Shown one piece after another: positions 1 to 64,000 of a DNA stretch of 64,000 bases (positions are counted from its first letter, which is position 1; the number at the start of each line of letters is the position of its first letter). The DNA is from Nesterenkonia sp. Act20 (GTDB lineage: Bacteria; Actinomycetota; Actinomycetes; Actinomycetales; Micrococcaceae). The translations under genes and the position numbers were made by a program. The stretch spans positions 1,518,391 to 1,582,390 of the forward strand of contig NZ_JADPQH010000001.1 in the NCBI RefSeq assembly GCF_019173455.1, read 5' to 3'. A model generated the notes under the pieces. It was not told the DNA's origin. It saw only the letters and a program-made list of their open reading frames with translations, and did no database searches.

Positions 1-620
1 ACGAGCAGCACCACCAGCGGAGTCCATTCCCATACATCGGCCACGGCAACCCCGATGATCGCCCAGCTGGGGTCGGAGAGCACTGCGAAGGAGCCGGAGA
101 AGGAGGTGAACTGCCGCAGCAGCGTATCGATCAGGCCACCGGAGGGACTGAAGATGAAGCTGAATAGGATCCCCACGATCACGGGCGGCACGATCATCGG
201 AAGCAGCAGCAGAGTGCGCAGCACAGCGCCAGAGCTGACCGAGCGCCACAGCGCCACAGCGGTGGCCGTGCCGAGCACGGTGCTCACCGCCGCGACGCCT
301 AGTCCGTAGGAGGTGCCGAGGAGCATCGAGTCCTGCACGGCGGGGTCGCCGGCCGCGGCGCGGAGGTTCTGCAGGCCGGTGAACTCCTGGAAGGGCTGCC
401 CCAGGCTCGACCGGGAGAGGGCCGCAGCGGCGATGAACAGCAGTGGATACAGCGCCAGCACCAGAAGCACCAGCACGCTGGGAGTCACAAAGAGCCGGTG
501 ATGGAACCGCTCGGTCCGGCGCCTACGGGACGTCGGGGCAGCATCCGGTGAAGCCTCCGGCTGCGGCGGGGAGGCGGCTGCAGGGGGAATCCTTGTGCGC
601 TCACGCTGGTCAGTCGACAA
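1..620 (-). CDS. ABC transporter permease, sugar type (partial, 3' end outside window)
   Basis: This is the inner-membrane subunit of the importer served by the binding protein encoded just upstream. The visible translation has an Arg-rich cytoplasmic N-terminus (about 45 residues, ending near RRRRTERFHHR), a first membrane helix with LVLLVLALYPLLF, a periplasmic stretch and further helices with LRTLLLLPMIVPPVIVGILF, which is the MalF/UgpA-like layout. The best in-frame start is TTG at 620-618, preceded by GGGAGAGG at 4-nt spacing. It overlaps the binding-protein stop by 11 bases, so translation is probably coupled. The gene is cut by the window start; the EAA loop should lie beyond it. The family call is firm, the substrate is not known. 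Confidence 0.85.
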   Translation of the reverse strand, partial: MSTDQRERTRIPPAAASPPQPEASPDAAPTSRRRRTERFHHRLFVTPSVLVLLVLALYPLLFIAAAALSRSSLGQPFQEFTGLQNLRAAAGDPAVQDSMLLGTSYGLGVAAVSTVLGTATAVALWRSVSSGAVLRTLLLLPMIVPPVIVGILFSFIFSPSGGLIDTLLRQFTSFSGSFAVLSDPSWAIIGVAVADVWEWTPLVVLL

Positions 621-1953
621 GGAGCCTCTCCCATTCGCTCTGTACGGTGTCCAGGGTCTCCTGGGCAGAATCGCGCTGTTCGGAGAGATGAGCCGCGATC
701 TCATCGGTGAGCACCTGTGCCGCCTCCGTGGCGTTCTCCCCAGTGGGCCAGGCCAGAGCGCCGTCAAGGGTGGACTCGTTGACCTCCTGGAGCTGCGGGA
801 AGTCCTCCGAGTAGGTCTCGTCCTCGAGGGAGGTCACTCGGTTGGGGTCGATCCCTGTCGGAGGAAGCGCTGTCAGCAGCTCTGCGTTGACCTCGGCCGA
901 GGCCGCCCAGGTGATGAACTGCTGGGCCAGGTCGGACTTGTCGGTGTTTCCCGCAACCACCCAACTGAAGCCAGCCACGAGTGAGGCGCGAGGACGCTCA
1001 CCCTCTTCGGCTCGGGGAAGATAGGTCACACCCCATCCATCTGCCACTTCTGAGCCGGATTCGGGGTCCTGCGAGCGCACCCCGAGGTCCGTCCAGTTCT
1101 CGATGAACCCGACATTGCCGGCGAACCACGCCGAGTTGCCGGCGCCGAAGTCGGTCTCGGCGGGAGTGGGCAGCGCATCTTCCCAGACGTCTTCAAGGGC
1201 TTCCAGGGACTGCACTGCTTCCTGCGAGTTGATCACCGGTCGGCCTTCCCCATCCAAGAAGTCCCCGCCGAACCCGGCCAATCGGTTGGCAAAGCTCGCG
1301 CCGAGGATCATCGGCGACTGTTCGCCGAACACCGCTGCGCCGTAGACGCCATCCCCGCCCTCGTTCTCAGTGATGGTGCTGACCTGTTCGGCGTACTCGT
1401 CCCAGGTGGCGGGGGGTTCCTGGAAGCCATTGCGCTCAAGGATCTCCTCGTTGTAGAACAACGCGTGGATGTCGCCGTCGAAGGGGAGTCCGTAGATCTC
1501 CTCATCGACCAGTGCATAGGGTTCCCAGATGCTGGGGATGAAGTCCTCCACGTCGATCTCCGGGGTGGATTCCACGTAGTCGGTGAGCGGGGCGATGCTG
1601 CCGTCGGCAGCCAGATCGCCGAGGGAGACGTACCAGGGAGCTGAGACATCGTAGGTGTTGGCCCCTGACTGCTGGTCCAGGGTCAGCTGAGAGGCGATCT
1701 CGTCATAGGGGACGGTGGTGACGTTGATCTGCACGCCCGTCTCCGCCTCGTATTCTTCCGCAAGCCATTCGCCGGCTCCCTCGTGGGAGGCATTGAGCAG
1801 CAGATTCAGCTCCTCGCCGTCATAGTCTCCCGACGCCGCGTCGCCCTGGGACTGCGCCCCGGCGTCGGCGGAGCAAGCTGTGAGCGCCACCACGGAGAGG
1901 ACGGCTGCGAGCGCGAGGGGTGCGTGCCGGGGGATGGAGTTCTTGGTAGGCAT
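610..1953 (-). CDS. Extracellular solute-binding lipoprotein (family 1) of ABC importer
   Basis: This 447-residue protein captures the substrate outside the membrane and delivers it to the permease encoded next. The N-terminus is a lipoprotein signal with lipobox LTAC (Cys near residue 27). The mature part shows family-1 traits such as the segment YGLPFDGDIHALFYN and the C-terminal hinge region with WVVAGNTDKSDLAQQF, as in maltose/glycerol-3-phosphate type binding proteins. It is the fourth gene of a minus-strand operon that begins with a SAM-clan riboswitch and three flavin monooxygenase genes. An organosulfur substrate, possibly a sulfonated sugar or other sulfonate, is therefore my inference; classical sulfonate binding proteins belong to another family. 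The start is ATG with AGGAC upstream. Confidence 0.88.
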   Translation of the reverse strand: MPTKNSIPRHAPLALAAVLSVVALTACSADAGAQSQGDAASGDYDGEELNLLLNASHEGAGEWLAEEYEAETGVQINVTTVPYDEIASQLTLDQQSGANTYDVSAPWYVSLGDLAADGSIAPLTDYVESTPEIDVEDFIPSIWEPYALVDEEIYGLPFDGDIHALFYNEEILERNGFQEPPATWDEYAEQVSTITENEGGDGVYGAAVFGEQSPMILGASFANRLAGFGGDFLDGEGRPVINSQEAVQSLEALEDVWEDALPTPAETDFGAGNSAWFAGNVGFIENWTDLGVRSQDPESGSEVADGWGVTYLPRAEEGERPRASLVAGFSWVVAGNTDKSDLAQQFITWAASAEVNAELLTALPPTGIDPNRVTSLEDETYSEDFPQLQEVNESTLDGALAWPTGENATEAAQVLTDEIAAHLSEQRDSAQETLDTVQSEWERLLVD

Positions 1954-2054
1954 GAGCTGAGGTCCTGTTCTTCTGTGTGCTGGTCTGCAGATTGTCGGAT
2001 GAGCAAGTGGGGTGCCGCTGCTTGGACGTGAGGCCTCTCATGGGGAGGCGACGG

Positions 2055-3518
2055 TCAGTGGGAGCTCAGCAGTGCCTCGCGGGGCACCTCTGTGGCCTGG
2101 GCGCTCAGGTGCCTGAAGGCTCCCCGATACTGCGCGGCAGGATGTGTCTGCGGCAGTCGATCGGCTCCGGTGAGGCGCTGGCGAAGGGTGTCCGACGGCG
2201 CAGCGCTCTCCTCGAGTTGGCGGGCAAGTCCGCGGTCACGCAAGACCGGCAGGATGTGCTCGATGAACTCGTCATAGCTGCCAGGGATCGTCGAGTTGAT
2301 GACGTTGATCCCGTCGATGCCCGAGTCCTGCCAATCTGCCAGCTCTCCGGCGATCTGCTCGGGAGTGCCCACCACACGAGTGGACTGCGCCCGGAACCTG
2401 GCGAGATCCCGGAGTGTGACGCGGCCGTTCGGGGCCATCTTCTTGATCTCCTCCAGATGGCCCTGGGCCTGTTCTGTGTGTTCGAGCTCCTCGAGGGGCG
2501 TATCGATGGGGAGGTGCCCCACGTCTACGCCGAGACTTCCCGCCGTGTGCGCGATCAGCGCGTGATCGTCGATGGACTCATCAAGTTCGGCGGCCTTCTC
2601 AACAGCTTCGGCCTCCGTGGAGCCGACCACGAAGGACAGGCCCTGGATGAAGCTGACGTCCTCGGGGGATCGGCCGAAGCGACGCGCCCTGGCTTTGACG
2701 TCGGCGGCGTGAGCTGCAGCGATATCTCTGCGAGGGGCCATGGAGAAGGTTGCTTCGGCATGTTGTGCTGCGACGTCGCGGCCGCGATCCGATGAACCGG
2801 CTTGGAAAAGGAACGGGGTCCGCTGAGGCGAGGGTGCCACCAGGTGTGGGCCCTCCACGCTGTAACGCGGGCCCACGTGGTTGATCTTTGACACCAGAGC
2901 CGGATCCGCGTGGAGCCCTCGGCCGCGGGGATGCTCCGTCTCTTTGTCCTGCCTCAGTGCCTCGTCGCCCCAGGAACCCTCCCAGAGCTTGTAACAGACG
3001 TCGAGGTATTCCTCGGCCCACGCGTATCGGTCGTCATGGCCTGCGAGACCGGTGGCATCGAAGTTGCGGTGGGCATTCTCCTGGGCGCTGGTCACCACGT
3101 TCCATCCCACTCGTCCGCCGGAGAGGTGGTCAAGAGTGGAGAGCTGGCGGGCGAAGCTGAACGGGTGCGCCTGGATGACCGAGGATGTCAGGGCCAAGCC
3201 GATCCGATCTGTGACCGCGGCCAAGGCCGAGAGCAGCACCAACGGATCGTTCGACGGGACCTGGAGTCCACGGCGCACATGGGAGGCCCAACCGCCCTCG
3301 TGATTGCCGTAGAGACCTACTACGTCGGCGAAGAATGCGATGTCGAATCCTGCACCCTCGAGCTTCTTCACCAAGGAGGTCCAGTGGCTGAGTTCGTTGA
3401 ATCGATGTTGTTGGGCCTCTTCGCGGCGCCAGGCTCCCCCGATGATGTGGCTTGTGGTGTTCATCAGGAAAGCCGAGAGGATGAGCGGCTTGCGGGGCAT
3501 AGAGCTACTCCGGTTCAT
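2055..3518 (-). CDS. LLM-class flavin-dependent monooxygenase (NtaA/DszA/DmoA type)
   Basis: This luciferase-like monooxygenase uses reduced FMN supplied by a separate reductase. Relatives cleave C-S, S-oxide/sulfone or C-N bonds (DszA, DmoA, NtaA). Features typical of the group are LSAFLMNTTSH at the N-terminus, GRVGWNVVTS near residue 135, the family's conserved DDRYAWAEEYLDVCYKLW segment and FLFQAGSSDRGRDVAAQHAE. The length of 487 residues is somewhat long for the family because of a C-terminal extension. The ATG at 3518 overlaps the upstream stop as ATGA; a second Met lies at 3500. It follows two acyl-CoA-dehydrogenase-fold monooxygenase genes, the same pairing as DszC with DszA, so a two-step desulfurisation is plausible. 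The actual substrate cannot be read from the sequence. Confidence 0.88.
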   Translation of the reverse strand: MNRSSSMPRKPLILSAFLMNTTSHIIGGAWRREEAQQHRFNELSHWTSLVKKLEGAGFDIAFFADVVGLYGNHEGGWASHVRRGLQVPSNDPLVLLSALAAVTDRIGLALTSSVIQAHPFSFARQLSTLDHLSGGRVGWNVVTSAQENAHRNFDATGLAGHDDRYAWAEEYLDVCYKLWEGSWGDEALRQDKETEHPRGRGLHADPALVSKINHVGPRYSVEGPHLVAPSPQRTPFLFQAGSSDRGRDVAAQHAEATFSMAPRRDIAAAHAADVKARARRFGRSPEDVSFIQGLSFVVGSTEAEAVEKAAELDESIDDHALIAHTAGSLGVDVGHLPIDTPLEELEHTEQAQGHLEEIKKMAPNGRVTLRDLARFRAQSTRVVGTPEQIAGELADWQDSGIDGINVINSTIPGSYDEFIEHILPVLRDRGLARQLEESAAPSDTLRQRLTGADRLPQTHPAAQYRGAFRHLSAQATEVPREALLSSH

Positions 3519-4750
3519 GTGTAGAGAGAGATGGGCTGGAACTCGCCATTGAGGAAGTGCGCGCCGACCTCGAGCTTCTTGTAGTCCACGGGGTCGTGCA
3601 GCGAATGGGTGCGGATATTTCGCCAGTAGAGGTCGAAACCGTGCTTCGAGGCCGTGGAGGACGTACCCGTCGCCTCGAAGATCTGGTGCGTGAGGCGGGT
3701 GGCGACATCGGAGGAGACCACCTTGAGTTCGGCGATCTCGATGGCGAGCTCCCCGCGGACCGACTCAGTGACCGTGTCTCCCAATGTCAGTACCTGCTCA
3801 AACCTCTGGTTGACCCGTTCGGCAAGGGCGGCGACCCCGGCGGTGAAGGCCTTGAGTTCGCCGAGAAGACGCTGAACGAAGGGGTCATGTCGGTACTGCG
3901 AGGCGGTGGAGAGGAACCAGGCGTTGGGGCGGGCATTGATCAGCTCGCGCCCCTTCGCAAGTGCACCCTCCGCGATTCCGAGGTACAGATTGCCGAAGGC
4001 AAGCTGGATCCCCGGAGTGACCAGCGATGAGTAGGGCTCCTCAGACAGGAAACCGAGAACGTCCTGCTCCTGGACCTGCACGCTGTTGAAGATCACGGTG
4101 TTGGAGGATGAAAGACGCTGGCCCAGGAAGTCCCAGTCGTCCAGGTAGGTGACTCCCTCGCGGCCGTTCTCCAGGACGAAGGCCAGGACGCGTCCACTTT
4201 CGGGACCTTCGGAGACGCGTGCGTTGACCAGCAAGACATCTCCGACGGCGGAGCCTGTGGCGTACCGCTTGCGTCCGCTGAGCCGATATCCGCTCTCGCT
4301 CGGAGTCAGAGTGAGATCCGGATCTGTCGGATTGACCGCGTCGCCCCAGACCCATTGCTCTCGAGCCGTGGCGCGCAACCAGCGTTCGCGGTTCCCAGGC
4401 TCTGGGATGCCGAAGACGATGTTGGCCTCATTGACGTAGTGGTATGCCAAGAGCTGCGCGATGGACGCGTCGGCCCGAGCGATGATTCTCACGGCCTCCA
4501 GGGCGGTGGCCCAGTGGCCGCCACCACCACCGAACTCGCTTGGGACCAGCAGAGTGACCAAGCCGGAGGCCTTCAGAAGCTGGGTCTCGCGGTAGGGGAT
4601 CTCGTTGGCGCGGTCGCGTTCGACGGCGTCCTGGGAGAGAGTCTGCGCCACATGGGTGGCGATGGATCTCCAGTCCTCAAGTTCTGCGGCCGAGGCGCCT
4701 GCGCTCCAGTGGGTGCGGGCTTCTGTGCTGATGGGCGAAGGGTATGACAC
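3515..4750 (-). CDS. Acyl-CoA dehydrogenase-fold flavin monooxygenase (DszC/SfnB-like)
   Basis: This 411-residue protein has the acyl-CoA dehydrogenase fold. Members without the catalytic dehydrogenase glutamate (DszC, SfnB) act as reduced-flavin monooxygenases on organosulfur compounds. Visible markers are LVPSEFGGGGGHWATAL (N-domain), YATGSAVGDVLLVNARV and DDWDFLGQRLSSSNTV (beta domain; the D-W-D-x-x-G-x-R pattern is usual in SfnB/DszC members), and FEATGTSSTASKHGFDLYWRNIRTHSLHDPVDYKK at the C-terminus (flavin-facing Arg-Asn-x-Arg-Thr-His). It starts with GTG behind GGAGG. It sits 86 bases downstream of a paralogue and overlaps the LLM gene, all in the SAM-riboswitch operon. I infer S-oxygenation with flavin from the reductase encoded divergently. 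Confidence 0.85.
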   Translation of the reverse strand: MSYPSPISTEARTHWSAGASAAELEDWRSIATHVAQTLSQDAVERDRANEIPYRETQLLKASGLVTLLVPSEFGGGGGHWATALEAVRIIARADASIAQLLAYHYVNEANIVFGIPEPGNRERWLRATAREQWVWGDAVNPTDPDLTLTPSESGYRLSGRKRYATGSAVGDVLLVNARVSEGPESGRVLAFVLENGREGVTYLDDWDFLGQRLSSSNTVIFNSVQVQEQDVLGFLSEEPYSSLVTPGIQLAFGNLYLGIAEGALAKGRELINARPNAWFLSTASQYRHDPFVQRLLGELKAFTAGVAALAERVNQRFEQVLTLGDTVTESVRGELAIEIAELKVVSSDVATRLTHQIFEATGTSSTASKHGFDLYWRNIRTHSLHDPVDYKKLEVGAHFLNGEFQPISLYT

Positions 4751-4836
4751 GGGATCCTCCAGGGCATGGCGGGGCGGGCCGAGAGCGAGCGCTCATCGGA
4801 TTCAGACAGCGCACGCCAGTGCGCTGTCGCGGGCAG

Positions 4837-6051
4837 TCAGACGAGCTGGGTGACGGCCGAAACGTCTGGTTCGCCCACGCTCCATAGCCGCACCGGCTCG
4901 GTGCCGTTGACGCGGTAATCTCCGGCTATCCGCGCCTTGTACACCCAAGGGTTATGACTGGTGACCGTGCGTGCGTTGCGCCAATGACGGTCGAGACCTC
5001 GAGTCTGGCTGACTCCCGAGGCGCCTAGCACGTCGAAGATGCGCGTGACAGCTTCCAGCGCCGGTCGGTGCAGCGCCACCTGGGCGCGTCCCGTGGACAG
5101 CTCGGCGGCGTTGGCGGCAGCGATCGCTTCCTCCGGCCCAGAGGTGCGCGTGGCGAACGCTGCGTCGAGATACGTGGCAGTGTGAAGGACCTGCGCCCTG
5201 GCCAGCTCCGCGACCGCGTCCACCTCACCGATCGCCTGGAGCAGCTGAGGGTCCGTGCGGGGTGTGCGGGTGTTGGCGTGGGTGTAGGTGCGGGGACGCT
5301 CGTGCAGCAGTGCCGCCGCATCCCGCGCTGCGGCTTCGACGATCCCGGCCAAGACGATCAGCAGGATGTGCTGATACAGGGCCGTCTGGTAGGGGAAACG
5401 GTCCGTCAGTCCACGCAGCTCCGAGGTCTCCACCGCGGCATCGGAGAGCCGCGCCGTCCCTGACCCTGTAGTGCGCTGACCGAATCCGTCCCAGTCATCC
5501 TCGATCTGGACACCGGGCTGATCCCGACGAACCAGCACCGCGAGCTCATTGTCGTCGGCGTCCCGGGCTGTGACGTCGAGCCAGTCCGCGAAGATCGCCC
5601 CGGTTGTGTAGTACTTGACTCCGTTGACCACGGGCCCTGCCGAAGTCTCACTGACAAGCGTTCCCGACCGGTGAAAGCCACCCTTGCCAGGCTCGGTCCA
5701 GGCGTTGCCCACCAGTTCACCAGCGGCGAGACGCGTCAACCAGCCCTGCACAGGCCCTTCCGCGGCGGGGCGCCAGAGCAGGTCCTCCTCCACCGCAAAG
5801 TGCCCGCGCAGCACCTGAGGAAGGTTGCTGTCCTGGGCTGCGAGCTCCAGGAGCACCACACTGGTCTGCACCCAGTCGAGCCCGCTGCCTCCGGAGGACA
5901 CCGGAAGTCGCAGCCGACCGATGCCGGCGTCGGCGAGAGTGCGGACCTGTTCACGCGCCAGTTCCCTGTGGCATTCACGGTCCAGGGCAGAAAGCCCGGC
6001 GCGCTGCACAGCGTCTCGGAGTCCATCAGAGACAGGCAGATATATGTTCAT
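4837..6051 (-). CDS. Acyl-CoA dehydrogenase-fold flavin monooxygenase, first gene of sulfur operon
   Basis: This paralogue of the next gene is a second SfnB/DszC-type protein. It keeps LPVSSGGSGLDWVQTSVVLLELA in the N-domain, YYTTGAIFADWLDVTARD and DDWDGFGQRTTGSGT in the middle, and FDVLGASGVSQTRGLDRHWRNARTVTSHNPWVYK at the end. I chose ATG at 6051 (protein begins MNIYLPVSDG, 404 residues) because GGAGG lies 5 bases upstream; a longer reading from 6081 would run into the riboswitch. The SD is joined to the 3' strand of the riboswitch P1 helix, so SAM binding could block initiation directly. Having two acyl-CoA-dehydrogenase-fold enzymes suggests either successive oxidations or different substrates. 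Confidence 0.85.
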   Translation of the reverse strand: MNIYLPVSDGLRDAVQRAGLSALDRECHRELAREQVRTLADAGIGRLRLPVSSGGSGLDWVQTSVVLLELAAQDSNLPQVLRGHFAVEEDLLWRPAAEGPVQGWLTRLAAGELVGNAWTEPGKGGFHRSGTLVSETSAGPVVNGVKYYTTGAIFADWLDVTARDADDNELAVLVRRDQPGVQIEDDWDGFGQRTTGSGTARLSDAAVETSELRGLTDRFPYQTALYQHILLIVLAGIVEAAARDAAALLHERPRTYTHANTRTPRTDPQLLQAIGEVDAVAELARAQVLHTATYLDAAFATRTSGPEEAIAAANAAELSTGRAQVALHRPALEAVTRIFDVLGASGVSQTRGLDRHWRNARTVTSHNPWVYKARIAGDYRVNGTEPVRLWSVGEPDVSAVTQLV

Positions 6052-6059
6052 ACTTTCCT

Positions 6060-6140
6060 CCATCGATTCTGGCGGTAGCACCCGGCAATCCCGGGTTGCT
6101 GCGACATCGACGGGCCAGATCCCTCAGTCGCTCTGGATGG
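6060..6140 (-). ncRNA. SAM-I-clan riboswitch in leader of monooxygenase/ABC operon
   Basis: On the minus strand the leader reads CCATC (P1, 6140-6136), then GAGCGAC, the kink-turn-like TGAGGGA, loop TGGCCC, GTCGC closing P2, the core GCAACC, a P3 hairpin ACCCGG/CCGGGT, the core GGTGCTA, then CCGCCAGA and GATGG closing P1 (6064-6060). GCAACC and GGTGCTA are SAM-I hallmarks, and GGC in the P2 loop can pair with GCC as the clan pseudoknot. No clear P4 is seen, so a SAM-I/IV or SAM-IV-like subtype is possible. The last GG of P1 is the first GG of the GGAGG ribosome-binding site (6061-6057). This suggests translational repression when S-adenosylmethionine is plentiful. Confidence 0.88.
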
Positions 6141-6151
6141 TGATGGGCTCA

Positions 6152-6182
6152 AATATAGAGGACAAGCATGCTGTTTCGTCAA
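6152..6182 (-). promoter_or_regulatory. Candidate promoter of minus-strand sulfur operon
   Basis: TTGACG (6182-6177 on the minus strand) and TATATT (6157-6152) are separated by 19 bases; a 17-base spacing to TCTATA is also available. Transcription would begin close to 6145, just before the riboswitch aptamer. Confidence 0.5.
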
Positions 6183-6204
6183 ATGATCATGACGCCACAT
6201 GTCG

Positions 6205-6237
6205 AATTGTGTTCACTCGTCAGCTCTGAACACAATT
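6205..6237. promoter_or_regulatory. Perfect 11-bp dyad between divergent sulfur operons (candidate operator)
   Basis: AATTGTGTTCA (6205-6215) and TGAACACAATT (6227-6237) are exact reverse complements separated by 11 bases. The right arm overlaps the putative -35 of the plus-strand promoter, and the left arm is about 25 bases upstream of the minus-strand -35. This is the shape expected of a dimeric regulator site. No regulator gene is adjacent, so the protein is unknown. Confidence 0.55.
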
Positions 6238-6265
6238 GACGCGCGGGAGGATCTGGACGTCATAT
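6236..6265 (+). promoter_or_regulatory. Candidate promoter of plus-strand sulfur operon
   Basis: TTGACG (6236-6241) and TCATAT (6260-6265) are separated by 18 bases. A start near 6272 would leave about 58 nt before the riboswitch aptamer at 6330. The -35 overlaps the right arm of the dyad. Confidence 0.45.
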
Positions 6266-6329
6266 GGCGTCTCACAGTGCGAACAAATCTTGCTGCTCGA
6301 CGGTGCGACCCCGTAGCTTTGACTCGTAA

Positions 6330-6410
6330 CCATCCCGAGCGGCTGAGAGATCTGGCTCAGAGACGCCGCAGCAACCCGGATATGCCGGGTGCTAACGCCA
6401 GGACCGATGG
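6330..6410 (+). ncRNA. SAM-I-clan riboswitch in leader of flavin reductase-acs-metY operon
   Basis: This is the sister of the riboswitch on the other strand. P1 is CCATC (6330-6334) with GATGG (6406-6410). P2 is CGGC/GCCG with the TGAGAGA kink-turn-like element and a TGGCTC loop. The core GCAACC is followed by P3 ACCCGG/CCGGGT, core GGTGCTAA and CGCCAGG, whose GCC can pair with GGC of the P2 loop. There is no evident P4. As on the minus strand, the last GG of P1 is the start of the ribosome-binding GGAG (6409-6412), so both operons seem to use the same P1-sequesters-SD design. Confidence 0.9.
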
Positions 6411-6421
6411 AGTTGATTGAC

Positions 6422-6952
6422 ATGTCTGTCCCTGCTCGTATTTTCGAAGATCCTGCGGCCGCATCTCGCGTGGACTCCTTTGCGCTGCGCCATGCCCTCG
6501 CCCAGTTCCCGCAGGGCGTGGTCGCCGTCGGCGCTGAGGTCGACGGCTCCCCCGAGGCGATCATCGCGTCCACCTTCACGGTGGGGGTCTCCTTGGAGCC
6601 GCCGCTGGTCACCCTCGCCGTGCAGCACGATTCCTCCACCTGGCCCAAGCTCGCGCGAAGCGGCAAAGAGCTGGGCATCTCCGTGCTCGGCCGGGATCAG
6701 AACGGGCTCTGCCGGCAGATCGCCTCGAAGGACCGCGCGAACCGTTTCACCGGGGTGGAGTACCGGTTCCACGGTTCCGCCCTGCTGCTCGAGGGCGTGC
6801 CGATGTGGCTCCGTACCCGCATCTATGACGAGGTCAGAGCCGGGGACCACGACATCATCGTGCTGGAGATCCTGGATCTGGGCTTCACCGAGGACGCTGC
6901 CGGGCTGGTCTTCCACCAGCACAAGTTCAAGACCCTGACCCCCCTGAGCTGA
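6422..6952 (+). CDS. Flavin reductase family protein (partner of the monooxygenases)
   Basis: This 176-residue FMN-binding split-barrel protein should reduce FMN with NAD(P)H for the two-component monooxygenases encoded divergently. The signature runs from LRHALAQFPQGVVAVGAEV through ASTFTVGVSLEPPLVTLAVQHDSSTWPKL to GISVLGRDQNGLCRQIASK. The C-terminal part HDIIVLEILDL is usual for the HpaC/DszD-like family. I place the start at ATG 6422 (MSVPARIF), 9 bases after GGAG; earlier in-frame codons at 6389 and 6407 lie inside the riboswitch P3/P1 and are unlikely. It is the first gene of the riboswitch-controlled plus operon. Confidence 0.9.
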   Translation: MSVPARIFEDPAAASRVDSFALRHALAQFPQGVVAVGAEVDGSPEAIIASTFTVGVSLEPPLVTLAVQHDSSTWPKLARSGKELGISVLGRDQNGLCRQIASKDRANRFTGVEYRFHGSALLLEGVPMWLRTRIYDEVRAGDHDIIVLEILDLGFTEDAAGLVFHQHKFKTLTPLS

Positions 6953-6969
6953 CCCAGAAGGACCCCTCG

Positions 6970-9075
6970 TTGACCACCTCGCACTCCCCTGCCCTGACCA
7001 CAGCTGCGCCCTCTGCGGCGGCGCAGCGAGCTGTGGCCCTCGCAGACCCGCAGGCCGCCGATGTCCACAACTGGGCCGATCCGACCGACGAGGACCAGCG
7101 CCTGGCGTTCTGGTCCGAGGCCGCCACTCTGCTCGACTGGGAAAAGGCCTGGGAAAGCACTCACACCTGGACCCCACCGAACCCAGACACAAAGCGCGGC
7201 CCAAAGATCGGCTGGTACGAAGGCGGGACGCTCAATGCGGCCGTGAACTGCGTGGATCGCCACATCGCCGCAGGCCGAGGGGAGAAGATCGCGCTGCACT
7301 TCGAGGGTGAGCCCGGCGACCGTGAGGACGTCAGCTATGCCGAGCTTGGCCGCCGAGTCAACCAGGCGGCCAATGCCCTGACCTCTATGGGCATTGCCCG
7401 CGGGGACCGTGTGGTCATCTACCTTCCGGTCCTGGTGGAGACCATCGTGGTCACGCTGGCCTGCGCCCGGATCGGCGCGGTGCACTCGCTGGTCTTCGGC
7501 GGCTTCTCGGCCGAGGCGCTGAAGTTCCGCGTGGAGGACACCGGGGCGAAGCTGCTGGTCACCACGGATGGTCAGTTCCGCCGCGGCAAGGCAGTCCCGG
7601 TGAAGGCCAATGCTGACGCCGCCGTGGCCGAGGCAAGCGCGGAGCACGGCGGCAACCTCGAGCACGTGCTGGTCATCAACCGCACCGACTCCGTGGTGGA
7701 GTGGACTCACGGGCGTGACCTCTGGTGGCACGAGGTCGTGGAGACCGCCTCCACCGAGCACACACCCGAGTTTTTCGACGCGGAGACCGAGCTGTTCATC
7801 ATGTACACCTCCGGGACCACCGGAAAGCCCAAGGGACTGGTCCACACCACCGGCGGCTACCTCACCGGCGCGCTCTACACCTACCTGAGGCTCTTCGCCC
7901 ACCCCGATCCGGCGCGGCGCACCGAGGATGTTCACTGGTGCACAGCCGACCTCGCCTGGGTCACCGCGCACACCTATGAGATCTACGGACCGCTGGCTGC
8001 CGGGGCCACCCAAGTGATCTTCGAGGGCACCCCGAACACCCCGCATGAGGGCCGCCACTTCGAGATCATCGAACGCCATAAGGTCACCACGTACTACACC
8101 GCCCCGACCTTGGTGCGCTCATTGATGGGCTGGTTCCCCGAGGGCGTCCCGGCCCAGTACGACCTCTCTTCGATCCGGCTCGCCGGTACGGTGGGCGAGG
8201 CCGTCAACCCCGAAGCCTGGCACTGGATCCGCCGCGAGATCGGCCGAGACACCACCGACGACGCCGGCCAGCCCGCCCTTCCCATGGTGGACACGTGGTG
8301 GCAGTCCGAATCCGGGTCCACGGTGCTCTCCCCGCGCCCGGAAGACCGTGACTTCAAGCCCGGCGCGGCCACGCGCGAACTGCCCGGCTGGGGCGCCGCC
8401 GTCGTCGATGATGCGGGCCGGACCGCACCTGCCGGGACGCAGGGAAACATCGTGCTCACCCATACCGGACCCTCCATGGCGCGCACGGTCTGGGGAAATC
8501 CGGAACGATATTTCACCTCCTACTGGGAGAAATACGCTGATCAGGGCTGGTTCCTCGCCGGAGACGGCGCCCGCAAGGATGAGGACGGTGACATCTGGAT
8601 CCTGGGACGGATCGATGACGTCATCAACATCTCCGGGCACCGGCTCTCCACGATCGAGATCGAATCTGCGCTGATCTCCCACCCCGACGTGGTCGAGGCC
8701 GGGGTCTGCCCGGTCTTCGATGAGATGACCGGACACGCCGCCGTCGCCTTCACTGTGCTGACCACCGCCGCCCGCGAGCGCCTGGAAGCCGCGGGCGGGG
8801 CGGGAAGTGAGACTGAACGTGAGCTGCTGAATGCGCTGCGCCATCACGTGGGCGAGGTGATCGGACCGGTGGCGAAACCGCGCAGCGTGATCCCGGTGCC
8901 GGAGGTGCCGAAGACCCGTTCCGGGAAGATCATGCGCCGGCTGCTGACCCAGCTGCATGACGGTGAGACCCTCGGGGACACCACGAGCCTGCAGAATGAA
9001 CCCTGTGTTCCGAAAATTGAAGAGATCTGCCAACGGCGCGGGACCGCGCCGAGAAAAGAAGAGGTAGCTCCATGA
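6970..9075 (+). CDS. acs: Acetate-CoA ligase (acetyl-CoA synthetase, AMP-forming)
   Basis: This enzyme activates acetate to acetyl-CoA through acetyl-AMP. It has the Acs-type segments VFGGFSAEALKFRVEDTGAK, the P-loop-like YTSGTTGKPKG, VDTWWQSESGS (the Trp that shapes the acetate pocket; usual form WWQTE), the hinge GRIDDVINISGHR and the catalytic lysine region TRSGKIMRR. The 701 residues are about 50 longer than usual. The start is TTG at 6970 with GAAGGA upstream. It ends in an ATGA overlap with metY. MetY releases acetate, so within a SAM-riboswitch operon this enzyme may serve to recycle it to acetyl-CoA for homoserine acetylation; that role is inferred. Acyl specificity other than acetate (propionate) cannot be excluded. 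Confidence 0.9.
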   Translation: MTTSHSPALTTAAPSAAAQRAVALADPQAADVHNWADPTDEDQRLAFWSEAATLLDWEKAWESTHTWTPPNPDTKRGPKIGWYEGGTLNAAVNCVDRHIAAGRGEKIALHFEGEPGDREDVSYAELGRRVNQAANALTSMGIARGDRVVIYLPVLVETIVVTLACARIGAVHSLVFGGFSAEALKFRVEDTGAKLLVTTDGQFRRGKAVPVKANADAAVAEASAEHGGNLEHVLVINRTDSVVEWTHGRDLWWHEVVETASTEHTPEFFDAETELFIMYTSGTTGKPKGLVHTTGGYLTGALYTYLRLFAHPDPARRTEDVHWCTADLAWVTAHTYEIYGPLAAGATQVIFEGTPNTPHEGRHFEIIERHKVTTYYTAPTLVRSLMGWFPEGVPAQYDLSSIRLAGTVGEAVNPEAWHWIRREIGRDTTDDAGQPALPMVDTWWQSESGSTVLSPRPEDRDFKPGAATRELPGWGAAVVDDAGRTAPAGTQGNIVLTHTGPSMARTVWGNPERYFTSYWEKYADQGWFLAGDGARKDEDGDIWILGRIDDVINISGHRLSTIEIESALISHPDVVEAGVCPVFDEMTGHAAVAFTVLTTAARERLEAAGGAGSETERELLNALRHHVGEVIGPVAKPRSVIPVPEVPKTRSGKIMRRLLTQLHDGETLGDTTSLQNEPCVPKIEEICQRRGTAPRKEEVAP

Positions 9076-10367
9076 GCGATCGCCAGTTCGGCTTCCGCAC
9101 CCGCGCCCTGCACGCCGGGGCCGTCCCCGATGCCGTCTACGGTTCGCGTGCTGTGCCCATCCACCAGTCCACCTCCTTCGTCTTCAAGGACACCGCAGAC
9201 GCGGCGAACCTGTTTGCGCTGCAGAAGTACGGCAACATCTACTCCCGCATCGGCAACCCCACGGTCTCGGCCCTGGAGGAGCGTATCGCCTCATTGGAAG
9301 GCGGCATCGGCGCGGTGGCCACCGCCTCGGGGATGAGCGCCGAGTTCCTCGTCTTCGCAGCGCTGTGCGGCTCCGGAGACCACATCGTGGCCAGCTCCAA
9401 GCTCTACGGCGGCACCATCACCCAGCTCGACGTCACGCTGCGCCGATTCGGCATCGAGACCACGTTCGTGGACTCGCTGGAGCCTGCCGACTACGAGTCC
9501 GCGATGCAGGAGAACACCAAGGTGGTCTACACCGAGGTGGTCGCAAACCCCAGCTCAGACATCGCGGATCTGCGTGGACTCTCCGAGGTCGCACATGCCC
9601 ACGGCGTGCCCCTGGTGGTGGACTCCACCCTGACCACCCCGTACCTGATCCGCCCCTTCGAACACGGCGCCGACATCGTGATCCACTCGGTCACCAAGTT
9701 CATGGGTGGTCACGGCACCACCTTGGGCGGGGTCATCGTGGAATCCGGCGAGTTCCCGTGGGACAACGGGAACTTCCCGGCGATGACCGAACCGGTGGCC
9801 TCCTACGGAGGACTCTCCTGGTGGGGCAACTTCGGTGAATACGGCTTCCTCACCAAGCTACGCGCGGAGCAGCTGCGTGACATCGGACCCTCGCTGGGCC
9901 CGCAGGCGGCGTTCAACCTGATCCAGGGCATCGAGACCCTGCCGCAGCGCATCGATGAGCACGTGGCCAATGCGCAGAAGGTCGCGGAATGGCTTGAAGC
10001 CGATGAGCGCGTGGACTATGTGAACTATGCGGGACTGCCCTCTCATGCGGACCATGCCCGCGCCAAGGAGATGCTGCCCAAGGGTGTGGGCTCGGTGTTC
10101 AGCTTCGGCATCCGGGGCGGGCGCGAGACCGGGGCGCGCTTCATCGAGTCGCTGCAGCTTGCCAGCCACCTGGCTAATGTGGGTGATGTGCGCACACTGA
10201 TCCTGCACCCGGGATCCACCACCCACCAGCAGCTCTCCCCCGAGCAGATGAGCGCCGCCGGCATTCCGGAGGACCTGATCCGCATCTCAGTGGGCATCGA
10301 GGACGTCGATGACATCATCTGGGACCTGGACCAGGCGCTGAGCACCGCAGTCGAAGGAGACAAGTGA
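9072..10367 (+). CDS. metY: O-acetylhomoserine sulfhydrylase (O-acetylhomoserine aminocarboxypropyltransferase)
   Basis: This PLP enzyme joins sulfide (or methanethiol) to O-acetylhomoserine, giving homocysteine (or methionine) plus acetate. At 431 residues it has the length typical of MetY. Visible are FGFRTRALHAG at the N-terminus, YSRIGNPTVSALEERIASLEGG, PLVVDSTLTTPYLIRPFEHGADIVIHSVTKFMGGHGT (Schiff-base lysine in SVTKF) and the C-terminal LASHLANVGDVRTLILHPGSTTHQQLS. It begins inside the acs stop (ATGA) and is followed immediately by a CoA-binding protein gene. SAM-riboswitch control is expected for the last steps of methionine synthesis. Confidence 0.95.
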   Translation: MSDRQFGFRTRALHAGAVPDAVYGSRAVPIHQSTSFVFKDTADAANLFALQKYGNIYSRIGNPTVSALEERIASLEGGIGAVATASGMSAEFLVFAALCGSGDHIVASSKLYGGTITQLDVTLRRFGIETTFVDSLEPADYESAMQENTKVVYTEVVANPSSDIADLRGLSEVAHAHGVPLVVDSTLTTPYLIRPFEHGADIVIHSVTKFMGGHGTTLGGVIVESGEFPWDNGNFPAMTEPVASYGGLSWWGNFGEYGFLTKLRAEQLRDIGPSLGPQAAFNLIQGIETLPQRIDEHVANAQKVAEWLEADERVDYVNYAGLPSHADHARAKEMLPKGVGSVFSFGIRGGRETGARFIESLQLASHLANVGDVRTLILHPGSTTHQQLSPEQMSAAGIPEDLIRISVGIEDVDDIIWDLDQALSTAVEGDK

Positions 10368-10903
10368 TGAGCGAGCAGACCGTGCCGAACGACGCCGAGA
10401 CCACAGCCGAACATCCCCATGGCCGTTGGGCCGCGCCGTCGCCCTCGCGACGCCTGCAGCTGCTGCGCAGCGCGAAGTCAGTGGCGATCGTGGGCATGTC
10501 GGACAAGCCCGCGCGAGCCAGTTACTTCGTGGCCACCTATCTGATGAGCTCCTCGAGCTACACGGTCTACTTCGTGAACCCGCGACTCAAGGAGGTGCTG
10601 GGCCAACCGGTCTACGCCTCGCTGAAGGATCTTCCCGAGGTGCCGGACATCGTGGACATCTTCCGCCGTGCCGAGGACGTTCCCGCCATCGCGGAAGAGG
10701 CCGCCGAGATCGGCGCGAAGACGATCTGGGCGCAGCTCGGCATCCAGTCTGAGGAGGCCATGCAGCTGGCGCAGGACGCAGGGCTCAACGCGGTCCAGGA
10801 CCGGTGCATCAAGATCGAACACGGCCGCTTCCACGGGAACCTGCACCTCTCCGGCTTCAACACCGGGGTCATCTCGGCGAAGCGGCAGATCCTCGACGGC
10901 TGA
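10367..10903 (+). CDS. CoA-binding domain protein (YccU-like)
   Basis: This 178-residue single Rossmann-like CoA-binding domain has SAKSVAIVGMSDKPARASYFVATYL near residue 30, VYFVNPRLKEVLGQPVYASLKDLPEVPDIVDIFRRAEDVP and AKTIWAQLGIQSEEAMQLAQDAGLNAVQDRCIKIEHGRF, the standard order of the YccU/CoA_binding_2 family. The exact biochemical role of the family is unknown. The start is ATG at 10367 in a TGATG overlap with metY; a GTG three bases earlier is also possible. It closes the sulfur operon, and only 7 bases separate its stop from that of the convergent sortase gene. Confidence 0.88.
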   Translation: MSEQTVPNDAETTAEHPHGRWAAPSPSRRLQLLRSAKSVAIVGMSDKPARASYFVATYLMSSSSYTVYFVNPRLKEVLGQPVYASLKDLPEVPDIVDIFRRAEDVPAIAEEAAEIGAKTIWAQLGIQSEEAMQLAQDAGLNAVQDRCIKIEHGRFHGNLHLSGFNTGVISAKRQILDG

Positions 10904-10910
10904 GGGTCTG

Positions 10911-11846
10911 TTATTCCCGGCGTTGCGCTTGCGTCGGCCGAGCCGCTGACTTCACTCGCCAGATATAGACGAGCTGCAACGCCAGCGCTCCGAACAGGAT
11001 CAGGGCCCACCAGGGGAACGGAAGCACGAAGGGCTCAGTATCGTATGTCTCCTCCTCCTGCGTGGGGGTCGTGGTGCGCTCTGCCGTGACCAGGATCCGA
11101 TGGGTGTTCAACCCCAGCGGAGTGCAGGTCACCAGCGTGACGAGGTCACGCCCTGCCTCGGGGTAGAGCGACTCGGTCTCCTGCGGCTCCACCACCTGGG
11201 TGCGAATGACTTCATAGGTCAGGGTCTCGCCGAAGGTCTCCACAGAGAAGGTGTCCCCCTCCCCCACCTCATCGAGCCGGGTGAACATCTCCGCGCTGGG
11301 AAGTCCGCGGTGCCCGGTCAGCACGGAGTGGGTCCCCTCCCCGCCTACGGGCAGCGCCGTGCCCTCGAGGTGACCGACGCCGCGGGCCAGAATCTCTTCG
11401 CTGGTGCCATGGAAGATCGGCAGGTCCGCGTCGATGCTGGGGATCGTCAGCCGCGCCATCACGTCCCCGGGGGCACCCGAGAGCAGATCCCGGTAGAGCT
11501 CCTCCTGTTCGACGCCGAGGCCCTCCTGCCGAGCTGCCTGAGTGGAGAACGGATCGATGAGTCCTGAACCGGAGGTAAGGCCTTGGTTGTACTGCTGGGC
11601 GCGTTCGACCTCGGCGGCGAGTTCCTCCTCCGGAGCCTCGCGCATCGACTCCGAGTAGTCATCCACCTGCCCCTGCTGCTCCCACGCGGTGAACCACTGC
11701 GCCGCGCTGGGATAGAGCATCAGAGCGACACCCAGAACGAGCATCGTGGAGACCATGAGGGCGCCACGGACGCCGCCCTGCGCCTGACTCGGGGTCGAGT
11801 CAGGCGCAGGGGCAGCATGCCGAGGAGCGGGGGCGAGGACCGACAT
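10911..11846 (-). CDS. srtC: Class C (pilus-polymerising) sortase
   Basis: This 311-residue membrane transpeptidase builds the pilus shaft from the pilin encoded upstream. It has a cytoplasmic N-terminus, a first membrane helix (VSTMLVLGVALMLYPSA), the class C lid motif DPF (in SGLIDPFS), the catalytic His in LTGHRGLP, the catalytic Cys in TLVTCTPLG, the Arg in NTHRILV, and a second C-terminal helix with WWALILFGALALQLVYIW, as is usual for class C. It lies 12 bases after the major pilin gene on the same strand, the order adhesin-shaft-sortase known from Actinomyces fimbrial operons. Confidence 0.94.
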   Translation of the reverse strand: MSVLAPAPRHAAPAPDSTPSQAQGGVRGALMVSTMLVLGVALMLYPSAAQWFTAWEQQGQVDDYSESMREAPEEELAAEVERAQQYNQGLTSGSGLIDPFSTQAARQEGLGVEQEELYRDLLSGAPGDVMARLTIPSIDADLPIFHGTSEEILARGVGHLEGTALPVGGEGTHSVLTGHRGLPSAEMFTRLDEVGEGDTFSVETFGETLTYEVIRTQVVEPQETESLYPEAGRDLVTLVTCTPLGLNTHRILVTAERTTTPTQEEETYDTEPFVLPFPWWALILFGALALQLVYIWRVKSAARPTQAQRRE

Positions 11847-11858
11847 CGGTTGGCTGGA

Positions 11859-13268
11859 TCAGACCGCGCGAGCGAGCCGACGACGGCGGCTGCGGTTGAC
11901 GAGCAGCGCGGTGGCAACGAGCAGCAGGCCAGCGAGCAGGAAGGGCAGCGAGCCGAAGGAACCGGTGATCGGCAGAGCGAAGCCGGAGACCTGCTCGTTG
12001 TTGAAGGTGACCACGTTGGGATGCGTCGAGTCTCCCCCCACGGTGTTCGTGTCTGCGGCGACAACCTCGAAGTTCCTGGCCTGCGCGGGGGTGTAGCCGG
12101 CGGGGGCACCGGTCTGGACGAGGTAGTACCGTTCGCCGACGCGGATGCCGGGGATCATCAGCTCACCGTTGTCCTGTGTGGTGAATGAGGTGCGTCCATC
12201 GACTTCGATCGGGTCGCCATCCTGAGTGCGCCGAAGCTCGAAGGTCGCGCCGCTGAGCGGTGCGTCCTCAGCATCGTTCATGATGACCCGCACCGCACCC
12301 CAATCACTCTCGGCTGCGGCCGGGCGGGTCTCGGCGTCGTTGACCTGGACCGTGGCCTGGGCGCCGACGATCCCCTTCTGGTCCTCGTTCGCAGTCATCT
12401 TCGTCGCGACGGTGAGCTCGACCGGTTGACCCTGGTATGCGTCCAACCCTGTGGCGCCCTCAGGCGGGGCGACTGTGAGCATTCCATTGCTGGCGTTCAC
12501 CGAGTACTGTCCGCGCGGAATCTCCATCCCACCGACACGGAGGGTGACATCGTTCGGAGTCGGGGTTGTCAGGTGGTCAGTGAGATTGAGGGTGATCGAA
12601 TAGGTGTTCAGCGACTGATTGGCGGGCAGGTACGGGATGCTCGTGGTGACCTTCCAGTCGATGGTGCCTGTGCCGTTCATGCCGAACGCCCGGGAGTCGT
12701 CGGCCACCATGTCGAGGCTCACTACTGAGTTCTTGGGGTACGCGTGGACGTCGTAGAGCCAGTCTCCGCTCACCCCTGCCGTGGGGACGCTCACCAAGAA
12801 TGGGGCGGTCGGATGCACGACATCGTTGTCACCGAACCCGGTCTCCTCCACCAGGTACAGCCCCAGGGGCAGGCCGCTCTTTGATCCGATCCCGCTGGCG
12901 TCGGTCTTCACAGTATCGACCACGGTCTTGGCCCGATCGGAATCCACGGTGATCCCCTCCATGGCCGCCCACCCTTCCGCCGTGCGTAGATCGATCCCAT
13001 CGAACCTGCTGATGGTGAACTGCACCCCCTCGAGGGGCGAAAGTCCTGCGGTCATGGAGGGGGCAAGCTCCTGACCCTGGTGCTCGGCGCCATCGGTCTC
13101 GGTTTCAGCGAACTTATGGATGGTGATCGAGCCGGTCCGTGTCTGGTCGATGTTGGCGGGGCCGGGGGCAGCCTGGACCGGGGCCACGCCGCTGAAGAGC
13201 AGGGCGAAGGCTCCGATCAGGGCGGCCACCGAGATGGTGGAGCGCCGGGCGATGTGAGATGGGGACAT
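11859..13268 (-). CDS. LPXTG-anchored major pilin, SpaH/EbpB (FimP) family
   Basis: This is the shaft subunit of a sortase-assembled pilus, 469 residues. It has a signal peptide (cleaved after PVQA), an N-terminal domain GSITIHKFAETETDG, the pilin motif DWLYDVHAYPKN (W-x3-V-x-A-Y-P-K; usual form WxxxVxVYPK, whose Lys is the sortase acceptor), a C-terminal prealbumin-like domain ATFELRRTQDGDPI with GERYYLVQTGAPAGYTP, then the sorting signal LPITG, a hydrophobic helix and RSRRRR. The E-box normally reads YxLxETxAPxGY; here the glutamate that catalyses the isopeptide bond is Gln (VQTGAPAGY), whereas the first domain has a Glu-containing GLYLVEETGFG. It is expected to be polymerised by the adjacent sortase. 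Confidence 0.94.
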   Translation of the reverse strand: MSPSHIARRSTISVAALIGAFALLFSGVAPVQAAPGPANIDQTRTGSITIHKFAETETDGAEHQGQELAPSMTAGLSPLEGVQFTISRFDGIDLRTAEGWAAMEGITVDSDRAKTVVDTVKTDASGIGSKSGLPLGLYLVEETGFGDNDVVHPTAPFLVSVPTAGVSGDWLYDVHAYPKNSVVSLDMVADDSRAFGMNGTGTIDWKVTTSIPYLPANQSLNTYSITLNLTDHLTTPTPNDVTLRVGGMEIPRGQYSVNASNGMLTVAPPEGATGLDAYQGQPVELTVATKMTANEDQKGIVGAQATVQVNDAETRPAAAESDWGAVRVIMNDAEDAPLSGATFELRRTQDGDPIEVDGRTSFTTQDNGELMIPGIRVGERYYLVQTGAPAGYTPAQARNFEVVAADTNTVGGDSTHPNVVTFNNEQVSGFALPITGSFGSLPFLLAGLLLVATALLVNRSRRRRLARAV

Positions 13269-13364
13269 GGCAGGTCCTTTCGGTGCTTTTCCAAGGAGGA
13301 AGCGGTGCGAGCGAGTAATCGTGCGAATGATGTGAGTCGTCGGATAAAGGGGTGAAGAGCTGAT

Positions 13365-16112
13365 TCAGGCTGCTCGCCTCCGTGATGTTCGAGCAGGATG
13401 ACGGAGCTTGAAGGCAGCGAGAGCGGCAAGTGTGATCATGGCGCCGCCTCCGAGCAGGTAGGGCATGGAGCCGAGACCACCGGTCTGTGGCAGCACGGAA
13501 GGAGCGATGTCGTAACTGACCAGACGGTAGATTTCCGCGCCGTCCGCCTCGACGGCAATCTCGCCGTCGGACACCGTCTCCCAGAGCCGGGCGTCCTGGT
13601 GATCGATCGCTTCGTTGGGAACGCCCGTGTAGCGCTGGAGCTCCCCGGTCCGGAAGGCGAGATTTTCGACAAGTGACTCTTCGGAGATGGTGTAGCCCTG
13701 AGCGGGTCGCACGAGCACGGCGGTGCTCTCGCTGGGCGCGCCACTTCCAGGGACGGTTTTGGATGCCAACGCTGACCCGCTGGCGGTTGGGACTGCCTGC
13801 AGCTGGAAATCCTCCGGCGCGATGGTTCCGCCATGCTCATTGACCACGTGCTTGAGCAGAGTCGCCTCTGCCGTGCGGCTGGTGGCCGTGCAGTTCAGGT
13901 CCGCACCCAGCGGAACCTGGACGGTTCCATCCTCACCACCGGCCGGCAGTCCTGCCCCGGGCGCTGAACCTCGGCCATCGGAATGGACGCAGGTCCAGGA
14001 CCCCGTGGCCAGTGGCGCACGCGAGGGGTTCGAGCGCTTGTCATCTTGTACGAAGACCTCGGGCCCCTGTTCGGCGGCAAGCTGAAGGGTCTGACCCGCG
14101 GCGACGGAGTGGCTCTTGACTCCTTGAGAGCCAGAAAACACCGGCTTTCCCTTCCTTGGGTCCTCTGGGGTGGAGTAGGCGGAGAGCTTCCAGCGCGAAG
14201 CATCGGCCCTCTTGTCTTTGGCTTCCATGGTCAGCGTCAGACTCTGCTCGCAGATGACGGTGCTGGTCACCGAGAAGCGAGTGACACCGGCGGAGAGAGC
14301 CTTGGAGAGATAACCGCCTGTCAGGGACGCAGACGTACTGGCGGGTCCGACCGCCGTGACTTCGGACGACTTGAGCTGGCAGCCGGGGCGCGTCTCGCTG
14401 ATGCTCAGCGTCTCCTTGAGCCGGACCTGAGTTCCTGCCATATAACCTTCGCGCTCCTGGCCCCAGGCTGCCTGCCGAGTCTTACCAGAGGAGTCCCCGG
14501 GAGCGGAAAGGAAGAGCTCCGCGTCAATGCCCTCGGGCTGCGTCCCCTGCGCGTATTCGGTGCCGTTGATCACCCAGGTCTTGTCCACGGCGACAGAACT
14601 GGCGCAATTCTGCTTCATCATGTTCGCCAGCTCCTCGGCCGCATCATCGAAGTCGGACTGCTGGATCATTGCGCCGGACCCCGAAATTGCGAGGAGGTTG
14701 CTTCTGGAGACTGCGCCGGCGATCTCTCTGTTCCCTGCTCCAACCGCGATGACGTGTGTCCCCTTGGCCTTCAGCGCGTTCGCGGAGAAGATCGCGTGCT
14801 CCACCTCCGCAAAGCGAGTGTGGGCACCATTGCCCTGAGGATTCCCGTAGTACGTCGGTTCGCCGTGGTACGTCGGGTTTCCGTCAGTGAGCACTACAGC
14901 AGCGTCATAGCTCGAGGGGGCGTCTGCTGGTGCGGAGAGACCGCGGTCCCAGTTCGTCCCCTCGCCGTAGGAAGAGATCACGAATTTCGCCGCGCGCCGC
15001 GAGGACCACCAGTCAGCCCGGGCCGAGTAAAGATCTCGAACCTTGTCGGCCTTCTCTCTCGTGTCGACTGGCTGCGGAGCCGTGTAGTCGGATATTCCCC
15101 AAACCCGGGTTGCGGGACTGTGCGTGCCGAAATTGAACATCGAAACGGTCGAGGGCGTGCCCTGCAACTCATCGACAACCCGGTTCGTAGTCTCGGCCAA
15201 CTCGTCCTCTGAGCCATTCATGGACGTCGAAAGGTCCAGAATGACAGCGACGTCCATCCCACACTGAGAGGGCAACGAAGGATTGTCACGAATAAAGGGA
15301 AAGATTCCGCTGGAGGCGTCGTCTGCGCTCATAAAGTCCGCTCCCTGTCGGCCCGTGGGATAGGAGCGATAGGTCTTTCCGGAGCGAAGTTCCCACGTAC
15401 AGGGGCGATACCAGGAGCAGACCCGCTCGCCCACTCGGAATCCATAGTTGGACCGGGAGATCTGACCATAGTTGTCGGTCACACCCAAATCCCCGACCAC
15501 GCTGTAACCCGCGGGGGCAGTGACCGCTTTCACGAAATACGGAGTGCTTGTGCTCGAACCGTCGATCGGGATCTCGAGAGTGCAGATCCCGGAAGACGAT
15601 CTACACGTCGTGATGGGGCTACTGGCTGTAAGAGACCTGAAGATCCCCAGTTCCGCGCCGTCTAAGGCGTTCCCACCGACGCTGCCTCGGGTCTCGCCGA
15701 CCTTGACTTCCACCGTGGCCGTGTTGGATCCGCCCATGTTCCGCTGCATGCGCTGCTGGGGAGCCGGCTCTTCATCGGTGGCGTCGTCCTCGACCTGAGC
15801 CGCGGAGTCGTCGTCCTCTGGGGTAGCAGAGGAAGACTCTTCCGGCTCGGTGGGCGCGGGAGACTCGGGCGCCTCGCTGGGTGGTTCCTCGAGCTCCACG
15901 GGAGCTTCGGCAGGCACACTTTCGGAAGGCGAGGGCGTGGGGGACTCCTCTGGAGCATCCGTGTTGTCGTCCGGGGCGACCGGCGCCGGTGACTCAGCTT
16001 CTCCCGGAGTCTCCGCGGCACTTGCTGGGCCGGTGATACCTGGACCGAGAGCTAGGACCACGATCAACAGGAGGGTCGACAAGACCGCACTCCAGTTGAT
16101 GTGTCCTGTCAT
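13365..16112 (-). CDS. VWA-domain LPXTG pilus tip protein (FimQ/SpaA-like)
   Basis: This 915-residue wall protein probably caps the pilus and mediates adhesion. It has a signal peptide, a Pro/Glu/Ser-rich spacer (residues about 35-120), an SpaA-like domain (VEVKVGETRGSVGGNALDGAELGIF), a von Willebrand A domain starting near residue 285 with the MIDAS motif DLSTS, and a later TDG motif (VVLTDGNPTY). Prealbumin-like domains follow, then the sorting signal LPQTGG at about residue 874, a membrane helix and RTSRRRAA. It is the first gene of the pilus operon, 96 bases upstream of the shaft pilin. The divergent pattern tip-shaft-SrtC matches FimQ-FimP-SrtC1. The receptor it binds cannot be predicted. 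Confidence 0.92.
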   Translation of the reverse strand: MTGHINWSAVLSTLLLIVVLALGPGITGPASAAETPGEAESPAPVAPDDNTDAPEESPTPSPSESVPAEAPVELEEPPSEAPESPAPTEPEESSSATPEDDDSAAQVEDDATDEEPAPQQRMQRNMGGSNTATVEVKVGETRGSVGGNALDGAELGIFRSLTASSPITTCRSSSGICTLEIPIDGSSTSTPYFVKAVTAPAGYSVVGDLGVTDNYGQISRSNYGFRVGERVCSWYRPCTWELRSGKTYRSYPTGRQGADFMSADDASSGIFPFIRDNPSLPSQCGMDVAVILDLSTSMNGSEDELAETTNRVVDELQGTPSTVSMFNFGTHSPATRVWGISDYTAPQPVDTREKADKVRDLYSARADWWSSRRAAKFVISSYGEGTNWDRGLSAPADAPSSYDAAVVLTDGNPTYHGEPTYYGNPQGNGAHTRFAEVEHAIFSANALKAKGTHVIAVGAGNREIAGAVSRSNLLAISGSGAMIQQSDFDDAAEELANMMKQNCASSVAVDKTWVINGTEYAQGTQPEGIDAELFLSAPGDSSGKTRQAAWGQEREGYMAGTQVRLKETLSISETRPGCQLKSSEVTAVGPASTSASLTGGYLSKALSAGVTRFSVTSTVICEQSLTLTMEAKDKRADASRWKLSAYSTPEDPRKGKPVFSGSQGVKSHSVAAGQTLQLAAEQGPEVFVQDDKRSNPSRAPLATGSWTCVHSDGRGSAPGAGLPAGGEDGTVQVPLGADLNCTATSRTAEATLLKHVVNEHGGTIAPEDFQLQAVPTASGSALASKTVPGSGAPSESTAVLVRPAQGYTISEESLVENLAFRTGELQRYTGVPNEAIDHQDARLWETVSDGEIAVEADGAEIYRLVSYDIAPSVLPQTGGLGSMPYLLGGGAMITLAALAAFKLRHPARTSRRRAA

Positions 16113-16245
16113 GCTCGTCCGCCCGTCACCTAGTGCTCAGGAAACGCACACACGTTTCTATTGCACTCACAGGCTAGAAAGAAGAGAGCCGCGATATAGA
16201 CGAAAGTGGCCAATTTGGTGAAAGTCCGGCAAGAAGTGCCGGGCC

Positions 16246-16276
16246 ACCAGGTCATACCTGGTATAGATCACCAGGT
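16246..16276. promoter_or_regulatory. Lux-box-like inverted repeats upstream of pilus operon
   Basis: Three copies of one 7-mer lie here: ACCAGGT (16246-16252), its reverse complement ACCTGGT (16256-16262) and ACCAGGT (16270-16276). The second and third form ACCTGGT-N7-ACCAGGT, and the first and second form a tighter dyad with a 3-base spacer. The site is about 135 bases before the pilus operon start and 50 bases after the stop of a LuxR-family regulator gene, so it is a candidate operator for pilus control. Confidence 0.5.
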
Positions 16277-16294
16277 GGCTTTCCGCCGGTGACG

Positions 16295-16314
16295 AACCCC
16301 CTCGGGCGGGGGCT
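16295..16314 (-). terminator. Possible terminator of LuxR-family gene
   Basis: A short GC hairpin (CCCCC/GGGGG, loop of 6) lies 16-31 bases after the regulator stop. It has only a weak T tract (GTTCGTC), so termination would be inefficient. Confidence 0.35.
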
Positions 16315-16327
16315 CGCGAGAACAGCC

Positions 16328-19297
16328 TCAGCCGCCAGCTGTCCCGTGGCGCAGCCGGTGTCGAATCTCATGACGGGAGCTCACATCGAACTTGGTCAAC
16401 GCATTGCGCACGTGGAAGTCAATGGTGCGCACGGAAACCCCCAGCTCCTCGGCGATCTCCTTATTGGTCCACCCATCGGCGATCAATACCGCCACCTGGC
16501 GCTCCCGCCCAGACAGCCCATCCAGAGGGCCGGTGTGGTCGTTCGCCACATTCTCGCGGAAGATCTCCGGCTTCAGCTTGGGAGTGAACCCCGCTGAAGT
16601 CCGCGCCGCTGAGGGCCCCTGCACATGCGGGACCCGTTTGAGCGGAGCATGCCGGTCCAGTCGAGGCCTCAGCGCAGAGAGCTGCTCCACGGCCAACTTC
16701 AGAAGGCCCGGCGACCCCACGCTGGTGAACAGTGCAATGGTCCACTCAAGCGCCTCGATCACAGTGACGCGATTCCGCTTCAATTCCTGCGGATAGGCGA
16801 TGACCAGCGCACTCATATCCAGGTATGTGAAGGCTTTGAAGAGCCGGAATCCGCCTGCGTCAGAGATCTGCTGCGCCAGGTGCAAGGGAGGCTGGGATTC
16901 CAGCCACGCATCGACTCGCGCGAATCGCCGCATGGCTTCGGTGGGGTCGTGCCCCTCCCATGCCTGGAAACCCTCCATGTAATCCACGACGGCCTCCTCG
17001 AACTCCGGTGCGACCGGACAGTCACCAGCTTGGACGACACGTTGTAGCGAGGGGATCATGGAACTCAGTCCGGCGTAATGGGCTGCGCGAACGAGCATCA
17101 GCACCGCGTCGATTCCGACGTTCAACCAGCCACCGGCCTCATCGCGAAATCGAAGCAGGTGCTGCACGGCGCGCTCATGATCGGCATCCACCACGGCCGT
17201 CCACGCGTACAGGTGTTCGAGCGCAGAAGAGACCAGCACGCCCGCCCCCTTACGCACGGCCGAGATCTCTTCGATCATCGGGGCGACGTCGTCGTAGCGA
17301 CCCCTGCTGATCGGTATCAGCGCCCAGGTCAAATAGGCGACGAGCGCCGTGGCATCCTCTCGCCTCAGCAGCGCACTGTCCGTCGCGGCCGCCGCCACGT
17401 CCATCGCGTCCTCCCAGAGGCCTGCAGCGAACAGGACCTGCGCAAACTGGGCCTTCGCGTACGTCAGGAACGTCATATCGGGAGAGACCGCCATGACGTC
17501 GGAGAGGTCCCCATACGCCCCGACCGGGTCGCCGAGGTAGCGACGCCTGGTGCCCCTCGCGGAACGCAGACCCACCTGGAAGAGCTCCGAGTTCGGTATC
17601 TGCTCGAGTCTCTGAATCTCTCGAGAGATCTCAGCCTCGGCCTCCCGGACCGTGCGGGGATCCTGAGCATCGAAGACCTGCCACAGCTGAATGAAGGCAC
17701 ACAACCCCGCCCCGTGCGCTCGCTCCCATTCCATCGCCTCTCGAGGCGCGTGACTGTAATCCTGTGCGGCGAGGCGTTGGTCGAGATGCTCCTCCCTGAC
17801 TGCGAGCATGCGCAGCGTTTCACGTTTTGCCGCCTCGGCACGGCCAGGAACGCCCATGATGCCCAGCTCCGCCGCCACCAGCGCGACTGCTTGTCCGAAG
17901 ATCAGCGCCGCGGGATCCTCGGGCTCGACTCGGGTCTGCCATTCCAGCGCGGCGACGGCCTCCTGCAGGTTGTCGCGATCCAACGCCACGAGCGCGAGCC
18001 CACCTTGCCGCAGCGGACCAGGCTTGAGGCATCGCAGCGACGACTCATACGGGGCGAAACAATCTAGGTGCCCCAGGACCGCACCGAAGTACAACAAATC
18101 CAGAAGTGCCTGCGTGTCAGCCTTCAGGCTTGCCACGGCGAGGAAATGTTGGAACGCTTGTTCCAGGTCCCCGCGCAGCAGGGAATCAGCGGCGGCATCG
18201 CGCAGGTCGCGGATCAGCTCACTGTTGGATTCAGAGGTGGGGAGGACTCGGGCAATCTCCACGCGGTGGGTGAGCGCAGCAGCTTCATCAACGATGCCGA
18301 TCAGTTTTTGGCGGAGCTCGGCGAGCTCCTTGGGGCACATCAACGCCAGCAGCGCTTCGGTGATGAGGCCGTTTCGAATCTTGTAGCCGAACAACCTCTC
18401 ATCCCAGGCCGCAAGCCCTGATTCCAGAACGTCGGACAGGTCTGCAGGAGAGTCCAGCGCGAGGGCGATCTGATGCTTTGCAAGGGGCATGGAGGATACC
18501 GCGAGGAGACGCAAAACCTCCCTCGTGTCTTCGGTCAGCGGCACCAGGGCCTCTTCGAATGCTCGCCGCATCCACTGGGCCGCGGGTCCGGCCTTCGTCG
18601 CATTGATCGACATGGCCAGTCGTCGAGTGCCGATGGGAGTGGCCGCGAGATGGCGTCCCACCTCATGCACCAGCAGCGGGTAGCCGGCGGTCTCGATCTG
18701 CACCGTGTCGACGACCCTGGCGCTCAGCGGAGTGGTCAGATACTGCGCCAGAAGCTCCTTCGTCTCGGCTGGGCGGAACGGGTCGACCCGGATGTAGGTG
18801 CCATTCGGGCTGTTTCGAGCGAAGGCGCTGAGTCGATTGACCTCCGGTCGGGCGGAGGGACGTCCTGATATCACCACCAGGATCGCCGCGTCACGAAGCA
18901 TGGTGCAGATGCGCAACAGAGCCTCAGCCGACTCACTGTCGATCCACTGGGTGTTGACCAACGTGATCACCGTCGGGCGTCGCAGGATCTGTGCCCTCTG
19001 CAGGCCTTCGGCGACGAGCTCATCCACGCTCTGGCCGCGCAACTGCGTATCCGGCGGAAGCACCAGGCGGCGCAGCAGATCTCCTGAGATATCGCTCTGC
19101 TCCTGGTCCAGGACGACGACGATCTCCCGCCAGTCCTCGAAGTCCGCAAGGGCATCTCGCATGAGCGCTCCCTTGCCCACGCCCGCGAATCCTTCGAGAT
19201 AGACGACCTGCGCCCGGCGCTCTGCGGCCTGACGCGAGGCCCGCCGGATCAGCTCAAGTTCCTGCTCGCGTCCGACGCGAGGACCTTCAGTGCCCAA
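16328..19297 (-). CDS. LAL-type LuxR-family transcriptional regulator (STAND ATPase + HTH)
   Basis: This 989-residue regulator begins VGREQELELIRRASRQAAERRAQVVYLEGFAGVGKG, whose GFAGVGKG is a Walker A loop. A Walker B/sensor region (ITLVNTQWIDSESAEALLRI, AILVVISGRP) follows, then a long helical TPR-like middle, and a C-terminal LuxR HTH (LSGRERQVAVLIADGWTNKEIAEELGVSVRTIDFHV). Proteins of this kind act as ATP-dependent activators of nearby genes. It starts with TTG at 19297 behind GAGGGG. It lies on the same strand just upstream of the pilus operon and downstream of a wall-protein gene, so pilus or surface-protein control is the natural guess. The inducing signal is unknown. Confidence 0.9.
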   Translation of the reverse strand: MGTEGPRVGREQELELIRRASRQAAERRAQVVYLEGFAGVGKGALMRDALADFEDWREIVVVLDQEQSDISGDLLRRLVLPPDTQLRGQSVDELVAEGLQRAQILRRPTVITLVNTQWIDSESAEALLRICTMLRDAAILVVISGRPSARPEVNRLSAFARNSPNGTYIRVDPFRPAETKELLAQYLTTPLSARVVDTVQIETAGYPLLVHEVGRHLAATPIGTRRLAMSINATKAGPAAQWMRRAFEEALVPLTEDTREVLRLLAVSSMPLAKHQIALALDSPADLSDVLESGLAAWDERLFGYKIRNGLITEALLALMCPKELAELRQKLIGIVDEAAALTHRVEIARVLPTSESNSELIRDLRDAAADSLLRGDLEQAFQHFLAVASLKADTQALLDLLYFGAVLGHLDCFAPYESSLRCLKPGPLRQGGLALVALDRDNLQEAVAALEWQTRVEPEDPAALIFGQAVALVAAELGIMGVPGRAEAAKRETLRMLAVREEHLDQRLAAQDYSHAPREAMEWERAHGAGLCAFIQLWQVFDAQDPRTVREAEAEISREIQRLEQIPNSELFQVGLRSARGTRRRYLGDPVGAYGDLSDVMAVSPDMTFLTYAKAQFAQVLFAAGLWEDAMDVAAAATDSALLRREDATALVAYLTWALIPISRGRYDDVAPMIEEISAVRKGAGVLVSSALEHLYAWTAVVDADHERAVQHLLRFRDEAGGWLNVGIDAVLMLVRAAHYAGLSSMIPSLQRVVQAGDCPVAPEFEEAVVDYMEGFQAWEGHDPTEAMRRFARVDAWLESQPPLHLAQQISDAGGFRLFKAFTYLDMSALVIAYPQELKRNRVTVIEALEWTIALFTSVGSPGLLKLAVEQLSALRPRLDRHAPLKRVPHVQGPSAARTSAGFTPKLKPEIFRENVANDHTGPLDGLSGRERQVAVLIADGWTNKEIAEELGVSVRTIDFHVRNALTKFDVSSRHEIRHRLRHGTAGG

Positions 19298-19553
19298 AGA
19301 GTCCCCTCAAAATCATGAATGTAACCTCACTCACAATACAGTCCTTATTTCTAATTTGCTACTGTCATTCTCGAATCTCGTTAGAGGGCCAAACTACGGA
19401 CGCAGAGGCTCTCGATGAGGGACGGTCCTCTACGCGGGCGTCACGTGATGCCGGCGTGCCGGAGGGCGACGCCACCCGTAGATGACGCCGCCCTCGAGAT
19501 CCTGCGTGTCGCTCAGGCGACGCCGCGAGGATCAGCAGTGCAACCGAATGCGC
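19298..19553. other. Intergenic region with an imperfect hairpin downstream of wall-protein gene
   Basis: No ORF is supported here. The part next to the regulator start is AT-richer (TTATTTCTAATTTGCTACTG) and probably holds the regulator promoter. At 19498-19533, GATCCT/AGGATC and GTCGC/GCGAC stems separated by an internal loop cap on TCAG, a possible terminator without a T tract for the wall-protein gene. Confidence 0.4.
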
Positions 19554-22500
19554 TTACTCTTGGTCCGTGACTCGGCGCTGGCGTGACGCCACGTAGAGTC
19601 CGATACCGATCAGAGTCAGCACCAGAGCGACCAGACCGAATGTCGCCACAGTCGCGCCCGTCGTGGCGAGGGGCCCGGAGCCGGCGGCTCCGTCGTCGTC
19701 GCTGCCACTTTCAACGGGGACGCCGTCTCCGTTCCCACCGCTGCCCGCACCAAGCACCTCGAGCGGAGCGCTGGCGGAGTTGCCCTCCTCATCGGTGGCG
19801 GTCACGACAAGCTCACCGGGCTCGATGTCCTCGGGAACGGCCCAGTCCACCATGAACTCGCCGTTCTCGTCGACCTCGATATCCTCGATGGTGCCGACGA
19901 CATTGCCATCTTCGTCGGTGACCTCGACGTCCACCGTGGTGCCGGGGGTGAAGTCGTCACCCTCGACCGTCACGGTGTCACCCGGTTCGGCAGTCTCTGG
20001 ATCCACCGTGACTGACGGCTCATCAGTTCCGTCCTCGTCACCAGAACCACCGTCGCCGACGATGACCAGGGGTGCGCTGGCGCTGTTGCCCTCCTCATCC
20101 GCGGCTGTCACGGTCAGATCACCGGGCTCGGTCCCCTCAGGCACCGTCCACTCCTCGGTGAATTCGCCGTCGTCGTTCACCTCGACATCTTCGATCGTGC
20201 CGATGACGTCTCCGTTCTCGTCGGTGATCTCGATATCGACGGTGGTGCCGGGGGTGAAGTCATCACCCTCGATGGTGACGTCTTCGCCAGGTGCTGCGAT
20301 CTCGGGGTCAACCGAGACTGAGGGATCGACGTCTGAGTCGTCGTCATCCCCGCCGTTGCCTCCGCCTGGAGCGACGATCGACAGATCAGTGGTGGCTGGA
20401 GTCTCGGACTCATCACCCACTGCCGTCACGACCACATCACCGGTGGGATAGTCCGCGGGGACCGGAAGGTCTACGGTGAATCCACCGTCACCGTCCGTAG
20501 TGGTCTCCACGGTGATCGGATCATCGCCGTCCCCGGCGCCGGGGACGCTCACCGTGACCGTTTCCTCGGGAGCGAACCCGATACCGGTCACCTCGGTGGA
20601 GTCACCCTGCTCGACGGTGGAGGGATCCACGACTACAGCAGTGTCGAAATCACCCTCATCGTCGCCACCATCGCCGGGAGCGACGACATTCAGTTCGGTG
20701 CTGGCGGGAGTTTCCGACTCAGCACCCACTGCGGTCACGACTACCTCGCCGAGCGGGTAATCGGCAGGAACCGGGAGGTTCACGGTGAAGCGACCGTCAG
20801 TGTTGGTGGTGGTGTCCACCGTGATCGGATCATCGCCGTCCTCGGCTCCGGGGATGCTCACCGTCACAGTTTCCTCCGAAGCGAAACCGATACCGGTGAT
20901 CTCCGTGGAACCACCCTGCTCAACGTTGGTGGGTTCGGCCACGATGTCCGTGTCGAACGTGCCATCGTCGCCGTCATCACCGTCGCCAGGGCCTTCGCCC
21001 GGAGCAACCACGGTGATACCCGTGGTCGCGGGGGTCTCGGACTCGGCGCCTTCGGCAGTGACCGTCACATCCTCGGTCGGGTAGTCGGCCGGGATCGGGA
21101 GGTCCGTGGTGAACTCACCATCGGCGTTCGTGGTGGTCTCCACCGTGATCGGATCATCGCCATCCTCAGCTCCCGGGATGCTCACCGTCACCGATTCGTC
21201 AGCGGCGAAACCATCACCAGTGATCTCAGTGGACTCACCCTGCTCCACCGTGGAGGGGTCCGCAGTGATCGAGGTGTCGAAATCACCATCGTCCCCATCG
21301 CCCCCATCACCCGGGGCGACGACGGTGATACCCGTGGTGGCTGGAGTCTCAGACTCAGCGCCCACAGCAGTGACCGTCACATCCTCGGTCGGGTAGTCGG
21401 CCGGGATCGGGAGGTCCGTGGTGAACTCACCATCAGCATTCGTGGTGGTCTCCACCGTGATCGGATCATCGCCATCCTCGGCACCCGGGATGCTCACCGT
21501 CACCGATTCCTCAGCGGCGAAACCATCACCGGTGATCTCCGTGGACTCGCCCTGCTCCACCGTGGAGGGATCCGCGGTGATGGAGGTGTCGAAATCACTG
21601 TCATCAGCCGCCAGTGCATTGGGACCAACAGATGCAGAACCAAGGTTCACAGTCGCACCGGCTCCGCCCAATAAAGCGATCTGAACGGCGGTCTCAGTGA
21701 ACTGGCCACCTTCTTCCGACTGGACATTGACGTTGACCGCAGCAAGATCATTCAAGGACGCAAGCGCCGGCGTCAGGTCTGACGCTACGTCAGTCGTGAG
21801 GCTCTCAACTGCTTCCCCTGCCTCGCTGAGAACATTCTCAACCAAGGGCGAGACAACAGAGCTCAGTGTCCCCTGCACCGTAGCCGTCAGCGGTTCAAGA
21901 ATCCCCGTCAGCAGACCTCCGAGCAGCCCCGAGCCAGTGATCGAAAGAGGAGTGCTTCCATCCAAAAGGCTGGCCAGGTTTCCCTCGAAGTCGATATCGA
22001 CGCCCGCAGTGCAAGCTCCGAGGGTCGACAGGAGACATACGCCGCCACCCACCGTGACACCAGCGTTAGACAGGACGTTCTGCACTTCGGCGTTGAGGGC
22101 CTCCTGAGCACCCGCGAGAAGCCCCTCAACCTGCGTCCCAATCGCAGTGATGGTCGCTGGTCCGAGCAGCGGCGTATTCGGGGGAAGGTTATTCAGATCC
22201 ACAACCTGCGCGAGATCGACAGACACCGTGCCTGCTGCCAAATTCAGCGTGACACCACCCGCGCTGCGATCTTCATTGAGGATCGGGGAGAGAGCGCCAT
22301 CCAAGTCAGCGGAGATCGCAACATTAAGATCGTTCTCACCTACCGCAAGGCCCGTGATGCCATCCAAACCGTTAATGAGGTCCAAGGAGTCCTCGACACC
22401 ACCGAGAAGGCCAGCCAGAACGTCGTCTTCTAGATCCCCGAGGCCTGCACTCAGGGGCACCAAGGCGGCGTCGACACCTGTCGCAACGTCTTCCAGTAAC

Positions 22501-23181
22501 GGCGAGACCACGCTCAAGTCAGCGGATGCAATCTGGTAGTCCCGGCAATGCGCTGGGGCGGACAAGTCGGTGCACTGAATGGCCAGCGGCCCATCTACAG
22601 AAGCATCCAACGCGGCGACGCCAGTGACGGCGCCTAGCGACAACTCAGCTGTCGACAGGAGAGAAGAACTCGGAAGCAGAGAGGTCAGGTCAAGGTTGGC
22701 GTTTGCGGGATAACCAGATTCTCCCGTCGTGTCCACAACACCCGCGTCGCTTACAGCACCCGACGCGGCTCGTGACGTCCCTTCATCCTGGGCCTCCGCG
22801 TACTGGTTGACAGCACCCAGCTGCAACAGGTCCCCCAAGGGGAACCGATACCCCGTCACTGACGACCACCTGAATCGCACTGAGAGCCGTCACATCCAGG
22901 TCTGTGGAACTGATCTCGGGTTCCGGTGTACCGAAGTTCTCTGCTTCAACGCCAGCTAGCCCGGCAATTGATGATAGATCAATGCCGCTCAGCACCGAAC
23001 CGCCGAGAAACTGGGCCGACGCCCTTGATTCGTCTCCGGGAGCTGCCTGAGCAGGCGCGGCGCCCACCATGGTCAGGCCCGAGCCCAATACGAGTGTCGA
23101 GGCAGCGGCCGTCAGCCTCCTCCACCTGCTTCTGTGCGCTGGAGGCCGGGCCTCCGAACGCGTCGGTGTGTCGTTCCTCAT
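19554..23181 (-). pseudogene. Choice-of-anchor G-like repeat surface protein, frameshifted
   Basis: Two overlapping frames encode one wall protein. The N-terminal frame (23181 to about 22835) has a signal peptide ending AQAAPG and reads on through SSTDLDVTALSAIQVVVSDGVSVPLG. The second frame, open from 22880, then continues DLLQLGAVNQYAEAQDEGTS. Removing one base from the run of five C at 22832-22836 joins them (PLG-DLLQLGAVNQ) into a 1208-residue protein. It would have a Leu/Val-rich anchor-G domain, six Ig-like repeats and a sorting signal LATTG, a helix and RQRR; LAxTG is the class E sortase form, and no class E sortase is in the window. As given, the first frame ends shortly after the shift, so this is either a real mutation, a switch site or a sequencing error. 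The start ATG 23181 has AAGGGG upstream. Confidence 0.75.
19741..21593 (-). repeat. Six tandem Ig-like repeat units inside the surface protein gene
   Basis: Units begin at about 21593, 21281, 20957 and 20648 (four copies starting FDT, 309-324 bases each) and at about 20328 and 20037 (two copies of a related EPSVTVDP type). The first two are nearly identical at DNA level (312-base offset, differing at scattered positions), while copies three and four have diverged. Linkers are Gly/Asp-rich. The arrangement is that of stalk repeats that project a domain from the wall, and it invites recombinational copy-number change. Confidence 0.85.
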
Positions 23182-23597
23182 CTACGGGATCCCCTTTTGA
23201 ATAGGTTCTCCCGCCCCGCGAGCACGCCCCCTGCGCGCATTGCGTGACCTGTTTCTGCCACCTGCCGTACTGGGACGAGGCGAGTGAATACGATCGTCCT
23301 GATTACAGTTTGTTCAACAAGTGACCTAAGACACCCAAGAACATATCGATAGAATCACTAATAATTAGATGGCGTCAAGGTTAGTGTGCACAACTTCTTG
23401 AGATGGAAACAAAAGGGTCCCCGGTTGGCACTCGATGCTTGGCCCCTCGATACAGCATCCGCATTTGTTCCGGACGGATCGGTCGATAGGAAACGCCAAT
23501 CATATGTAGATCACAAGCCGAGATGCGTCCTGATATGGCAAAGACCTGGGACAAGCGACACTCTCTTGGCCCAGGTCTTAGTCCGCGAAACTCAGCG
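23182..23597. other. Intergenic region, AT-richer, between wall-protein gene and purA
   Basis: The stretch from about 23290 to 23420 is clearly AT-richer than its surroundings (for example AATCACTAATAATTAGATGG) and likely contains the wall-protein promoter. A 77-codon open frame at 23386-23619 has no family resemblance and is not accepted as a gene. The region ends with the purA terminator. Confidence 0.5.
23541..23579 (-). terminator. Probable purA terminator
   Basis: AAGACCTGGG and CCCAGGTCTT form a 10-bp stem with a 19-base loop, 18 bases after the purA stop. The tail on the minus strand is TTTGCC, so the T tract is short. Confidence 0.6.
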
Positions 23598-24887
23598 TCA
23601 GTCCTCGATGAGATCGTGAATCGCGATCACCTGGTCACGTCCAGGGCCCACGCCGACACCGGAGATGCGGCAGCCGCTGAGCTTTTCCAGGGCCAGCACG
23701 TAGTCCCGCGCATTGACCGGCAGGTCCTCCAAGGTACGCGCCCCGGAGATGTCCTCGGTCCAGCCCGGATAGTTCGCGAAGATCGGCTTAGCGTGGTGGA
23801 ACTCGGTCTGCGTCATCGGCATCTCATCGTGGCGCACGCCGTCGATCTCATAGGCCACGCATACCGGGATCTGCTCGATGCCGGTCAGAACATCGAGCTT
23901 GGTCAGGAAGAAGTCGGTGAAGCCGTTGATGCGGGATGCGTACCGCGCCATGACGGCGTCGTACCAGCCGCAGCGGCGGGGACGGCCGGTGTTGACGCCG
24001 AACTCTCCGCCGGTCTTCTGCAGGTATTCGCCCCACTCGTCGAAGAGTTCGGTGGGGAACGGTCCGGCACCCACACGGGTGGTGTACGCCTTCACAATGC
24101 CGATGGAACGCCTGATCCGGGTCGGCCCGATGCCCGAGCCCACCGAGGCTCCGCCTGCCGTGGGGTTCGAGGAGGTCACGAACGGGTAGGTGCCATGGTC
24201 GACGTCGAGGTAGGTGGCCTGTCCGCCCTCCATCAGCACCACGTCACCGCGGTCCAGCGCATCGTTGAGCAGGATCGTGGTGTCGACGACCATCGGTCGC
24301 AGCCGTTCAGCGAAGTCCAGGAAGTACTCGGCGATCTCATCCACGGCGATCGCGCGCCGGTTGTACAGCTTGACCAGGAGTTCGTTCTTCTGGCGCAGTG
24401 CTCCTTCGATCTTCTGGCGCAGGATCGACTCATCGAAGATGTCCTGCACGCGGATGCCCAGGCGGGCCACTTTGTCCATGTAGGTCGGACCGATGCCGCG
24501 TCCGGTAGTGCCGATGGCACGTTTGCCGAGGAAGCGCTCGGCCACTTTGTCCATGGTCTGGTGATAGGGCGCCACCAGATGGGCGTTGGCAGAGATCTTC
24601 AGCTTGGAGGTGTCCGCGCCTCGAGCTTCGAGCCCGTCGATCTCATGGAAAAGTGCCTCAAGGTTGACCACCACGCCGTTGCCGATGACTGGCACGGCGT
24701 TCGGGGAGAGGATGCCGGCGGGAAGGAGCTTGAGCTCGAACTTCTCACCACCCACGACCACGGTGTGTCCGGCGTTGTTGCCGCCATTGGGCTTCACCAC
24801 ATAGTCGACTCGCGAACCGAGCAGGTCTGTGGCCTTGCCCTTACCTTCGTCGCCCCACTGGGCTCCGACGATCACAATGGCTGGCAT
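23598..24887 (-). CDS. purA: Adenylosuccinate synthetase
   Basis: This cytoplasmic enzyme converts IMP, aspartate and GTP to adenylosuccinate, the first committed step to AMP. All signatures are present: [15 protein letters not shown] at the N-terminus (GTP loop and catalytic Asp), GGNNAGHTV (catalytic His), [12 protein letters not shown], the IMP loop [14 protein letters not shown] and [21 protein letters not shown]. The 429 residues are the normal length. It starts with ATG and has GGAAAGG upstream. Neighbours tdk and DUF3151 lie in the same direction upstream, an arrangement common in Micrococcales. Confidence 0.98.
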
Positions 24888-24996
24888 GGCGTTCCTTTCC
24901 CGGGCTGAGCTGGTCTGGAAGCTCGCGCAGCGGCGAAGGCATCCCGGGAGATTCTATCAACGCGGTTCGGTCTCACCCTCGAGCGCCGTCATCTGA

Positions 24997-25647
24997 CTAG
25001 CCGAGCCGACCTCCGGACGCTTCCAGATAACACGCCGCGCAGAGGGACTCGTACCAGATGTCAGTCCCGTCGATCGCGACCTGATCACCGTCGAAGATGA
25101 TGCCCTCACCGGAACGACGAGTGTTGAACACGGCCTTCCGTCCGCAGCGGCAGATCGTCTTGAGCTCCTCCAGGGCATGGGCAAGGTCCATCAGCCTCGC
25201 TGAGCCGGGGAACGCCGTGGTGCGAAAGTCGGTACGGATCCCGTAGGCGAGCACCGGCACGTCGTCGAGCACCGCGATGCGCAACAGGTCCTCGACCTGC
25301 GCGGGCGCGAGGAACTGGGCCTCATCGACGAGCAGGCAGGCTACGGGCTTGATCTGGCGGTTCAGCGCACCGGACTCGGCTTCCATGTCATCCAGAAGGG
25401 TGCCAGGCGTGGTGCCGTGGGCATGCTGCGAGACGAGTTCGCGCAGGGGCGCGTCAGGAGGGATCAAGAAGTCGACGTTCCTCGTGACCCCCAGGCGGGA
25501 GACGATCTCGTCCTCACCCTTGGTGTCCACCTGAGGCTTCGCCAGCAGGACACGCTGGCCGCGCTCCTCGTAGTTGAACGCGGCTTGCAGCAACCCGGTG
25601 GATTTCCCCGAGTTCATGGCGCCGTAGCGAAAATAGAGCTTAGCCAT
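24997..25647 (-). CDS. tdk: Thymidine kinase (type II)
   Basis: This salvage enzyme phosphorylates thymidine with ATP. It has the P-loop YGAMNSGKST, the Walker B-like CLLVDEAQFLAP (catalytic Glu), YGIRTDF, the lasso region and zinc-binding cysteines in CRCGRKAVF and SLCAACYLE. The 216 residues fit the tetrameric type II family found in bacteria. It lies about 110 bases upstream of purA on the same strand, and both serve nucleotide supply. Confidence 0.96.
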   Translation of the reverse strand: MAKLYFRYGAMNSGKSTGLLQAAFNYEERGQRVLLAKPQVDTKGEDEIVSRLGVTRNVDFLIPPDAPLRELVSQHAHGTTPGTLLDDMEAESGALNRQIKPVACLLVDEAQFLAPAQVEDLLRIAVLDDVPVLAYGIRTDFRTTAFPGSARLMDLAHALEELKTICRCGRKAVFNTRRSGEGIIFDGDQVAIDGTDIWYESLCAACYLEASGGRLG

Positions 25648-25715
25648 GGTCAGGCCGCCCTCCCAGCATGCGTGTCAGTGAAGGTCTGCGCAGGCCACAG
25701 CCCGCCAGTCCGCGT

Positions 25716-26138
25716 TCAGCGCAGGCGGCTGATCGCTTCAGGAGCCGAAGGATCACAATCCCGCAAAAGCTGGGAGATGCGCTCGACCTCGGCAGTCTCT
25801 CCGATCGCGGCGGCAGCCTGCCCCAGCGCGCCGAGCGCGCGCAGGAACCCGCGGTTGGGTTCATGACTCCACGGGACGGGACCAGCCCCGCGCCAGCCCG
25901 AGCCACGCAGCGCGTCGAGGCCACGGTGATACCCCACGCGGGCGTATGCGTAGCCTTCCACGGTGTATCCCTGGTCCAGCGCATCCTCGGCGAGCAGCGC
26001 CCAGACCAGTGAAGATTCTGGGTGCTTGGCCGCCAGGTCAACGGGCTCTTCGCCGGCGACCAGCGATTCAGAGACTTCGGGTTCAGCCGGAAGCAGTGTG
26101 GGCTCCGGTTCCATCAAGTTGTGACCGACGATGCTCAT
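25716..26138 (-). CDS. DUF3151 domain-containing protein
   Basis: This 140-residue protein belongs to a family of unknown function found in actinobacteria. It has the typical TLLPAEPEV opening, LAAKHPESSLVWALLAEDAL, TVEGYAYARVGYHRGLDALRGSGWRGAGPVPWSHEPNRGFLRALGALGQAAAAIGE, with the repeated helical look of a TPR-like fold. There is no signal or membrane segment. It lies 68 bases upstream of tdk and 25 bases downstream of the phn-type permease gene, all on the minus strand. Confidence 0.85.
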   Translation of the reverse strand: MSIVGHNLMEPEPTLLPAEPEVSESLVAGEEPVDLAAKHPESSLVWALLAEDALDQGYTVEGYAYARVGYHRGLDALRGSGWRGAGPVPWSHEPNRGFLRALGALGQAAAAIGETAEVERISQLLRDCDPSAPEAISRLR

Positions 26139-26162
26139 TCGTCCATCCTACTGCTCGAGAAG

Positions 26163-27182
26163 CTAGAGACCCGCAGCCGCCCGGTTCTCCTGAGGAGCCG
26201 GATCAGTCTCGACCCGCGGATCATTCTCAGGGCTCGGGCCGGCGTCGTCGTCGTCCTCCTGCGGCTCCCCACCGTCACTGCGGAGGTCGCCACCGTGGAT
26301 GACGCGGTGCCGGATGAATGCGGAGATCTGGTCCACGAGCATGGTCACCACGATGATGACCACCAGGACGATGCCGATCCGGTCCCATTCGCGTGCACCA
26401 AAGACGGTGGAGAGCAGCGCGCCGATGCCGCCCGCGCCCAGGACGCCGAGGATGGCCGAGGCACGGATGTTGACCTCGAAGCGGTAGAGCCAGATGGCGA
26501 TGACCTCCGGCATGACCTGGGGCATCACGGCCCACCGGATCATCTGCATCTGGTTGCTGCCCGAGGCCCGGGAGGACTCCAGCGGACCGCCGTCCACGGC
26601 TTCGATGGCCTCGGAGATGAGCTTCGACAGCGTGCCGATGGAGCTGACGCCCAGCGCCATGGCGCCGGCGAGAGCTCCACCGCCACCGCTGCCGAAACCG
26701 AAGAGCGGCAGCATGATGGCGATGGCGAAGATGATCTCCGGCACCGCACGGATGACCGAGAGCACGAAACGCACCACGATGTACACCGGCAGCGGGGACA
26801 TGTTGCGGGCCGCCAGGAAGCCCAGCGGCAGGGAGAACAGCGCTCCGACCATGGTGCCGACCCAGGCAATGGCCACAGACTCGAACATCGCGTCGAAGGA
26901 CTGTGTCCAGTACCCGGCCACCGTCGCATCCGGGGCCTGGAAGACGCCCGCAGCCATGAGCTGGCCGTACTGGATGATGCTTGCCGGAAGGTTCAGCAGG
27001 GCGCCGAAGTCCATGCCCGCACCGGAGACGGCGGCGATGAAGATGATGCCCACGGCCAGCATGCCGAGGTTGTAGCGAAGCTTGGACGGGCGCACCGGAC
27101 GTCGGTCCAGCGCGTCTTCAGCGAAGCGGGGTTTCGTCTGCGAGGTGCTCCCCGGTCCGGCGTTGAGGTTGGGGGTACTCAC
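26163..27182 (-). CDS. phnE: Phosphonate-type ABC transporter permease (second)
   Basis: This 339-residue membrane permease belongs to the PhnE/PtxC family. The conserved cytoplasmic loop appears as LISEAIEAVDGGPLESSRASGSNQMQMIRWAVMPQVMPE (the EAA-like loop), followed by FEVNIRASAILGVLGAGGIG. It starts GTGA, overlapping the stop of the other permease gene by 4 bases, so a heterodimer is likely. The C-terminus has a hydrophilic Asp/Glu-rich tail of about 40 residues. The import substrate could be phosphonate, phosphite or phosphate; no C-P lyase genes are nearby. Confidence 0.92.
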   Translation of the reverse strand: MSTPNLNAGPGSTSQTKPRFAEDALDRRPVRPSKLRYNLGMLAVGIIFIAAVSGAGMDFGALLNLPASIIQYGQLMAAGVFQAPDATVAGYWTQSFDAMFESVAIAWVGTMVGALFSLPLGFLAARNMSPLPVYIVVRFVLSVIRAVPEIIFAIAIMLPLFGFGSGGGGALAGAMALGVSSIGTLSKLISEAIEAVDGGPLESSRASGSNQMQMIRWAVMPQVMPEVIAIWLYRFEVNIRASAILGVLGAGGIGALLSTVFGAREWDRIGIVLVVIIVVTMLVDQISAFIRHRVIHGGDLRSDGGEPQEDDDDAGPSPENDPRVETDPAPQENRAAAGL

Positions 27183-28207
27183 AGCAGCTTCCTCCGGATG
27201 TACATGGAGAACATGTCGACCAGCAGCACCACCACGATCAGGGCTATCAGGATGGCGGCGACGTTCTCGAACTGGAAACGATTCAGCTGCAGCATCATGG
27301 CGGAGCCGATGCCGCCGACGCCGACGATTCCCAGTGCGGCCGATGCGCGGATGTTCAGCTCAAAGACGTAGAGGCCGTAGGAGACGAAGCCAGGGAGGAC
27401 CTGCGGGAGGATCGCGAGCCGGTTGCGCTGGGTGAGGGTGGCGCCAGAGGCGTCGGCGGCCTCCACCGGACCCGGGTTCACGGCGTCGATGGTCTCGCTC
27501 GTCAGCTTGGCCACGATCCCGATGTTGAACATCAGAAGCGCCAGGATGCCTGCCATGGGACCCAGCCCGTGAGCGGTTCCGCCGATGAAAGCGACGAACA
27601 GCAGCGCCCAGCCGACGTCGGGGATGGAGCGGATGACCGAGTTCACAGCCTTGATCGTCTGCGAGGTGCCCTTATTAGGACTAGAGACCGGGGAGGCATA
27701 CATGGCCAGGACGAGTCCGATGGCGCAGCCGACCAGCGTGGCCACCACCGCCATCGAGATCGTGATCAGCCACTGGTCCCGGACGGTCCAGATGTAGCTC
27801 CAGTTCGGATCCAGGAACGCCATGAGCCGAGGTTCCACATTGGACCAGCGCTCGGGGATCTCGAGCAGCGTGAAGCCGACGGTGGCGCCAGCCCAGTAAC
27901 TCATCATGATGAAGGCGAGCGCTCCGAAGGCCGCCATCGTGCCGATCCTGGCCTTGAAGCACACCGCGAGCGCCACCAGCATCACGACGAGCCCGATGAC
28001 CGGGTTCAAGGGGGCCCACAGCGTCACGAAGCCCAGCGGGATCAGCAGAACATCCCCGGACTCCTGGATGACCCAGAAGACGATGAACGCGAGGACGGCG
28101 AGACCCGCGAGACCCAGGTAGACCAGGCCGCTGGGCCGCGGGGGTTCGGGACGGACCGTCGCCGCCTGCGGTGCGGCACGGCGTTCCGCGGTGGAGGTGG
28201 TCACCAC
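27179..28207 (-). CDS. phnE: Phosphonate-type ABC transporter permease (first)
   Basis: This 342-residue PhnE-family permease is a paralogue of the next gene. It has several membrane helices (LGLAGLAVLAFIVFWVI and others), the loop LTSETIDAVNPGPVEAADASGATLTQRNRLAILPQVLPGF and VFELNIRASAALGIVGVGGIGSAM. It lies 3 bases after the ATPase gene and overlaps the next permease by 4 bases. The operon order is therefore binding protein, ATPase, permease, permease. Confidence 0.92.
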   Translation of the reverse strand: MVTTSTAERRAAPQAATVRPEPPRPSGLVYLGLAGLAVLAFIVFWVIQESGDVLLIPLGFVTLWAPLNPVIGLVVMLVALAVCFKARIGTMAAFGALAFIMMSYWAGATVGFTLLEIPERWSNVEPRLMAFLDPNWSYIWTVRDQWLITISMAVVATLVGCAIGLVLAMYASPVSSPNKGTSQTIKAVNSVIRSIPDVGWALLFVAFIGGTAHGLGPMAGILALLMFNIGIVAKLTSETIDAVNPGPVEAADASGATLTQRNRLAILPQVLPGFVSYGLYVFELNIRASAALGIVGVGGIGSAMMLQLNRFQFENVAAILIALIVVVLLVDMFSMYIRRKLL

Positions 28208-28210
28208 GCG

Positions 28211-28990
28211 CTACTCCTGCGTCGCTTCAGCGGTCACGATGTCCTCGGCGGTCAGCGAGCGCTGGTAGACCTGTTCGATGACCTCATCCGTGGCTTCTTC
28301 CACGGGTCCGTCGAAGACCACCTCACCGGCGCGCATTCCGATCACGCGATCGGCGTAGCTGCGGGCAAGGTCCAGATGGTGCATGTTCACGATGGTGGTG
28401 ATACCCAGCTCCTGCTGAATGCGGCGCAGGTCGCGCATGACCTTGTGCGCAGTGGGTGGATCCAGCGAGGCGACCGGCTCATCGGCGAGGATCACCTCGG
28501 GGTCCTGAGCCAGCACACGGGCGATGGCTACGCGCTGCTGCTGGCCACCGGAGAGCGAGGCGGCACGCATATAGGCCTTGTCGACGATTCCGACCCGTTC
28601 CAAGGACTGGAAGGCGAGCTCCTTGTCCTCGGCGCGGTACCAGCCCAGCAGCGAGCGCCAGGTGGGGGTGTCCGCGGATCGTCCGACGAGCACGTTGTTC
28701 AGCACGGAGACCCGGGTGACCAGGTTGAAAGACTGGAAGATCATCCCCACGCGGGACCGGAGGCGGCGCAGCTTCGCCTTGCTGCGCGGATCGACGACGA
28801 CGTCGCCCACGGTCAGTGTGCCCGAGGTGAAGGGCACCAGCCCGTTGACGGTCCGGATCAGGGTGGACTTGCCTGCTCCGGAGAGCCCGACGATGGCCAC
28901 GAACTCGCCCTTGTTGATCTGCAGATTGACGTTGCTCAACCCCTTGAAACCATTGGGGTAGACGACGTCGATGTTCTCGAAAGTGATCAT
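28211..28990 (-). CDS. phnC: Phosphonate-type ABC transporter ATP-binding protein
   Basis: This ATPase of 259 residues drives the importer. It has Walker A VGLSGAGKSTLIRTVNG, the Q-loop in VGMIFQSFNLV, the ABC signature SLSGGQQQRVAIARVLAQ, Walker B VILADEPVASLD, and the switch His in NMHHLDLA. The form SLDPPTAHKVM with GITTIVNMHHLDLARSYADRVIGMRAGEVVFDG is characteristic of PhnC. It is separated from the binding-protein gene by an intercistronic hairpin. Confidence 0.95.
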   Translation of the reverse strand: MITFENIDVVYPNGFKGLSNVNLQINKGEFVAIVGLSGAGKSTLIRTVNGLVPFTSGTLTVGDVVVDPRSKAKLRRLRSRVGMIFQSFNLVTRVSVLNNVLVGRSADTPTWRSLLGWYRAEDKELAFQSLERVGIVDKAYMRAASLSGGQQQRVAIARVLAQDPEVILADEPVASLDPPTAHKVMRDLRRIQQELGITTIVNMHHLDLARSYADRVIGMRAGEVVFDGPVEEATDEVIEQVYQRSLTAEDIVTAEATQE

Positions 28991-29010
28991 GGTCTGTGTC
29001 CTAGCCGGGT

Positions 29011-29055
29011 CCGGGTGCGCAGCTCACGCCACAAGCGTAAGAGCTGCGCACCCGG
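29011..29055 (-). terminator. Strong intercistronic hairpin between phnD and phnC
   Basis: CCGGGTGCGCAGCTC (29011-29025) and GAGCTGCGCACCCGG (29041-29055) form a perfect 15-bp stem around a 15-base loop. There is no T tract. Such structures after binding-protein genes usually stabilise or partly terminate the message so that the binding protein is made in excess. Confidence 0.7.
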
Positions 29056-29104
29056 GCTGCCGACTGAAGGAGGACTGTTTCCTCTCAGAAGGGGTTGCTA
29101 GAGG

Positions 29105-30133
29105 TCACTCATCGCCGAAGTCGTTGTAGACCTGGCGTGCGCCGTCGAGCGCCTCCTGATCGGCTTCGACCATGCCCTCGATCTCGTAGACCTCGTCGAG
29201 TGCTGCGAGACCGTCCTCGTCCTCGGCGACAGCGAGCCAGGCATCGGTGAGGACCTGCTGCTCTTCTTCGGTGAACTCGTCCGAAACGACGATGCCGTCG
29301 TTCGGAATCGGTCCAGCCCAGGCGAAGACCACGACCTCTTCGCCCACATCGGGGTTCTCTGCAACGACGTTCTCGCGAGCGTCGTCGAACGAAGTGCCGA
29401 TCGTGGCACTGCCGTTGTAGACGTTGATCACCGAGTTGTCGTGGCTGCCGGCGAACTGCTCATCGATGTCACCCTCACCCGGGGCGAAGCCGAGCAGTTC
29501 GTTGAGCTGGGTGGCCGGGTAGTAGTAACCCGAGGCGGAGCCCTGGTCCACATAGGAGACGGTGGTGCCCTCTTCGATCTGCTCCAGCGCCTCGGTGCCG
29601 ACGGCGCCAGGCTCGGCCTCGTCGGTGCCGTTGCAGAAGAGCATGGTGTTGCCCTCGTCATCGGGCACGTCCACCGGCTCGTCCATGCAATAGGTGTCCG
29701 GGTCATTGGTGAACCACTGGGTCACGTAGACATCGGAGCCATAGCGGATGGACTGGGTGATCGGCACGGCGCCGGCCTGCTCCTCGGCCTGAATCATGCC
29801 CACGGGCCCGGACATGACGACCTGTGCGTCACCGGTCTGCATGGCGGTGATGGCGCCGAGGTAGTCCTGGGTCTCCTCGGCGCGGACCGGGAATCCGTCG
29901 AGTGCATCGCTGAGGGCGTCGGCCAGCGGCTCCGCGCTCTCCACGATGTTGTCGACGTCATTGGAGGGGACGAGCGCAATCACGATCTCGTCGACGCTGG
30001 AGATCGCTGCCTCGGAGTCGTTGGTCTCCTCGGCATCGCCGCCGCCGGTCTCTCCCTCATCTGCGACACAGCCGGAGAGGGCGAGCGTCAGCACGCCCGC
30101 CAGGGCGAACGTGGACTTGGTCTTCATACGCAT
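29105..30133 (-). CDS. phnD: Phosphate/phosphite/phosphonate ABC transporter substrate-binding lipoprotein
   Basis: This lipoprotein of about 342 residues binds the imported oxyanion. The signal has lipobox LSGC. The mature domain opens DEIVIALVPSNDVDNIVESAEPLADAL and has VRAEETQDYLGAITAMQTGDAQVVMSGPVGMIQA, VDQGSASGYYYPATQL and SHDNSVINVYNGSATIGTSFDDAR, the PhnD family order. I prefer the ATG at 30133, since AGAGGAAA lies 6-9 bases upstream; an upstream TTG (30154) and ATG (30151) would include that SD within the coding region. A disulfide is possible between YCMDEP and LFCNGTDEAE. It heads the transporter operon. Confidence 0.92.
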   Translation of the reverse strand: MRMKTKSTFALAGVLTLALSGCVADEGETGGGDAEETNDSEAAISSVDEIVIALVPSNDVDNIVESAEPLADALSDALDGFPVRAEETQDYLGAITAMQTGDAQVVMSGPVGMIQAEEQAGAVPITQSIRYGSDVYVTQWFTNDPDTYCMDEPVDVPDDEGNTMLFCNGTDEAEPGAVGTEALEQIEEGTTVSYVDQGSASGYYYPATQLNELLGFAPGEGDIDEQFAGSHDNSVINVYNGSATIGTSFDDARENVVAENPDVGEEVVVFAWAGPIPNDGIVVSDEFTEEEQQVLTDAWLAVAEDEDGLAALDEVYEIEGMVEADQEALDGARQVYNDFGDE

Positions 30134-30227
30134 ATGGAGTTTCCTCTTCATCAAGATGCAAGGGCGACACCGGTCCGGCTCACCGTAGAACTCTCAGTGC
30201 TGCGGTACTCGGTGAGTCACGCCCCAG

Positions 30228-30250
30228 GTCAGCGCAGTGATGACGCTGAC
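30228..30250. promoter_or_regulatory. Inverted repeat in phnD upstream region
   Basis: GTCAGCG (30228-30234) and CGCTGAC (30244-30250) form a 7-bp dyad with a 9-base spacer, about 95 bases upstream of phnD. It may be an operator or a leader hairpin. No clear PhoP box repeat is seen. Confidence 0.3.
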
Positions 30251-30368
30251 GTCGGGCGATTCTGGATTCACTCTAAGGGCCGCCTCAGGCCCCCTCCAAC
30301 CTGTGAGAGGGCTGTTCGACAACCCGTCACACACTGTTAACACGCGGTTATCAGCGTTGTGACGAAGG

Positions 30369-31232
30369 TTACACCCTTGCCGCGCTATTGGACCAGGTCA
30401 GGATCGCTTGGGCGGCGCCGCCGAAGCCTTCCACGCGGTGATCCGGCTCCCCCAGCCCCGTGTCGAAGCGATCGATCAGGACCGTGCTGCCTCCGATGGC
30501 GGCGACGTGTTCGAGGTCGTTGCGCCAGATGTCCCCCACCGAGAGGATCTGGTGTGGGTGGATCGGCTGCCCGGATGCGTCCGCCGTCGCGACTCCCGCA
30601 GCCCTGCTCCCCGCAGCGGTGGTTCCCGCAGCCCGTGCGCGCTTCAACGCCTCCGGCATGCCGAAGGGCTTGCGCGCATCATTGATGACCAGATCGAAGG
30701 CCTGGCTCAGCCCGAGCGCCTCCAGCCAGGGTGCGAAGACCTCGGCCGGCGAGTTCGTCACCAGCACGACGACGGCGTGCTCGCGAACCTCCGCCACCAG
30801 CTGCCTGGCCCCGGAAGAAGCGTGGACATCGGTCTTCTCGAGCCCATGCGCCAGCAGATCCCGCCGTGCCGCACGGAAGCACTCCCCGGACTCGGCGTCG
30901 GTGAGCCCGGCCTGCCGGGCCAACAGCTGGACGAGCTGGTAGCCGTCCTGCAGCGGCCAGGAGACCGGGTGGGCCTTGGCATCGTCGTGGGTGGGCTCAT
31001 TGCCGACGGTGAGCGGAGCCCCCGCGGCGTCGTACTGGATCTCCGGGGCAAGCAGGGTGTTTGCCGCGAAGGCGCGGGTCGCGATCTCACGGACTGTCCT
31101 GCCCGCGAAGTGTCCTGCCAGATTCCGGGCTCGCAGCTGGGCGTCCACCCGGTCGGCGTAGAAGAGCACCGGGTCGTCCCCCAGACAGAGCGTGCCGTCG
31201 AAATCGAGCAGGAGCAGCTTCTCGCGGGTCAT
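30369..31232 (-). CDS. HAD-family hydrolase
   Basis: This is a phosphatase-like HAD enzyme of about 287 residues. Motif I is LLLDFDGTLCLGDDPVLFYADRVDAQL with both Asp; motif II is VVLVTNSPAEVF; the Lys of motif III lies in VINDARKPFGM; motif IV is QILSVGDIWRNDLEHVAAIGG. The cap lies between motifs I and II, as in subfamily I. I choose ATG at 31232 (MTREKLLLLD), because motif I should be near the N-terminus; an extended frame from 31280 adds 16 unlikely residues. The substrate is unknown. It is upstream of and co-directional with the phn operon but separated by about 235 bases. Confidence 0.85.
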   Translation of the reverse strand: MTREKLLLLDFDGTLCLGDDPVLFYADRVDAQLRARNLAGHFAGRTVREIATRAFAANTLLAPEIQYDAAGAPLTVGNEPTHDDAKAHPVSWPLQDGYQLVQLLARQAGLTDAESGECFRAARRDLLAHGLEKTDVHASSGARQLVAEVREHAVVVLVTNSPAEVFAPWLEALGLSQAFDLVINDARKPFGMPEALKRARAAGTTAAGSRAAGVATADASGQPIHPHQILSVGDIWRNDLEHVAAIGGSTVLIDRFDTGLGEPDHRVEGFGGAAQAILTWSNSAARV

Positions 31233-31340
31233 GAGGATCGCTTTCTCGCGGGGGTCAGCGGTCAGGCAGCGGGTGGGCAATCCGCCAGCGGGGCGGGGCG
31301 GCCATCGATCGGCCGGCCGGTGCAGCCGAGCGGGTCGGCT

Positions 31341-31769
31341 CTACTTGCGGCTGGACTTCTTCGACTTCTTCGACGTGCCGAGGTCAACCAGCGCGATGGC
31401 GATGGCGGCGAGCCAGGCGTCCTTGGCGATCGGCGTGCCGTCCTGCGTGGGGCGGACGCCGTCGCTCTGGGTCATGGCGTCGTTGCGGAAGTACATGCTC
31501 AGCATGCCGCTGGCGAAGGTGCCCAGGGCCACGCCGGCCACTCGGTTGCTCACGAAGGGTGTCAGCAGTGCGGTGCCGAGGGTGATCTCACCCCATGCCA
31601 GGGCCTTGCCGAACTGCTCCGGGGAAAGCTGCTTGACGGCAGGAACGCCGGTGGCGGCCATTCCCTGCATGCCGGCGGCGGACTCGGCATCGAGCTTCAG
31701 CTTGCCGATGCCGGCGTTGAGGATGAAGGCACCGGGCACGGCGCGCAGGGCGATTGAGGTCAGGTTCAT
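31341..31769 (-). CDS. DoxX-family membrane protein
   Basis: This small membrane protein of 142 residues has DoxX-like segments: IALRAVPGAFILNAGIGKL, the conserved GAALAWGEITLGTALL-like part (here KALAWGEITLGTALLTPFVSN), VAGVALGTFASGMLSMYFRN, and a last helix ending in the basic tail KKSKKSSRK. The start is the ATG at 31769 with CGGAGAA five bases upstream, not the longer frame from 31835. The family is linked to redox and membrane homeostasis; the precise role here is unknown. Confidence 0.82.
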   Translation of the reverse strand: MNLTSIALRAVPGAFILNAGIGKLKLDAESAAGMQGMAATGVPAVKQLSPEQFGKALAWGEITLGTALLTPFVSNRVAGVALGTFASGMLSMYFRNDAMTQSDGVRPTQDGTPIAKDAWLAAIAIALVDLGTSKKSKKSSRK

Positions 31770-32041
31770 GAGGTTCTCCGAGCTGTGGTGACGTCCGGCC
31801 GTCCGAGAGATCGGCCGAGGAAGACGATTTCCCAAGGCTCAACCCTACCGAGAGCAGCTCCATTCCCCGGGGAGCAGGCTGCTGGGGGGGGGTATGTGGT
31901 CGAGCCCCCGCCCCTCCTGGAAAAAATCGTAGAACTCTAGCGAATCGTAGAGCTATAGCTCTACGAAATGCGGATAGCTCTACGATTTTTTAAGGGGGTG
32001 ACACTCCTCCGGACTGCATCCGGAACAGCACCCGGGGCAGC
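31770..32041. other. Intergenic region with G9 tract and 71-bp hairpin element
   Basis: Upstream of the DoxX gene lie a run of nine G (31884-31892), a C-rich stretch and the 71-bp element at 31921-31991. No ORF is supported. The G tract sits about 115 bases before the DoxX start, at a distance where slippage might alter a promoter. Confidence 0.4.
31921..31991 (+). repeat. 71-bp AAAAAATCGTAG hairpin element, copy 1
   Basis: The element begins AAAAAATCGTAGA and ends TCTACGATTTTTT, which pair over 13 bp. Inside is the perfect 22-base palindrome centred on GAGCTATAGCTC with TCGTA/TACGA ends, so TCGTAG occurs four times in alternating orientation. A second copy of identical length lies at 35936-36006 in inverted orientation. 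Both ends carry A6/T6 next to stems, so it could terminate transcription both ways. It lies between the 3' end of the TetR gene and the 5' side of the DoxX gene. Confidence 0.8.
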
Positions 32042-32617
32042 TCACCAGGCGGCGATGAGCTGCTGCGCCGTCTTTCGAGCCTGACTGACAGGATTTGCCG
32101 GTGCGCCACGCAGCAGGCTGGAGAGCACGCCGTTATAGAGGAGCAGGAACATCGATGCGCCCGCGTCAGGGTCAGGGAATCCTGTTTCCACCGTGAACTG
32201 ACGCAGTCGCCGGGCCACCAGTTCCGTGTCCTGCTGGATGAGTTCGAAGACCGGGTCCTCGCTGTCCGGCTCGGGGGCTGGGCGCTCGGAAGCTGTCGCC
32301 AGGAAGCAGCACCACTGAGTCGCCCCCGCGGAGGCCCGGAAGGTCTCGATCGCATCGAAGATCGAGAGCAGCCGCGCCTGGGGCGAGTTGGCCGCCGTGA
32401 TGGCTGCGTCCCAGTGTGCGGTCCAGTCGGTGAGCCTGCGGTCGAGGACCTCGCGGAGCAGGTTGTCCTTGGATCCGAAGTGCTTATAGAGCGTCACGAT
32501 GGAGACGCCCGCGCCGGCCGCAACCCGGTCCACGCCGGTGATGCTGATGCCCTCGTGGAAGAAGAGATTCTCTGCAGCGTCGAGCACCCTGTCTCTGGTG
32601 CGTTGTGGATCTGGCAT
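32042..32617 (-). CDS. TetR/AcrR-family transcriptional regulator
   Basis: This repressor has 191 residues. The N-terminal HTH reads RDRVLDAAENLFFHEGISITGVDRVAAGAGVSIVTLYKHFGSKDNLLREVLD, a textbook TetR DNA-binding domain; the C-terminal domain should sense a ligand. It is divergent from an MFS transporter gene 70 bases away, and the gap holds two tandem palindromes AACGTTCGTT. By analogy with other TetR/MFS pairs it represses both genes and is released by the pump's substrate, which is unknown. Confidence 0.93.
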   Translation of the reverse strand: MPDPQRTRDRVLDAAENLFFHEGISITGVDRVAAGAGVSIVTLYKHFGSKDNLLREVLDRRLTDWTAHWDAAITAANSPQARLLSIFDAIETFRASAGATQWCCFLATASERPAPEPDSEDPVFELIQQDTELVARRLRQFTVETGFPDPDAGASMFLLLYNGVLSSLLRGAPANPVSQARKTAQQLIAAW

Positions 32618-32628
32618 GAAACTAGTAT

Positions 32629-32656
32629 AACGTTCGTTACAGTGAAACGTTCGTTA
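32629..32656. promoter_or_regulatory. Two tandem TetR-type operators
   Basis: AACGTTCGTTA occurs at 32629-32639 and 32646-32656, 17 bases apart. Each contains the palindrome AACG-TT-CGTT. The site fills the gap between the TetR and MFS genes and touches TATAAC- and TTATAC-like -10 elements. Confidence 0.7.
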
Positions 32657-32687
32657 TACCCCAGACGCCATCTTTCGGAGGCCGCGC

Positions 32688-33995
32688 ATGCTCGACACCC
32701 CAGGAACCCAGGCCTCCCCCATCGGCGCGGCCAGGACGACCCCGGCCATAGACAGCGCGAGCCCACCCGCAGGCAGCTCGGGGTTGGGAATCGCGGTGGC
32801 GAGCATGCTCTTGATCGCCGTGACGTACGGCATGGCACGCTTCGGAGTCGGGCTCTTCGCCCCGAGGCTGGCTGCCGAGCGTCCCGAACTGATCGAGGTC
32901 CTCGGCTGGGCGGCCGCAGCCCAGTTCATCGCCTACTCGGTGGCGGCCGTGATCGCCGGACGATTGGCGGATCGACGCCCGCGAACGGTCCTGGTCCTCG
33001 CAGGGGCCACCGCGACCCTCGGGTCACTCGGAGTCGCCGTGGCCTCGGAGCCGGTCTTCTTCATCGCCTCTGTGGTCATCGCAGGGATGGGCGGGGGGTT
33101 CGCCTCACCAGCCCTGGTGCCGGTGATCGACGCAATGGTCGCTGTCCGCGCGAGATCAACCGCTCAATCGATGGTGAACACCGGCACCGGCGTGGGTGTG
33201 ATCGGGGCAGGTCTGATTGCGTTTCTCGCGCCGTCAGTGGGAACCGCATGGGTGGTGATGGCGAGTCTGGCGGGAGCCGCCGCCGCGTCGGTGCTGCTTC
33301 CGCTGCGCGGGCGTGCTGAACTGAGCCCTCGACGCCGGGGACACGCCGCGTCGTCGACGACGACGAAATCCTGGAGTGCCGGCTCCGGGGCGGGCGTGAG
33401 CCTGACCCCCTCCCTCGAGGTCAGAGCCCACGCGTGGCGGAAGATGCTGCTCCCGGGCGGCGCCGCCGTCGTCGTCGGGTCAGGGTCTGCGCTGCTATGG
33501 ACCTTCGGACCGCTGCTGGTCACGGACTCGGGCGTGGTCGCCGCGAATCAGGTCGGCTGGCTCTGGATCGTCCTGGGGGCGGGAGGACTTTTGGGCACAC
33601 TCACCGGGGCGCTCGTGAACCGGGTCGGTGAACCTGTCGGGTGGAGCATCACGGCTGTTGTGCTGGCGGCGGCGAACGCGGTCCTGGCGTGGGCGCTGCT
33701 CGGGGAACACCCCGCTCTCGCCTATGCCAGCATGGCGATCTTCGGCGCGGGGTACATGGCGCTGACGGGGGTGTTGATTCTCTGGGCACGGCGCCTCTGG
33801 CCGGATCACGCGGGGGCTGGAACCTCTGTACTGTTCATCGCCGTGGCGACGGGGCAAGCGGCGGGCGCGGCCGGGTTCGGGATGCTGCAGGGCAGCTGGA
33901 GCCCGACGGCGATGGCCGTGCTGGCAGCAAGCCTCTGCCTGGCCGGCGGCGCGATGGCTACGATCGGGGGATGGAATTCTCGCGCAAGGAGCTGA
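32688..33995 (+). CDS. MFS transporter (YbfB-like/Bcr-type), TetR-controlled
   Basis: This 12-helix major facilitator protein has 435 residues. The first helix contains VASMLLIAVTYGMARFGVGLFAP, which resembles the YbfB family, followed by the loop GRLADRRPRTVLVLAG (motif A form) and many Gly/Ala-rich helices to LAASLCLAGGAMATIGG. The ATG at 32688 has GGAGG 6 bases upstream. Its last 25 bases overlap a small membrane-protein gene in another frame. Drug or metabolite export is likely because of the divergent TetR regulator. Confidence 0.9.
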   Translation: MLDTPGTQASPIGAARTTPAIDSASPPAGSSGLGIAVASMLLIAVTYGMARFGVGLFAPRLAAERPELIEVLGWAAAAQFIAYSVAAVIAGRLADRRPRTVLVLAGATATLGSLGVAVASEPVFFIASVVIAGMGGGFASPALVPVIDAMVAVRARSTAQSMVNTGTGVGVIGAGLIAFLAPSVGTAWVVMASLAGAAAASVLLPLRGRAELSPRRRGHAASSTTTKSWSAGSGAGVSLTPSLEVRAHAWRKMLLPGGAAVVVGSGSALLWTFGPLLVTDSGVVAANQVGWLWIVLGAGGLLGTLTGALVNRVGEPVGWSITAVVLAAANAVLAWALLGEHPALAYASMAIFGAGYMALTGVLILWARRLWPDHAGAGTSVLFIAVATGQAAGAAGFGMLQGSWSPTAMAVLAASLCLAGGAMATIGGWNSRARS

Positions 33996-34243
33996 TCAGT
34001 TGGGTGGTCGCGATCGCTCTGACCGTAGGCGGCATCGTCACGCTGATCGCGGCTATGCAGCAGCAGACCAGGTTCGGGTGGTTCGCATACGCGCCACTGT
34101 CAGAAAGCACGTATGCACCCGATCCCTCTACTACATTCACGACGCTGGGTGTACTCGGCATAGTGCTGTTGGGACTGGGACTGCTCGCGGTGGGATTCCT
34201 CTCTGGGATGAGATTCGCCCGGCGTCGCCGCGCCACGGGCTGA
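33971..34243 (+). CDS. Small two-helix membrane protein
   Basis: This 90-residue protein begins MEFSRKELISWVVAIALTVGGIVTLIAAM, has a short external loop rich in Tyr and Ser (FAYAPLSESTYAPDPST) and a second helix LGVLGIVLLGLGLLAVGFLSGMRFARRRR. The frame remains open far upstream but only as a shadow of the MFS gene. The ATG at 33971, behind GGGGG, and the clear membrane topology support this start. It overlaps the MFS gene by 25 bases and could be a partner or a separate protein. I recognise no family. Confidence 0.7.
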   Translation: MEFSRKELISWVVAIALTVGGIVTLIAAMQQQTRFGWFAYAPLSESTYAPDPSTTFTTLGVLGIVLLGLGLLAVGFLSGMRFARRRRATG

Positions 34244-34291
34244 ACGCTCACGGCTCCACTGACGCACTCTGAACTCCGGTAACCTCGCGGC

Positions 34292-34876
34292 ATGAGTGGA
34301 CTCGTGCTTCCCGTGATCTCCTGCAGCCTCGATCCGGAGAGCAGAAGCCGAACCCTTGCCACTCAGGCCGCAGAACTGCTGGAGTCAGCCGGACACCAGG
34401 CGCCCATCCTCGACCTGCGCGAGCACGCTCTTCCAGCCTTCGACAACTCGAGCGTCTTCGAGACCGGTCCCTTCGACCGTCTGCATCGCACGATCGCAGA
34501 ATCTGACGGCATCATTCTTGCCACGCCGATCTACAACTGGGCGCCTTCCGCAGCCACCAAGAGCCTGATCGAAGCGACCGGGGCCACCGGCGAAGAGGGG
34601 ACGAGCGCTGCGTGGTTCGACAAGGTGGTCACGTTCATCTGCGCGGCGGGCCTGCCGCAGTCCTACATGGCCACGGGCCAGTTGGCCTCGTCATTGATGC
34701 TTGACTTCAAGTGCGTGATCAATCCCTACATGGGCTATTTCAGCGACCGAGATTGGGACGACGACAGCGGACTGATCCCCGATCGGCAGTCGCGGCTCGA
34801 GAAGACCGTCGCGGTTCACACGGAACTCGCCGCGCTGCTTGCACACCGCAGCTATAGCTCCCGCTGGGAGGTCTGA
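34292..34876 (+). CDS. NADPH-dependent FMN reductase family protein
   Basis: This flavodoxin-like reductase has 194 residues. The N-terminal VISCSLDPESRSRTLATQAAELLESAGHQAPILDLRE is the phosphate-binding loop and alpha-1 of the family. SDGIILATPIYNWAPSAATKSLIEATG is the conserved flavin-contacting region. It probably transfers electrons from NAD(P)H to FMN or quinones. Its stop overlaps the start of the SDR gene (TGATG), so the two are translated together. Confidence 0.88.
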   Translation: MSGLVLPVISCSLDPESRSRTLATQAAELLESAGHQAPILDLREHALPAFDNSSVFETGPFDRLHRTIAESDGIILATPIYNWAPSAATKSLIEATGATGEEGTSAAWFDKVVTFICAAGLPQSYMATGQLASSLMLDFKCVINPYMGYFSDRDWDDDSGLIPDRQSRLEKTVAVHTELAALLAHRSYSSRWEV

Positions 34877-35709
34877 TGTGGTCCAATAAGCCCATGGAGC
34901 AGCCCCGCACCTCCGACCTCTCCCGCGACCCTCTTCCGCTGCAGGGCCGCAACGTGCTGGTCACCGGAGTGAGCAGGCGCGCGGGAATCGGCTACGCCAC
35001 GGCATGTCGGATGGCCGCCTACGGCGCCAGCGTCGTCTGCCACCACTACTCCCCTCATGACCGGGAACAGCCCTGGGGTGAGGACGACCTCTCCCTGGTG
35101 CTCGACGGTGTCCGGGGTCACCTGGTCGGAGACGCTCGGCTCGTCGAGGTCCATGCTGACCTGGCCGATCCTGATGGCGCGGAGCACGTGATGACCGCAG
35201 CGATCGCTGAGTTGGGCTCGGTCGACGCACTGGTCTGCAATCAGGCGCTCAACGGTCGGGACGGAGCGCTGGGGGAGCTCACTGCGGCAAAGCTCGACGA
35301 GCATTGGGCGGTGAACACCCGGGCCTCGATCCTCCTGGCGCAGGCGTTCCTCTGCCAGCACTCCGGCGAAGTCCCGGGGTCGATCGTCTTCCTGACCTCG
35401 GGGCAGGGACTGGGACCGATGCCGGGCGAGGTGGCCTACGCGGCATCCAAGGCCGCTCTCGCGGGCATCACCGCGACGCTCTCCGAGCAGCTGATAAGCC
35501 ATGGCATCCGGGTCAACACGGTGAACCCCGGTCCGGTAGACACCGGCTACCTCGGACCCGAGGCGTGGAAGCAGATGTCACACCTGTTCCCGGTGGGCCG
35601 CTTCGGTGAGCCCGACGATCCAGCGCGGCTGATCGCATGGCTGTGCACCGAGGAGGCCGCATGGATCACCGGACAGATCATCAACACGGAGGGCGGATTC
35701 CGCCGATGA
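34876..35709 (+). CDS. SDR-family oxidoreductase
   Basis: This short-chain dehydrogenase has 277 residues. The nucleotide loop is LVTGVSRRAGIGYATACRMA (a variation of TGxxxGxG with an insertion), followed by DALVCNQAL in place of the usual NNAG, catalytic Ser in IVFLTSGQG, YxxxK as YAASKAAL, and INTEGGFRR at the end as in 3-oxoacyl-reductase-like members (usual NxDGG). NQAL for NNAG is an unusual substitution. The substrate is unknown. It overlaps the FMN reductase gene upstream and a small membrane-protein gene downstream by ATGA. Confidence 0.88.
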   Translation: MWSNKPMEQPRTSDLSRDPLPLQGRNVLVTGVSRRAGIGYATACRMAAYGASVVCHHYSPHDREQPWGEDDLSLVLDGVRGHLVGDARLVEVHADLADPDGAEHVMTAAIAELGSVDALVCNQALNGRDGALGELTAAKLDEHWAVNTRASILLAQAFLCQHSGEVPGSIVFLTSGQGLGPMPGEVAYAASKAALAGITATLSEQLISHGIRVNTVNPGPVDTGYLGPEAWKQMSHLFPVGRFGEPDDPARLIAWLCTEEAAWITGQIINTEGGFRR

Positions 35710-35936
35710 GTGAGTCGAGGAGCGTGAAGACCGGGCGACGGCGGCGTCGACGCCGCATTCACTGGTTGTTGTTCATTTTGGGTTGCGCGGTGGTGTTCGG
35801 GGCCACGATCGGCACAACGGACAACTCCCCCATCGCGGGGTCCTGGATCGAGACAACCGCCCTCGTGCTGGGCGCCGTCCTTGCGTCGGCTGGTGCAGCA
35901 TTGTTGCTCGCGGTGCGACAGAAGCGCTCCCTCTGA
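35706..35936 (+). CDS. Small basic two-helix membrane protein
   Basis: This 76-residue protein has a strongly basic N-terminus (KTGRRRRRRRIH) followed by two membrane helices, WLLFILGCAVVFGATIGT and ALVLGAVLASAGAALLLAVRQ. The ATG at 35706 overlaps the SDR stop as ATGA. Its TGA stop shares its last A with the first base of the second 71-bp element. No family is recognised. Confidence 0.65.
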   Translation: MSESRSVKTGRRRRRRRIHWLLFILGCAVVFGATIGTTDNSPIAGSWIETTALVLGAVLASAGAALLLAVRQKRSL

Positions 35937-36006
35937 AAAAATCGTAGAGCTACCGTCGTGTCGTAGTGCTCTAGCGATACGACAAGCTAGAGCCCTACGA
36001 TTTTTT
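35936..36006 (-). repeat. 71-bp AAAAAATCGTAG hairpin element, copy 2 (inverted)
   Basis: This is the same length as copy 1 and, read on the minus strand, aligns with it without gaps: the terminal 12 bases, CTCTAGC, TCGTA, GCTA, CTACGA and TAGCTCTACGATTTTTT agree. The outer stem is kept exactly. The inner palindrome keeps TCGTA/TACGA and GCT/AGC but has TC/AC instead of a paired GA/TC. Flanks in both copies are pyrimidine-rich on one side and G-rich on the other. Confidence 0.8.
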
Positions 36007-36040
36007 CCGGGGGAGGCGGGGGCCGGACCGCCCCCTCCGA

Positions 36041-36091
36041 CGACGACGGCGGCCGCACCCCTCGCGAGAAAGGGTGCGGCCGCCGTCGTCG
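36041..36091. terminator. Very strong bidirectional-looking terminator hairpin downstream of fbaA
   Basis: A perfect 20-bp stem (CGACGACGGC GGCCGCACCC, 36041-36060, with its complement at 36072-36091) closes an 11-base loop. It lies between the convergent small membrane-protein gene and fbaA. No T tract is present on either side. Confidence 0.7.
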
Positions 36092-36119
36092 GTCAGCTCT
36101 TAGAACTGAGCCAAGGGAC

Positions 36120-37142
<1,023 letters not shown>

Positions 37143-37241
37143 GTGTGAGCTCCTTTTTGCGTTGAGTCAAAGACGGCAGCGTCTTCGGTGCACTGCCGCC
37201 ATCCTATCGGTGATGGGTTTCGGTGACAGGGGGCGAAGGCT

Positions 37242-40200
37242 TCACTCTGCCGGTTCGACGACGAGGAGCAGGTCTCCGCCGTCCACCTGTTGCACGCCGG
37301 TGAGCACCACCCGGGAGACAGTGCCGCCTACCGGGGCCGTGATCCCGGCCTCCATCTTCATCGCCTCGATGGTGGCCACGTTCTGTCCGGCTTCTACGGT
37401 GTCACCTTCCTCCACGGTGAGTGAGACCGCTCCCGCGAAAGGCGCAGCCACATGACCCTTATTCGAGCTGTCGGCCTTCTCCGCGACAGCAACGGAGGCT
37501 TCCACGGAGTCATCGCGGGCACCGACCTGACGCGCCTGGCCATTGAGTGTGCACATGACGGTCCTGACACCCTTCGGGTCAGGTTCTGAGACGGTCTGCA
37601 GGGTGACGAGCAGCCGCACGCCTTTACCCAGGGAGATGACGTGCTCGTAGCCGGTGCGCAGACCGTAGAGGAAGTCCCGGGTATGCAGCACCTGGACGTC
37701 GCCGTACTTGTCGCGGGCGGCCTCGAAGTCCTTGGTCGGGCCGGGGAAGAGCAGCCTGTTCAGTGTGCGGCGCCGCTCGGCGGGATCCTCGGAGGCCAGC
37801 GCAGCGGAGTCCTCTGCGGAAAGCTCCTCCGCGATGGGTTTGACCGTCCGACCTTCCAGCACCTTGGACCGGAACGGCTCGGGCCAGCCACCTGGCGGAT
37901 CCCCGAGCTGTCCGGCCAGGAACTGGATCACCGAGTCCGGCAGATCGAAGCTCTGCGGGTTCGCCTCAAATTCCCTGGGGTCCACATCCATGCCCACCAG
38001 CTGCAGGGCGAGGTCACCGACCACCTTCGACGACGGCGTGACCTTCACCAGCCGGCCCAGCATGGTGTCGGCCGCGTGGTACATGTCCTCGATCGCTTCG
38101 AACCGCTCCCCCAGACCCAGTGCGATGGCCTGCTGACGCAGGTTCGAGAGCTGACCCCCCGGGATCTCATGCCGGTACACCCGGCCAGTCGGGCTCGGCA
38201 ACCCGGACTCGAATGGCGTGTAGATCGAGCGCACGGCCTCCCAGTACGGCTCCATGGAGGCCACAGCCTCCAGGCCCAGTCCGGTATCACGCTCGGTGTG
38301 CTCCAGCGCTGCCACCAGGGCAGAGGCCGGCGGCTGGGAGGTGGTCGCTGCCATGGAAGCCACGGCGACGTCGACGGCGTCCACTCCCGCCTCGGCGGCG
38401 GCCAGCAGGGTGGCCAGCTGTCCGCCGGCGGTGTCGTGGGTGTGCAGATGCACCGGGAGATCGAAGCGCTCGCGCAGAGCAGTGACCAGGGTCTTCGCCG
38501 CGGCGGGGCGCAGGAGTCCGGCCATGTCCTTGATCGCGAGGATGTGCGCGCCGGCGTCGACCATCTGCTGGGCCAGGCCCAGATAGTAGTCCAGGGTGTA
38601 GAGATCCTCGGAGGGGTTGTTGAGGTCCCCGGTGTAGCAGAGGGCGGCCTCGGCCACGGCTGTGCCGGTCTTGCGCACCGCCTCGATGGCCGGGACGATC
38701 TGATTGACGTCATTGAGCGCGTCGAAGATCCGGAAGATGTCCACGCCGGTGGCGGCGGCCTCGGCCACGAAGGCGTCGGTGACCTCGAGCGGGTACGGGG
38801 TGTAGCCCACCGTGTTGCGACCGCGCAGCAGCATCTGGATCGGGATGTTCGGCAGCTCGGCGCGCAGCAGACGCAGCCGATCCCACGGGTCTTCGGAGAG
38901 GAACCGCAGCGCGACGTCGTAGGTGGCGCCGCCCCAGGCCTCCACCGAGAGAAGGCCGGGGGTCACATGCGCGACGGCGGGCGCAGCCGCGAGCAGGTCG
39001 CGGGTGCGTACGCGGGTGGCGAGGAGTGACTGGTGGGCGTCCCGGAAGGTGGTGTCGGTGACAGCCAGCGCTGTCTGTTCGCGGAGCTTGCGGGCGAAAC
39101 CCTCCGGGCCCTCGGCTTGGAGCACCTGTCGCCAGCCGTCGGGCTTGGGGTGATCCGAGGGGCCGTCGAAGGGGCTTCGGTCCGGCTCGTCGCGCTTGTC
39201 CCCGGGGAAGTGCGGAAGCTTGTCCCGCGGGTCGATGCCCTCGACGCGCGGGCCGTGCGGCTGGTTCACCGTGATGTCCGCGAGGTACTGCAGGGCCTTG
39301 GAACCGCGGTCCAGGGAGCGGTTGATCTTGGCCAGCTCGGGGTGGGCGTCGATGAAGTCGGTGGCCACGTCCCCGGCGAGGAACTCCTTGGAGTCCAGCA
39401 CGTTGAGCAGGAACGGGATGTTGGTGGCGACCCCGCGGATGCGGAACTCGGAGAGCGCGCGGCGGGCCCTGGCGATGGCGGTCTGGTGGTTGCGGCCGCG
39501 TGCGGTGAGCTTGACCAGCATGGAATCGAAGTGCGGGCTGATCTCAGCCCCGGTGTAGACGGTGCCGCCGTCGAGCCGGATCCCGGAGCCGCCGGCGGAG
39601 CGGTAAACCGTGACCGTGCCGATGTCCGGCCGGAACTCGTTGGCCGGGTCCTCGGTGGTGATGCGGCACTGCATGGCGGAACCGCGGACGCGCAGGTCTT
39701 CTTGTCGAATGTCGAGGTCTTCGAGGGTCTCGCCTGCGGCGATGCGCATCTGCGCGGAGACCAGGTCGATGTCCGTGATCTCTTCGGTGACGGTGTGTTC
39801 CACCTGGATGCGAGGGTTCATCTCGATGAACACGTGCTGCCCAGCGCGCTCCCCGACGGTGTCCACGAGGAACTCGACCGTGCCGGCGTTCCGGTAGTTC
39901 ATGGCTTTGGCGAAGGCGACCGCGTCCCGGTGCAGCGCCTGGCGGATGTCCTCGTCCAGGTGCGGGGCCGGAGCGATCTCGACGACCTTCTGGTAGCGGC
40001 GCTGCAGGGAGCAGTCGCGTTCGAAGAGGTGAACCACGTTGCCTTCGCCGTCGGCGAGGATCTGGACCTCGATGTGGCGAGGCCGCAGAACGGCCTGCTC
40101 TAGGAAGACGGTGGGGTTGCCGAATGCGGTCTCGGCCTCATGCATAGCCGAACGCAGGGATTCGGCGAGGTCCTCGCGCTTATCCACCCGGCGCATCCCG

Positions 40201-40697
40201 CGGCCTCCGCCGCCGGCGACTGCCTTGACGAAGATGGGGAAGCCGATCTCCTCGGCAGCTGTGGTGAGTTCCTCGGTGTCCTTGGACGGTTCGGAGCTCT
40301 GCAGGACGGGCACGCCTGCCTTCTTCGCGGCGCGCAGGGCCTTGACCTTGTCCCCGGTGGATTCCAGGACGTCGGCGGGCGGGCCGATGAAGGTGATGCC
40401 GGCGGCTTCTGCGGCGCGGGCGAGATCCGGGTTCTCGGAGAGGAAGCCGTAGCCGGGGTAGATGGCATCCACGCCGGCGTCCTTGGCGACGCGGATGATC
40501 TCCTCTATGTCCAGGTAGGCGCGGACGGCGTGGCCCTCTTCGCCGATCCGGTAGGCCTCGTCGGCTTTCTGGCGGTGGAAGGAGTTCCGGTCTTCATGCG
40601 GGTACACGGCGACGGTGCGGGCGCCGAGTTCGACGCCGGCGCGGAACGCGCGGATCGCGATCTCCCCGCGGTTGGCGACCAAGATCTTCGAGAACAT
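37242..40697 (-). CDS. pyc: Pyruvate carboxylase
   Basis: This biotin enzyme of 1151 residues makes oxaloacetate from pyruvate and bicarbonate. Domain order is biotin carboxylase (MFSKILVANRGEIAIRAF; ATP-grasp KAVAGGGGRGMRRV; EMNPRIQVEHTVTEEI), carboxyltransferase (DTTFRDAHQSLLATRVRT; metal site HTHDTAGGQ), the PYC/OADA conserved region, and biotinyl domain with IEAMKMEAG (biotin on Lys). The length is normal. I use ATG at 40697, because the protein family begins MFSKILVANRGE; the open frame upstream to 40736 lacks support. A 9-bp hairpin (40723-40746) lies in its leader. Confidence 0.97.
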   Translation of the reverse strand: MFSKILVANRGEIAIRAFRAGVELGARTVAVYPHEDRNSFHRQKADEAYRIGEEGHAVRAYLDIEEIIRVAKDAGVDAIYPGYGFLSENPDLARAAEAAGITFIGPPADVLESTGDKVKALRAAKKAGVPVLQSSEPSKDTEELTTAAEEIGFPIFVKAVAGGGGRGMRRVDKREDLAESLRSAMHEAETAFGNPTVFLEQAVLRPRHIEVQILADGEGNVVHLFERDCSLQRRYQKVVEIAPAPHLDEDIRQALHRDAVAFAKAMNYRNAGTVEFLVDTVGERAGQHVFIEMNPRIQVEHTVTEEITDIDLVSAQMRIAAGETLEDLDIRQEDLRVRGSAMQCRITTEDPANEFRPDIGTVTVYRSAGGSGIRLDGGTVYTGAEISPHFDSMLVKLTARGRNHQTAIARARRALSEFRIRGVATNIPFLLNVLDSKEFLAGDVATDFIDAHPELAKINRSLDRGSKALQYLADITVNQPHGPRVEGIDPRDKLPHFPGDKRDEPDRSPFDGPSDHPKPDGWRQVLQAEGPEGFARKLREQTALAVTDTTFRDAHQSLLATRVRTRDLLAAAPAVAHVTPGLLSVEAWGGATYDVALRFLSEDPWDRLRLLRAELPNIPIQMLLRGRNTVGYTPYPLEVTDAFVAEAAATGVDIFRIFDALNDVNQIVPAIEAVRKTGTAVAEAALCYTGDLNNPSEDLYTLDYYLGLAQQMVDAGAHILAIKDMAGLLRPAAAKTLVTALRERFDLPVHLHTHDTAGGQLATLLAAAEAGVDAVDVAVASMAATTSQPPASALVAALEHTERDTGLGLEAVASMEPYWEAVRSIYTPFESGLPSPTGRVYRHEIPGGQLSNLRQQAIALGLGERFEAIEDMYHAADTMLGRLVKVTPSSKVVGDLALQLVGMDVDPREFEANPQSFDLPDSVIQFLAGQLGDPPGGWPEPFRSKVLEGRTVKPIAEELSAEDSAALASEDPAERRRTLNRLLFPGPTKDFEAARDKYGDVQVLHTRDFLYGLRTGYEHVISLGKGVRLLVTLQTVSEPDPKGVRTVMCTLNGQARQVGARDDSVEASVAVAEKADSSNKGHVAAPFAGAVSLTVEEGDTVEAGQNVATIEAMKMEAGITAPVGGTVSRVVLTGVQQVDGGDLLLVVEPAE

Positions 40698-40722
40698 AAC
40701 TGCGGTCTCCCTCAACTCATGG

Positions 40723-40746
40723 CGCCGCCACCTCATTGTGGCGGCG
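40723..40746 (-). other. GC hairpin in pyc leader
   Basis: CGCCGCCAC and GTGGCGGCG pair around CTCATT, 26-49 bases upstream of the pyc start. There is no T tract. It could stabilise the leader or terminate upstream transcription. Confidence 0.35.
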
Positions 40747-40929
40747 TTGGGGCGATCCTACCGGGTGCAGGGTTTGGGGAGGAGGGGTGCGCCATGGGCA
40801 TTCGCCTCGTCAGGGAAGCGGCAGTTTCATCGAGGTTCTGCGGAATGCGGCGAAATACCTGGTTCGAGACCGGCGATGAATCGCAGTGGCTGGAAGAACC
40901 TCATAGATCAAAAGAGGTACCGGAAGATG

Positions 40930-41223
40930 CTAGAACTCGGGAAGTTGGAGCAGATTGTTCGTCCACTCCTGGTCCGCACGGGTCCGAAGAAATGGCTGAC
41001 CATGGTCTGGCCGTACAACGGCAACTCTGGCCCTGAGGCTCCCGGTCTGCACGTAGGCGGTTCCGCGCTTGTTCTCGATCCAGTCGACCATGATGAGCCT
41101 GTTGCTCGATCCAGAAACTCCGTCATCGGGGTTGCGCCATTGGTAGGCCACGATCTCCGACTCCGTCTTCGCCGTCGCACCGTACCGAACATGTGTGATC
41201 TCTACTGCCACGTATCGCTCCAC
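40930..41223 (-). CDS. DUF3892 domain-containing small protein
   Basis: This 97-residue protein matches the DUF3892 layout: VAVEITHVRYGATAKTESEIVAYQWRNPDDG at the N-terminus, a short middle and the ending PFLRTRADQEWTNNLLQLPEF, where the family has YLRT and DNLLxLP. The function of the family is unknown. It stands alone between pyc and tRNA-Ala, an insertion-prone position, but no integrase remains are visible. Confidence 0.72.
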   Translation of the reverse strand: MERYVAVEITHVRYGATAKTESEIVAYQWRNPDDGVSGSSNRLIMVDWIENKRGTAYVQTGSLRARVAVVRPDHGQPFLRTRADQEWTNNLLQLPEF

Positions 41224-41373
41224 CTCGCGCGAGTGGCCAGATTGGTCACTACATCAGAGACATATTCACACGAAACCGTACAAATTTGAAGAGTGTGGGG
41301 AATCTTCGTTGAGCGACTTGTTGTGAGGGGCAACGCGGTGCACGTGTACCCACTCCGGCACGGGCCTTGTGAG

Positions 41374-41446
41374 TGGAGCTAAGGGGAGTCGAACCCCTGA
41401 CCTCGTCGATGCGAACGACGCGCTCTACCAGCTGAGCTATAGCCCC
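41374..41446 (-). tRNA. tRNA-Ala (anticodon CGC)
   Basis: The minus strand folds as a 73-nt cloverleaf with acceptor GGGGCTA/TAGCTCC, D arm GCTCAGCTGGTAGAGC, anticodon stem CGTCG/CGACG with loop TTCGCAT (anticodon CGC), and T arm AGGGGTTCGACTCCCCT. CCA is not encoded. It would read GCG codons. Confidence 0.96.
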
Positions 41447-41527
41447 GTACTTTGCCGTGTGCCACGCGATCCGGAACTTTCCCGCGAACCGGACGCGCGA
41501 CGTCGACCTGTACAGGATAATGGATAG

Positions 41528-42403
41528 GTGACTTCTTCTGCAGAGACTGCCGTCTTCAACCCCACCCCGCCCTTCGGACTCCTGCTCGACGTGGACGGGC
41601 CCATCGCCTCTCCGGTGACCCGGAGCGTCGCCATCGAGTCCATCGCACGGGATCTGACCATGATGGCCAATCAGGGCATCCCGATCATCTTCAACACCGG
41701 GCGCTCCGATGACTTCATCGCCAAGCAGGTGGTCCCTCCCATGCGCGCGGCGGGGCTGCTCCCGGACACTCCGGTCTTCACGGTGAGCGAGAAGGGGGCC
41801 GTCTGGGCGGAGGTGACTCCGGAAGGGCTCGGCGAGATCCATGTCGACGATGAGCTCAAACTCCCCACGGAGTTGTTCGACGACGTTCGTGACCTAGTGG
41901 CGGAGCGCTTCAGCGAGCACATGTTCTTCGATGAGACCAAAAGAGCCATGGTCTCCGTGGAGCAGTCCACCGAGGTGGAGAACGAGGACTACCTGGAGGC
42001 CCAGAAAGACTTCGACGCCGCAATCCCTGATCTGCTCAAGAAGCACGAGCTGGAGCATGTGCGCATCGACCCCACCATCATCTCCACCGATGTGGAGCAC
42101 GAAGGGCTGGGCAAGGACCTCGGTGCCCGCCGCAGTCTGAGCCTCCTTGAGGCACGCGGCATCACCGCCGAGACCTGGTTCACCATGGGTGACTCGCGCA
42201 GCGACTACGCCATGGCCACCTGGCTGCACGAGCGCGGACTCCCGGTCAGTCACGTGGATGTGCGTCCCAAGGACGGCATCCCGGAGACCGAGTATGAGGT
42301 GCTCACATCCTCCACCGGCGCCATCCACGATGAGGCCGGCGCCGAGTTCCTCGCGCGCTGGGCCGCCGACCCTGCACGAACCCGGGCGGGCCGCCGTGAC
42401 TGA
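41528..42403 (+). CDS. HAD-family hydrolase (sucrose-phosphatase/Cof-like)
   Basis: This 291-residue phosphatase-like protein has motif I FGLLLDVDGPIASPV (D-x-D), motif II-like IIFNTGRSD, a Lys within LGKDLGARRSL and motif IV ETWFTMGDSRSDYAMATWL. The NTGR and GDSRSD motifs place it near the C2-cap (SPP/Cof) branch. The start is GTG at 41528 with AGGA about 10 bases before. It overlaps the YdeI-like gene by 8 bases. The substrate is unknown. Confidence 0.86.
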   Translation: MTSSAETAVFNPTPPFGLLLDVDGPIASPVTRSVAIESIARDLTMMANQGIPIIFNTGRSDDFIAKQVVPPMRAAGLLPDTPVFTVSEKGAVWAEVTPEGLGEIHVDDELKLPTELFDDVRDLVAERFSEHMFFDETKRAMVSVEQSTEVENEDYLEAQKDFDAAIPDLLKKHELEHVRIDPTIISTDVEHEGLGKDLGARRSLSLLEARGITAETWFTMGDSRSDYAMATWLHERGLPVSHVDVRPKDGIPETEYEVLTSSTGAIHDEAGAEFLARWAADPARTRAGRRD

Positions 42404-42965
42404 GCACCGCGAGCTGATCCTGCCCGACGCCGCTGCCTGGCGCGCCTGGCTGGATCAGCACGAGGACAGCTCGGACGGGGTCTGGCTGGTGATGGCGAAG
42501 AAGGGCGTCACCGCGCCGACCTCGCTGGGCTACGCAGACGCGCTGCAGGAGGCACTCTGCAGCGGGTGGATCGACGGGCAGCGGAAATCCCGCGATGAGA
42601 GCACCTTCCTGCAGCGGTTCACCCCGCGGCGGAAGACCTCGATCTGGTCACAGCGCAACTTCGGCTACGTGGAGGCGTTGATTGCTTCGGGGCGTATGCG
42701 GGAGCGAGGTTTCGACGAGATCGGACGCGCTCAGGCCGACGGACGGTGGGATCGCGCCTATGCCGGTCAGGCCGGGGCCGAGGTCCCGCCGGATCTGGCA
42801 GCGGCACTGGAGAACTCCCCCACCGCGAAAGCGATCTTCGAGGCGCTGAGCAGCCAGAGCAGGTATCACGTGCTGCATCAGCTGATGATCGCGGCCAACC
42901 CGGCGATCCGGGCCCGGAGGATCGAGCGGTTCATGGAGAGGCTGGACCGTGGAGAGACGCCCTAG
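42396..42965 (+). CDS. YdeI/OmpD-associated family protein
   Basis: This protein of 189 residues has DAAAWRAWLDQHEDSSDGVWLVMAKKG, SLGYADALQEALCSGWIDGQRKSRDESTFLQRFTPRRKTSIWSQRN and the C-terminal NPTAKAIFEALSSQSRYHVLHQL-like helical part, which together define the YdeI/OmpD-associated family. In enterobacteria a member is linked to antimicrobial-peptide resistance; the molecular function is not established. The start is GTG at 42396 (VTEHREL), overlapping the HAD gene end; the frame extends upstream only as a shadow. Confidence 0.86.
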   Translation: MTEHRELILPDAAAWRAWLDQHEDSSDGVWLVMAKKGVTAPTSLGYADALQEALCSGWIDGQRKSRDESTFLQRFTPRRKTSIWSQRNFGYVEALIASGRMRERGFDEIGRAQADGRWDRAYAGQAGAEVPPDLAAALENSPTAKAIFEALSSQSRYHVLHQLMIAANPAIRARRIERFMERLDRGETP

Positions 42966-42992
42966 CTTCAGTCCACATGTCGCAGCGCGGGC

Positions 42993-43640
42993 TCAGCCGT
43001 TGAAGCGGTGCTGTCTGATCCAGGCGTGCATGGCGATCCCTGCAGCGGTGCCGGCATTGATGGACCGGGTGGAGCCGAACTGCGCGATGGAGAGCGTGTC
43101 CTGTGCGGCCTCCCGAATCTCCTCGCTGAGTCCGGGGCCTTCCTGTCCGAACACCAGCACGCACCGCTGGGGCAGCTCATAGGTCTCAATGGGTCTGGAG
43201 TCCGGAAACAGGTCGACGCCGAGCACCGGCAGCCCCTCCGATTCCGCCCAGGCAACGAAGTCCTCCACTGTTGGGTGGTGGCGCACGTGCTGGTAGCGAT
43301 CGGTGACCATGGCGCCGCGGCGGTTCCAGCGTCGGCGTCCGATGATGTGCACCTCTTTTGCCATGAACGCATTGGCCGTGCGGACCACGGTGCCGATGTT
43401 GAAGTCGTGCTGCCAGTTCTCGATCGCCACGTGAAAGTCATGACGACGTGAATCGAGGTCCGCGACGATCGCCTCGTGAGACCAGTACCGGTACTCGTCG
43501 GTGACGTTGCGGCGATCCCCCTCGCGCAGGAGCTCCGGGTCATAGTGCTCACCGTCGGGCCAGGGCCCCTCCCACGGGCCCACACCGATCTCGCGTTCGG
43601 TGGGCTGCGCTGCGCCGTCGGCTTGCCCCTGCTGCTCCAT
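42993..43640 (-). CDS. TrmH/SpoU-family RNA 2'-O-methyltransferase
   Basis: This SPOUT methyltransferase has 215 residues. The trefoil-knot motifs are NWQHDFNIGTVVRTANAFMAKEVHIIGRRRWNRRGAM (motif 1, N and R for catalysis), CVLVFGQEGPGLSEEI (motif 2) and LSIAQFGSTRSINAGTAAGIAMHAW (motif 3, with Ser-x-Asn where typical members have S-L-N-V). It modifies tRNA or rRNA with SAM as donor; the target nucleotide is not evident. Confidence 0.9.
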   Translation of the reverse strand: MEQQGQADGAAQPTEREIGVGPWEGPWPDGEHYDPELLREGDRRNVTDEYRYWSHEAIVADLDSRRHDFHVAIENWQHDFNIGTVVRTANAFMAKEVHIIGRRRWNRRGAMVTDRYQHVRHHPTVEDFVAWAESEGLPVLGVDLFPDSRPIETYELPQRCVLVFGQEGPGLSEEIREAAQDTLSIAQFGSTRSINAGTAAGIAMHAWIRQHRFNG

Positions 43641-43664
43641 GGTTTCGAGGCTATCCCACCGGCG

Positions 43665-44336
43665 TCAGTTCACCCGCGCGAGAAGGAACCCGTCCCAGCC
43701 CTTGAGCCCCACCGTCTGCAGCGCGGTGGCGCTGAGCCGATCATCGGCCTCGATCTGCTCCATCAGGGTACGGATGCCCTGAATATCCGGATCGGTGCTG
43801 TCTTGATCGACCACCGCACCGCCGCGCACCACGTTGTCGATCACGATGACGGTGCCGGGATGCGACAGCGCCAGCGATGCCTCGAGATAGTGCGGATTGT
43901 TCGCCTTGTCCGCGTCGATGAACACCAGGTCGAAGGGTTCTATCTGTTCCGCGATCAAGGACTGCGCAGATTCCAGTGCGGGACCCACCCGCACCTGGAC
44001 GCGTTCCGCCACGCCGGCAGCCGTGAAGTTCCGCCGGGCCACCTGGGCCGCCGCCGGATCGATGTCCAAGGTGACCACTGCGCCGTCGTCGTCCATGGCT
44101 CGCGCCATCCAGATGCTCGAATACCCCGCCAGGGTGCCGAACTCCAGCACCCGCTTGGCCCCGGAGATCTGCACGAGGAGTGCCAGGAAGGCACCCATAT
44201 TGGCGGTGACATCGATTCCCGGGGTCGCGGTCTCTGCGGAGCTGCGCCGAGTTTCTGCGAGCGCCTCGTCCTCCGGCACCAGGTGTTCGATGAGGTAGTC
44301 GTCTACAACAGTCCATTCTTTTTCCATTTCACCCAT
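43665..44336 (-). CDS. SAM-dependent O-methyltransferase (class I, COMT-like)
   Basis: This protein of 223 residues has motif I RVLEFGTLAGYSSIWMARAM, a following acidic residue in VVTLDIDPAAAQVARRNF, and FDLVFIDADKANNPHYLEASL (metal-binding DADK-N as in catechol O-methyltransferase-like enzymes), then GTVIVIDNVVRGG. ATG at 44336 or at 44327 could be used. It lies 24 bases upstream of the SpoU gene on the same strand. The substrate is probably a small catechol-like or other hydroxylated molecule. Confidence 0.88.
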   Translation of the reverse strand: MGEMEKEWTVVDDYLIEHLVPEDEALAETRRSSAETATPGIDVTANMGAFLALLVQISGAKRVLEFGTLAGYSSIWMARAMDDDGAVVTLDIDPAAAQVARRNFTAAGVAERVQVRVGPALESAQSLIAEQIEPFDLVFIDADKANNPHYLEASLALSHPGTVIVIDNVVRGGAVVDQDSTDPDIQGIRTLMEQIEADDRLSATALQTVGLKGWDGFLLARVN

Positions 44337-44414
44337 GTCAGCACCCTAGGCCCGCGAGCGCGCCGCCGGGAATGGTTCGCCGATCCGGAGCCGCGGCGGG
44401 ATTATGCTCCAGAT

Positions 44415-44930
44415 ATGGCTGACACTTCGCTCACTATTCGACCCGCCGAGCCCCGTGACCTCGCGCAGGTCGTGATGATCCAGACTCACTATGCCCACCA
44501 CACGGTGATCACCTTCAGTGAGGAGCCGATGGGAGTCTCCGAGTGGGCCGCCGAGCTGGAGGAGAAGCGGGCCGCTGGCCACCCCTTCCTGGTCGCTGTG
44601 GAGGCGGGCGTCGTGCTGGGGTTCGCCTACGCCGGTCACTGGCGGCGCAAATCTGCATACCGCCACACCGTGGAGGACACGGTGTATCTGCGTCCGGGAG
44701 CTCAGGGACGTGGGATCGGACGCGCCCTGCTCAGCGAGCTGCTGACCCGTTGCGAGGAGGCCGGGCACCGCCAGGTCATCGCGGTGCTTTCTGAGGATGA
44801 GTCCACCCGCGCCTCCTATGCGCTGCACGAGCGGCTGGGCTTCACCGAGGTGGGCCGGCTGGCCGACGTCGGGGTCAAGCGCGGACGGACGCTGAGCACG
44901 ATCCTGATGCAACGCTCCCTGGGTGGGTGA
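44415..44930 (+). CDS. GNAT-family N-acetyltransferase (phosphinothricin acetyltransferase-like)
   Basis: This acetyl-CoA-dependent transferase has 171 residues. It has IRPAEPRDLAQVVMIQTHYAHHTVITFSEEP near the N-terminus, HTVEDTVYLRPGAQGRGIGRALLSEL (motif A, pyrophosphate-binding loop), and VIAVLSEDESTRASYALHERLGFTEVGRL (motif B). It resembles Pat/MnaT, which acetylate phosphinothricin or methionine sulfoximine. The true start is the ATG at 44415; the frame is open upstream only as a shadow. Its stop abuts that of the convergent gene. Confidence 0.87.
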   Translation: MADTSLTIRPAEPRDLAQVVMIQTHYAHHTVITFSEEPMGVSEWAAELEEKRAAGHPFLVAVEAGVVLGFAYAGHWRRKSAYRHTVEDTVYLRPGAQGRGIGRALLSELLTRCEEAGHRQVIAVLSEDESTRASYALHERLGFTEVGRLADVGVKRGRTLSTILMQRSLGG

Positions 44931-45884
44931 TCACCTGTGGCCGAGCGCCGCACGGACCTGGCCCACCGCCCGCTGAAATCCTTCTCGGGAGTCATCCTGG
45001 TTGAAGCGCAGCACCCGCCAGCCCCCCGCCAGGAAGACGTTGTCGCGACGCTGATCAGCGCGCTGCTGGTTCGGCCTGAAGTGAGTCTCCCCGTCATATT
45101 GAATGGCGATCTTCAGCGCCGGGTAGCCCAGATCGGCGCGCGGCGACCAACGGAACCCCGGCTGGACAGGGACCTGCAGCTCCGGTTCCGGCAACCCCGC
45201 GCGGATCAGCGCGAGTCGAAGAAGCGTCTCCTGCACCGAATCTGCGCCGACCCGGATCCATGGCAATGCGGTGAGGCAGCGTCGTCGTCCTGGTTTTCCG
45301 GGGCTTGCCTCAAGAAGATTTCGGAGCTCGATGACGGTGGCGTGAGGCTCAACGCGCCCCTCGAAGCGCGGGTAGGGATGCCGCACCAGCTGGTCGCCGA
45401 TGATGATCAGGTCGCGGACGCTGCAGTCTCGCGCCAGGTCCAGCCAGGTGCGCGCGGGGGTGGTGATCTGCTGGCCATCGCGCTCCATCACATCCTGCGG
45501 CCGGATCGACACGCGGTGGCCGTGGACCCCGTTGCGACGAGCCCAGGAGGTTGTCGGAGCAGGATACGAAAGATGCACGGTCGGATCCTCGCCCAACCGA
45601 GGAGGCAGCCAGACCCCATGCAGCTGAGCCGCGGTGGCGTGCGAAGCCCAGGCATCGGGCCATTCCTGGAGGAGTGCCGCGACCTTGGGCTCGAGCTTCT
45701 GCTCCGGAGAGCGTTCCTGTGCAAGCGACATCAGCATGTAGACGCCAGACCCGAGCGCCACGACGTCGCGGCGCCGCAACCTGGACCGGGTCACGCCTGC
45801 GCGCGCTGCCATACCTGAGGTGAAGGCCCGACCCGTGAGCTCCCGCGGCAGCGTGTCCATGCACTCAGTCTGCCCAGCTCTCAT
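44931..45884 (-). CDS. AbiEi-like wHTH / DUF559 endonuclease-fold protein
   Basis: This protein of 317 residues (309 if the ATG at 45860 is used) has an N-terminal winged-helix segment like type IV antitoxins (FTSGMAARAGVTRSRLRRRDVVALGSGVYML), the middle SHATAAQLHGVWLPP with HLSYP and GVHGHRV, and a C-terminal DUF559/Vsr-like part (DLGYPALKIAIQYDGETHF followed by RRDNVFLAGGWRVLRFN), where D, Q-Y-D-G-E and R-D-N form the PD-(D/E)xK-like pattern. Such fusions are common in actinobacteria; their function is not known. No AbiEii-like toxin gene adjoins. An 11-bp inverted repeat lies directly upstream. Confidence 0.75.
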   Translation of the reverse strand: MRAGQTECMDTLPRELTGRAFTSGMAARAGVTRSRLRRRDVVALGSGVYMLMSLAQERSPEQKLEPKVAALLQEWPDAWASHATAAQLHGVWLPPRLGEDPTVHLSYPAPTTSWARRNGVHGHRVSIRPQDVMERDGQQITTPARTWLDLARDCSVRDLIIIGDQLVRHPYPRFEGRVEPHATVIELRNLLEASPGKPGRRRCLTALPWIRVGADSVQETLLRLALIRAGLPEPELQVPVQPGFRWSPRADLGYPALKIAIQYDGETHFRPNQQRADQRRDNVFLAGGWRVLRFNQDDSREGFQRAVGQVRAALGHR

Positions 45885-45919
45885 GCTCAGATCTCAGTTA
45901 TGCACAACCTCACATCTAA

Positions 45920-45977
45920 TGAGCAATTCGTGCAGCTTTTTCCCAGGATATGACGAGAAGTTCGCCCGAATTGCTCA
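45920..45977. promoter_or_regulatory. Perfect 11-bp inverted repeat upstream of AbiEi-like gene
   Basis: TGAGCAATTCG (45920-45930) and CGAATTGCTCA (45967-45977) are exact reverse complements, 36 bases apart. The repeat begins 36 bases upstream of the AbiEi-like coding region. AbiEi antitoxins repress their own promoters by binding inverted repeats, so autoregulation is a possible reading. Confidence 0.5.
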
Positions 45978-46040
45978 ACAGATGATGGCCCCCGCCGGGA
46001 GGGAGGACGCAGACGCAGGAGGCAGGATCAGGCGGGGCCG

Positions 46041-47366
46041 TCACCCCTGAGCGGCCTCCGCAGGGATGCTGGCCGCGATCGCACCGATCCCCAGCACGGC
46101 CAGTCCGGCCAACACTCCGAACATGGCCTCGTAGCTGCCCAACCAGTCGGCGAGGATCGCACCCAGGAAAGGAGCGATCGCCACTGAGAGCATCATGGGT
46201 CCGTTAAGCACCCCGGAGAGCCGCCCATATTCCCGCGTCCCCCACCGATCGGTGACGGCGGTGGCCTGCAGAAGCGTCACGATCCCGCGGGCGACACCGG
46301 CCGCCAGCGAGATCGCGATCAGCAGCGTCGCCGCCGTGATGTCCCAGGCCAGTGCACCCGTGGTGATCGCCAGCAGCGCGTAGACGAACACGCTGCGTTG
46401 CCGCACGGTGGTGCCCCGATCCAGCCGCGCGTAGAAGAAGCGACCGATGACCTGCCCCACTCCGCCGAGACCCAGCACCCAGGCGGCTAGCAGTGGAGAA
46501 ACCCCGCGCTCCACGAGCATCGGCACCAGATTGACCAGTCCTGCGTACATCGCTACGGCACCGAGCGCCACACCGATGACCAGCAGCACGTAGGGACGGC
46601 TGCGCATGATCGTGGGGGCATAGTCCGCACTCGAGGCGTAGTCCGTGAGGGGCGCGCCGGTTCCGGAAGCCTTCGGAGGCGCGGTCTTTGGCCCGACATC
46701 GGATGTCTCCACCTCGACGGGCTCCGACGGCCATGGCCTGCGCAGCACGACCGCATGCACCGGGACCACCAACGCACCGAGCACGGCCGCCAGCACCACA
46801 TAGGCCTCCCGCCAGCTGAGATGCCCGGCCAGCACCTCGGTGACGGGCGCGAACACGGTGCTCGCCAGCCCTCCGGCGAGCGTGACCATGGTCAGCGCGA
46901 AGATGCGTCGCGAGCCATACCACCTGGTCAACGCCGCGAAGGCAGGCGGGTAGAGCGTGCCGGACATCGCGACGCCGATCCCCAGCCAGCCCAGCAGAAA
47001 CACCCAGTACGACGACGCCGTGGCCACTGCCAGCAGCCCCAGGACCGCGAGCGCAGCACCTGCCGTCATGATCAGCCTCGGCCCACGCCGATCCAGTACC
47101 CGCCCCAGCGGGATCCCCAGCACGCCGGAGACCACCAGTGCGCCAGAGAAGGCGGCGGTCAGTGCCGTGGCCGACCACCCGGTGTCTTCGGCGATGCGAG
47201 GCTGAAGCACCGGGAACGCGTAGAAGAGCACACCCCAGGACGTGATCTGGGTCAGGCAGAGACCAGTGAGGACCGCCCGCTTGGTGGGATGCACTCGTAC
47301 AGTGTTGCTGAGCTCAGCCGTGGCGTCCGTGCAGCACGCCGGTGGAGACACCGGCCCTGGTCCCAT
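46041..47366 (-). CDS. MFS transporter following a flavoprotein gene
   Basis: This 12-helix transporter has about 441 residues. It has TKRAVLTGLCLTQITSWGVLFYAFPVL, motif A-like LGRVLDRRGPRLIMTAG, a cytoplasmic loop around VEVETSDVGPKT, and a symmetric second half with GLGGVGQVIGRFFYARLD. The start is unclear. ATG at 47366 gives the N-terminus MGPGPVSPPACCTD with a vicinal Cys pair and overlaps the upstream gene by 53 bases; a GTG near 47297 would remove the overlap. With the flavoprotein and ArsR-like dyads upstream, metalloid or thiol-reactive compound efflux is a reasonable guess. Confidence 0.85.
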   Translation of the reverse strand: MGPGPVSPPACCTDATAELSNTVRVHPTKRAVLTGLCLTQITSWGVLFYAFPVLQPRIAEDTGWSATALTAAFSGALVVSGVLGIPLGRVLDRRGPRLIMTAGAALAVLGLLAVATASSYWVFLLGWLGIGVAMSGTLYPPAFAALTRWYGSRRIFALTMVTLAGGLASTVFAPVTEVLAGHLSWREAYVVLAAVLGALVVPVHAVVLRRPWPSEPVEVETSDVGPKTAPPKASGTGAPLTDYASSADYAPTIMRSRPYVLLVIGVALGAVAMYAGLVNLVPMLVERGVSPLLAAWVLGLGGVGQVIGRFFYARLDRGTTVRQRSVFVYALLAITTGALAWDITAATLLIAISLAAGVARGIVTLLQATAVTDRWGTREYGRLSGVLNGPMMLSVAIAPFLGAILADWLGSYEAMFGVLAGLAVLGIGAIAASIPAEAAQG

Positions 47367-48771
47367 CGGAGGCTCTTCCGACTGCCGCCAGCTCTGGTGC
47401 GCCACAGGACTGCGCTTCTCCAGTCGCCGGCGCGGGCGCGCCGCAGGACTGCGGCTCCGCCGGGTCCGGCGCGCTCACTCCGGAGCAGACCCCGGTCTCG
47501 GGCAGGTTCAGGTTCTGCGCTGACGCGTCGGCGCCGGCGAGGTGGGCCGCGATGGAGCGGACCTGCTCATAGCCGGTGGCCAGCAGGAAGGTGGGCGCCC
47601 GGCCATAGGACTTCATGCCTGCCAGGAAGAATCCCTCCTCCGGGTGCGCCAGCACATCAGCGCCATGGGCCTCCACCGTGCCGCAGGAGTGAAACTCCGG
47701 ATCGATGAGGGAGGCGAGCCGTCGCGGAGATTCCACGGCGGGGTCCAGCTCCAGACGCAGCTCGCGCAGCAACTCCAGCTGCGGGCGGAAGCCTGTGGCG
47801 GCGGCGAGGTACTCCACCGTGATCCGGCGACCATCCGCAAAGTCGACCTCCAGCACCGAGGGGGCCGCGGCGTCGTCGTCCGGGGCCTGAGCCTGCGACT
47901 CGGTGACGGCGAGTGCGTGGATCTCGGCGCCGGTGAGCAGCGTGATCTCGCCTTCCTCGACGAGCCGGCGAAGCCGCTGTCCCAGTGCGCCGCGAGCAGG
48001 AAGCTGATCAGCGTCACCGCCGCCGTAGACGCGCTCGGCGGAGTCCCCACGGATGGCCCAGGTGATGGTGGTGGCGTGGTCCTGGCGCTTGAGCGCGGCG
48101 AGGTTGAGCAGCGTGTTGATCGCGCTGTGTCCAGAACCGACGACCAGTGTGTGGCGTCCGGCGAGTCGCTGCGCCTCCGCGCCGAGGACGTCCGGCAGCG
48201 AACCGAGCAGCCGCTCGCTCACCGCGGGGTCCTCCTCGCCCAGAGCGGGAAGTCCGGCGGCACCGAGCGGGTTCGGGCTGCCCCAGGTCCCGGAGGCGTC
48301 GATCACCGCACGGGCATGCAGCTCGGTCACCGCCGAGGCGTGGGCCACGCGCAGGACGAAAGGCTGGCCGGCGCGCGCCTGGACATGGGTCTTGTCCCGC
48401 CCGCCGCGACTGATGGCGAGAACTCGGTGATCCGTGCGGATACGTCCGGCAAGCTCCGGGAGCGCTGCGAGCGGTTCGAGGTAGTCCTGCACCAGCTCGG
48501 CACCCGTGGGCAGAGCCGTGGGACGCGGTGGCTCCCAGCCTGTGGACTCCAGCATCGCGGCGGATGCTGCATCGATGTTGTACCGCCACGGGGAGAAGAG
48601 CTTGATGTGCCCCCATTCCCGGACCGACGCGCCCACCTGGGACTCGGCCTCCAGAATCAGCGGCTCGAGGCCTTGATCCAGCAGATGTGCGGCTGCGGCG
48701 AGGCCGATCGGACCTGCCCCGATGACGACGACGGGCAGTTCTTCGGTGCTTGTGGACTTGGCTTCCATCAC
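47314..48771 (-). CDS. FAD-dependent NAD(P)-binding oxidoreductase (ArsO-like flavoprotein)
   Basis: This protein of 485 residues has two dinucleotide folds: LPVVVIGAGPIGLAAAAHLLDQG at the N-terminus (FAD) and HTLVVGSGHSAINTLLNLAAL in the middle (NADPH). ASVREWGHIKLFSPWRYNID is a stretch seen in flavoproteins annotated with arsenic gene clusters. The C-terminal tail of about 60 residues is low complexity and holds three cysteines, including the repeated unit QSCGAP twice. I infer a role with the MFS gene that follows; arsenic-specific function is only suggested by family memory and by the operator-like dyads. The start is the ATG at 48771 or 48768. Confidence 0.8.
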   Translation of the reverse strand: MMEAKSTSTEELPVVVIGAGPIGLAAAAHLLDQGLEPLILEAESQVGASVREWGHIKLFSPWRYNIDAASAAMLESTGWEPPRPTALPTGAELVQDYLEPLAALPELAGRIRTDHRVLAISRGGRDKTHVQARAGQPFVLRVAHASAVTELHARAVIDASGTWGSPNPLGAAGLPALGEEDPAVSERLLGSLPDVLGAEAQRLAGRHTLVVGSGHSAINTLLNLAALKRQDHATTITWAIRGDSAERVYGGGDADQLPARGALGQRLRRLVEEGEITLLTGAEIHALAVTESQAQAPDDDAAAPSVLEVDFADGRRITVEYLAAATGFRPQLELLRELRLELDPAVESPRRLASLIDPEFHSCGTVEAHGADVLAHPEEGFFLAGMKSYGRAPTFLLATGYEQVRSIAAHLAGADASAQNLNLPETGVCSGVSAPDPAEPQSCGAPAPATGEAQSCGAPELAAVGRASDGTRAGVSTGVLHGRHG

Positions 48772-48810
48772 GGCTCCATCTGGGCGATCAGTTCACTCGA
48801 TACGCATCGC

Positions 48811-48873
48811 ATCGATGAATATCGATCTTCTTCGATGCACTGAGACTAGCCCGGTGTATCGATGAACGTCAAT
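48811..48873. promoter_or_regulatory. ArsR-like operator dyads upstream of flavoprotein gene
   Basis: ATCGATGAATATCGAT (48811-48826) is a perfect ATCGAT-N4-ATCGAT dyad; a partial second copy, ATCGATGAACGTCAAT, lies at 48858-48873, 47 bases further. TCGATGC near 48832 may be a half site. The pattern is like sites of ArsR/SmtB-family sensors, but no such gene is in the window next to it. Confidence 0.5.
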
Positions 48874-48890
48874 GCATGCCGAGAGGCAGC

Positions 48891-49487
48891 TCAGTCCAGG
48901 CCGAGGTCGTTCTTCGAGTACGCAAAGAGGTACGGCACCCCGGCGGTGGCCTCGATATGCTCCTTCGCGCCGGTGTCGCGGTCCACGATCACGGCCACGG
49001 CCTGGACCAGCCCTCCGGCGGCGCGCACGGCGTCCACCGCCGTCAGCGCTGACCCACCGGTGGTGGAGGTGTCTTCGAGCACCACGACCTTCTGACCCTC
49101 GACGCTCGGACCTTCGACCTGGCGGCCCATGCCATGGGACTTCTGCGCCTTGCGCACCACGAAGGTGTCTGCGGCCTCCCCCTGCTGCGCGGCGGCGTGC
49201 ATCACGGCGGTTCCTACGGGGTCCGCCCCCATGGTCAGACCGCCGGCGGCGACGTAATCGATACCTGCCTCCGCGAGCAGATGCCGCATGACCCGCCCCA
49301 CCAGCGGAGCAGCCTCGTGCTGGAGCGTGATGCGGCGAAGATCGATGTAGTAGTCGGCTTCCTTGCCCGAGGAGAGCGTGACCTTGCCGCGGACGACGGC
49401 GAGCTCACTGATGAGCTCCTGCAGTCGACGGCGGTCAGCGGCCGGATCGGAGGCGGGCTGCGGGGTGCTGGCGGCAGTCTCAGTCAT
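48891..49487 (-). CDS. pyrE: Orotate phosphoribosyltransferase
   Basis: This pyrimidine biosynthesis enzyme has 198 residues. It joins orotate to PRPP. It has LISELAVVRGKVTLSSGKEADYYIDLRRITLQHEAAPLVGRVM, YVAAGGLTMGADPVGTAV, FVVRKAQKSHGMGRQVEGP (flexible loop lysines) and the PRPP motif VVVLEDTSTTGGSALTAVDAVRAAG. Length and motif order are normal. It is a single gene here, away from other pyr genes, ending close to the ArsR-like operator region. Confidence 0.96.
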   Translation of the reverse strand: MTETAASTPQPASDPAADRRRLQELISELAVVRGKVTLSSGKEADYYIDLRRITLQHEAAPLVGRVMRHLLAEAGIDYVAAGGLTMGADPVGTAVMHAAAQQGEAADTFVVRKAQKSHGMGRQVEGPSVEGQKVVVLEDTSTTGGSALTAVDAVRAAGGLVQAVAVIVDRDTGAKEHIEATAGVPYLFAYSKNDLGLD

Positions 49488-49604
49488 GGTCTCTATCCTA
49501 TGGCTCTGCAGGGCTCGTCGACCGGCCCCGTGCGGCGAACGCGTCGAGCCAACACACAGACATCAGTGACGTGGTCGAAACCTCGCCCTGAGTAGACTCG
49601 CCTC

Positions 49605-50432
49605 ATGCGTGAGCTACAGAGTGTCATCGTCGAAGAAATGGGCGTGAAGCCTGAGATCGATCCCGCCGAGGAGGTCGCCCGCCGGGTGGACTTCCTGGTG
49701 GACTACGCGAAGTCCGTGGGGGTGAACGGTTTCGTGCTGGGCATCTCCGGCGGAGTGGACTCCTCCCTGGCCGGTCGGCTCTGCCAGCTCGCCGCGGAGA
49801 AGCTCCGCTCGCAGGGCCATGACGCCCATTTCCACGCGCTGCGCCTGCCCCACGGCGTCCAGCACGACGCCGACGACGCTGCGGCCGCGCTGGAGTTCAT
49901 CTCTCCGGACCGGACCGATTCGTTCAACATCGAGAAGGCCGTCAACGGCGTGGATAGCGCGTTCGATGACACCTTCGGCCGGGCCCTGCAGGACTACCAC
50001 CGCGGCAATGTGAAGGCGCGTCTGCGCATGACAGTGCAGTACGCCGTGGGCGGCGAGCATGGACTGCTCGTGGTCGGCACCGATCACGGGGCGGAATCCA
50101 CCACGGGCTTCTTCACCAAATACGGGGACGGCGGCGCCGATATCCTGCCATTGTTCACCCTGAACAAGCGTCAGGTCCGTCAGCTGCTGAAGCACCTCGG
50201 CGCCTCGGAGACCCTCTGGTCCAAGGCCCCCACCGCAGATCTGCTCGATGACACCCCCGGTCAGCTCGACGAGACCGAACTGGGGATCAGCTATGACCAC
50301 ATCGATGACTACCTCGAAGGTCGCGAGATCCCGGTCAGCGAAGCCGCTGTCCTCGAGAAGCATTTCCTGCGCACCCGACACAAGCGCACGGTGCCGGTGA
50401 CGATCCAGGACGACTGGTGGCGCGAAGGCTGA
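49605..50432 (+). CDS. nadE: NH3-dependent NAD+ synthetase
   Basis: This enzyme of 275 residues amidates nicotinic acid adenine dinucleotide with ammonia and ATP. Signatures are FVLGISGGVDSSLAGRLCQLA (PP-loop), DYHRGNVKARLRMTVQYAVGGEHGLLVVGTDHGAESTTGFFTKYGDGGADILPLFTLNKRQVRQLLKHLG and SKAPTADLLDDTPGQLDETELGISYDHIDDYL. It lacks a glutaminase domain, so it is the short, ammonia-using form. It starts with ATG at 49605, divergent from pyrE. Confidence 0.97.
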   Translation: MRELQSVIVEEMGVKPEIDPAEEVARRVDFLVDYAKSVGVNGFVLGISGGVDSSLAGRLCQLAAEKLRSQGHDAHFHALRLPHGVQHDADDAAAALEFISPDRTDSFNIEKAVNGVDSAFDDTFGRALQDYHRGNVKARLRMTVQYAVGGEHGLLVVGTDHGAESTTGFFTKYGDGGADILPLFTLNKRQVRQLLKHLGASETLWSKAPTADLLDDTPGQLDETELGISYDHIDDYLEGREIPVSEAAVLEKHFLRTRHKRTVPVTIQDDWWREG

Positions 50433-50518
50433 GCCCACCACCCCGCTCCCCGGGGCTCCGCTCCCGAGGTCTCGCTCCCGACGCTCGGCGCCGAGGAGCG
50501 CGCTGGTAGTTTGAAGCC

Positions 50519-51322
50519 ATGCGGATTGCGACATGGAATGTGAACTCAATGCGGGCCCGGGCCGATCGGGTCGAGGCCTGGCTGGACCGCTCCGACGTGG
50601 ACGTCCTGGCGATCCAGGAGACCAAGTGCAAGGACGAGAACTTCCCCTGGGAGCTCTTCGAGGCCAACGGCTATGACGTCGCGCATTTCGGACTGAGCCA
50701 GTGGAACGGCGTGGCCATCGCCTCCCGCGTCGGCATGAAGGACGTGGAGCGCACCTTCGCAGACCAGCCAGTCTTCGGCAAGGGCGGCAAGGATCCCATC
50801 CAGGAGGCCCGCGCCATCGCCGCAACCTGCGGGGGCGTGCGCATCTGGAGCCTGTACGTCCCCAATGGCCGCTCGCTCGAAGACGAGCACATGCAGTACA
50901 AGCTCAACTGGTTGGACCAGCTCAAGGACAATGCCCAGGGCTGGCTCGCCGAGGACCCACAGGCCCAGATCGCACTCATGGGCGACTTCAACATCGCCCC
51001 GCACGATGAGGATGTCTGGGACATCGACTTCTTCCGCGACCAGGGCCTCACCCACGTCTCCGCCCCCGAGCGTCAGGCCTTCCAGGGCTTCCTGGACAGC
51101 GGGTACACCGAGGTCGTGCGGCCCCACACACCCGGCCCCGGGGTCTACACCTACTGGGACTACACCAAGCTGCGCTTCCCGAAGAAGGAAGGGATGCGGA
51201 TCGACTTCGTGTTGGGTTCCCCCGCGCTGACCGAACGCGTGAGCTCCGCCTCCATCGACCGCGAAGAGCGCAAGGGCAAGGGCGCCTCGGACCACGCTCC
51301 GGTGATCGTGGAGCTGAGCTGA
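50519..51322 (+). CDS. xthA: Exodeoxyribonuclease III
   Basis: This AP endonuclease and 3'-exonuclease of the EEP fold has 267 residues. All catalytic motifs are present: RIATWNVNSMRAR (Asn), AIQETKCKDENFPW (metal Glu), WSLYVPNGRSLEDEHMQYK (Tyr, Asn), ALMGDFNIAPHDEDVWD (Asp, Asn), MRIDFVLGSPAL (Asp) and ASDHAPVIVEL (Asp-His). It acts in base-excision repair. It follows nadE by 86 bases on the same strand. Confidence 0.96.
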   Translation: MRIATWNVNSMRARADRVEAWLDRSDVDVLAIQETKCKDENFPWELFEANGYDVAHFGLSQWNGVAIASRVGMKDVERTFADQPVFGKGGKDPIQEARAIAATCGGVRIWSLYVPNGRSLEDEHMQYKLNWLDQLKDNAQGWLAEDPQAQIALMGDFNIAPHDEDVWDIDFFRDQGLTHVSAPERQAFQGFLDSGYTEVVRPHTPGPGVYTYWDYTKLRFPKKEGMRIDFVLGSPALTERVSSASIDREERKGKGASDHAPVIVELS

Positions 51323-51350
51323 CCCCTTCTCCAACGGTGGTGAGCCGGAT

Positions 51351-51893
51351 CTAGCCGCGGTTCTTCAAGTCCGAACGCAGCGCTTCGATCTCCGCCCGAG
51401 TCCCGGCGGTGTTCTGCGAGGTGCGCACCAGCGCGATCATGAACTCCAGCGTGATGCGGAACAGGATGAGGTAGATCATCGCCGGGATCCAGCCCAGCAG
51501 CAGCACGAGCAGCCCCGCAACAGCATTCTCACTGAAGGCTGAGATGACCACGAGCAAGTAGCCGAGAATGATGAAGGCGATCAGGATCGCGTAGATGAAC
51601 TTTGCGAACTTCACCGTCACGAAGCTCTGGAATGAGAAGTCGAACAGAGCGGCGAAGAAGTTCTTGCCCTCCACCGAGGTCCGACTGGGCGATTTCGGCG
51701 GTGGGGAGTTCGGCGGAGACTGCTGGGGATAGGGCTGTCCTCCCCCGTACCCGTAGGGTGAACCGCCCTGGGCGGGCGGATTCGGCTGACCATAGGGGCC
51801 GGGATTCTGGGGAGGCGGACCCCCCGGGGGCCTGTTGCCACCGGTGGGCCCCTCGCCGTCCTCGGGTCCGTAAGGTCCTGGGTTCTGAGTCAT
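51351..51893 (-). CDS. DUF4282 domain-containing membrane protein
   Basis: This protein of 180 residues has a Pro/Gly/Gln-rich N-terminal half (NPGPYGPEDG, repeats of NPGPYG and YPQQSPPNSPPP) followed by the DUF4282 region FFAALFDFSFQSFVTVKFAKFIYAILIAFIILGYLLVVI and VLLLGWIPAMIYLILFRITLEFMIALVRTSQNT, with two membrane helices. The start is ATG at 51893 because AGGAGG lies 4 bases upstream; the frame is open further but without SD. The function is unknown. It is convergent with xthA, 28 bases apart. Confidence 0.85.
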   Translation of the reverse strand: MTQNPGPYGPEDGEGPTGGNRPPGGPPPQNPGPYGQPNPPAQGGSPYGYGGGQPYPQQSPPNSPPPKSPSRTSVEGKNFFAALFDFSFQSFVTVKFAKFIYAILIAFIILGYLLVVISAFSENAVAGLLVLLLGWIPAMIYLILFRITLEFMIALVRTSQNTAGTRAEIEALRSDLKNRG

Positions 51894-52082
51894 GACGCCT
51901 CCTGTGAAGTGCGGTCCCTCCGCGCTGAACACAACTTATACGAGCCCTCATGAACAGTCGAGGATTCTCTCAACGCTCCCCCGCCCCCACCACCCCTGCG
52001 TTTTACCAATCCTTTCGTGAAGTACCTGCTACGGTCCGGCGGGTAGAACACGCAGAGAGGGGTAGAACGCGGGCGCGAGGCA

Positions 52083-52113
52083 CAAGAAAAGACCCCCGGG
52101 AATCCCGAGGGTC
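52083..52113 (-). terminator. Rho-independent terminator of tRNA cluster
   Basis: On the minus strand GACCCTCGGG-ATT-CCCGGGGGTC is followed by TTTTCTTG, a 10-bp stem with a tri-loop just downstream of tRNA-Phe. Confidence 0.85.
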
Positions 52114-52123
52114 TCATCTCTTC

Positions 52124-52199
52124 TGGTGGCTCCGACCGGCGTCGATCCGGTGACCTTTCGATTTTCAGTCGAACGCTCTACCAACTGAGCTACAGAGCC
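52124..52199 (-). tRNA. tRNA-Phe (anticodon GAA)
   Basis: The minus strand gives a 76-nt cloverleaf including encoded CCA. Acceptor GGCTCTG/CGGAGCC, D arm GCTCAGTTGGTAGAGC, anticodon stem TTCGA/TCGAA with loop CTGAAAA (anticodon GAA), and T arm CCGGATCGACGCCGG (T-loop with ATCGACG) are visible. Confidence 0.95.
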
Positions 52200-52260
52200 A
52201 TCGACGCCATCTCAAGCGGCGACTCGCTCTCCGGCCAGATCCTCTGTACAGAGAGTGAAG

Positions 52261-52334
52261 CGACCCTGACGGGACTTGAACCCGCGACCTCCGCCGTGAC
52301 AGGGCGGCGCGCTAACCAACTGCGCTACAGGGCC
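52261..52334 (-). tRNA. tRNA-Asp (anticodon GTC)
   Basis: A 74-nt cloverleaf on the minus strand has acceptor GGCCCTG/CAGGGTC, D arm GCGCAGTTGGTTAGCGC, anticodon stem CCGCC/GGCGG with loop CTGTCAC (anticodon GTC), T arm CGGGTTCAAGTCCCG and discriminator G as usual for Asp. CCA is not encoded. Confidence 0.96.
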
Positions 52335-52415
52335 TTACTTTGTGCCTTGGCACGGAGAGAAACTTTACCAGTCTCACCCTTGCTGTCCAAATCACTGCTC
52401 TTCATTGCTGAAGCG

Positions 52416-52488
52416 TACCCCCAACGGGATTCGAACCCGTGCCGCCGCCGTGAAAGGGCGGTGTCCTAGGCCGCTAGACGATGGGGGC
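52416..52488 (-). tRNA. tRNA-Glu (anticodon TTC)
   Basis: A 73-nt cloverleaf on the minus strand has acceptor GCCCCCA/TGGGGGT, anticodon stem CCGCC/GGCGG with loop CTTTCAC (anticodon TTC) and T arm ACGGGTTCGAATCCCGT. It is the first tRNA of the Glu-Asp-Phe cluster. Confidence 0.96.
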
Positions 52489-52594
52489 CCGATCCCTGCA
52501 AGGGAACTGTAAAAGTTTAGGTCGAACAGCTCCCGCAGAGCAAATCCGGCGCTGGGCAGCACCGCCCGACGAGCGGGATCCTTACACTGGCCCC

Positions 52595-52960
52595 ATGGTT
52601 TTTCAGATGAGCGACGAGGAGTTCGACTCCGCCACCACTGAGGCCCTGGATCTGATCCCTCCAGATCTGGCCGATCAGCTGGACAACGTCGCCATCTTCG
52701 TGGAGGACACGTACGCGCCTGAGCCCTGGGAGGACCCTTCCACCGTGCTGCTGGGACTCTACGAAGGAATCCCGCTGACCGAACGCGGCGGCGAAGGTTG
52801 GTCCATGCCGGATCGCATCACGTTATATAAGGAACCCATTCTGCAGATGTGTCACAGCAGAGATGAGGTCATCACCCAGGTCACGATCACCGTGATCCAC
52901 GAAGTCGCACACTTCTTCGGCATCGATGACCAGACGCTGCATCGCCTCGGTTGGGGCTGA
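52595..52960 (+). CDS. Metallopeptidase family protein (zincin-like)
   Basis: This protein of 121 residues has the zincin-like motif HEVAHFFGID near the C-terminus, preceded by GWSMPDRITLYKEPILQMCHSRDEVITQVTITVI and an N-terminal MSDEEFDSATTEALDLIPPDLADQLDNVAIFVED. This is the layout of the small metallopeptidase family (DUF1025-type) common in actinobacteria; proteolysis has not been shown for most members. ATG at 52595 or 52607 could be used; the frame upstream crosses the tRNA-Glu gene and is not real. Confidence 0.86.
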   Translation: MVFQMSDEEFDSATTEALDLIPPDLADQLDNVAIFVEDTYAPEPWEDPSTVLLGLYEGIPLTERGGEGWSMPDRITLYKEPILQMCHSRDEVITQVTITVIHEVAHFFGIDDQTLHRLGWG

Positions 52961-53416
52961 GTGCCGCCAGAACGCTGAGCCAATTGCGCTATCAAGTTTG
53001 TGTATCAAATGGCCTTAGCACAGAGTGATTCCAATGTCTCGGAAGCTTCAACCTTCAACCTACTTGAAGGTTCAGACAAGCAGCTTTCGCCTCTGCATCC
53101 CCGGGATGACGCGGAAGTAGCGTTCACAGCTTGATCACAGAAACGACACGACCTGTTGCCAAGATGACAAATTCACAACTATCGTTGCCGGCGTAGCGCC
53201 AAAAGGCTCGAATCGCGGTTCCCATAGTTCCGCTTCGGCCTCTGAATCACATGGCTAGCACCGCACGGCGATCACCTGATGGATGAGGGTTTCCCAGACT
53301 TTCCTCCCAAGTACCGCCTGGCCATGTGGGCTCAGGAGCTGAGGCACCCGCGTTTCGGCCGGCCCCCTGAGAAGGGCTGCGGCGCTGCCCCAGTGAGGAC
53401 TAAGTGAGGATCTACC
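52961..53416. other. Long intergenic region before NlpC/P60 gene
   Basis: This 456-base region holds no supported ORF. AACCTTCAA (53050-53058) and TTGAAGGTT (53064-53072) form a 9-bp hairpin with loop CCTAC, a possible terminator of the metallopeptidase gene without a T tract. The segment from 53120 to 53200 is AT-richer and probably contains the promoter of the NlpC/P60 gene. c-di-AMP riboswitches often precede such genes, but I could not find the required conserved blocks. Confidence 0.5.
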
Positions 53417-55594
53417 GTGAAATACCGTCGCAATCTTGCGGTGGCCGCAGTTACTGCCGCCGTCGTGACGACAGCCTTGGTCGGGACAACACTCCCCGAT
53501 CTGGTGGCAGACCGTGCCGCCAATTCTGTCGAACAAAATGACAACAATGCCTCCGACTCGGTCGCCCTGACCGAGCTCCCTGCCGTTCCCTCCGCCAAAG
53601 AGATCTCTACCGCCCGGGACTCCTCCCAGGCCACCGAGCAGATGATCGACGAGATCGCCGATCGCATCTCCCAGGCCAGCCAGCGAGCGCTGGAACTGGA
53701 AGCGGCCATGCAGGAGCAGCACCAGGCCGCTGTGCAGTCCCAGGTCGAGGCCGATGAAGCCGCAGCCGCCGCCGATGAGGCCCGCGCCGCAGCTGAAGAG
53801 TCACAGGCCGCTGCCGCCGAAGAGTACCAGGAGCCTGATACCTCCGCCGCGGAGGTCCTGCTCACCGAAGAGGACAGCCTGGCCGACGCCGCGACCGACA
53901 CCCAGCTGGAAGACCAGGCTGAACTGGACGCGGTCTCTGCCGAACAGGCCGCTCAGGAGGCGGAGAGCCTCGCCGAGCAGGCTCGACAGAACTCCACCAG
54001 CGCCGCCGAGGCCCGCGAGAATGCCGAACGCGCCACCGAAGCGACACGCACCGACGTCGAGCAGGTGGGTGAGAACCTCCAGGACCTTCTGAAGACGCTC
54101 ATGGAGCTCGAGGGCTGGGAGGGCGATCTGCAGTCCTTCTTCGAGAACGTCCTCGGAAACGCGGACTTCGTCGACGAGGACGGTCAGGTCGACAACGAGG
54201 AGCTGACCTACCGCATCACCGCCCTTCGCGCCGATGCAGAGCAGGCTCAGGTCACGGATGAGGATGCCGAAGAGGCTCCCGCCGAGGATGAAGAAGCTGA
54301 GGCCACCGCCGAGGCAGAGGCAGAGGCAGAGGCTGCCGCAGCCGCCGAGGCAGAGGAAGCTGACGAAGCGGAAGCTGAGGAAGAAGCAGCAGCGGCCGCC
54401 GAAGCCGCCGAGGAGGCAGCCGCAGCTGAAGAGGCTGCTGAAGCTGAGGCCGCTCAAGCAGAAGCTGCCGCAGCAGAGCAGGCTGAAGCTGATGCCGCTG
54501 CCGCCGCCGAGGCGGAGGCTGCCGAAGAGGCAGCCGCGGCCGAAGCCGAAGAGACTTCCTCGGAAGGTGCGGATGGGGAAGCCGCACCTTCCGAGGAACC
54601 ACAATCCGCGCCGGAGCCGGTCATCACCTCCTTCGGTGATCTCAGCACCAGCATGCAGACGCTGCTGCGCCAGGGTGCCGAGCTTGAGTCCAGCGGAAGC
54701 GCCGAGGACTACTACCGGACGGTGCTCAGCAACGAGTCGCTGACCAACGCCGACGGCAACGCCTCCTGGACCCAGCTTCGTGGGCACGTGGAATACCTGC
54801 GCGACCAAGCAGAGCCAGAACCTGAGCCCGAGCCAGAACCTGAGCCTGAGCCCGAGCCAGAGCCCGAACCGGAACCCGAACCGGAACCCGAGCCAGAGCC
54901 AGAGCCCGTCATCGCGTCCTTCGGCGACCTCAGCACCAGCATGCAGACTCTGATGCGTCAGGGCGCCGAGCTTGAGTCCGGCTTCAGCGGCGGAGCGCAG
55001 GACTACTACCGGGCCGTGTTGAGCAACGGTTCGCTGACGAATGCCGATGGCAACGCCTCCTGGACCCAGCTTCGTTGGCACGTCGACTACCTGCGCGACC
55101 AGGTCGAGCCGGAACCCGAACCAGAGCCCGAGCCGGAGCCAGAGCCAGAGCCGGAGCGTCGTGAGGCTCCTGCTCCGACTCAGTCGCAGAGCCAGCCCCA
55201 GTCCGCAAATGTGGTCCCGGCCAGCAGCAACTCGAACGCTGCCGAGATCGCGATCAACTGGGCGGTGTCACAGGCCAACCGCAGCGACGTCAGCTACGTG
55301 TTGGGTGCCAACGGGCCGAACGCCTTCGACTGCTCCTCGCTCGTGCAGCAGGCCTTCGCCCAGGCCGGGGTCGGCCTCAGCCGAACCACCTACACCCAGG
55401 TCAACGAGGGGCAGGCAGTCTCCCGCGGTGACATGCGCCGCGGCGACCTCGTCTTCTTCGGCAGCGCGAGCGCTCCGGGGCATGTGGGCATCTACCTCGG
55501 CAACGGGCAGATGGTCGACGCCTCGAACCCCTCCCGCGGACTCACCGTCCGTTCGCTCTATCAGACACCCTCGGCAGTTCGCCGAGTCGTCTGA
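53417..55594 (+). CDS. NlpC/P60-family peptidoglycan hydrolase with coiled coil and Glu-Pro linkers
   Basis: This secreted hydrolase has 725 residues. It has a signal-like N-terminus ([22 protein letters not shown]), a helical coiled-coil region (about 65-225), a first repeat-like block ([28 protein letters not shown]), an Ala/Glu-rich coil (275-385), two near-identical 63-residue repeats (about 400 and 497, each [12 protein letters not shown] to YLRDQ) separated by Glu-Pro runs, and a C-terminal NlpC/P60 domain with [10 protein letters not shown] (Cys), GDLVFFGS and GHVGIYLG (His). It cuts cell-wall peptides in daughter-cell separation or growth; the linkers may span the wall. GTG start behind GAGGA. 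Confidence 0.93.
54614..55158 (+). repeat. Duplicated module plus Glu-Pro hexanucleotide tracts in NlpC/P60 gene
   Basis: A roughly 200-base module occurs at about 54614-54810 and 54905-55108. Each is followed by GAGCC(N)GAACC-type hexamers (54808-54908 and 55108-55158) encoding Glu-Pro runs of different length. Codon choice in the runs is mixed, so the repeats are not recently slipped. Confidence 0.8.
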
Positions 55595-55668
55595 TCAAGA
55601 AGACCCACAACTGAATAACCTCTCACTGGATTCTCGCGCTCGCGGTAGGGCGCTGAGATGATCTGAAC

Positions 55669-55709
55669 AGAAGAGGGCTCCCGGCGTCGGACACCGGGAG
55701 CCCTCTTCT
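55669..55709. terminator. Bidirectional terminator between convergent genes
   Basis: AGAAGAGGGCTCCCGG (55669-55684) pairs perfectly with CCGGGAGCCCTCTTCT (55694-55709) over 16 bp with a 9-base loop. It lies between the NlpC/P60 gene and the convergent universal stress protein gene. Confidence 0.8.
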
Positions 55710-55774
55710 TCTGGTCTCTGGGGTTGTTCAGCCGAGGTCGATCCCTCAGTCTTCGGCCTGGCCGCTCCGCAGAC

Positions 55775-56857
55775 TCATCCGCCCAGCACGGGTCCGAACT
55801 CGCCGCGGTTGCCGAGTCGGGCGTCTTCGTGATCGGGAACCACCATCAGCGGCCCCTCCGCGTGGTGCAGGACGCCCTGGGAGGTAGATCCCAGCAGCAT
55901 CCCTGCGAATCCGCCACGGCCGCGCGTGCCGATCACCGTGAGCTGCGCGCCGCGGGTCTCCTGCACCAGGACATCGACCGCAGTGCCGTCGATGACCTCG
56001 GCGTCGATCTGCAGCTCCGGATAGTGGCTGTGCAGCCATCGCTTCCCCGCCTCGAGCTTCTCGCGGAGCTCCTTGAGCGCAGCGTCGTTGTCGATGTTGG
56101 TCGGGATCCACACCAGCGTGGCGCCCACGGGGGGCAGCGCGCAGACGATGCGCAGGCTGGTCCCCCGTTCACTCGCCTCCCGCGCCGCCACCAATGCCGC
56201 GACGCGACCAAAGTCTGAACCGTCCACGCCTGCCGCGACCGGACGCGCGTCCTTGGAGCGGATGGGGTGGGCGCCCTCTGCGATGACGGACTCCGGCGCA
56301 GCCGCGCCCGGACGCTGCGATGCCGAGACGATCGGGATCGCACCGGTAGACGTCGTGACCGCGTTGGACTCTTTGGCGGAGAACTTCAGCGGCACCAGGA
56401 CGGTCGGACACTTGGCGTGGGCCGGCAGCGCGGAGGAGACCGAGCCGAGCAGGCGGCCGAGAAAGCCTCCCCGCCCCCTGCTGCCGACGACCAGCACGAC
56501 GGCCTCGTGAGAGTAGTCCAGCAGGACTCCCGCGGGATCGCCCGATTCCACCTCATAGTGGACCTCACCGGGGTAGTCCCGCAGGAACTCGGCCGCTTGT
56601 TCGATGACCTTTTCAGACCCCTGCCGGAGCGCTGAGTCGTCCATCAGGGCATACCCGCCATCCATGGACGAGGCAGCGAAGGCGGGGATCGAATAGGCGG
56701 TGACCACCGTCAGCGGAAGCATCCGGCGATGCGCCTCGGCGGCCGCCCAGTGCGCGGCGCGCAGAGACTGCTCGGAGCCGTCGACCCCGACGACGACGCC
56801 GCGGGACTTCCTCCCCGGGGCAGCCTCATCTGGTTCGTGGATTCGTGGATCAGTCAT
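55775..56857 (-). CDS. Universal stress protein, two UspA domains
   Basis: This protein of 360 residues has two Usp domains. The first begins GVVVGVDGSEQSLRAAHWAAAEA and has the ATP-binding loop VVGSRGRGGFLGRLLGSVSSALPAHAKCPTVLV. The second begins VAAGVDGSDFGRVAALVAAREA and has VIGTRGRGGFAGMLLGSTSQGVLHHAEGPLMVV. Both keep the G-2x-G-9x-G-(S) nucleotide pattern. ATG at 56857 has AGGAG 6 bases upstream, so the longer frame from 56926 is discarded. It probably helps in dormancy or stress. Confidence 0.93.
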   Translation of the reverse strand: MTDPRIHEPDEAAPGRKSRGVVVGVDGSEQSLRAAHWAAAEAHRRMLPLTVVTAYSIPAFAASSMDGGYALMDDSALRQGSEKVIEQAAEFLRDYPGEVHYEVESGDPAGVLLDYSHEAVVLVVGSRGRGGFLGRLLGSVSSALPAHAKCPTVLVPLKFSAKESNAVTTSTGAIPIVSASQRPGAAAPESVIAEGAHPIRSKDARPVAAGVDGSDFGRVAALVAAREASERGTSLRIVCALPPVGATLVWIPTNIDNDAALKELREKLEAGKRWLHSHYPELQIDAEVIDGTAVDVLVQETRGAQLTVIGTRGRGGFAGMLLGSTSQGVLHHAEGPLMVVPDHEDARLGNRGEFGPVLGG

Positions 56858-56937
56858 GGCGAGCTCCTGAAGGCCGTAGGCGGTCAGCTTGCGCCCATGA
56901 TATCGCTCACGTACCCGCTGAGACATCCACCCGTGCT

Positions 56938-58041
56938 TCAGCGAGCCGGCGTCACGGCCTCCAGCAGCCGGGCGGGGTAGTTCGTGGTGATCTCCTGAAC
57001 GCCGAGGTCCAGCAGGAATCGGGCGTCCTGCGGATCATCCACGGTCCAGACCCGCAGACGTGTCCCCCGCGCGAGCCACGCCTTCACCTCGGCCCGATGC
57101 TTCCTCAGGTAGGCGAGCCCCGGACCGGCGATGCCGGCGCGTCCCTTCCACACCAGGGCCTCTGAATCTCGCTGGTTCCCGCGCATCACTGCGGCCACCA
57201 CGGGCCGAACGGCGAAGGCCATCGGCACCCCACGCAGCCGTGTGCGCACCTGGGCCTCGGTGACATCGCTCATCAGGGCGCACAGCTTGTCCGGAGCCAC
57301 CATCTCCGTGAGGTAGAGCAGCGATCCCGGGTAGAAGCTCATGAACGAGACCGTCACCGAGTGCGCGGCGGCATCTTCGGAGGGGATCACGGAGGTCTCG
57401 GGATCCCACCCGAAGCGCAGGAGGGTGCGCAGCACTTTGGTCTCAAGTCGATCGCCATACGGGGACGGATGCTTGAACTCGATGGCGAGACTGATGTCGC
57501 GCCCGGCGTCGAGAAGCATCTCCAGCACGTCGGACAGCGTCATCAGCTGCTGGTGGCGAGCCCCATACTCCGCCGGCAGACGGGGGGTCTTCCAGCTGGT
57601 CACGTCCATGGACCGCAGCTCGGCCAGGCTCAGCTCGGCAACGGCTCCAGTGCCGTTGCTGGTGCGGTCCACGGTCGCGTCATGGAAGCAGACCGGCTCC
57701 CCGTCGGCGGTCAGGTGCAGGTCGATCTCCAGCCCGTCTGCACCCTCTTCGATGGCACGCTGATAGGCGGCCCGACTGTGCTCGGGGAAGAGGCCCGATG
57801 AGCCGCGATGGGCGAAGATGATCGCCTGCCGGGACTCGGGCCCAGGTCTCACATGAGGAGCGTCTGCCGGGGAGAACAGACCGTGGTGTCGTGAACTCCG
57901 ACCGACCGGGGGCGCCACAGGCAACGCGCTGGGAAGATCGTGGGGCTGCGCAAGATCAGTGGTCACAGGGTCATTCTGCGCCTCGGGAGACAAGGGGACA
58001 CGTCCATCTCGCGGCGTCGCTGGAGAAGAGCAGATGAACAT
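56938..58041 (-). CDS. Glycerophosphodiester phosphodiesterase family protein
   Basis: This protein has up to 367 residues. The TIM-barrel domain has IIFAHRGSSGLFPEHSRAAYQRAIEEGADGLEIDLHLTADGEPVCFHDATVDRTSNGTG, with the catalytic H-R, metal E-x-D and second His. It ends VWTVDDPQDARFLLDLGVQEITTNYPARLLEA as the family does. It splits glycerophosphodiesters to glycerol 3-phosphate and an alcohol. The start is not certain; the region before residue 70 is not conserved and a GTG at 57966 is an option. There is no signal peptide, so it is probably cytoplasmic. Confidence 0.92.
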   Translation of the reverse strand: MFICSSPATPRDGRVPLSPEAQNDPVTTDLAQPHDLPSALPVAPPVGRSSRHHGLFSPADAPHVRPGPESRQAIIFAHRGSSGLFPEHSRAAYQRAIEEGADGLEIDLHLTADGEPVCFHDATVDRTSNGTGAVAELSLAELRSMDVTSWKTPRLPAEYGARHQQLMTLSDVLEMLLDAGRDISLAIEFKHPSPYGDRLETKVLRTLLRFGWDPETSVIPSEDAAAHSVTVSFMSFYPGSLLYLTEMVAPDKLCALMSDVTEAQVRTRLRGVPMAFAVRPVVAAVMRGNQRDSEALVWKGRAGIAGPGLAYLRKHRAEVKAWLARGTRLRVWTVDDPQDARFLLDLGVQEITTNYPARLLEAVTPAR

Positions 58042-58074
58042 CGTGTGACTGAGGGTTCGTCGCCGGTAGGTGCC

Positions 58075-59031
58075 TCAGCGCCCGGCGGTCTTGGCGGGCG
58101 TCTCGGAGCTCTTCTCCGCTGTGAGCTCTGGCGTGGCGCTCCCGCCGTTCCGTCCAGCCGCCCCGCGCTGGGCAAGGATCTCGCGTTTGCGCCCCCGCCG
58201 CTGCCGGCGCTCGGCGCGCTGTCGCTCACGTTCCTTGGCGCGCCTCATGTCGTGCAGCAGGGACTCCGGCGTGTGCTCGGGGAGATCGCCGAAGGTCAGA
58301 TGAGCAGACTTCACGATCTGACGCGCGAGGCTGTGATTGGCGGCCCCACCGACGACGGCCCCGATCCCGAAGGGAATCGCACGGCCCACCATGGAGGTGC
58401 CCTGGCGGATGAAGAACCGGCGGACGAACTGCCGCTTGATCTGGTTGACCAGCACACCGGTCATCCCTGGGGAGCTGGACGATGAGTTCATCGGGACCAG
58501 TGAGGCGAAGGGTCCGGCCCCCTTGCCGCCGGCCTGCTGTGAGAGCTCACTGAGCAGCTTGCGGCCCTGATCTCCGAGCATCACGCCCATGACGAGCAGC
58601 TTCGCCCGTTCCGGGTCCTCGGTGCTGATCCCGGACAGCTCTGCCATGGACTGGGCATACAGGGCGCAGGCTTCGAGGAAGGTGCCTGTCGCCGCCGCGG
58701 AGAGGCCCAACGAGGTCAGCGTGCCCACCGCAGGAACCGCCGCCGTGGCTCCGATGAGCGCGCCGCCGCCGGTCAGTCCGCGCACGAACTCACGCTCCAG
58801 CTGAGCTGCGAGCTGCCGGTTGGAGAAGTCTGGATGGGCCTTCCGCAGCCTGCGCAGATTGGCCAGCACGATCGGACGCTGGACGGTGACCGCCCGGGTC
58901 AACATGCTCTCGGCGCGGGGGGTCAGACTCCCGCGGTCATCGAAGGCGTGATCCTTGACCGCGGACACCGTCCGCTGGACGAAGAAACCGGTGGCTGCAG
59001 TGCGCATGAGCGTCCGTTTTGTCGGTGCCAT
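58075..59031 (-). CDS. EcsC-like protein of unknown function
   Basis: This protein of 318 residues has a hydrophobic Gly/Ala-rich middle (GGGALIGATAAVPAVGTLTSLGLSAAATGTFLEACALYAQSMAELSG) and a later RAIPFGIGAVVGGAANHSLARQIVKSAHLTFG; these resemble EcsC-family proteins, though I cannot be certain. The C-terminal 60 residues are strongly basic (RRAKERERQRAERRQRRGRKR) and then Ala/Thr-rich. It may associate with the membrane. It stands in a run of minus-strand genes with GDPD and the EEP-like gene. Confidence 0.6.
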   Translation of the reverse strand: MAPTKRTLMRTAATGFFVQRTVSAVKDHAFDDRGSLTPRAESMLTRAVTVQRPIVLANLRRLRKAHPDFSNRQLAAQLEREFVRGLTGGGALIGATAAVPAVGTLTSLGLSAAATGTFLEACALYAQSMAELSGISTEDPERAKLLVMGVMLGDQGRKLLSELSQQAGGKGAGPFASLVPMNSSSSSPGMTGVLVNQIKRQFVRRFFIRQGTSMVGRAIPFGIGAVVGGAANHSLARQIVKSAHLTFGDLPEHTPESLLHDMRRAKERERQRAERRQRRGRKREILAQRGAAGRNGGSATPELTAEKSSETPAKTAGR

Positions 59032-59073
59032 GGCTTCAGTCTAGAGCTTCACCCTGACTGCGAGGTGAGCGGC

Positions 59074-60375
59074 TCAGCTGGTGGCGATGTCGAGCCAGAC
59101 CAACCGGCCCGACGGCGAAGCCGACTCCGCCGGGTCCACCAGGTCGAAACCGAACTCGCCCTCTGCGGGCCAGAAGACTCCCGTACCATCCACCTCGAGG
59201 GCGGTGGCGGGAAGCACGTAAGAAGATCGCACCGCTTCACCGTTGCTCAGTCCCTGCGTAGCCTTCGGATCCGCGGCCTCGTCGCGCTCTGGAAGCGGCT
59301 CATCCGTCACGGCTTCCGGGGCTGGGTCCTGCAGCACTTCGCTCTTGAGCAGAGTGGAAAGCTCGGGGACCCTGTCAGCTGGCGAAGTCATCAGCTCCTG
59401 CTCGTCGGCCAGGCTGCCGGCGATCACGAAGGATTCCTCTGCCCCGAGACCACCGCGGGCGCCGTCGTCGTCGTAGAGATACCAGGCTGAGCCGGAGACG
59501 AAATCGGCGACCATACGACGCTGGTCCTGGTTGCGCGCCTCGTCGGGGCGCGCGGACCGTAGTGAGCTGTTGAGATCGGTGGCGACCACGTGGACATGTC
59601 CGGCTTCGCCTGGGACCTCGATGGGGATGTCCCACATGCTGGTGCTGGGAAGTCGCAGCACGGACTTCTCGAGGTCGGAGAACTGTCCTTCGGGGATCGA
59701 ATTCTTGGGCATGTCCTCCCAGAGGAACTCCTGGAAGGTGCGAACCTCGTCCTGGACGATGGGGTGGGCCGAGAACACTGCCATTCCGCGCTCCCCGGGA
59801 TGATTCCCGTAGCCGATCGCGTCGGAAGGCCCGCCCACGCGGCCGTCACCGTCGAGGTCGGCACCTGAATCGATCCCCGAGTTCGTGGGAGCCGTGTAGG
59901 TGTAGGAGTACTGCATGCCCGTCTGCCCGTTCTGGCCGCGGGCGAGGTACTGACTGTTCAGGGTCTCCGCAATCTGCTCATTCTCGTCGTAGCTGATGCC
60001 GGTGAGCACCAGGACATCCGGGGCGTTGGCCTGCACGGTCTCCGCGAGCACCCGCGCCGCAGGATGCATTCCCCCCTGAAGCTCGTCCAGGAGTTCAGCA
60101 GAGGACTCGGCCCTCAGTCCCGCGTGGAGCGTCGCCACTCGGATGTCGCTCTCATCCTTCTCCACGGTCGTGGAGGGCCGCTCTTCGGCGGAAGGAGACG
60201 CTGGCTGGCCTGGAGTCGGGTAGCCCGGGAGCTGTGCGGTGACTGCCGTCTCCGACGTGGACGCCTGCGCCGAGGCGGAGCCCGCCACCATCAACGAGGC
60301 CAGCAGGCATGCAGACGTGGCACCTTTGAATACTCCCCTGGCACGGAACGCAGGGTGCATCGGGCCAGTGGGCAT
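59074..60375 (-). CDS. Secreted EEP-fold (endonuclease/exonuclease/phosphatase) protein, probably catalytically inactive
   Basis: This protein of 433 residues has a signal peptide (residues about 15-38) and the framework of the actinobacterial EEP family, such as TAPTNSGIDSGADLDGDGRVGGPSDAIGYGNHPGERGMAVFSAHPI, RTFQEFLWEDMP, SMWDIPIEV and WYLYDDDGARGGLG. The catalytic places differ from active relatives: the opening Asn is His (VATLHAG), the metal Glu region reads LVLTGISYD, the SHPTPP-type His is ATDLNSS, the GDxNADP loop is AGSLADE, and the final SDHRLVW is PSGRLVW. I expect a binding rather than an enzymatic role. The family call is solid, the loss of activity is inferred. Confidence 0.82.
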   Translation of the reverse strand: MPTGPMHPAFRARGVFKGATSACLLASLMVAGSASAQASTSETAVTAQLPGYPTPGQPASPSAEERPSTTVEKDESDIRVATLHAGLRAESSAELLDELQGGMHPAARVLAETVQANAPDVLVLTGISYDENEQIAETLNSQYLARGQNGQTGMQYSYTYTAPTNSGIDSGADLDGDGRVGGPSDAIGYGNHPGERGMAVFSAHPIVQDEVRTFQEFLWEDMPKNSIPEGQFSDLEKSVLRLPSTSMWDIPIEVPGEAGHVHVVATDLNSSLRSARPDEARNQDQRRMVADFVSGSAWYLYDDDGARGGLGAEESFVIAGSLADEQELMTSPADRVPELSTLLKSEVLQDPAPEAVTDEPLPERDEAADPKATQGLSNGEAVRSSYVLPATALEVDGTGVFWPAEGEFGFDLVDPAESASPSGRLVWLDIATS

Positions 60376-60789
60376 GGGTTACACGGTAACGCCGTGGCCT
60401 CACCCTGCCAACCCCAGAAGCGGTCTTGGGGAAACAGTTATGAAGGCGTGACAGTCGCCATTCGAGAGGCCCCTGGCCTGGGCCTGGCCGCTCTGCACAA
60501 CCGCTCCGGCGGTGTCATACGGGGAACGGCAGTTGCATTATAAGCGCATCGGGTGTGTAAATAGTAGGTGGACGCTACCGATTCACTCGCGCAGGAACGC
60601 AGGCATCAAGACCCCTCTGACGACGACGCAGGATCTCTGCCGCCTGTCACATCGGGATGGGACCATACCCACCTGGTGAGGCAACAGAGTCGGCGTCGTT
60701 TTTGCGTGTCTGGCCTGAGTCGCGTGCGCACGAGGTGAATCACCTTGCACATAACTAGAGAACACTCTCACCTGACTGAGGAGGACTTC
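60376..60789. other. Intergenic and leader region of BCCT transporter gene
   Basis: TTGCAT (60533-60538) with TGTAAA/TAAATA (60556-60563) could be the transporter promoter. A nested hairpin region ending in five T lies at 60620-60703. No ORF is supported. The end next to the start holds GAGGAGG. Confidence 0.45.
60620..60703 (+). ncRNA. Candidate structured leader RNA/attenuator of BCCT gene
   Basis: Four nested pairings line up in order: ACGACGC (60623-60629) with GCGTCGT (60693-60699), CTCTG with CAGAG, GCCT with AGGC, and TGGG with CCCA around ACCATA. The outer 3' strand runs into TTTTT. It is about 87 bases upstream of the transporter start. It fits no riboswitch class that I recognise. 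Confidence 0.4.
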
Positions 60790-62886
60790 ATGGCTTCGGA
60801 ACCCGAAGCTCGACTACGGGACTGGTCGCCGGCTGATGCCTGGCGCGGCCTGAACAAACCCGTCTTCATTCCGGCGGTGCTCATCATCGTCATCGGACTG
60901 ATCTTCGCCACCATCTGGGGATCTGCGAACGGAGCCGATGCGTTCGAGACCCTGAACTCCACCATCGTGGACACCATCGGCTGGTGGTACGTCCTGATCG
61001 CCACCGGCTTCGTGGTCTTTGCACTGTGGGCGGGTCTGTCCAAGGCCGGCAACATCCGTCTGGGCCGCGACGACGAGAAGCCTGAATTCTCGCTCGGTTC
61101 ATGGTTTACCATGCTCTTCGCCGCCGGCATGGGCATCGGACTCGTCTTCTGGGGTGTGGCCGAGCCGCTGTGGCACTTCATCGCTCCTCCGGATGTCACG
61201 GGCTCAACGGGCATGGATGCCAACGGCGAGATCGTCTCGGCCTCTGAAGCCACGCTCTCCGGAACCGCCATGGGTCAGGCAGCCTTCCACTGGGGTCTGC
61301 ACGCCTGGGCCATCTACGTGGTCGTCGGACTTGGTCTGGCGTATATGACCTTCCGCCGCGGACGTCCGCTGTCCATCCGCTGGCTGCTGGAGCCGATCTT
61401 CGGACGCAAGCTCATCGAGTCCTGGGTGGGCCACGTCATCGATGTGGTCGCGATTGTCGGCACCGTCTTCGGCATCGTCACCTCGCTGGGCATCGGCACG
61501 CAGCAGATCGCAGCGGGCCTGGGCTTCATGGGCTGGATCGAGGATCCGGCCAACACCGTGCTGCTCACCGCGATCATTGTGATCATCATGGCCATCGCCA
61601 CCTTCTCGGTGATCACCGGCGTGAACAAGGGCCTGAAGTGGCTCTCCAACTTCAACATGGTGATTGCCGCGCTCCTCGCACTGTTCGTGCTGATCGCCGG
61701 ACCCACCCTGTTCCTGCTGCAGTCCTTCGTGGGGAACCTCGGCGAGTACTTCATGGCCTTCCCGCAGCTCATGTTCGAGACCGGCGCAAACTACGTCGGT
61801 GGGGATGAGGCTGGCTGGTCTGCTGACTGGACGATCTACTACTGGGGCTGGTGGATGAGCTGGTCACCTTTCGTGGGCATGTTCATCGCGCGGATCTCCC
61901 GCGGCCGCACCATCCGTCAGTTCGTCATGGGCGTGCTGCTGGCACCGACCCTGGTCAGCCTCCTCTGGTTCACCATCTTCGGCTCCTCCGGCATCTGGTA
62001 CCAGATGACCGAGGGCGTCATGGTCCAGGACGGCAACATCGACACCGTGGGGGCCACCTTCACTCTGCTCGAGCAGCTGCCGCTGGCCTCCATCACGGCC
62101 GTGGTGGCGATCCTGGTGATCGCGATCTTCTTCGTGACCTCCGGGGACTCCGGCTCGCTGGTCACCGATGTGCTCGCCTATGGCGGTCGCACCGACACGC
62201 CGAAGCTCACGCGGGTCTTCTGGACCGTCTTCATCGCCATCACTGCGATCGTGCTGCTGGCCGCCGGGGGCGAAGCCGCAGACGCGGCGCTGCGCGTGCT
62301 GCAGGTCACCTCGATCGCTGCGGCAGCCCCGCTCTCGATCGTGATGGTCCTCGCCGTGATCGCCCAGGTGCGGATGTTCAACTACGAGACCGCCACCATG
62401 CCGCGCTACGTGCGGATCCGCCCAACGGCGAGCAAGGCAGCCCTGGTGGACACCGCGCGCAGTGCACCGGGCGGCGGAGATTCCGCCCCCGGCGTGCATC
62501 GCAATCTGCGCTCGATCCTCAGCGGGCAGCGCACTGCGTTGAAGGGCTTCCTGGGCAACACCTCGGCGACCCTGGCCGGTCTGGACAAGCCCACCTCGAA
62601 GGAGTCGGGCATCTCCACTCCGTTCGCCTCGGACGACATGGTCTTCGCCATCCAGGACGTGCCCTCGCATTCCACCACGGTCAACCCGGAGACGGGCACC
62701 ATCGGCTGGGACGAGGACGCCGCGTTCAACGACCCGATCGCAGACGAGGTCTTCGAGACTCCCGAGTTCGCTGAATCGGCCAGCGGCCAGCAGTGGGAAT
62801 CCGAACAGATCTATGACGAGGCGGTCAGCAACGGCGACGTCGAGCCGACTGACCCCAAGACGACCGGGGACAAGACTCAGCGCTGA
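60790..62886 (+). CDS. BCCT-family transporter (betaine/choline/carnitine)
   Basis: This protein has 698 residues and about 12 membrane helices. It has PVFIPAVLIIVIGLIFATIWG at the first helix, FTMLFAAGMGIGLVFWGVAEPLWHF, GLHAWAIYVVVGLGLAYMTFRRGRP and the family signature DWTIYYWGWWMSWSPFVGMFIARISRGRTIRQFV. A long hydrophilic C-terminal tail (about 150 residues) is rich in acidic residues and may sense osmolarity, as known for BetP-type tails. ATG at 60790 has GAGGAGG 6 bases upstream; an open extension to 60745 lies in the leader. It probably imports glycine betaine or a similar compatible solute using sodium. Confidence 0.94.
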   Translation: MASEPEARLRDWSPADAWRGLNKPVFIPAVLIIVIGLIFATIWGSANGADAFETLNSTIVDTIGWWYVLIATGFVVFALWAGLSKAGNIRLGRDDEKPEFSLGSWFTMLFAAGMGIGLVFWGVAEPLWHFIAPPDVTGSTGMDANGEIVSASEATLSGTAMGQAAFHWGLHAWAIYVVVGLGLAYMTFRRGRPLSIRWLLEPIFGRKLIESWVGHVIDVVAIVGTVFGIVTSLGIGTQQIAAGLGFMGWIEDPANTVLLTAIIVIIMAIATFSVITGVNKGLKWLSNFNMVIAALLALFVLIAGPTLFLLQSFVGNLGEYFMAFPQLMFETGANYVGGDEAGWSADWTIYYWGWWMSWSPFVGMFIARISRGRTIRQFVMGVLLAPTLVSLLWFTIFGSSGIWYQMTEGVMVQDGNIDTVGATFTLLEQLPLASITAVVAILVIAIFFVTSGDSGSLVTDVLAYGGRTDTPKLTRVFWTVFIAITAIVLLAAGGEAADAALRVLQVTSIAAAAPLSIVMVLAVIAQVRMFNYETATMPRYVRIRPTASKAALVDTARSAPGGGDSAPGVHRNLRSILSGQRTALKGFLGNTSATLAGLDKPTSKESGISTPFASDDMVFAIQDVPSHSTTVNPETGTIGWDEDAAFNDPIADEVFETPEFAESASGQQWESEQIYDEAVSNGDVEPTDPKTTGDKTQR

Positions 62887-62909
62887 CCCGTTGAGCGACT
62901 CGGTCGCAT

Positions 62910-62958
62910 AAAAGGAGCAGGGCCCCAGTTCTCATCGAACTGGGGCCCTGCTCCTTTT
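62910..62958 (+). terminator. Strong terminator of BCCT gene
   Basis: A perfect 22-bp stem (AAAAGGAGCAGG... with its complement ending CCTGCTCCTTTT) closes a 5-base loop TCATC. The A4/T4 ends make it a terminator usable from both sides, between the transporter and the convergent reductase gene. Confidence 0.9.
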
Positions 62959-63018
62959 CGTGCTGCTTCAGGTCCGGCGCTGTTTCAGGCCATTGACCGA
63001 ACCGTCACCCTCCCCGAT

Positions 63019-63849
63019 TCAGGAGGGGTTGAACTCGCCCGGGTTCGGGCCCGTGCGACCGTCCCGCTCCAGGGAATCGATGGCTGAGAGCTCGTCCTCG
63101 CTGAGCTCGAAGCCGAAGACGTCGAAGTTCGACGCGATGCGCTCCGGAGTCACGGACTTGGGAAAGAGGATGCGTCCACGCTGCAGGTGCCAGCGGATGA
63201 CCACCTGGGCGGGCGAGACGTTGTGCGCCTCGGCTGCGGACTTGACCGGCTCATCCTCGAAGACCGCACCCTGAGCCAAGGGGCTCCAGGCCTGAGTCTT
63301 GATGCCGTGCTTTTCATTGGCCTCCTGGATCTCGCGCTGCTGCAGCGCCGGGTGGATCTCCACCTGGTTGATCGCAGGCACGATGGTGCCGGCCTCGAGG
63401 ACCCGGTCCAGGTGCTCCGGAAGGAAGTTGGAGACGCCGATGCTGCGCGTCAGTCCTTCCGACTGCAGCTCCTCCATGGTCTTCCAGGCGTCGAGGTACG
63501 CCTCGTCCTCGGGTGAAGGCCAGTGGATCAGGAACAGATCCACGTAGTCCAGACCCAGCTTCTGCAGCGAGGTCTCCAGGGCCTGTCGGGTCCGGCCCGC
63601 CTTGAAGTCGTTGACCCAGACCTTTGTCGTGATGAACAGCTCTTCACGGGGCACGCCGGATGCGGCGATTGCGCGGCCCACGCCTTCTTCATTGCCGTAG
63701 ACGGCAGCGTTGTCGATGTGCCGGTAGCCGACCTTCAGCGCTTCGGCGACGACCGTCTCGGCATCATCCGCGGGGACCTGCCAGACGCCGAAACCGAGCT
63801 GAGGGATCTCAGCGCCGTCGTTGAGTGTGATGGTGGGAACAGTAGCCAT
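63019..63849 (-). CDS. Aldo/keto reductase (AKR5-like)
   Basis: This NADPH-dependent reductase has 276 residues. The catalytic tetrad is visible as GYRHIDNAAVYGNEEGVGRAI (Asp, Tyr), FITTKVWVNDF (Lys) and LFLIHWPSP (His). IGVSNFLPEHLDRVL and IPAINQVEIHPALQQ follow, and FPKSVTPERIASNFDVFGFELSEDELSAIDSL binds NADPH, as in 2,5-diketo-gluconate reductases. ATG at 63849 (MATVPTIT) has AAAGG 5 bases upstream; the frame beyond it is open without support. Confidence 0.95.
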   Translation of the reverse strand: MATVPTITLNDGAEIPQLGFGVWQVPADDAETVVAEALKVGYRHIDNAAVYGNEEGVGRAIAASGVPREELFITTKVWVNDFKAGRTRQALETSLQKLGLDYVDLFLIHWPSPEDEAYLDAWKTMEELQSEGLTRSIGVSNFLPEHLDRVLEAGTIVPAINQVEIHPALQQREIQEANEKHGIKTQAWSPLAQGAVFEDEPVKSAAEAHNVSPAQVVIRWHLQRGRILFPKSVTPERIASNFDVFGFELSEDELSAIDSLERDGRTGPNPGEFNPS

Positions 63850-64000
63850 GGAAACCTTTCTAGTACTCCGTGCATGTTCGGGAGCATCCGTGCTCTCGTA
63901 AACTGCGAACCACCGAGTGGACAGGTTCATTCCATGTGATGAGTCGCAGACACTCCTGGATGCCCCTCCAAGCATCATACGAGCCTGTCCTCACTGGTCA
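63850..64000. other. Window end, upstream region of aldo/keto reductase gene
   Basis: No gene is supported in the last 150 bases; they probably contain the reductase promoter. Confidence 0.4.

Follow-up and report, generated by a model that had tools for sequence, protein, structure and literature searches.

Divergent P4-less SAM-I aptamers ahead of two predicted sulphur-scavenging operons in Nesterenkonia sp. Act20

Two aptamers between divergent operons

We analysed a 64,000-nt stretch (the window) of the 2.93 Mb genome of Nesterenkonia sp. Act20, in which two operons run outward from a shared intergenic region (Table 1). The first gene of the left operon is 96% identical to a gene of an uncultured Nesterenkonia, and its start (ATG at 6051) was set by the N-terminus MNI-LPV, which is conserved in relatives. 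An Rfam cmscan placed a SAM-I aptamer (RF00162) ahead of each operon, with scores (58.3 bits left, 54.2 bits right) above the family cut-off of 44.4 bits. The E-values refer to 64 kb searched on both strands with 4227 families, and the best clan member alone is reported. The first-pass annotation, made from the letters alone, had described two SAM-I-clan aptamers of the same architecture in divergent orientation. The covariance models bear this out, as RF00162 is significant at both places. Genome searches with RF01725 and with RF00634 (150 of 785 candidates scored for the latter) do not report them. The aptamers point away from each other with 183 nt between the model matches, and together they form an 84-nt inverted repeat whose arms are 82% complementary and 187 nt apart.

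Table 1. Features of the divergent locus, in window coordinates. R1 is our own covariance model of the P4-less form.
Feature	Position	Strand	Evidence
Left SAM-I aptamer, P4-less, leader of SfnB-like operon	6057..6143	-	RF00162 58.3 bits, E 6.6e-11; R1 96.3 bits (R1 built with this sequence)
Right SAM-I aptamer, P4-less, leader of flavin-reductase operon	6327..6413	+	RF00162 54.2 bits, E 1e-9; R1 96.4 bits (R1 built with this sequence)
SfnB-like flavin-dependent oxidoreductase, first left gene	4837..6051	-	TIGR04022 234.1 bits, below cut-off 430.9
DszC/SfnB-like oxidoreductase	3515..4750	-	NF043015 265.4 bits, below cut-off 850
NtaA/DmoA-family FMN-dependent monooxygenase	2055..3518	-	TIGR03860 466.7 bits, cut-off 279.7
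Flavin reductase, first right gene (scanned as 6389-6952)	6422..6952	+	PF01613 98.1 bits, cut-off 27; MSVPAR start conserved
Acetate--CoA ligase family protein	6970..9075	+	TIGR02188 740.6 bits, cut-off 724.95
O-acetylhomoserine/O-acetylserine sulfhydrylase family	9072..10367	+	TIGR01326 589.2 bits, cut-off 495.1
CoA-binding domain protein, last right gene	10364..10903	+	PF13380 139.2 bits, cut-off 22.8
Putative left promoter: TTGACG (6182-6177), 19 nt, TATATT (6157-6152)	6152..6182	-	blocks invariant 9/9
Putative right promoter: TTGCTG (6290-6295), 18 nt, TAGCTT (6314-6319)	6290..6319	+	TTGC.G, CGTAGC.T invariant 9/9
Left P1 5' strand CCAUC	6136..6140	-	pairs with 6064-6060
Left P1 3' strand GAUGG	6060..6064	-	GG opens SD GGAGG (6061-6057), 5 nt before ATG 6051
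Right P1 5' strand CCAUC	6330..6334	+	sequence coordinates
Right P1 3' strand GAUGG	6406..6410	+	GG opens SD GGAG (6409-6412), 9 nt before ATG 6422
Left kink-turn (6126-6124 UGA, 6111-6106), P2b, loop	6106..6126	-	PK-1 CUGG 6118-6115, partner CCAG 6072-6069
Right kink-turn (6344-6346 UGA, 6359-6364), P2b, loop	6344..6364	+	PK-1 CUGG 6352-6355, partner CCAG 6398-6401

RF00162 has four matches in the genome, arranged as two divergent pairs with 12 kb between them. The other pair is found just beyond the window (locus L080, 12211-12310 on the minus and 12432-12543 on the plus strand; G000:C1:1512210-1512542). It separates genes for MetN-, MetI- and MetQ-like proteins and an SfnB-like protein from genes for SsuB-, SsuA- and SsuC-like proteins; SsuA scores above its cut-off and the rest below. 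Judged from these annotations, the gene content of both pairs fits sulphur uptake and release, functions that would be shut when SAM is plentiful. Also in the window is a pilus-like operon (10911-16112, minus strand). It encodes a sortase of class C (266 bits against a cut-off of 160), a major pilin of the SpaH/EbpB family (253.5 bits against 95) and a protein of 915 aa that has no NCBIfam match and at the end of which an LPQTG motif was seen by eye.

Among nine hand-chosen intergenic regions of the SfnB / flavin-reductase pair, the blocks invariant in 9/9 are AATATAGA and CGTCAA on the left side and TTGC.G and CGTAGC.T on the right. We infer that these blocks are the promoters TTGACG-N19-TATATT and TTGCTG-N18-TAGCTT; the only site called by a promoter consensus scan lies within the right coding start, and neither conserved block was called. 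With the promoters as read, the predicted transcript starts lie no more than about 10 nt from P1, and the aptamer would make up nearly the whole leader.

Two further elements lie in the shared promoter region. One is an inverted repeat at 6205-6237, AATTGTGTTCA / TGAACACAATT, whose perfect 11-nt arms are separated by 11 nt. Both arms, TGTGTTCA/TGAACACA, occur in 4/9 aligned relatives and the left half in 7/9; the repeat is a candidate transcription-factor operator acting on top of the riboswitches. The other, GTCTCACAGTGCGA at 6269-6282, is just upstream of the putative right -35 and nearly unchanged in 9/9 relatives. A similar TGTCTCA...GTGA block is found in most of 11 aligned regions of other divergent pairs, and the GTCTCACAGTGCGA element is possibly the site of a sulphur regulator.

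Anatomy, spread and pairing of the aptamers

Each window aptamer consists of P1 (CCAUC/GAUGG), a P2 that a kink-turn (UGA opposite GA) splits in two, the pseudoknot PK-1 (CUGG/CCAG) and P3 (GCAACC/GGUGC). The GCAACC, P3 CCCGG/CCGGG and GGTGCTA elements are present as first described. The pseudoknot, at first given as GGC/GCC, is better written as the 4-bp CUGG/CCAG.

We scored this structure, including the pseudoknot, on an alignment of 22 sequences that contains both window copies (A3). The kink-turn G and A on both sides and the GCAACC/GGUGC core are invariant in 22/22 rows. P2 pairs in all cells, as does PK-1, whose four pairs are formed in 100% of cells with a two-sided change at one pair. 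Two-sided changes occupy 47 cells (18.6 in shuffles), affect 12 pairs (shuffled mean 6.9) and fall in P2, P3 and the pseudoknot, and 86.7% of cells pair (81.2% in shuffles); each of these values was reached in 0/500 shuffles. Further pair types in the same alignment were not above chance (21 vs 19.8; 178/500 shuffles). Covariation in the 5-bp P1 is slight, as four of its five core pairs never vary, and P1 is thus backed by complementarity rather than covariation. Pairs that would lengthen P1 fail to form in A3 (3/98 in 1/22 rows, 2/99 in 6/22 and 9/92 in 0/22). Read by eye, the window sequence just downstream shows no obvious partner for the 5-nt P3 loops.

The stretch from GGTGCT to GATGG is 12 nt in both window copies and holds no P4, which confirms what had been noticed at first sight. 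The comparable stretch measures 23-34 nt in 30/30 class-level loci, which are top RF00162 scorers and thereby biased towards P4-bearing forms. P4 is also missing from 29/31 RF00162-selected loci (L003-L033) of this genome and 98 relatives. The two that carry it, L018 and L029 (both 1522-1611, minus strand), are Nesterenkonia aptamers in other genomic places with 19 nt between pseudoknot and P1, so both forms exist within one genus. Among 103 unique aptamers, collected with a pattern drawn from the P4-less form itself, the gap from pseudoknot to P1 is 2-4 nt in 100 and 19 nt in two, and the remaining one (L096 +566) is P4-less by reading. RF00162 scores are 46-67 bits in relatives vs 81-93 bits in the 30 P4-bearing class loci.

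We then searched more widely with R1, whose training included both window copies. At E<=1e-6 it has matches in 113/248 genomes of the order and 119/296 of the phylum, and P4-bearing forms are among its lower-scoring matches, as the model detects these too, at 33.5-54.6 bits (30/30). Reading of the fetched order loci gave 25/26 P4-less (23 by script, plus L146 and L156) and one without an anchor. The script sorted 29 phylum loci into 16 P4-less, 6 with P4, 5 with no anchor and 2 with none; L157 and L160 were read as P4-less. Both sets were picked by a P4-less model and therefore yield no frequencies. One R1 match lies in Corynebacterium otitidis (L042 4889-4987, plus strand, 84.1 bits), where a P4-less aptamer stands upstream of a close SfnB relative (61% identity); gene and aptamer were perhaps acquired there by horizontal transfer.

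Across 30 Nesterenkonia genomes R1 gave 120 matches, at least one per genome, of which two bear P4 and two score <50 bits. Divergent pairs <600 nt apart number 36 and occur in 24 of the 30 genomes, 12 of which have at least two pairs; the same genomes have one case of same-strand neighbours and no convergent one. The partners, labelled by best BLASTP hit to four references, vary between SfnB / flavin reductase, MetN / SsuB, MetN / flavin reductase and SsuB / flavin reductase. A divergent pair from a different family of the class, its members 164 nt apart, combines a P4-less SAM-I (60.7 bits) with a SAM-IV (103.8 bits) (L164, 1501-1590 minus and 1755-1869 plus). The arrangement thus stems from shared regulatory need and from the reshuffling of operons, each with a switch of its own. 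A SAM-IV / SAM-IV divergent pair is also listed (G141:C16:1956-2073 minus and 2175-2291 plus).

Register of P1 with the Shine-Dalgarno sequence

In both copies P1 ends in the GG with which the Shine-Dalgarno (SD) sequence begins (Table 1), as the first-pass annotation had read it. Only this GG lies inside P1 and the rest of the SD is outside; in the right leader the SD runs on as GGAGUUGAU. The gap from GAUGG to ATG is 8 nt on the left and 11 nt on the right. The same register holds in relatives, where GGAG or GGGAG starts at the last GG of P1 in 74/81 leaders with an assigned start and in 89/101 in all (the 101 exclude L049 -1420, L050 +7727 and L050 -1480, which did not fit the pattern). With the 16S tail as anti-SD yardstick, the longest match in the leader overlaps P1 in 62/81 cases vs 21.8% with shuffled spacers. 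A scan of 5950-6500 found 0 terminator-like sites, although a type without a U-run would be missed, in agreement with the original view that there is no separate expression platform.

We consider it probable that the locus carries two P4-less SAM-I riboswitches, each heading one of two divergent sulphur-scavenging operons, in which a SAM-stabilised P1 blocks the SD. SAM would be the ligand by analogy with the family. With an aptamer that is approximately the whole 5' leader, S-adenosylmethionine would bind the P1/P3 core and stabilise the 5-bp P1 (CCAUC/GAUGG), and, since the SD starts with the GG of the P1 3' strand, translation would then be blocked. At low SAM, P1 would open and both operons would be translated. 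Each switch, then, most likely masks the ribosome-binding site of its own leader while S-adenosylmethionine is abundant.

Folding calculations were uninformative on this point. In partition functions the SD guanines are unpaired at 15.1% in 101 leaders vs 17% at 41 control sites, which were picked by pattern in the window and some of which overlap. Accessibility is no higher than in these controls, so the calculation does not demonstrate an open SD without SAM, and a thermodynamic proof of SD opening was dropped. Averaged within gene groups, the probability of the native P1 is 0.02-0.11. The native fold exceeds the minimum by 2.2 kcal/mol in the left and 5.7 kcal/mol in the right leader, with tertiary and ligand energy not counted. 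In the minimum-energy fold of the left leader the same SD GG pairs with CCGUCGAU of the P2 region. The minimum-energy folds of the bare leaders miss the native aptamer and have z-scores of -0.76 and -0.86, so single-sequence folding is no evidence here.

Alternative readings and comparison with known systems

The subtype had been left open at first because P4 was lacking, a trait shared with SAM-IV in the excerpts of PMC6890682 drawn on here, and the aptamers might on that ground be SAM-IV or SAM-I/IV. We regard this as extremely unlikely. RF00162 is the best clan member in cmscan, RF01725 has no match at E<=10 anywhere in the genome, and in a genome search with RF00634, which scored 150 of 785 first-look candidates, the window places are not reported and the one place over cut-off is 1290658-1290787 (97 bits), a true SAM-IV. 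The window P2 is split by a kink-turn and PK-1 is present, unlike SAM-I/IV as characterised in the same excerpts. R1 scores no higher than 10.9 bits at SAM-IV places (11/31 SAM-IV loci at E<=10) vs 33.5-54.6 bits on 30/30 P4-bearing SAM-I, and on these scores we also rejected the idea that the P4-less SAM-I is close sequence kin of SAM-IV. Judged by covariance models and retained motifs, with RF00162 passed, RF01725 and RF00634 silent here, kink-turn and PK-1 kept and P4 absent, both window aptamers are SAM-I, in a variant without P4 and not as textbook members. The likeness of the twins had in turn been ascribed to duplication with inversion or to strong convergence, and the 82% inverted repeat of 84 nt would suit a recent inverted duplication of one leader. 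That history is very unlikely, and was rejected on core identities and on the labels of the tree. The two window cores are 82.2% identical, the ordinary level between SfnB-type (left) and flavin-reductase-type (right) cores across genomes (mean 81.9%, n=320), and 81% of the 5050 pairs among 101 aptamers (mean 86.1%, sd 5.0) equal or exceed the window pair in identity. Against other genomes, the left copy shares 98.6% identity with the nearest SfnB counterpart, and the right copy matches flavin-reductase counterparts at 100%. When 54 labelled cores are placed on a tree, 14 changes of gene label are counted, vs a mean of 30.2 and a minimum of 24 in 500 shuffles, and a mixed SAM-I / SAM-IV divergent pair exists. 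On these sequence comparisons, the twins are alike as members of one family are, and a recent inverted duplication is not the source of the likeness; all these aptamers may still share an ancient origin.

For the two SAM-I aptamers, action mainly on transcription, through intrinsic or Rho-dependent termination or RNA decay, is an unlikely alternative to control of ribosome access. Occlusion of translation can trigger Rho-dependent termination in GC-rich bacteria, and terminators without a U-run would escape the scan. The scan nonetheless found no terminator-like site in 5950-6500, and P1 abuts the start codon, with about 8-12 nt from GAUGG to ATG. It is similarly doubtful that the SD is blocked in both states and needs a further factor to open, such as uncharged tRNA, a protein or cotranscriptional timing. 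The computed SD accessibility is low, and a precedent exists in the Xanthomonas SAM-I switch, where binding of uncharged initiator tRNA frees the SD (PMC7270179, in part). The control SDs were computed to be equally closed, however, and the accessibility calculation therefore does not discriminate between the two readings. Occlusion of the SD by a SAM-stabilised P1 is the reading we retain.

The SAM-IV of this genome (L130 2159-2288, minus strand, 97 bits) precedes an O-acetylhomoserine/O-acetylserine sulfhydrylase gene (TIGR01326, 604.5 bits). One sulfhydrylase gene of the genome thus stands behind a SAM-IV and another in the right operon, under the predicted control of SAM-I.

The twins would let two adjoining operons answer one signal via independent RNA switches, and the divergent pairs would define a sulphur-scavenging regulon across Nesterenkonia with predicted gating by SAM. 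A wider proposal, which we hold tentatively and at somewhat less than even confidence, is that P4-less SAM-I is a distinct SAM-I subclass across Actinomycetota. Its 5-bp P1 would double as SD clamp, the aptamer would be approximately the entire leader, and neither P4 nor the PK-2/P5 that stand in for it in SAM-IV would be needed. With such modular leaders, divergent twins that share a promoter region and each gate half a sulphur regulon could arise repeatedly with different partners, even as SAM-I facing SAM-IV. If the P4-less form binds SAM well, it would be a natural minimal SAM-I and the structural role ascribed to P4 would need revision. It would then also provide a comparison case for SAM-IV, which likewise lacks P4 but has PK-2 and P5.

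A partial literature search, with the primary papers on SAM-IV and SAM-I/IV outside it, found no account of P4-less SAM-I or divergent twins, and no Nesterenkonia riboswitch was found in the literature searched. The family and its mode of action are known; what is less familiar is the P4-less form and its recurrent pairing back to back. Occlusion of the SD directly by P1 belongs to the known part, on record since 2007: in the excerpted text of Barrick & Breaker 2007 (PMC2258182), direct translation attenuation in SAM-I places the ribosome-binding site in the 3' side of P1, as here, and is commonest in Actinobacteria and Cyanobacteria; the same excerpts mention no P4-less aptamers or divergent twins. 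With SAM-IV the window aptamers share the lack of P4, PK-1, the clan, sulphur genes and occurrence in the same genome, but SAM-IV has PK-2, P5 and a different kink (PMC6890682, in part), and RF00634 is silent at the window places. With SAM-I/IV they have clan and core in common, whereas SAM-I/IV is described with P4, an undivided P2 and no PK-1 (PMC6890682 and PMC2864571, both in part). The closest match is SAM-I itself, whose traits include P4, the kink-turn and no further pseudoknot (PMC7270179, in part). The window copies pass the RF00162 gathering score and keep the kink-turn in P2, PK-1, the GCAACC/GGUGC core and the P1-P2-P3 order, but differ in a 5-bp P1, a compact P3 without the usual bulge and the lack of the P4 hairpin, for which they are filed as a variant. 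Overall, we conclude that the window pair represents a P4-less SAM-I variant, widespread in Actinomycetota, that probably works by the known direct translational mechanism.
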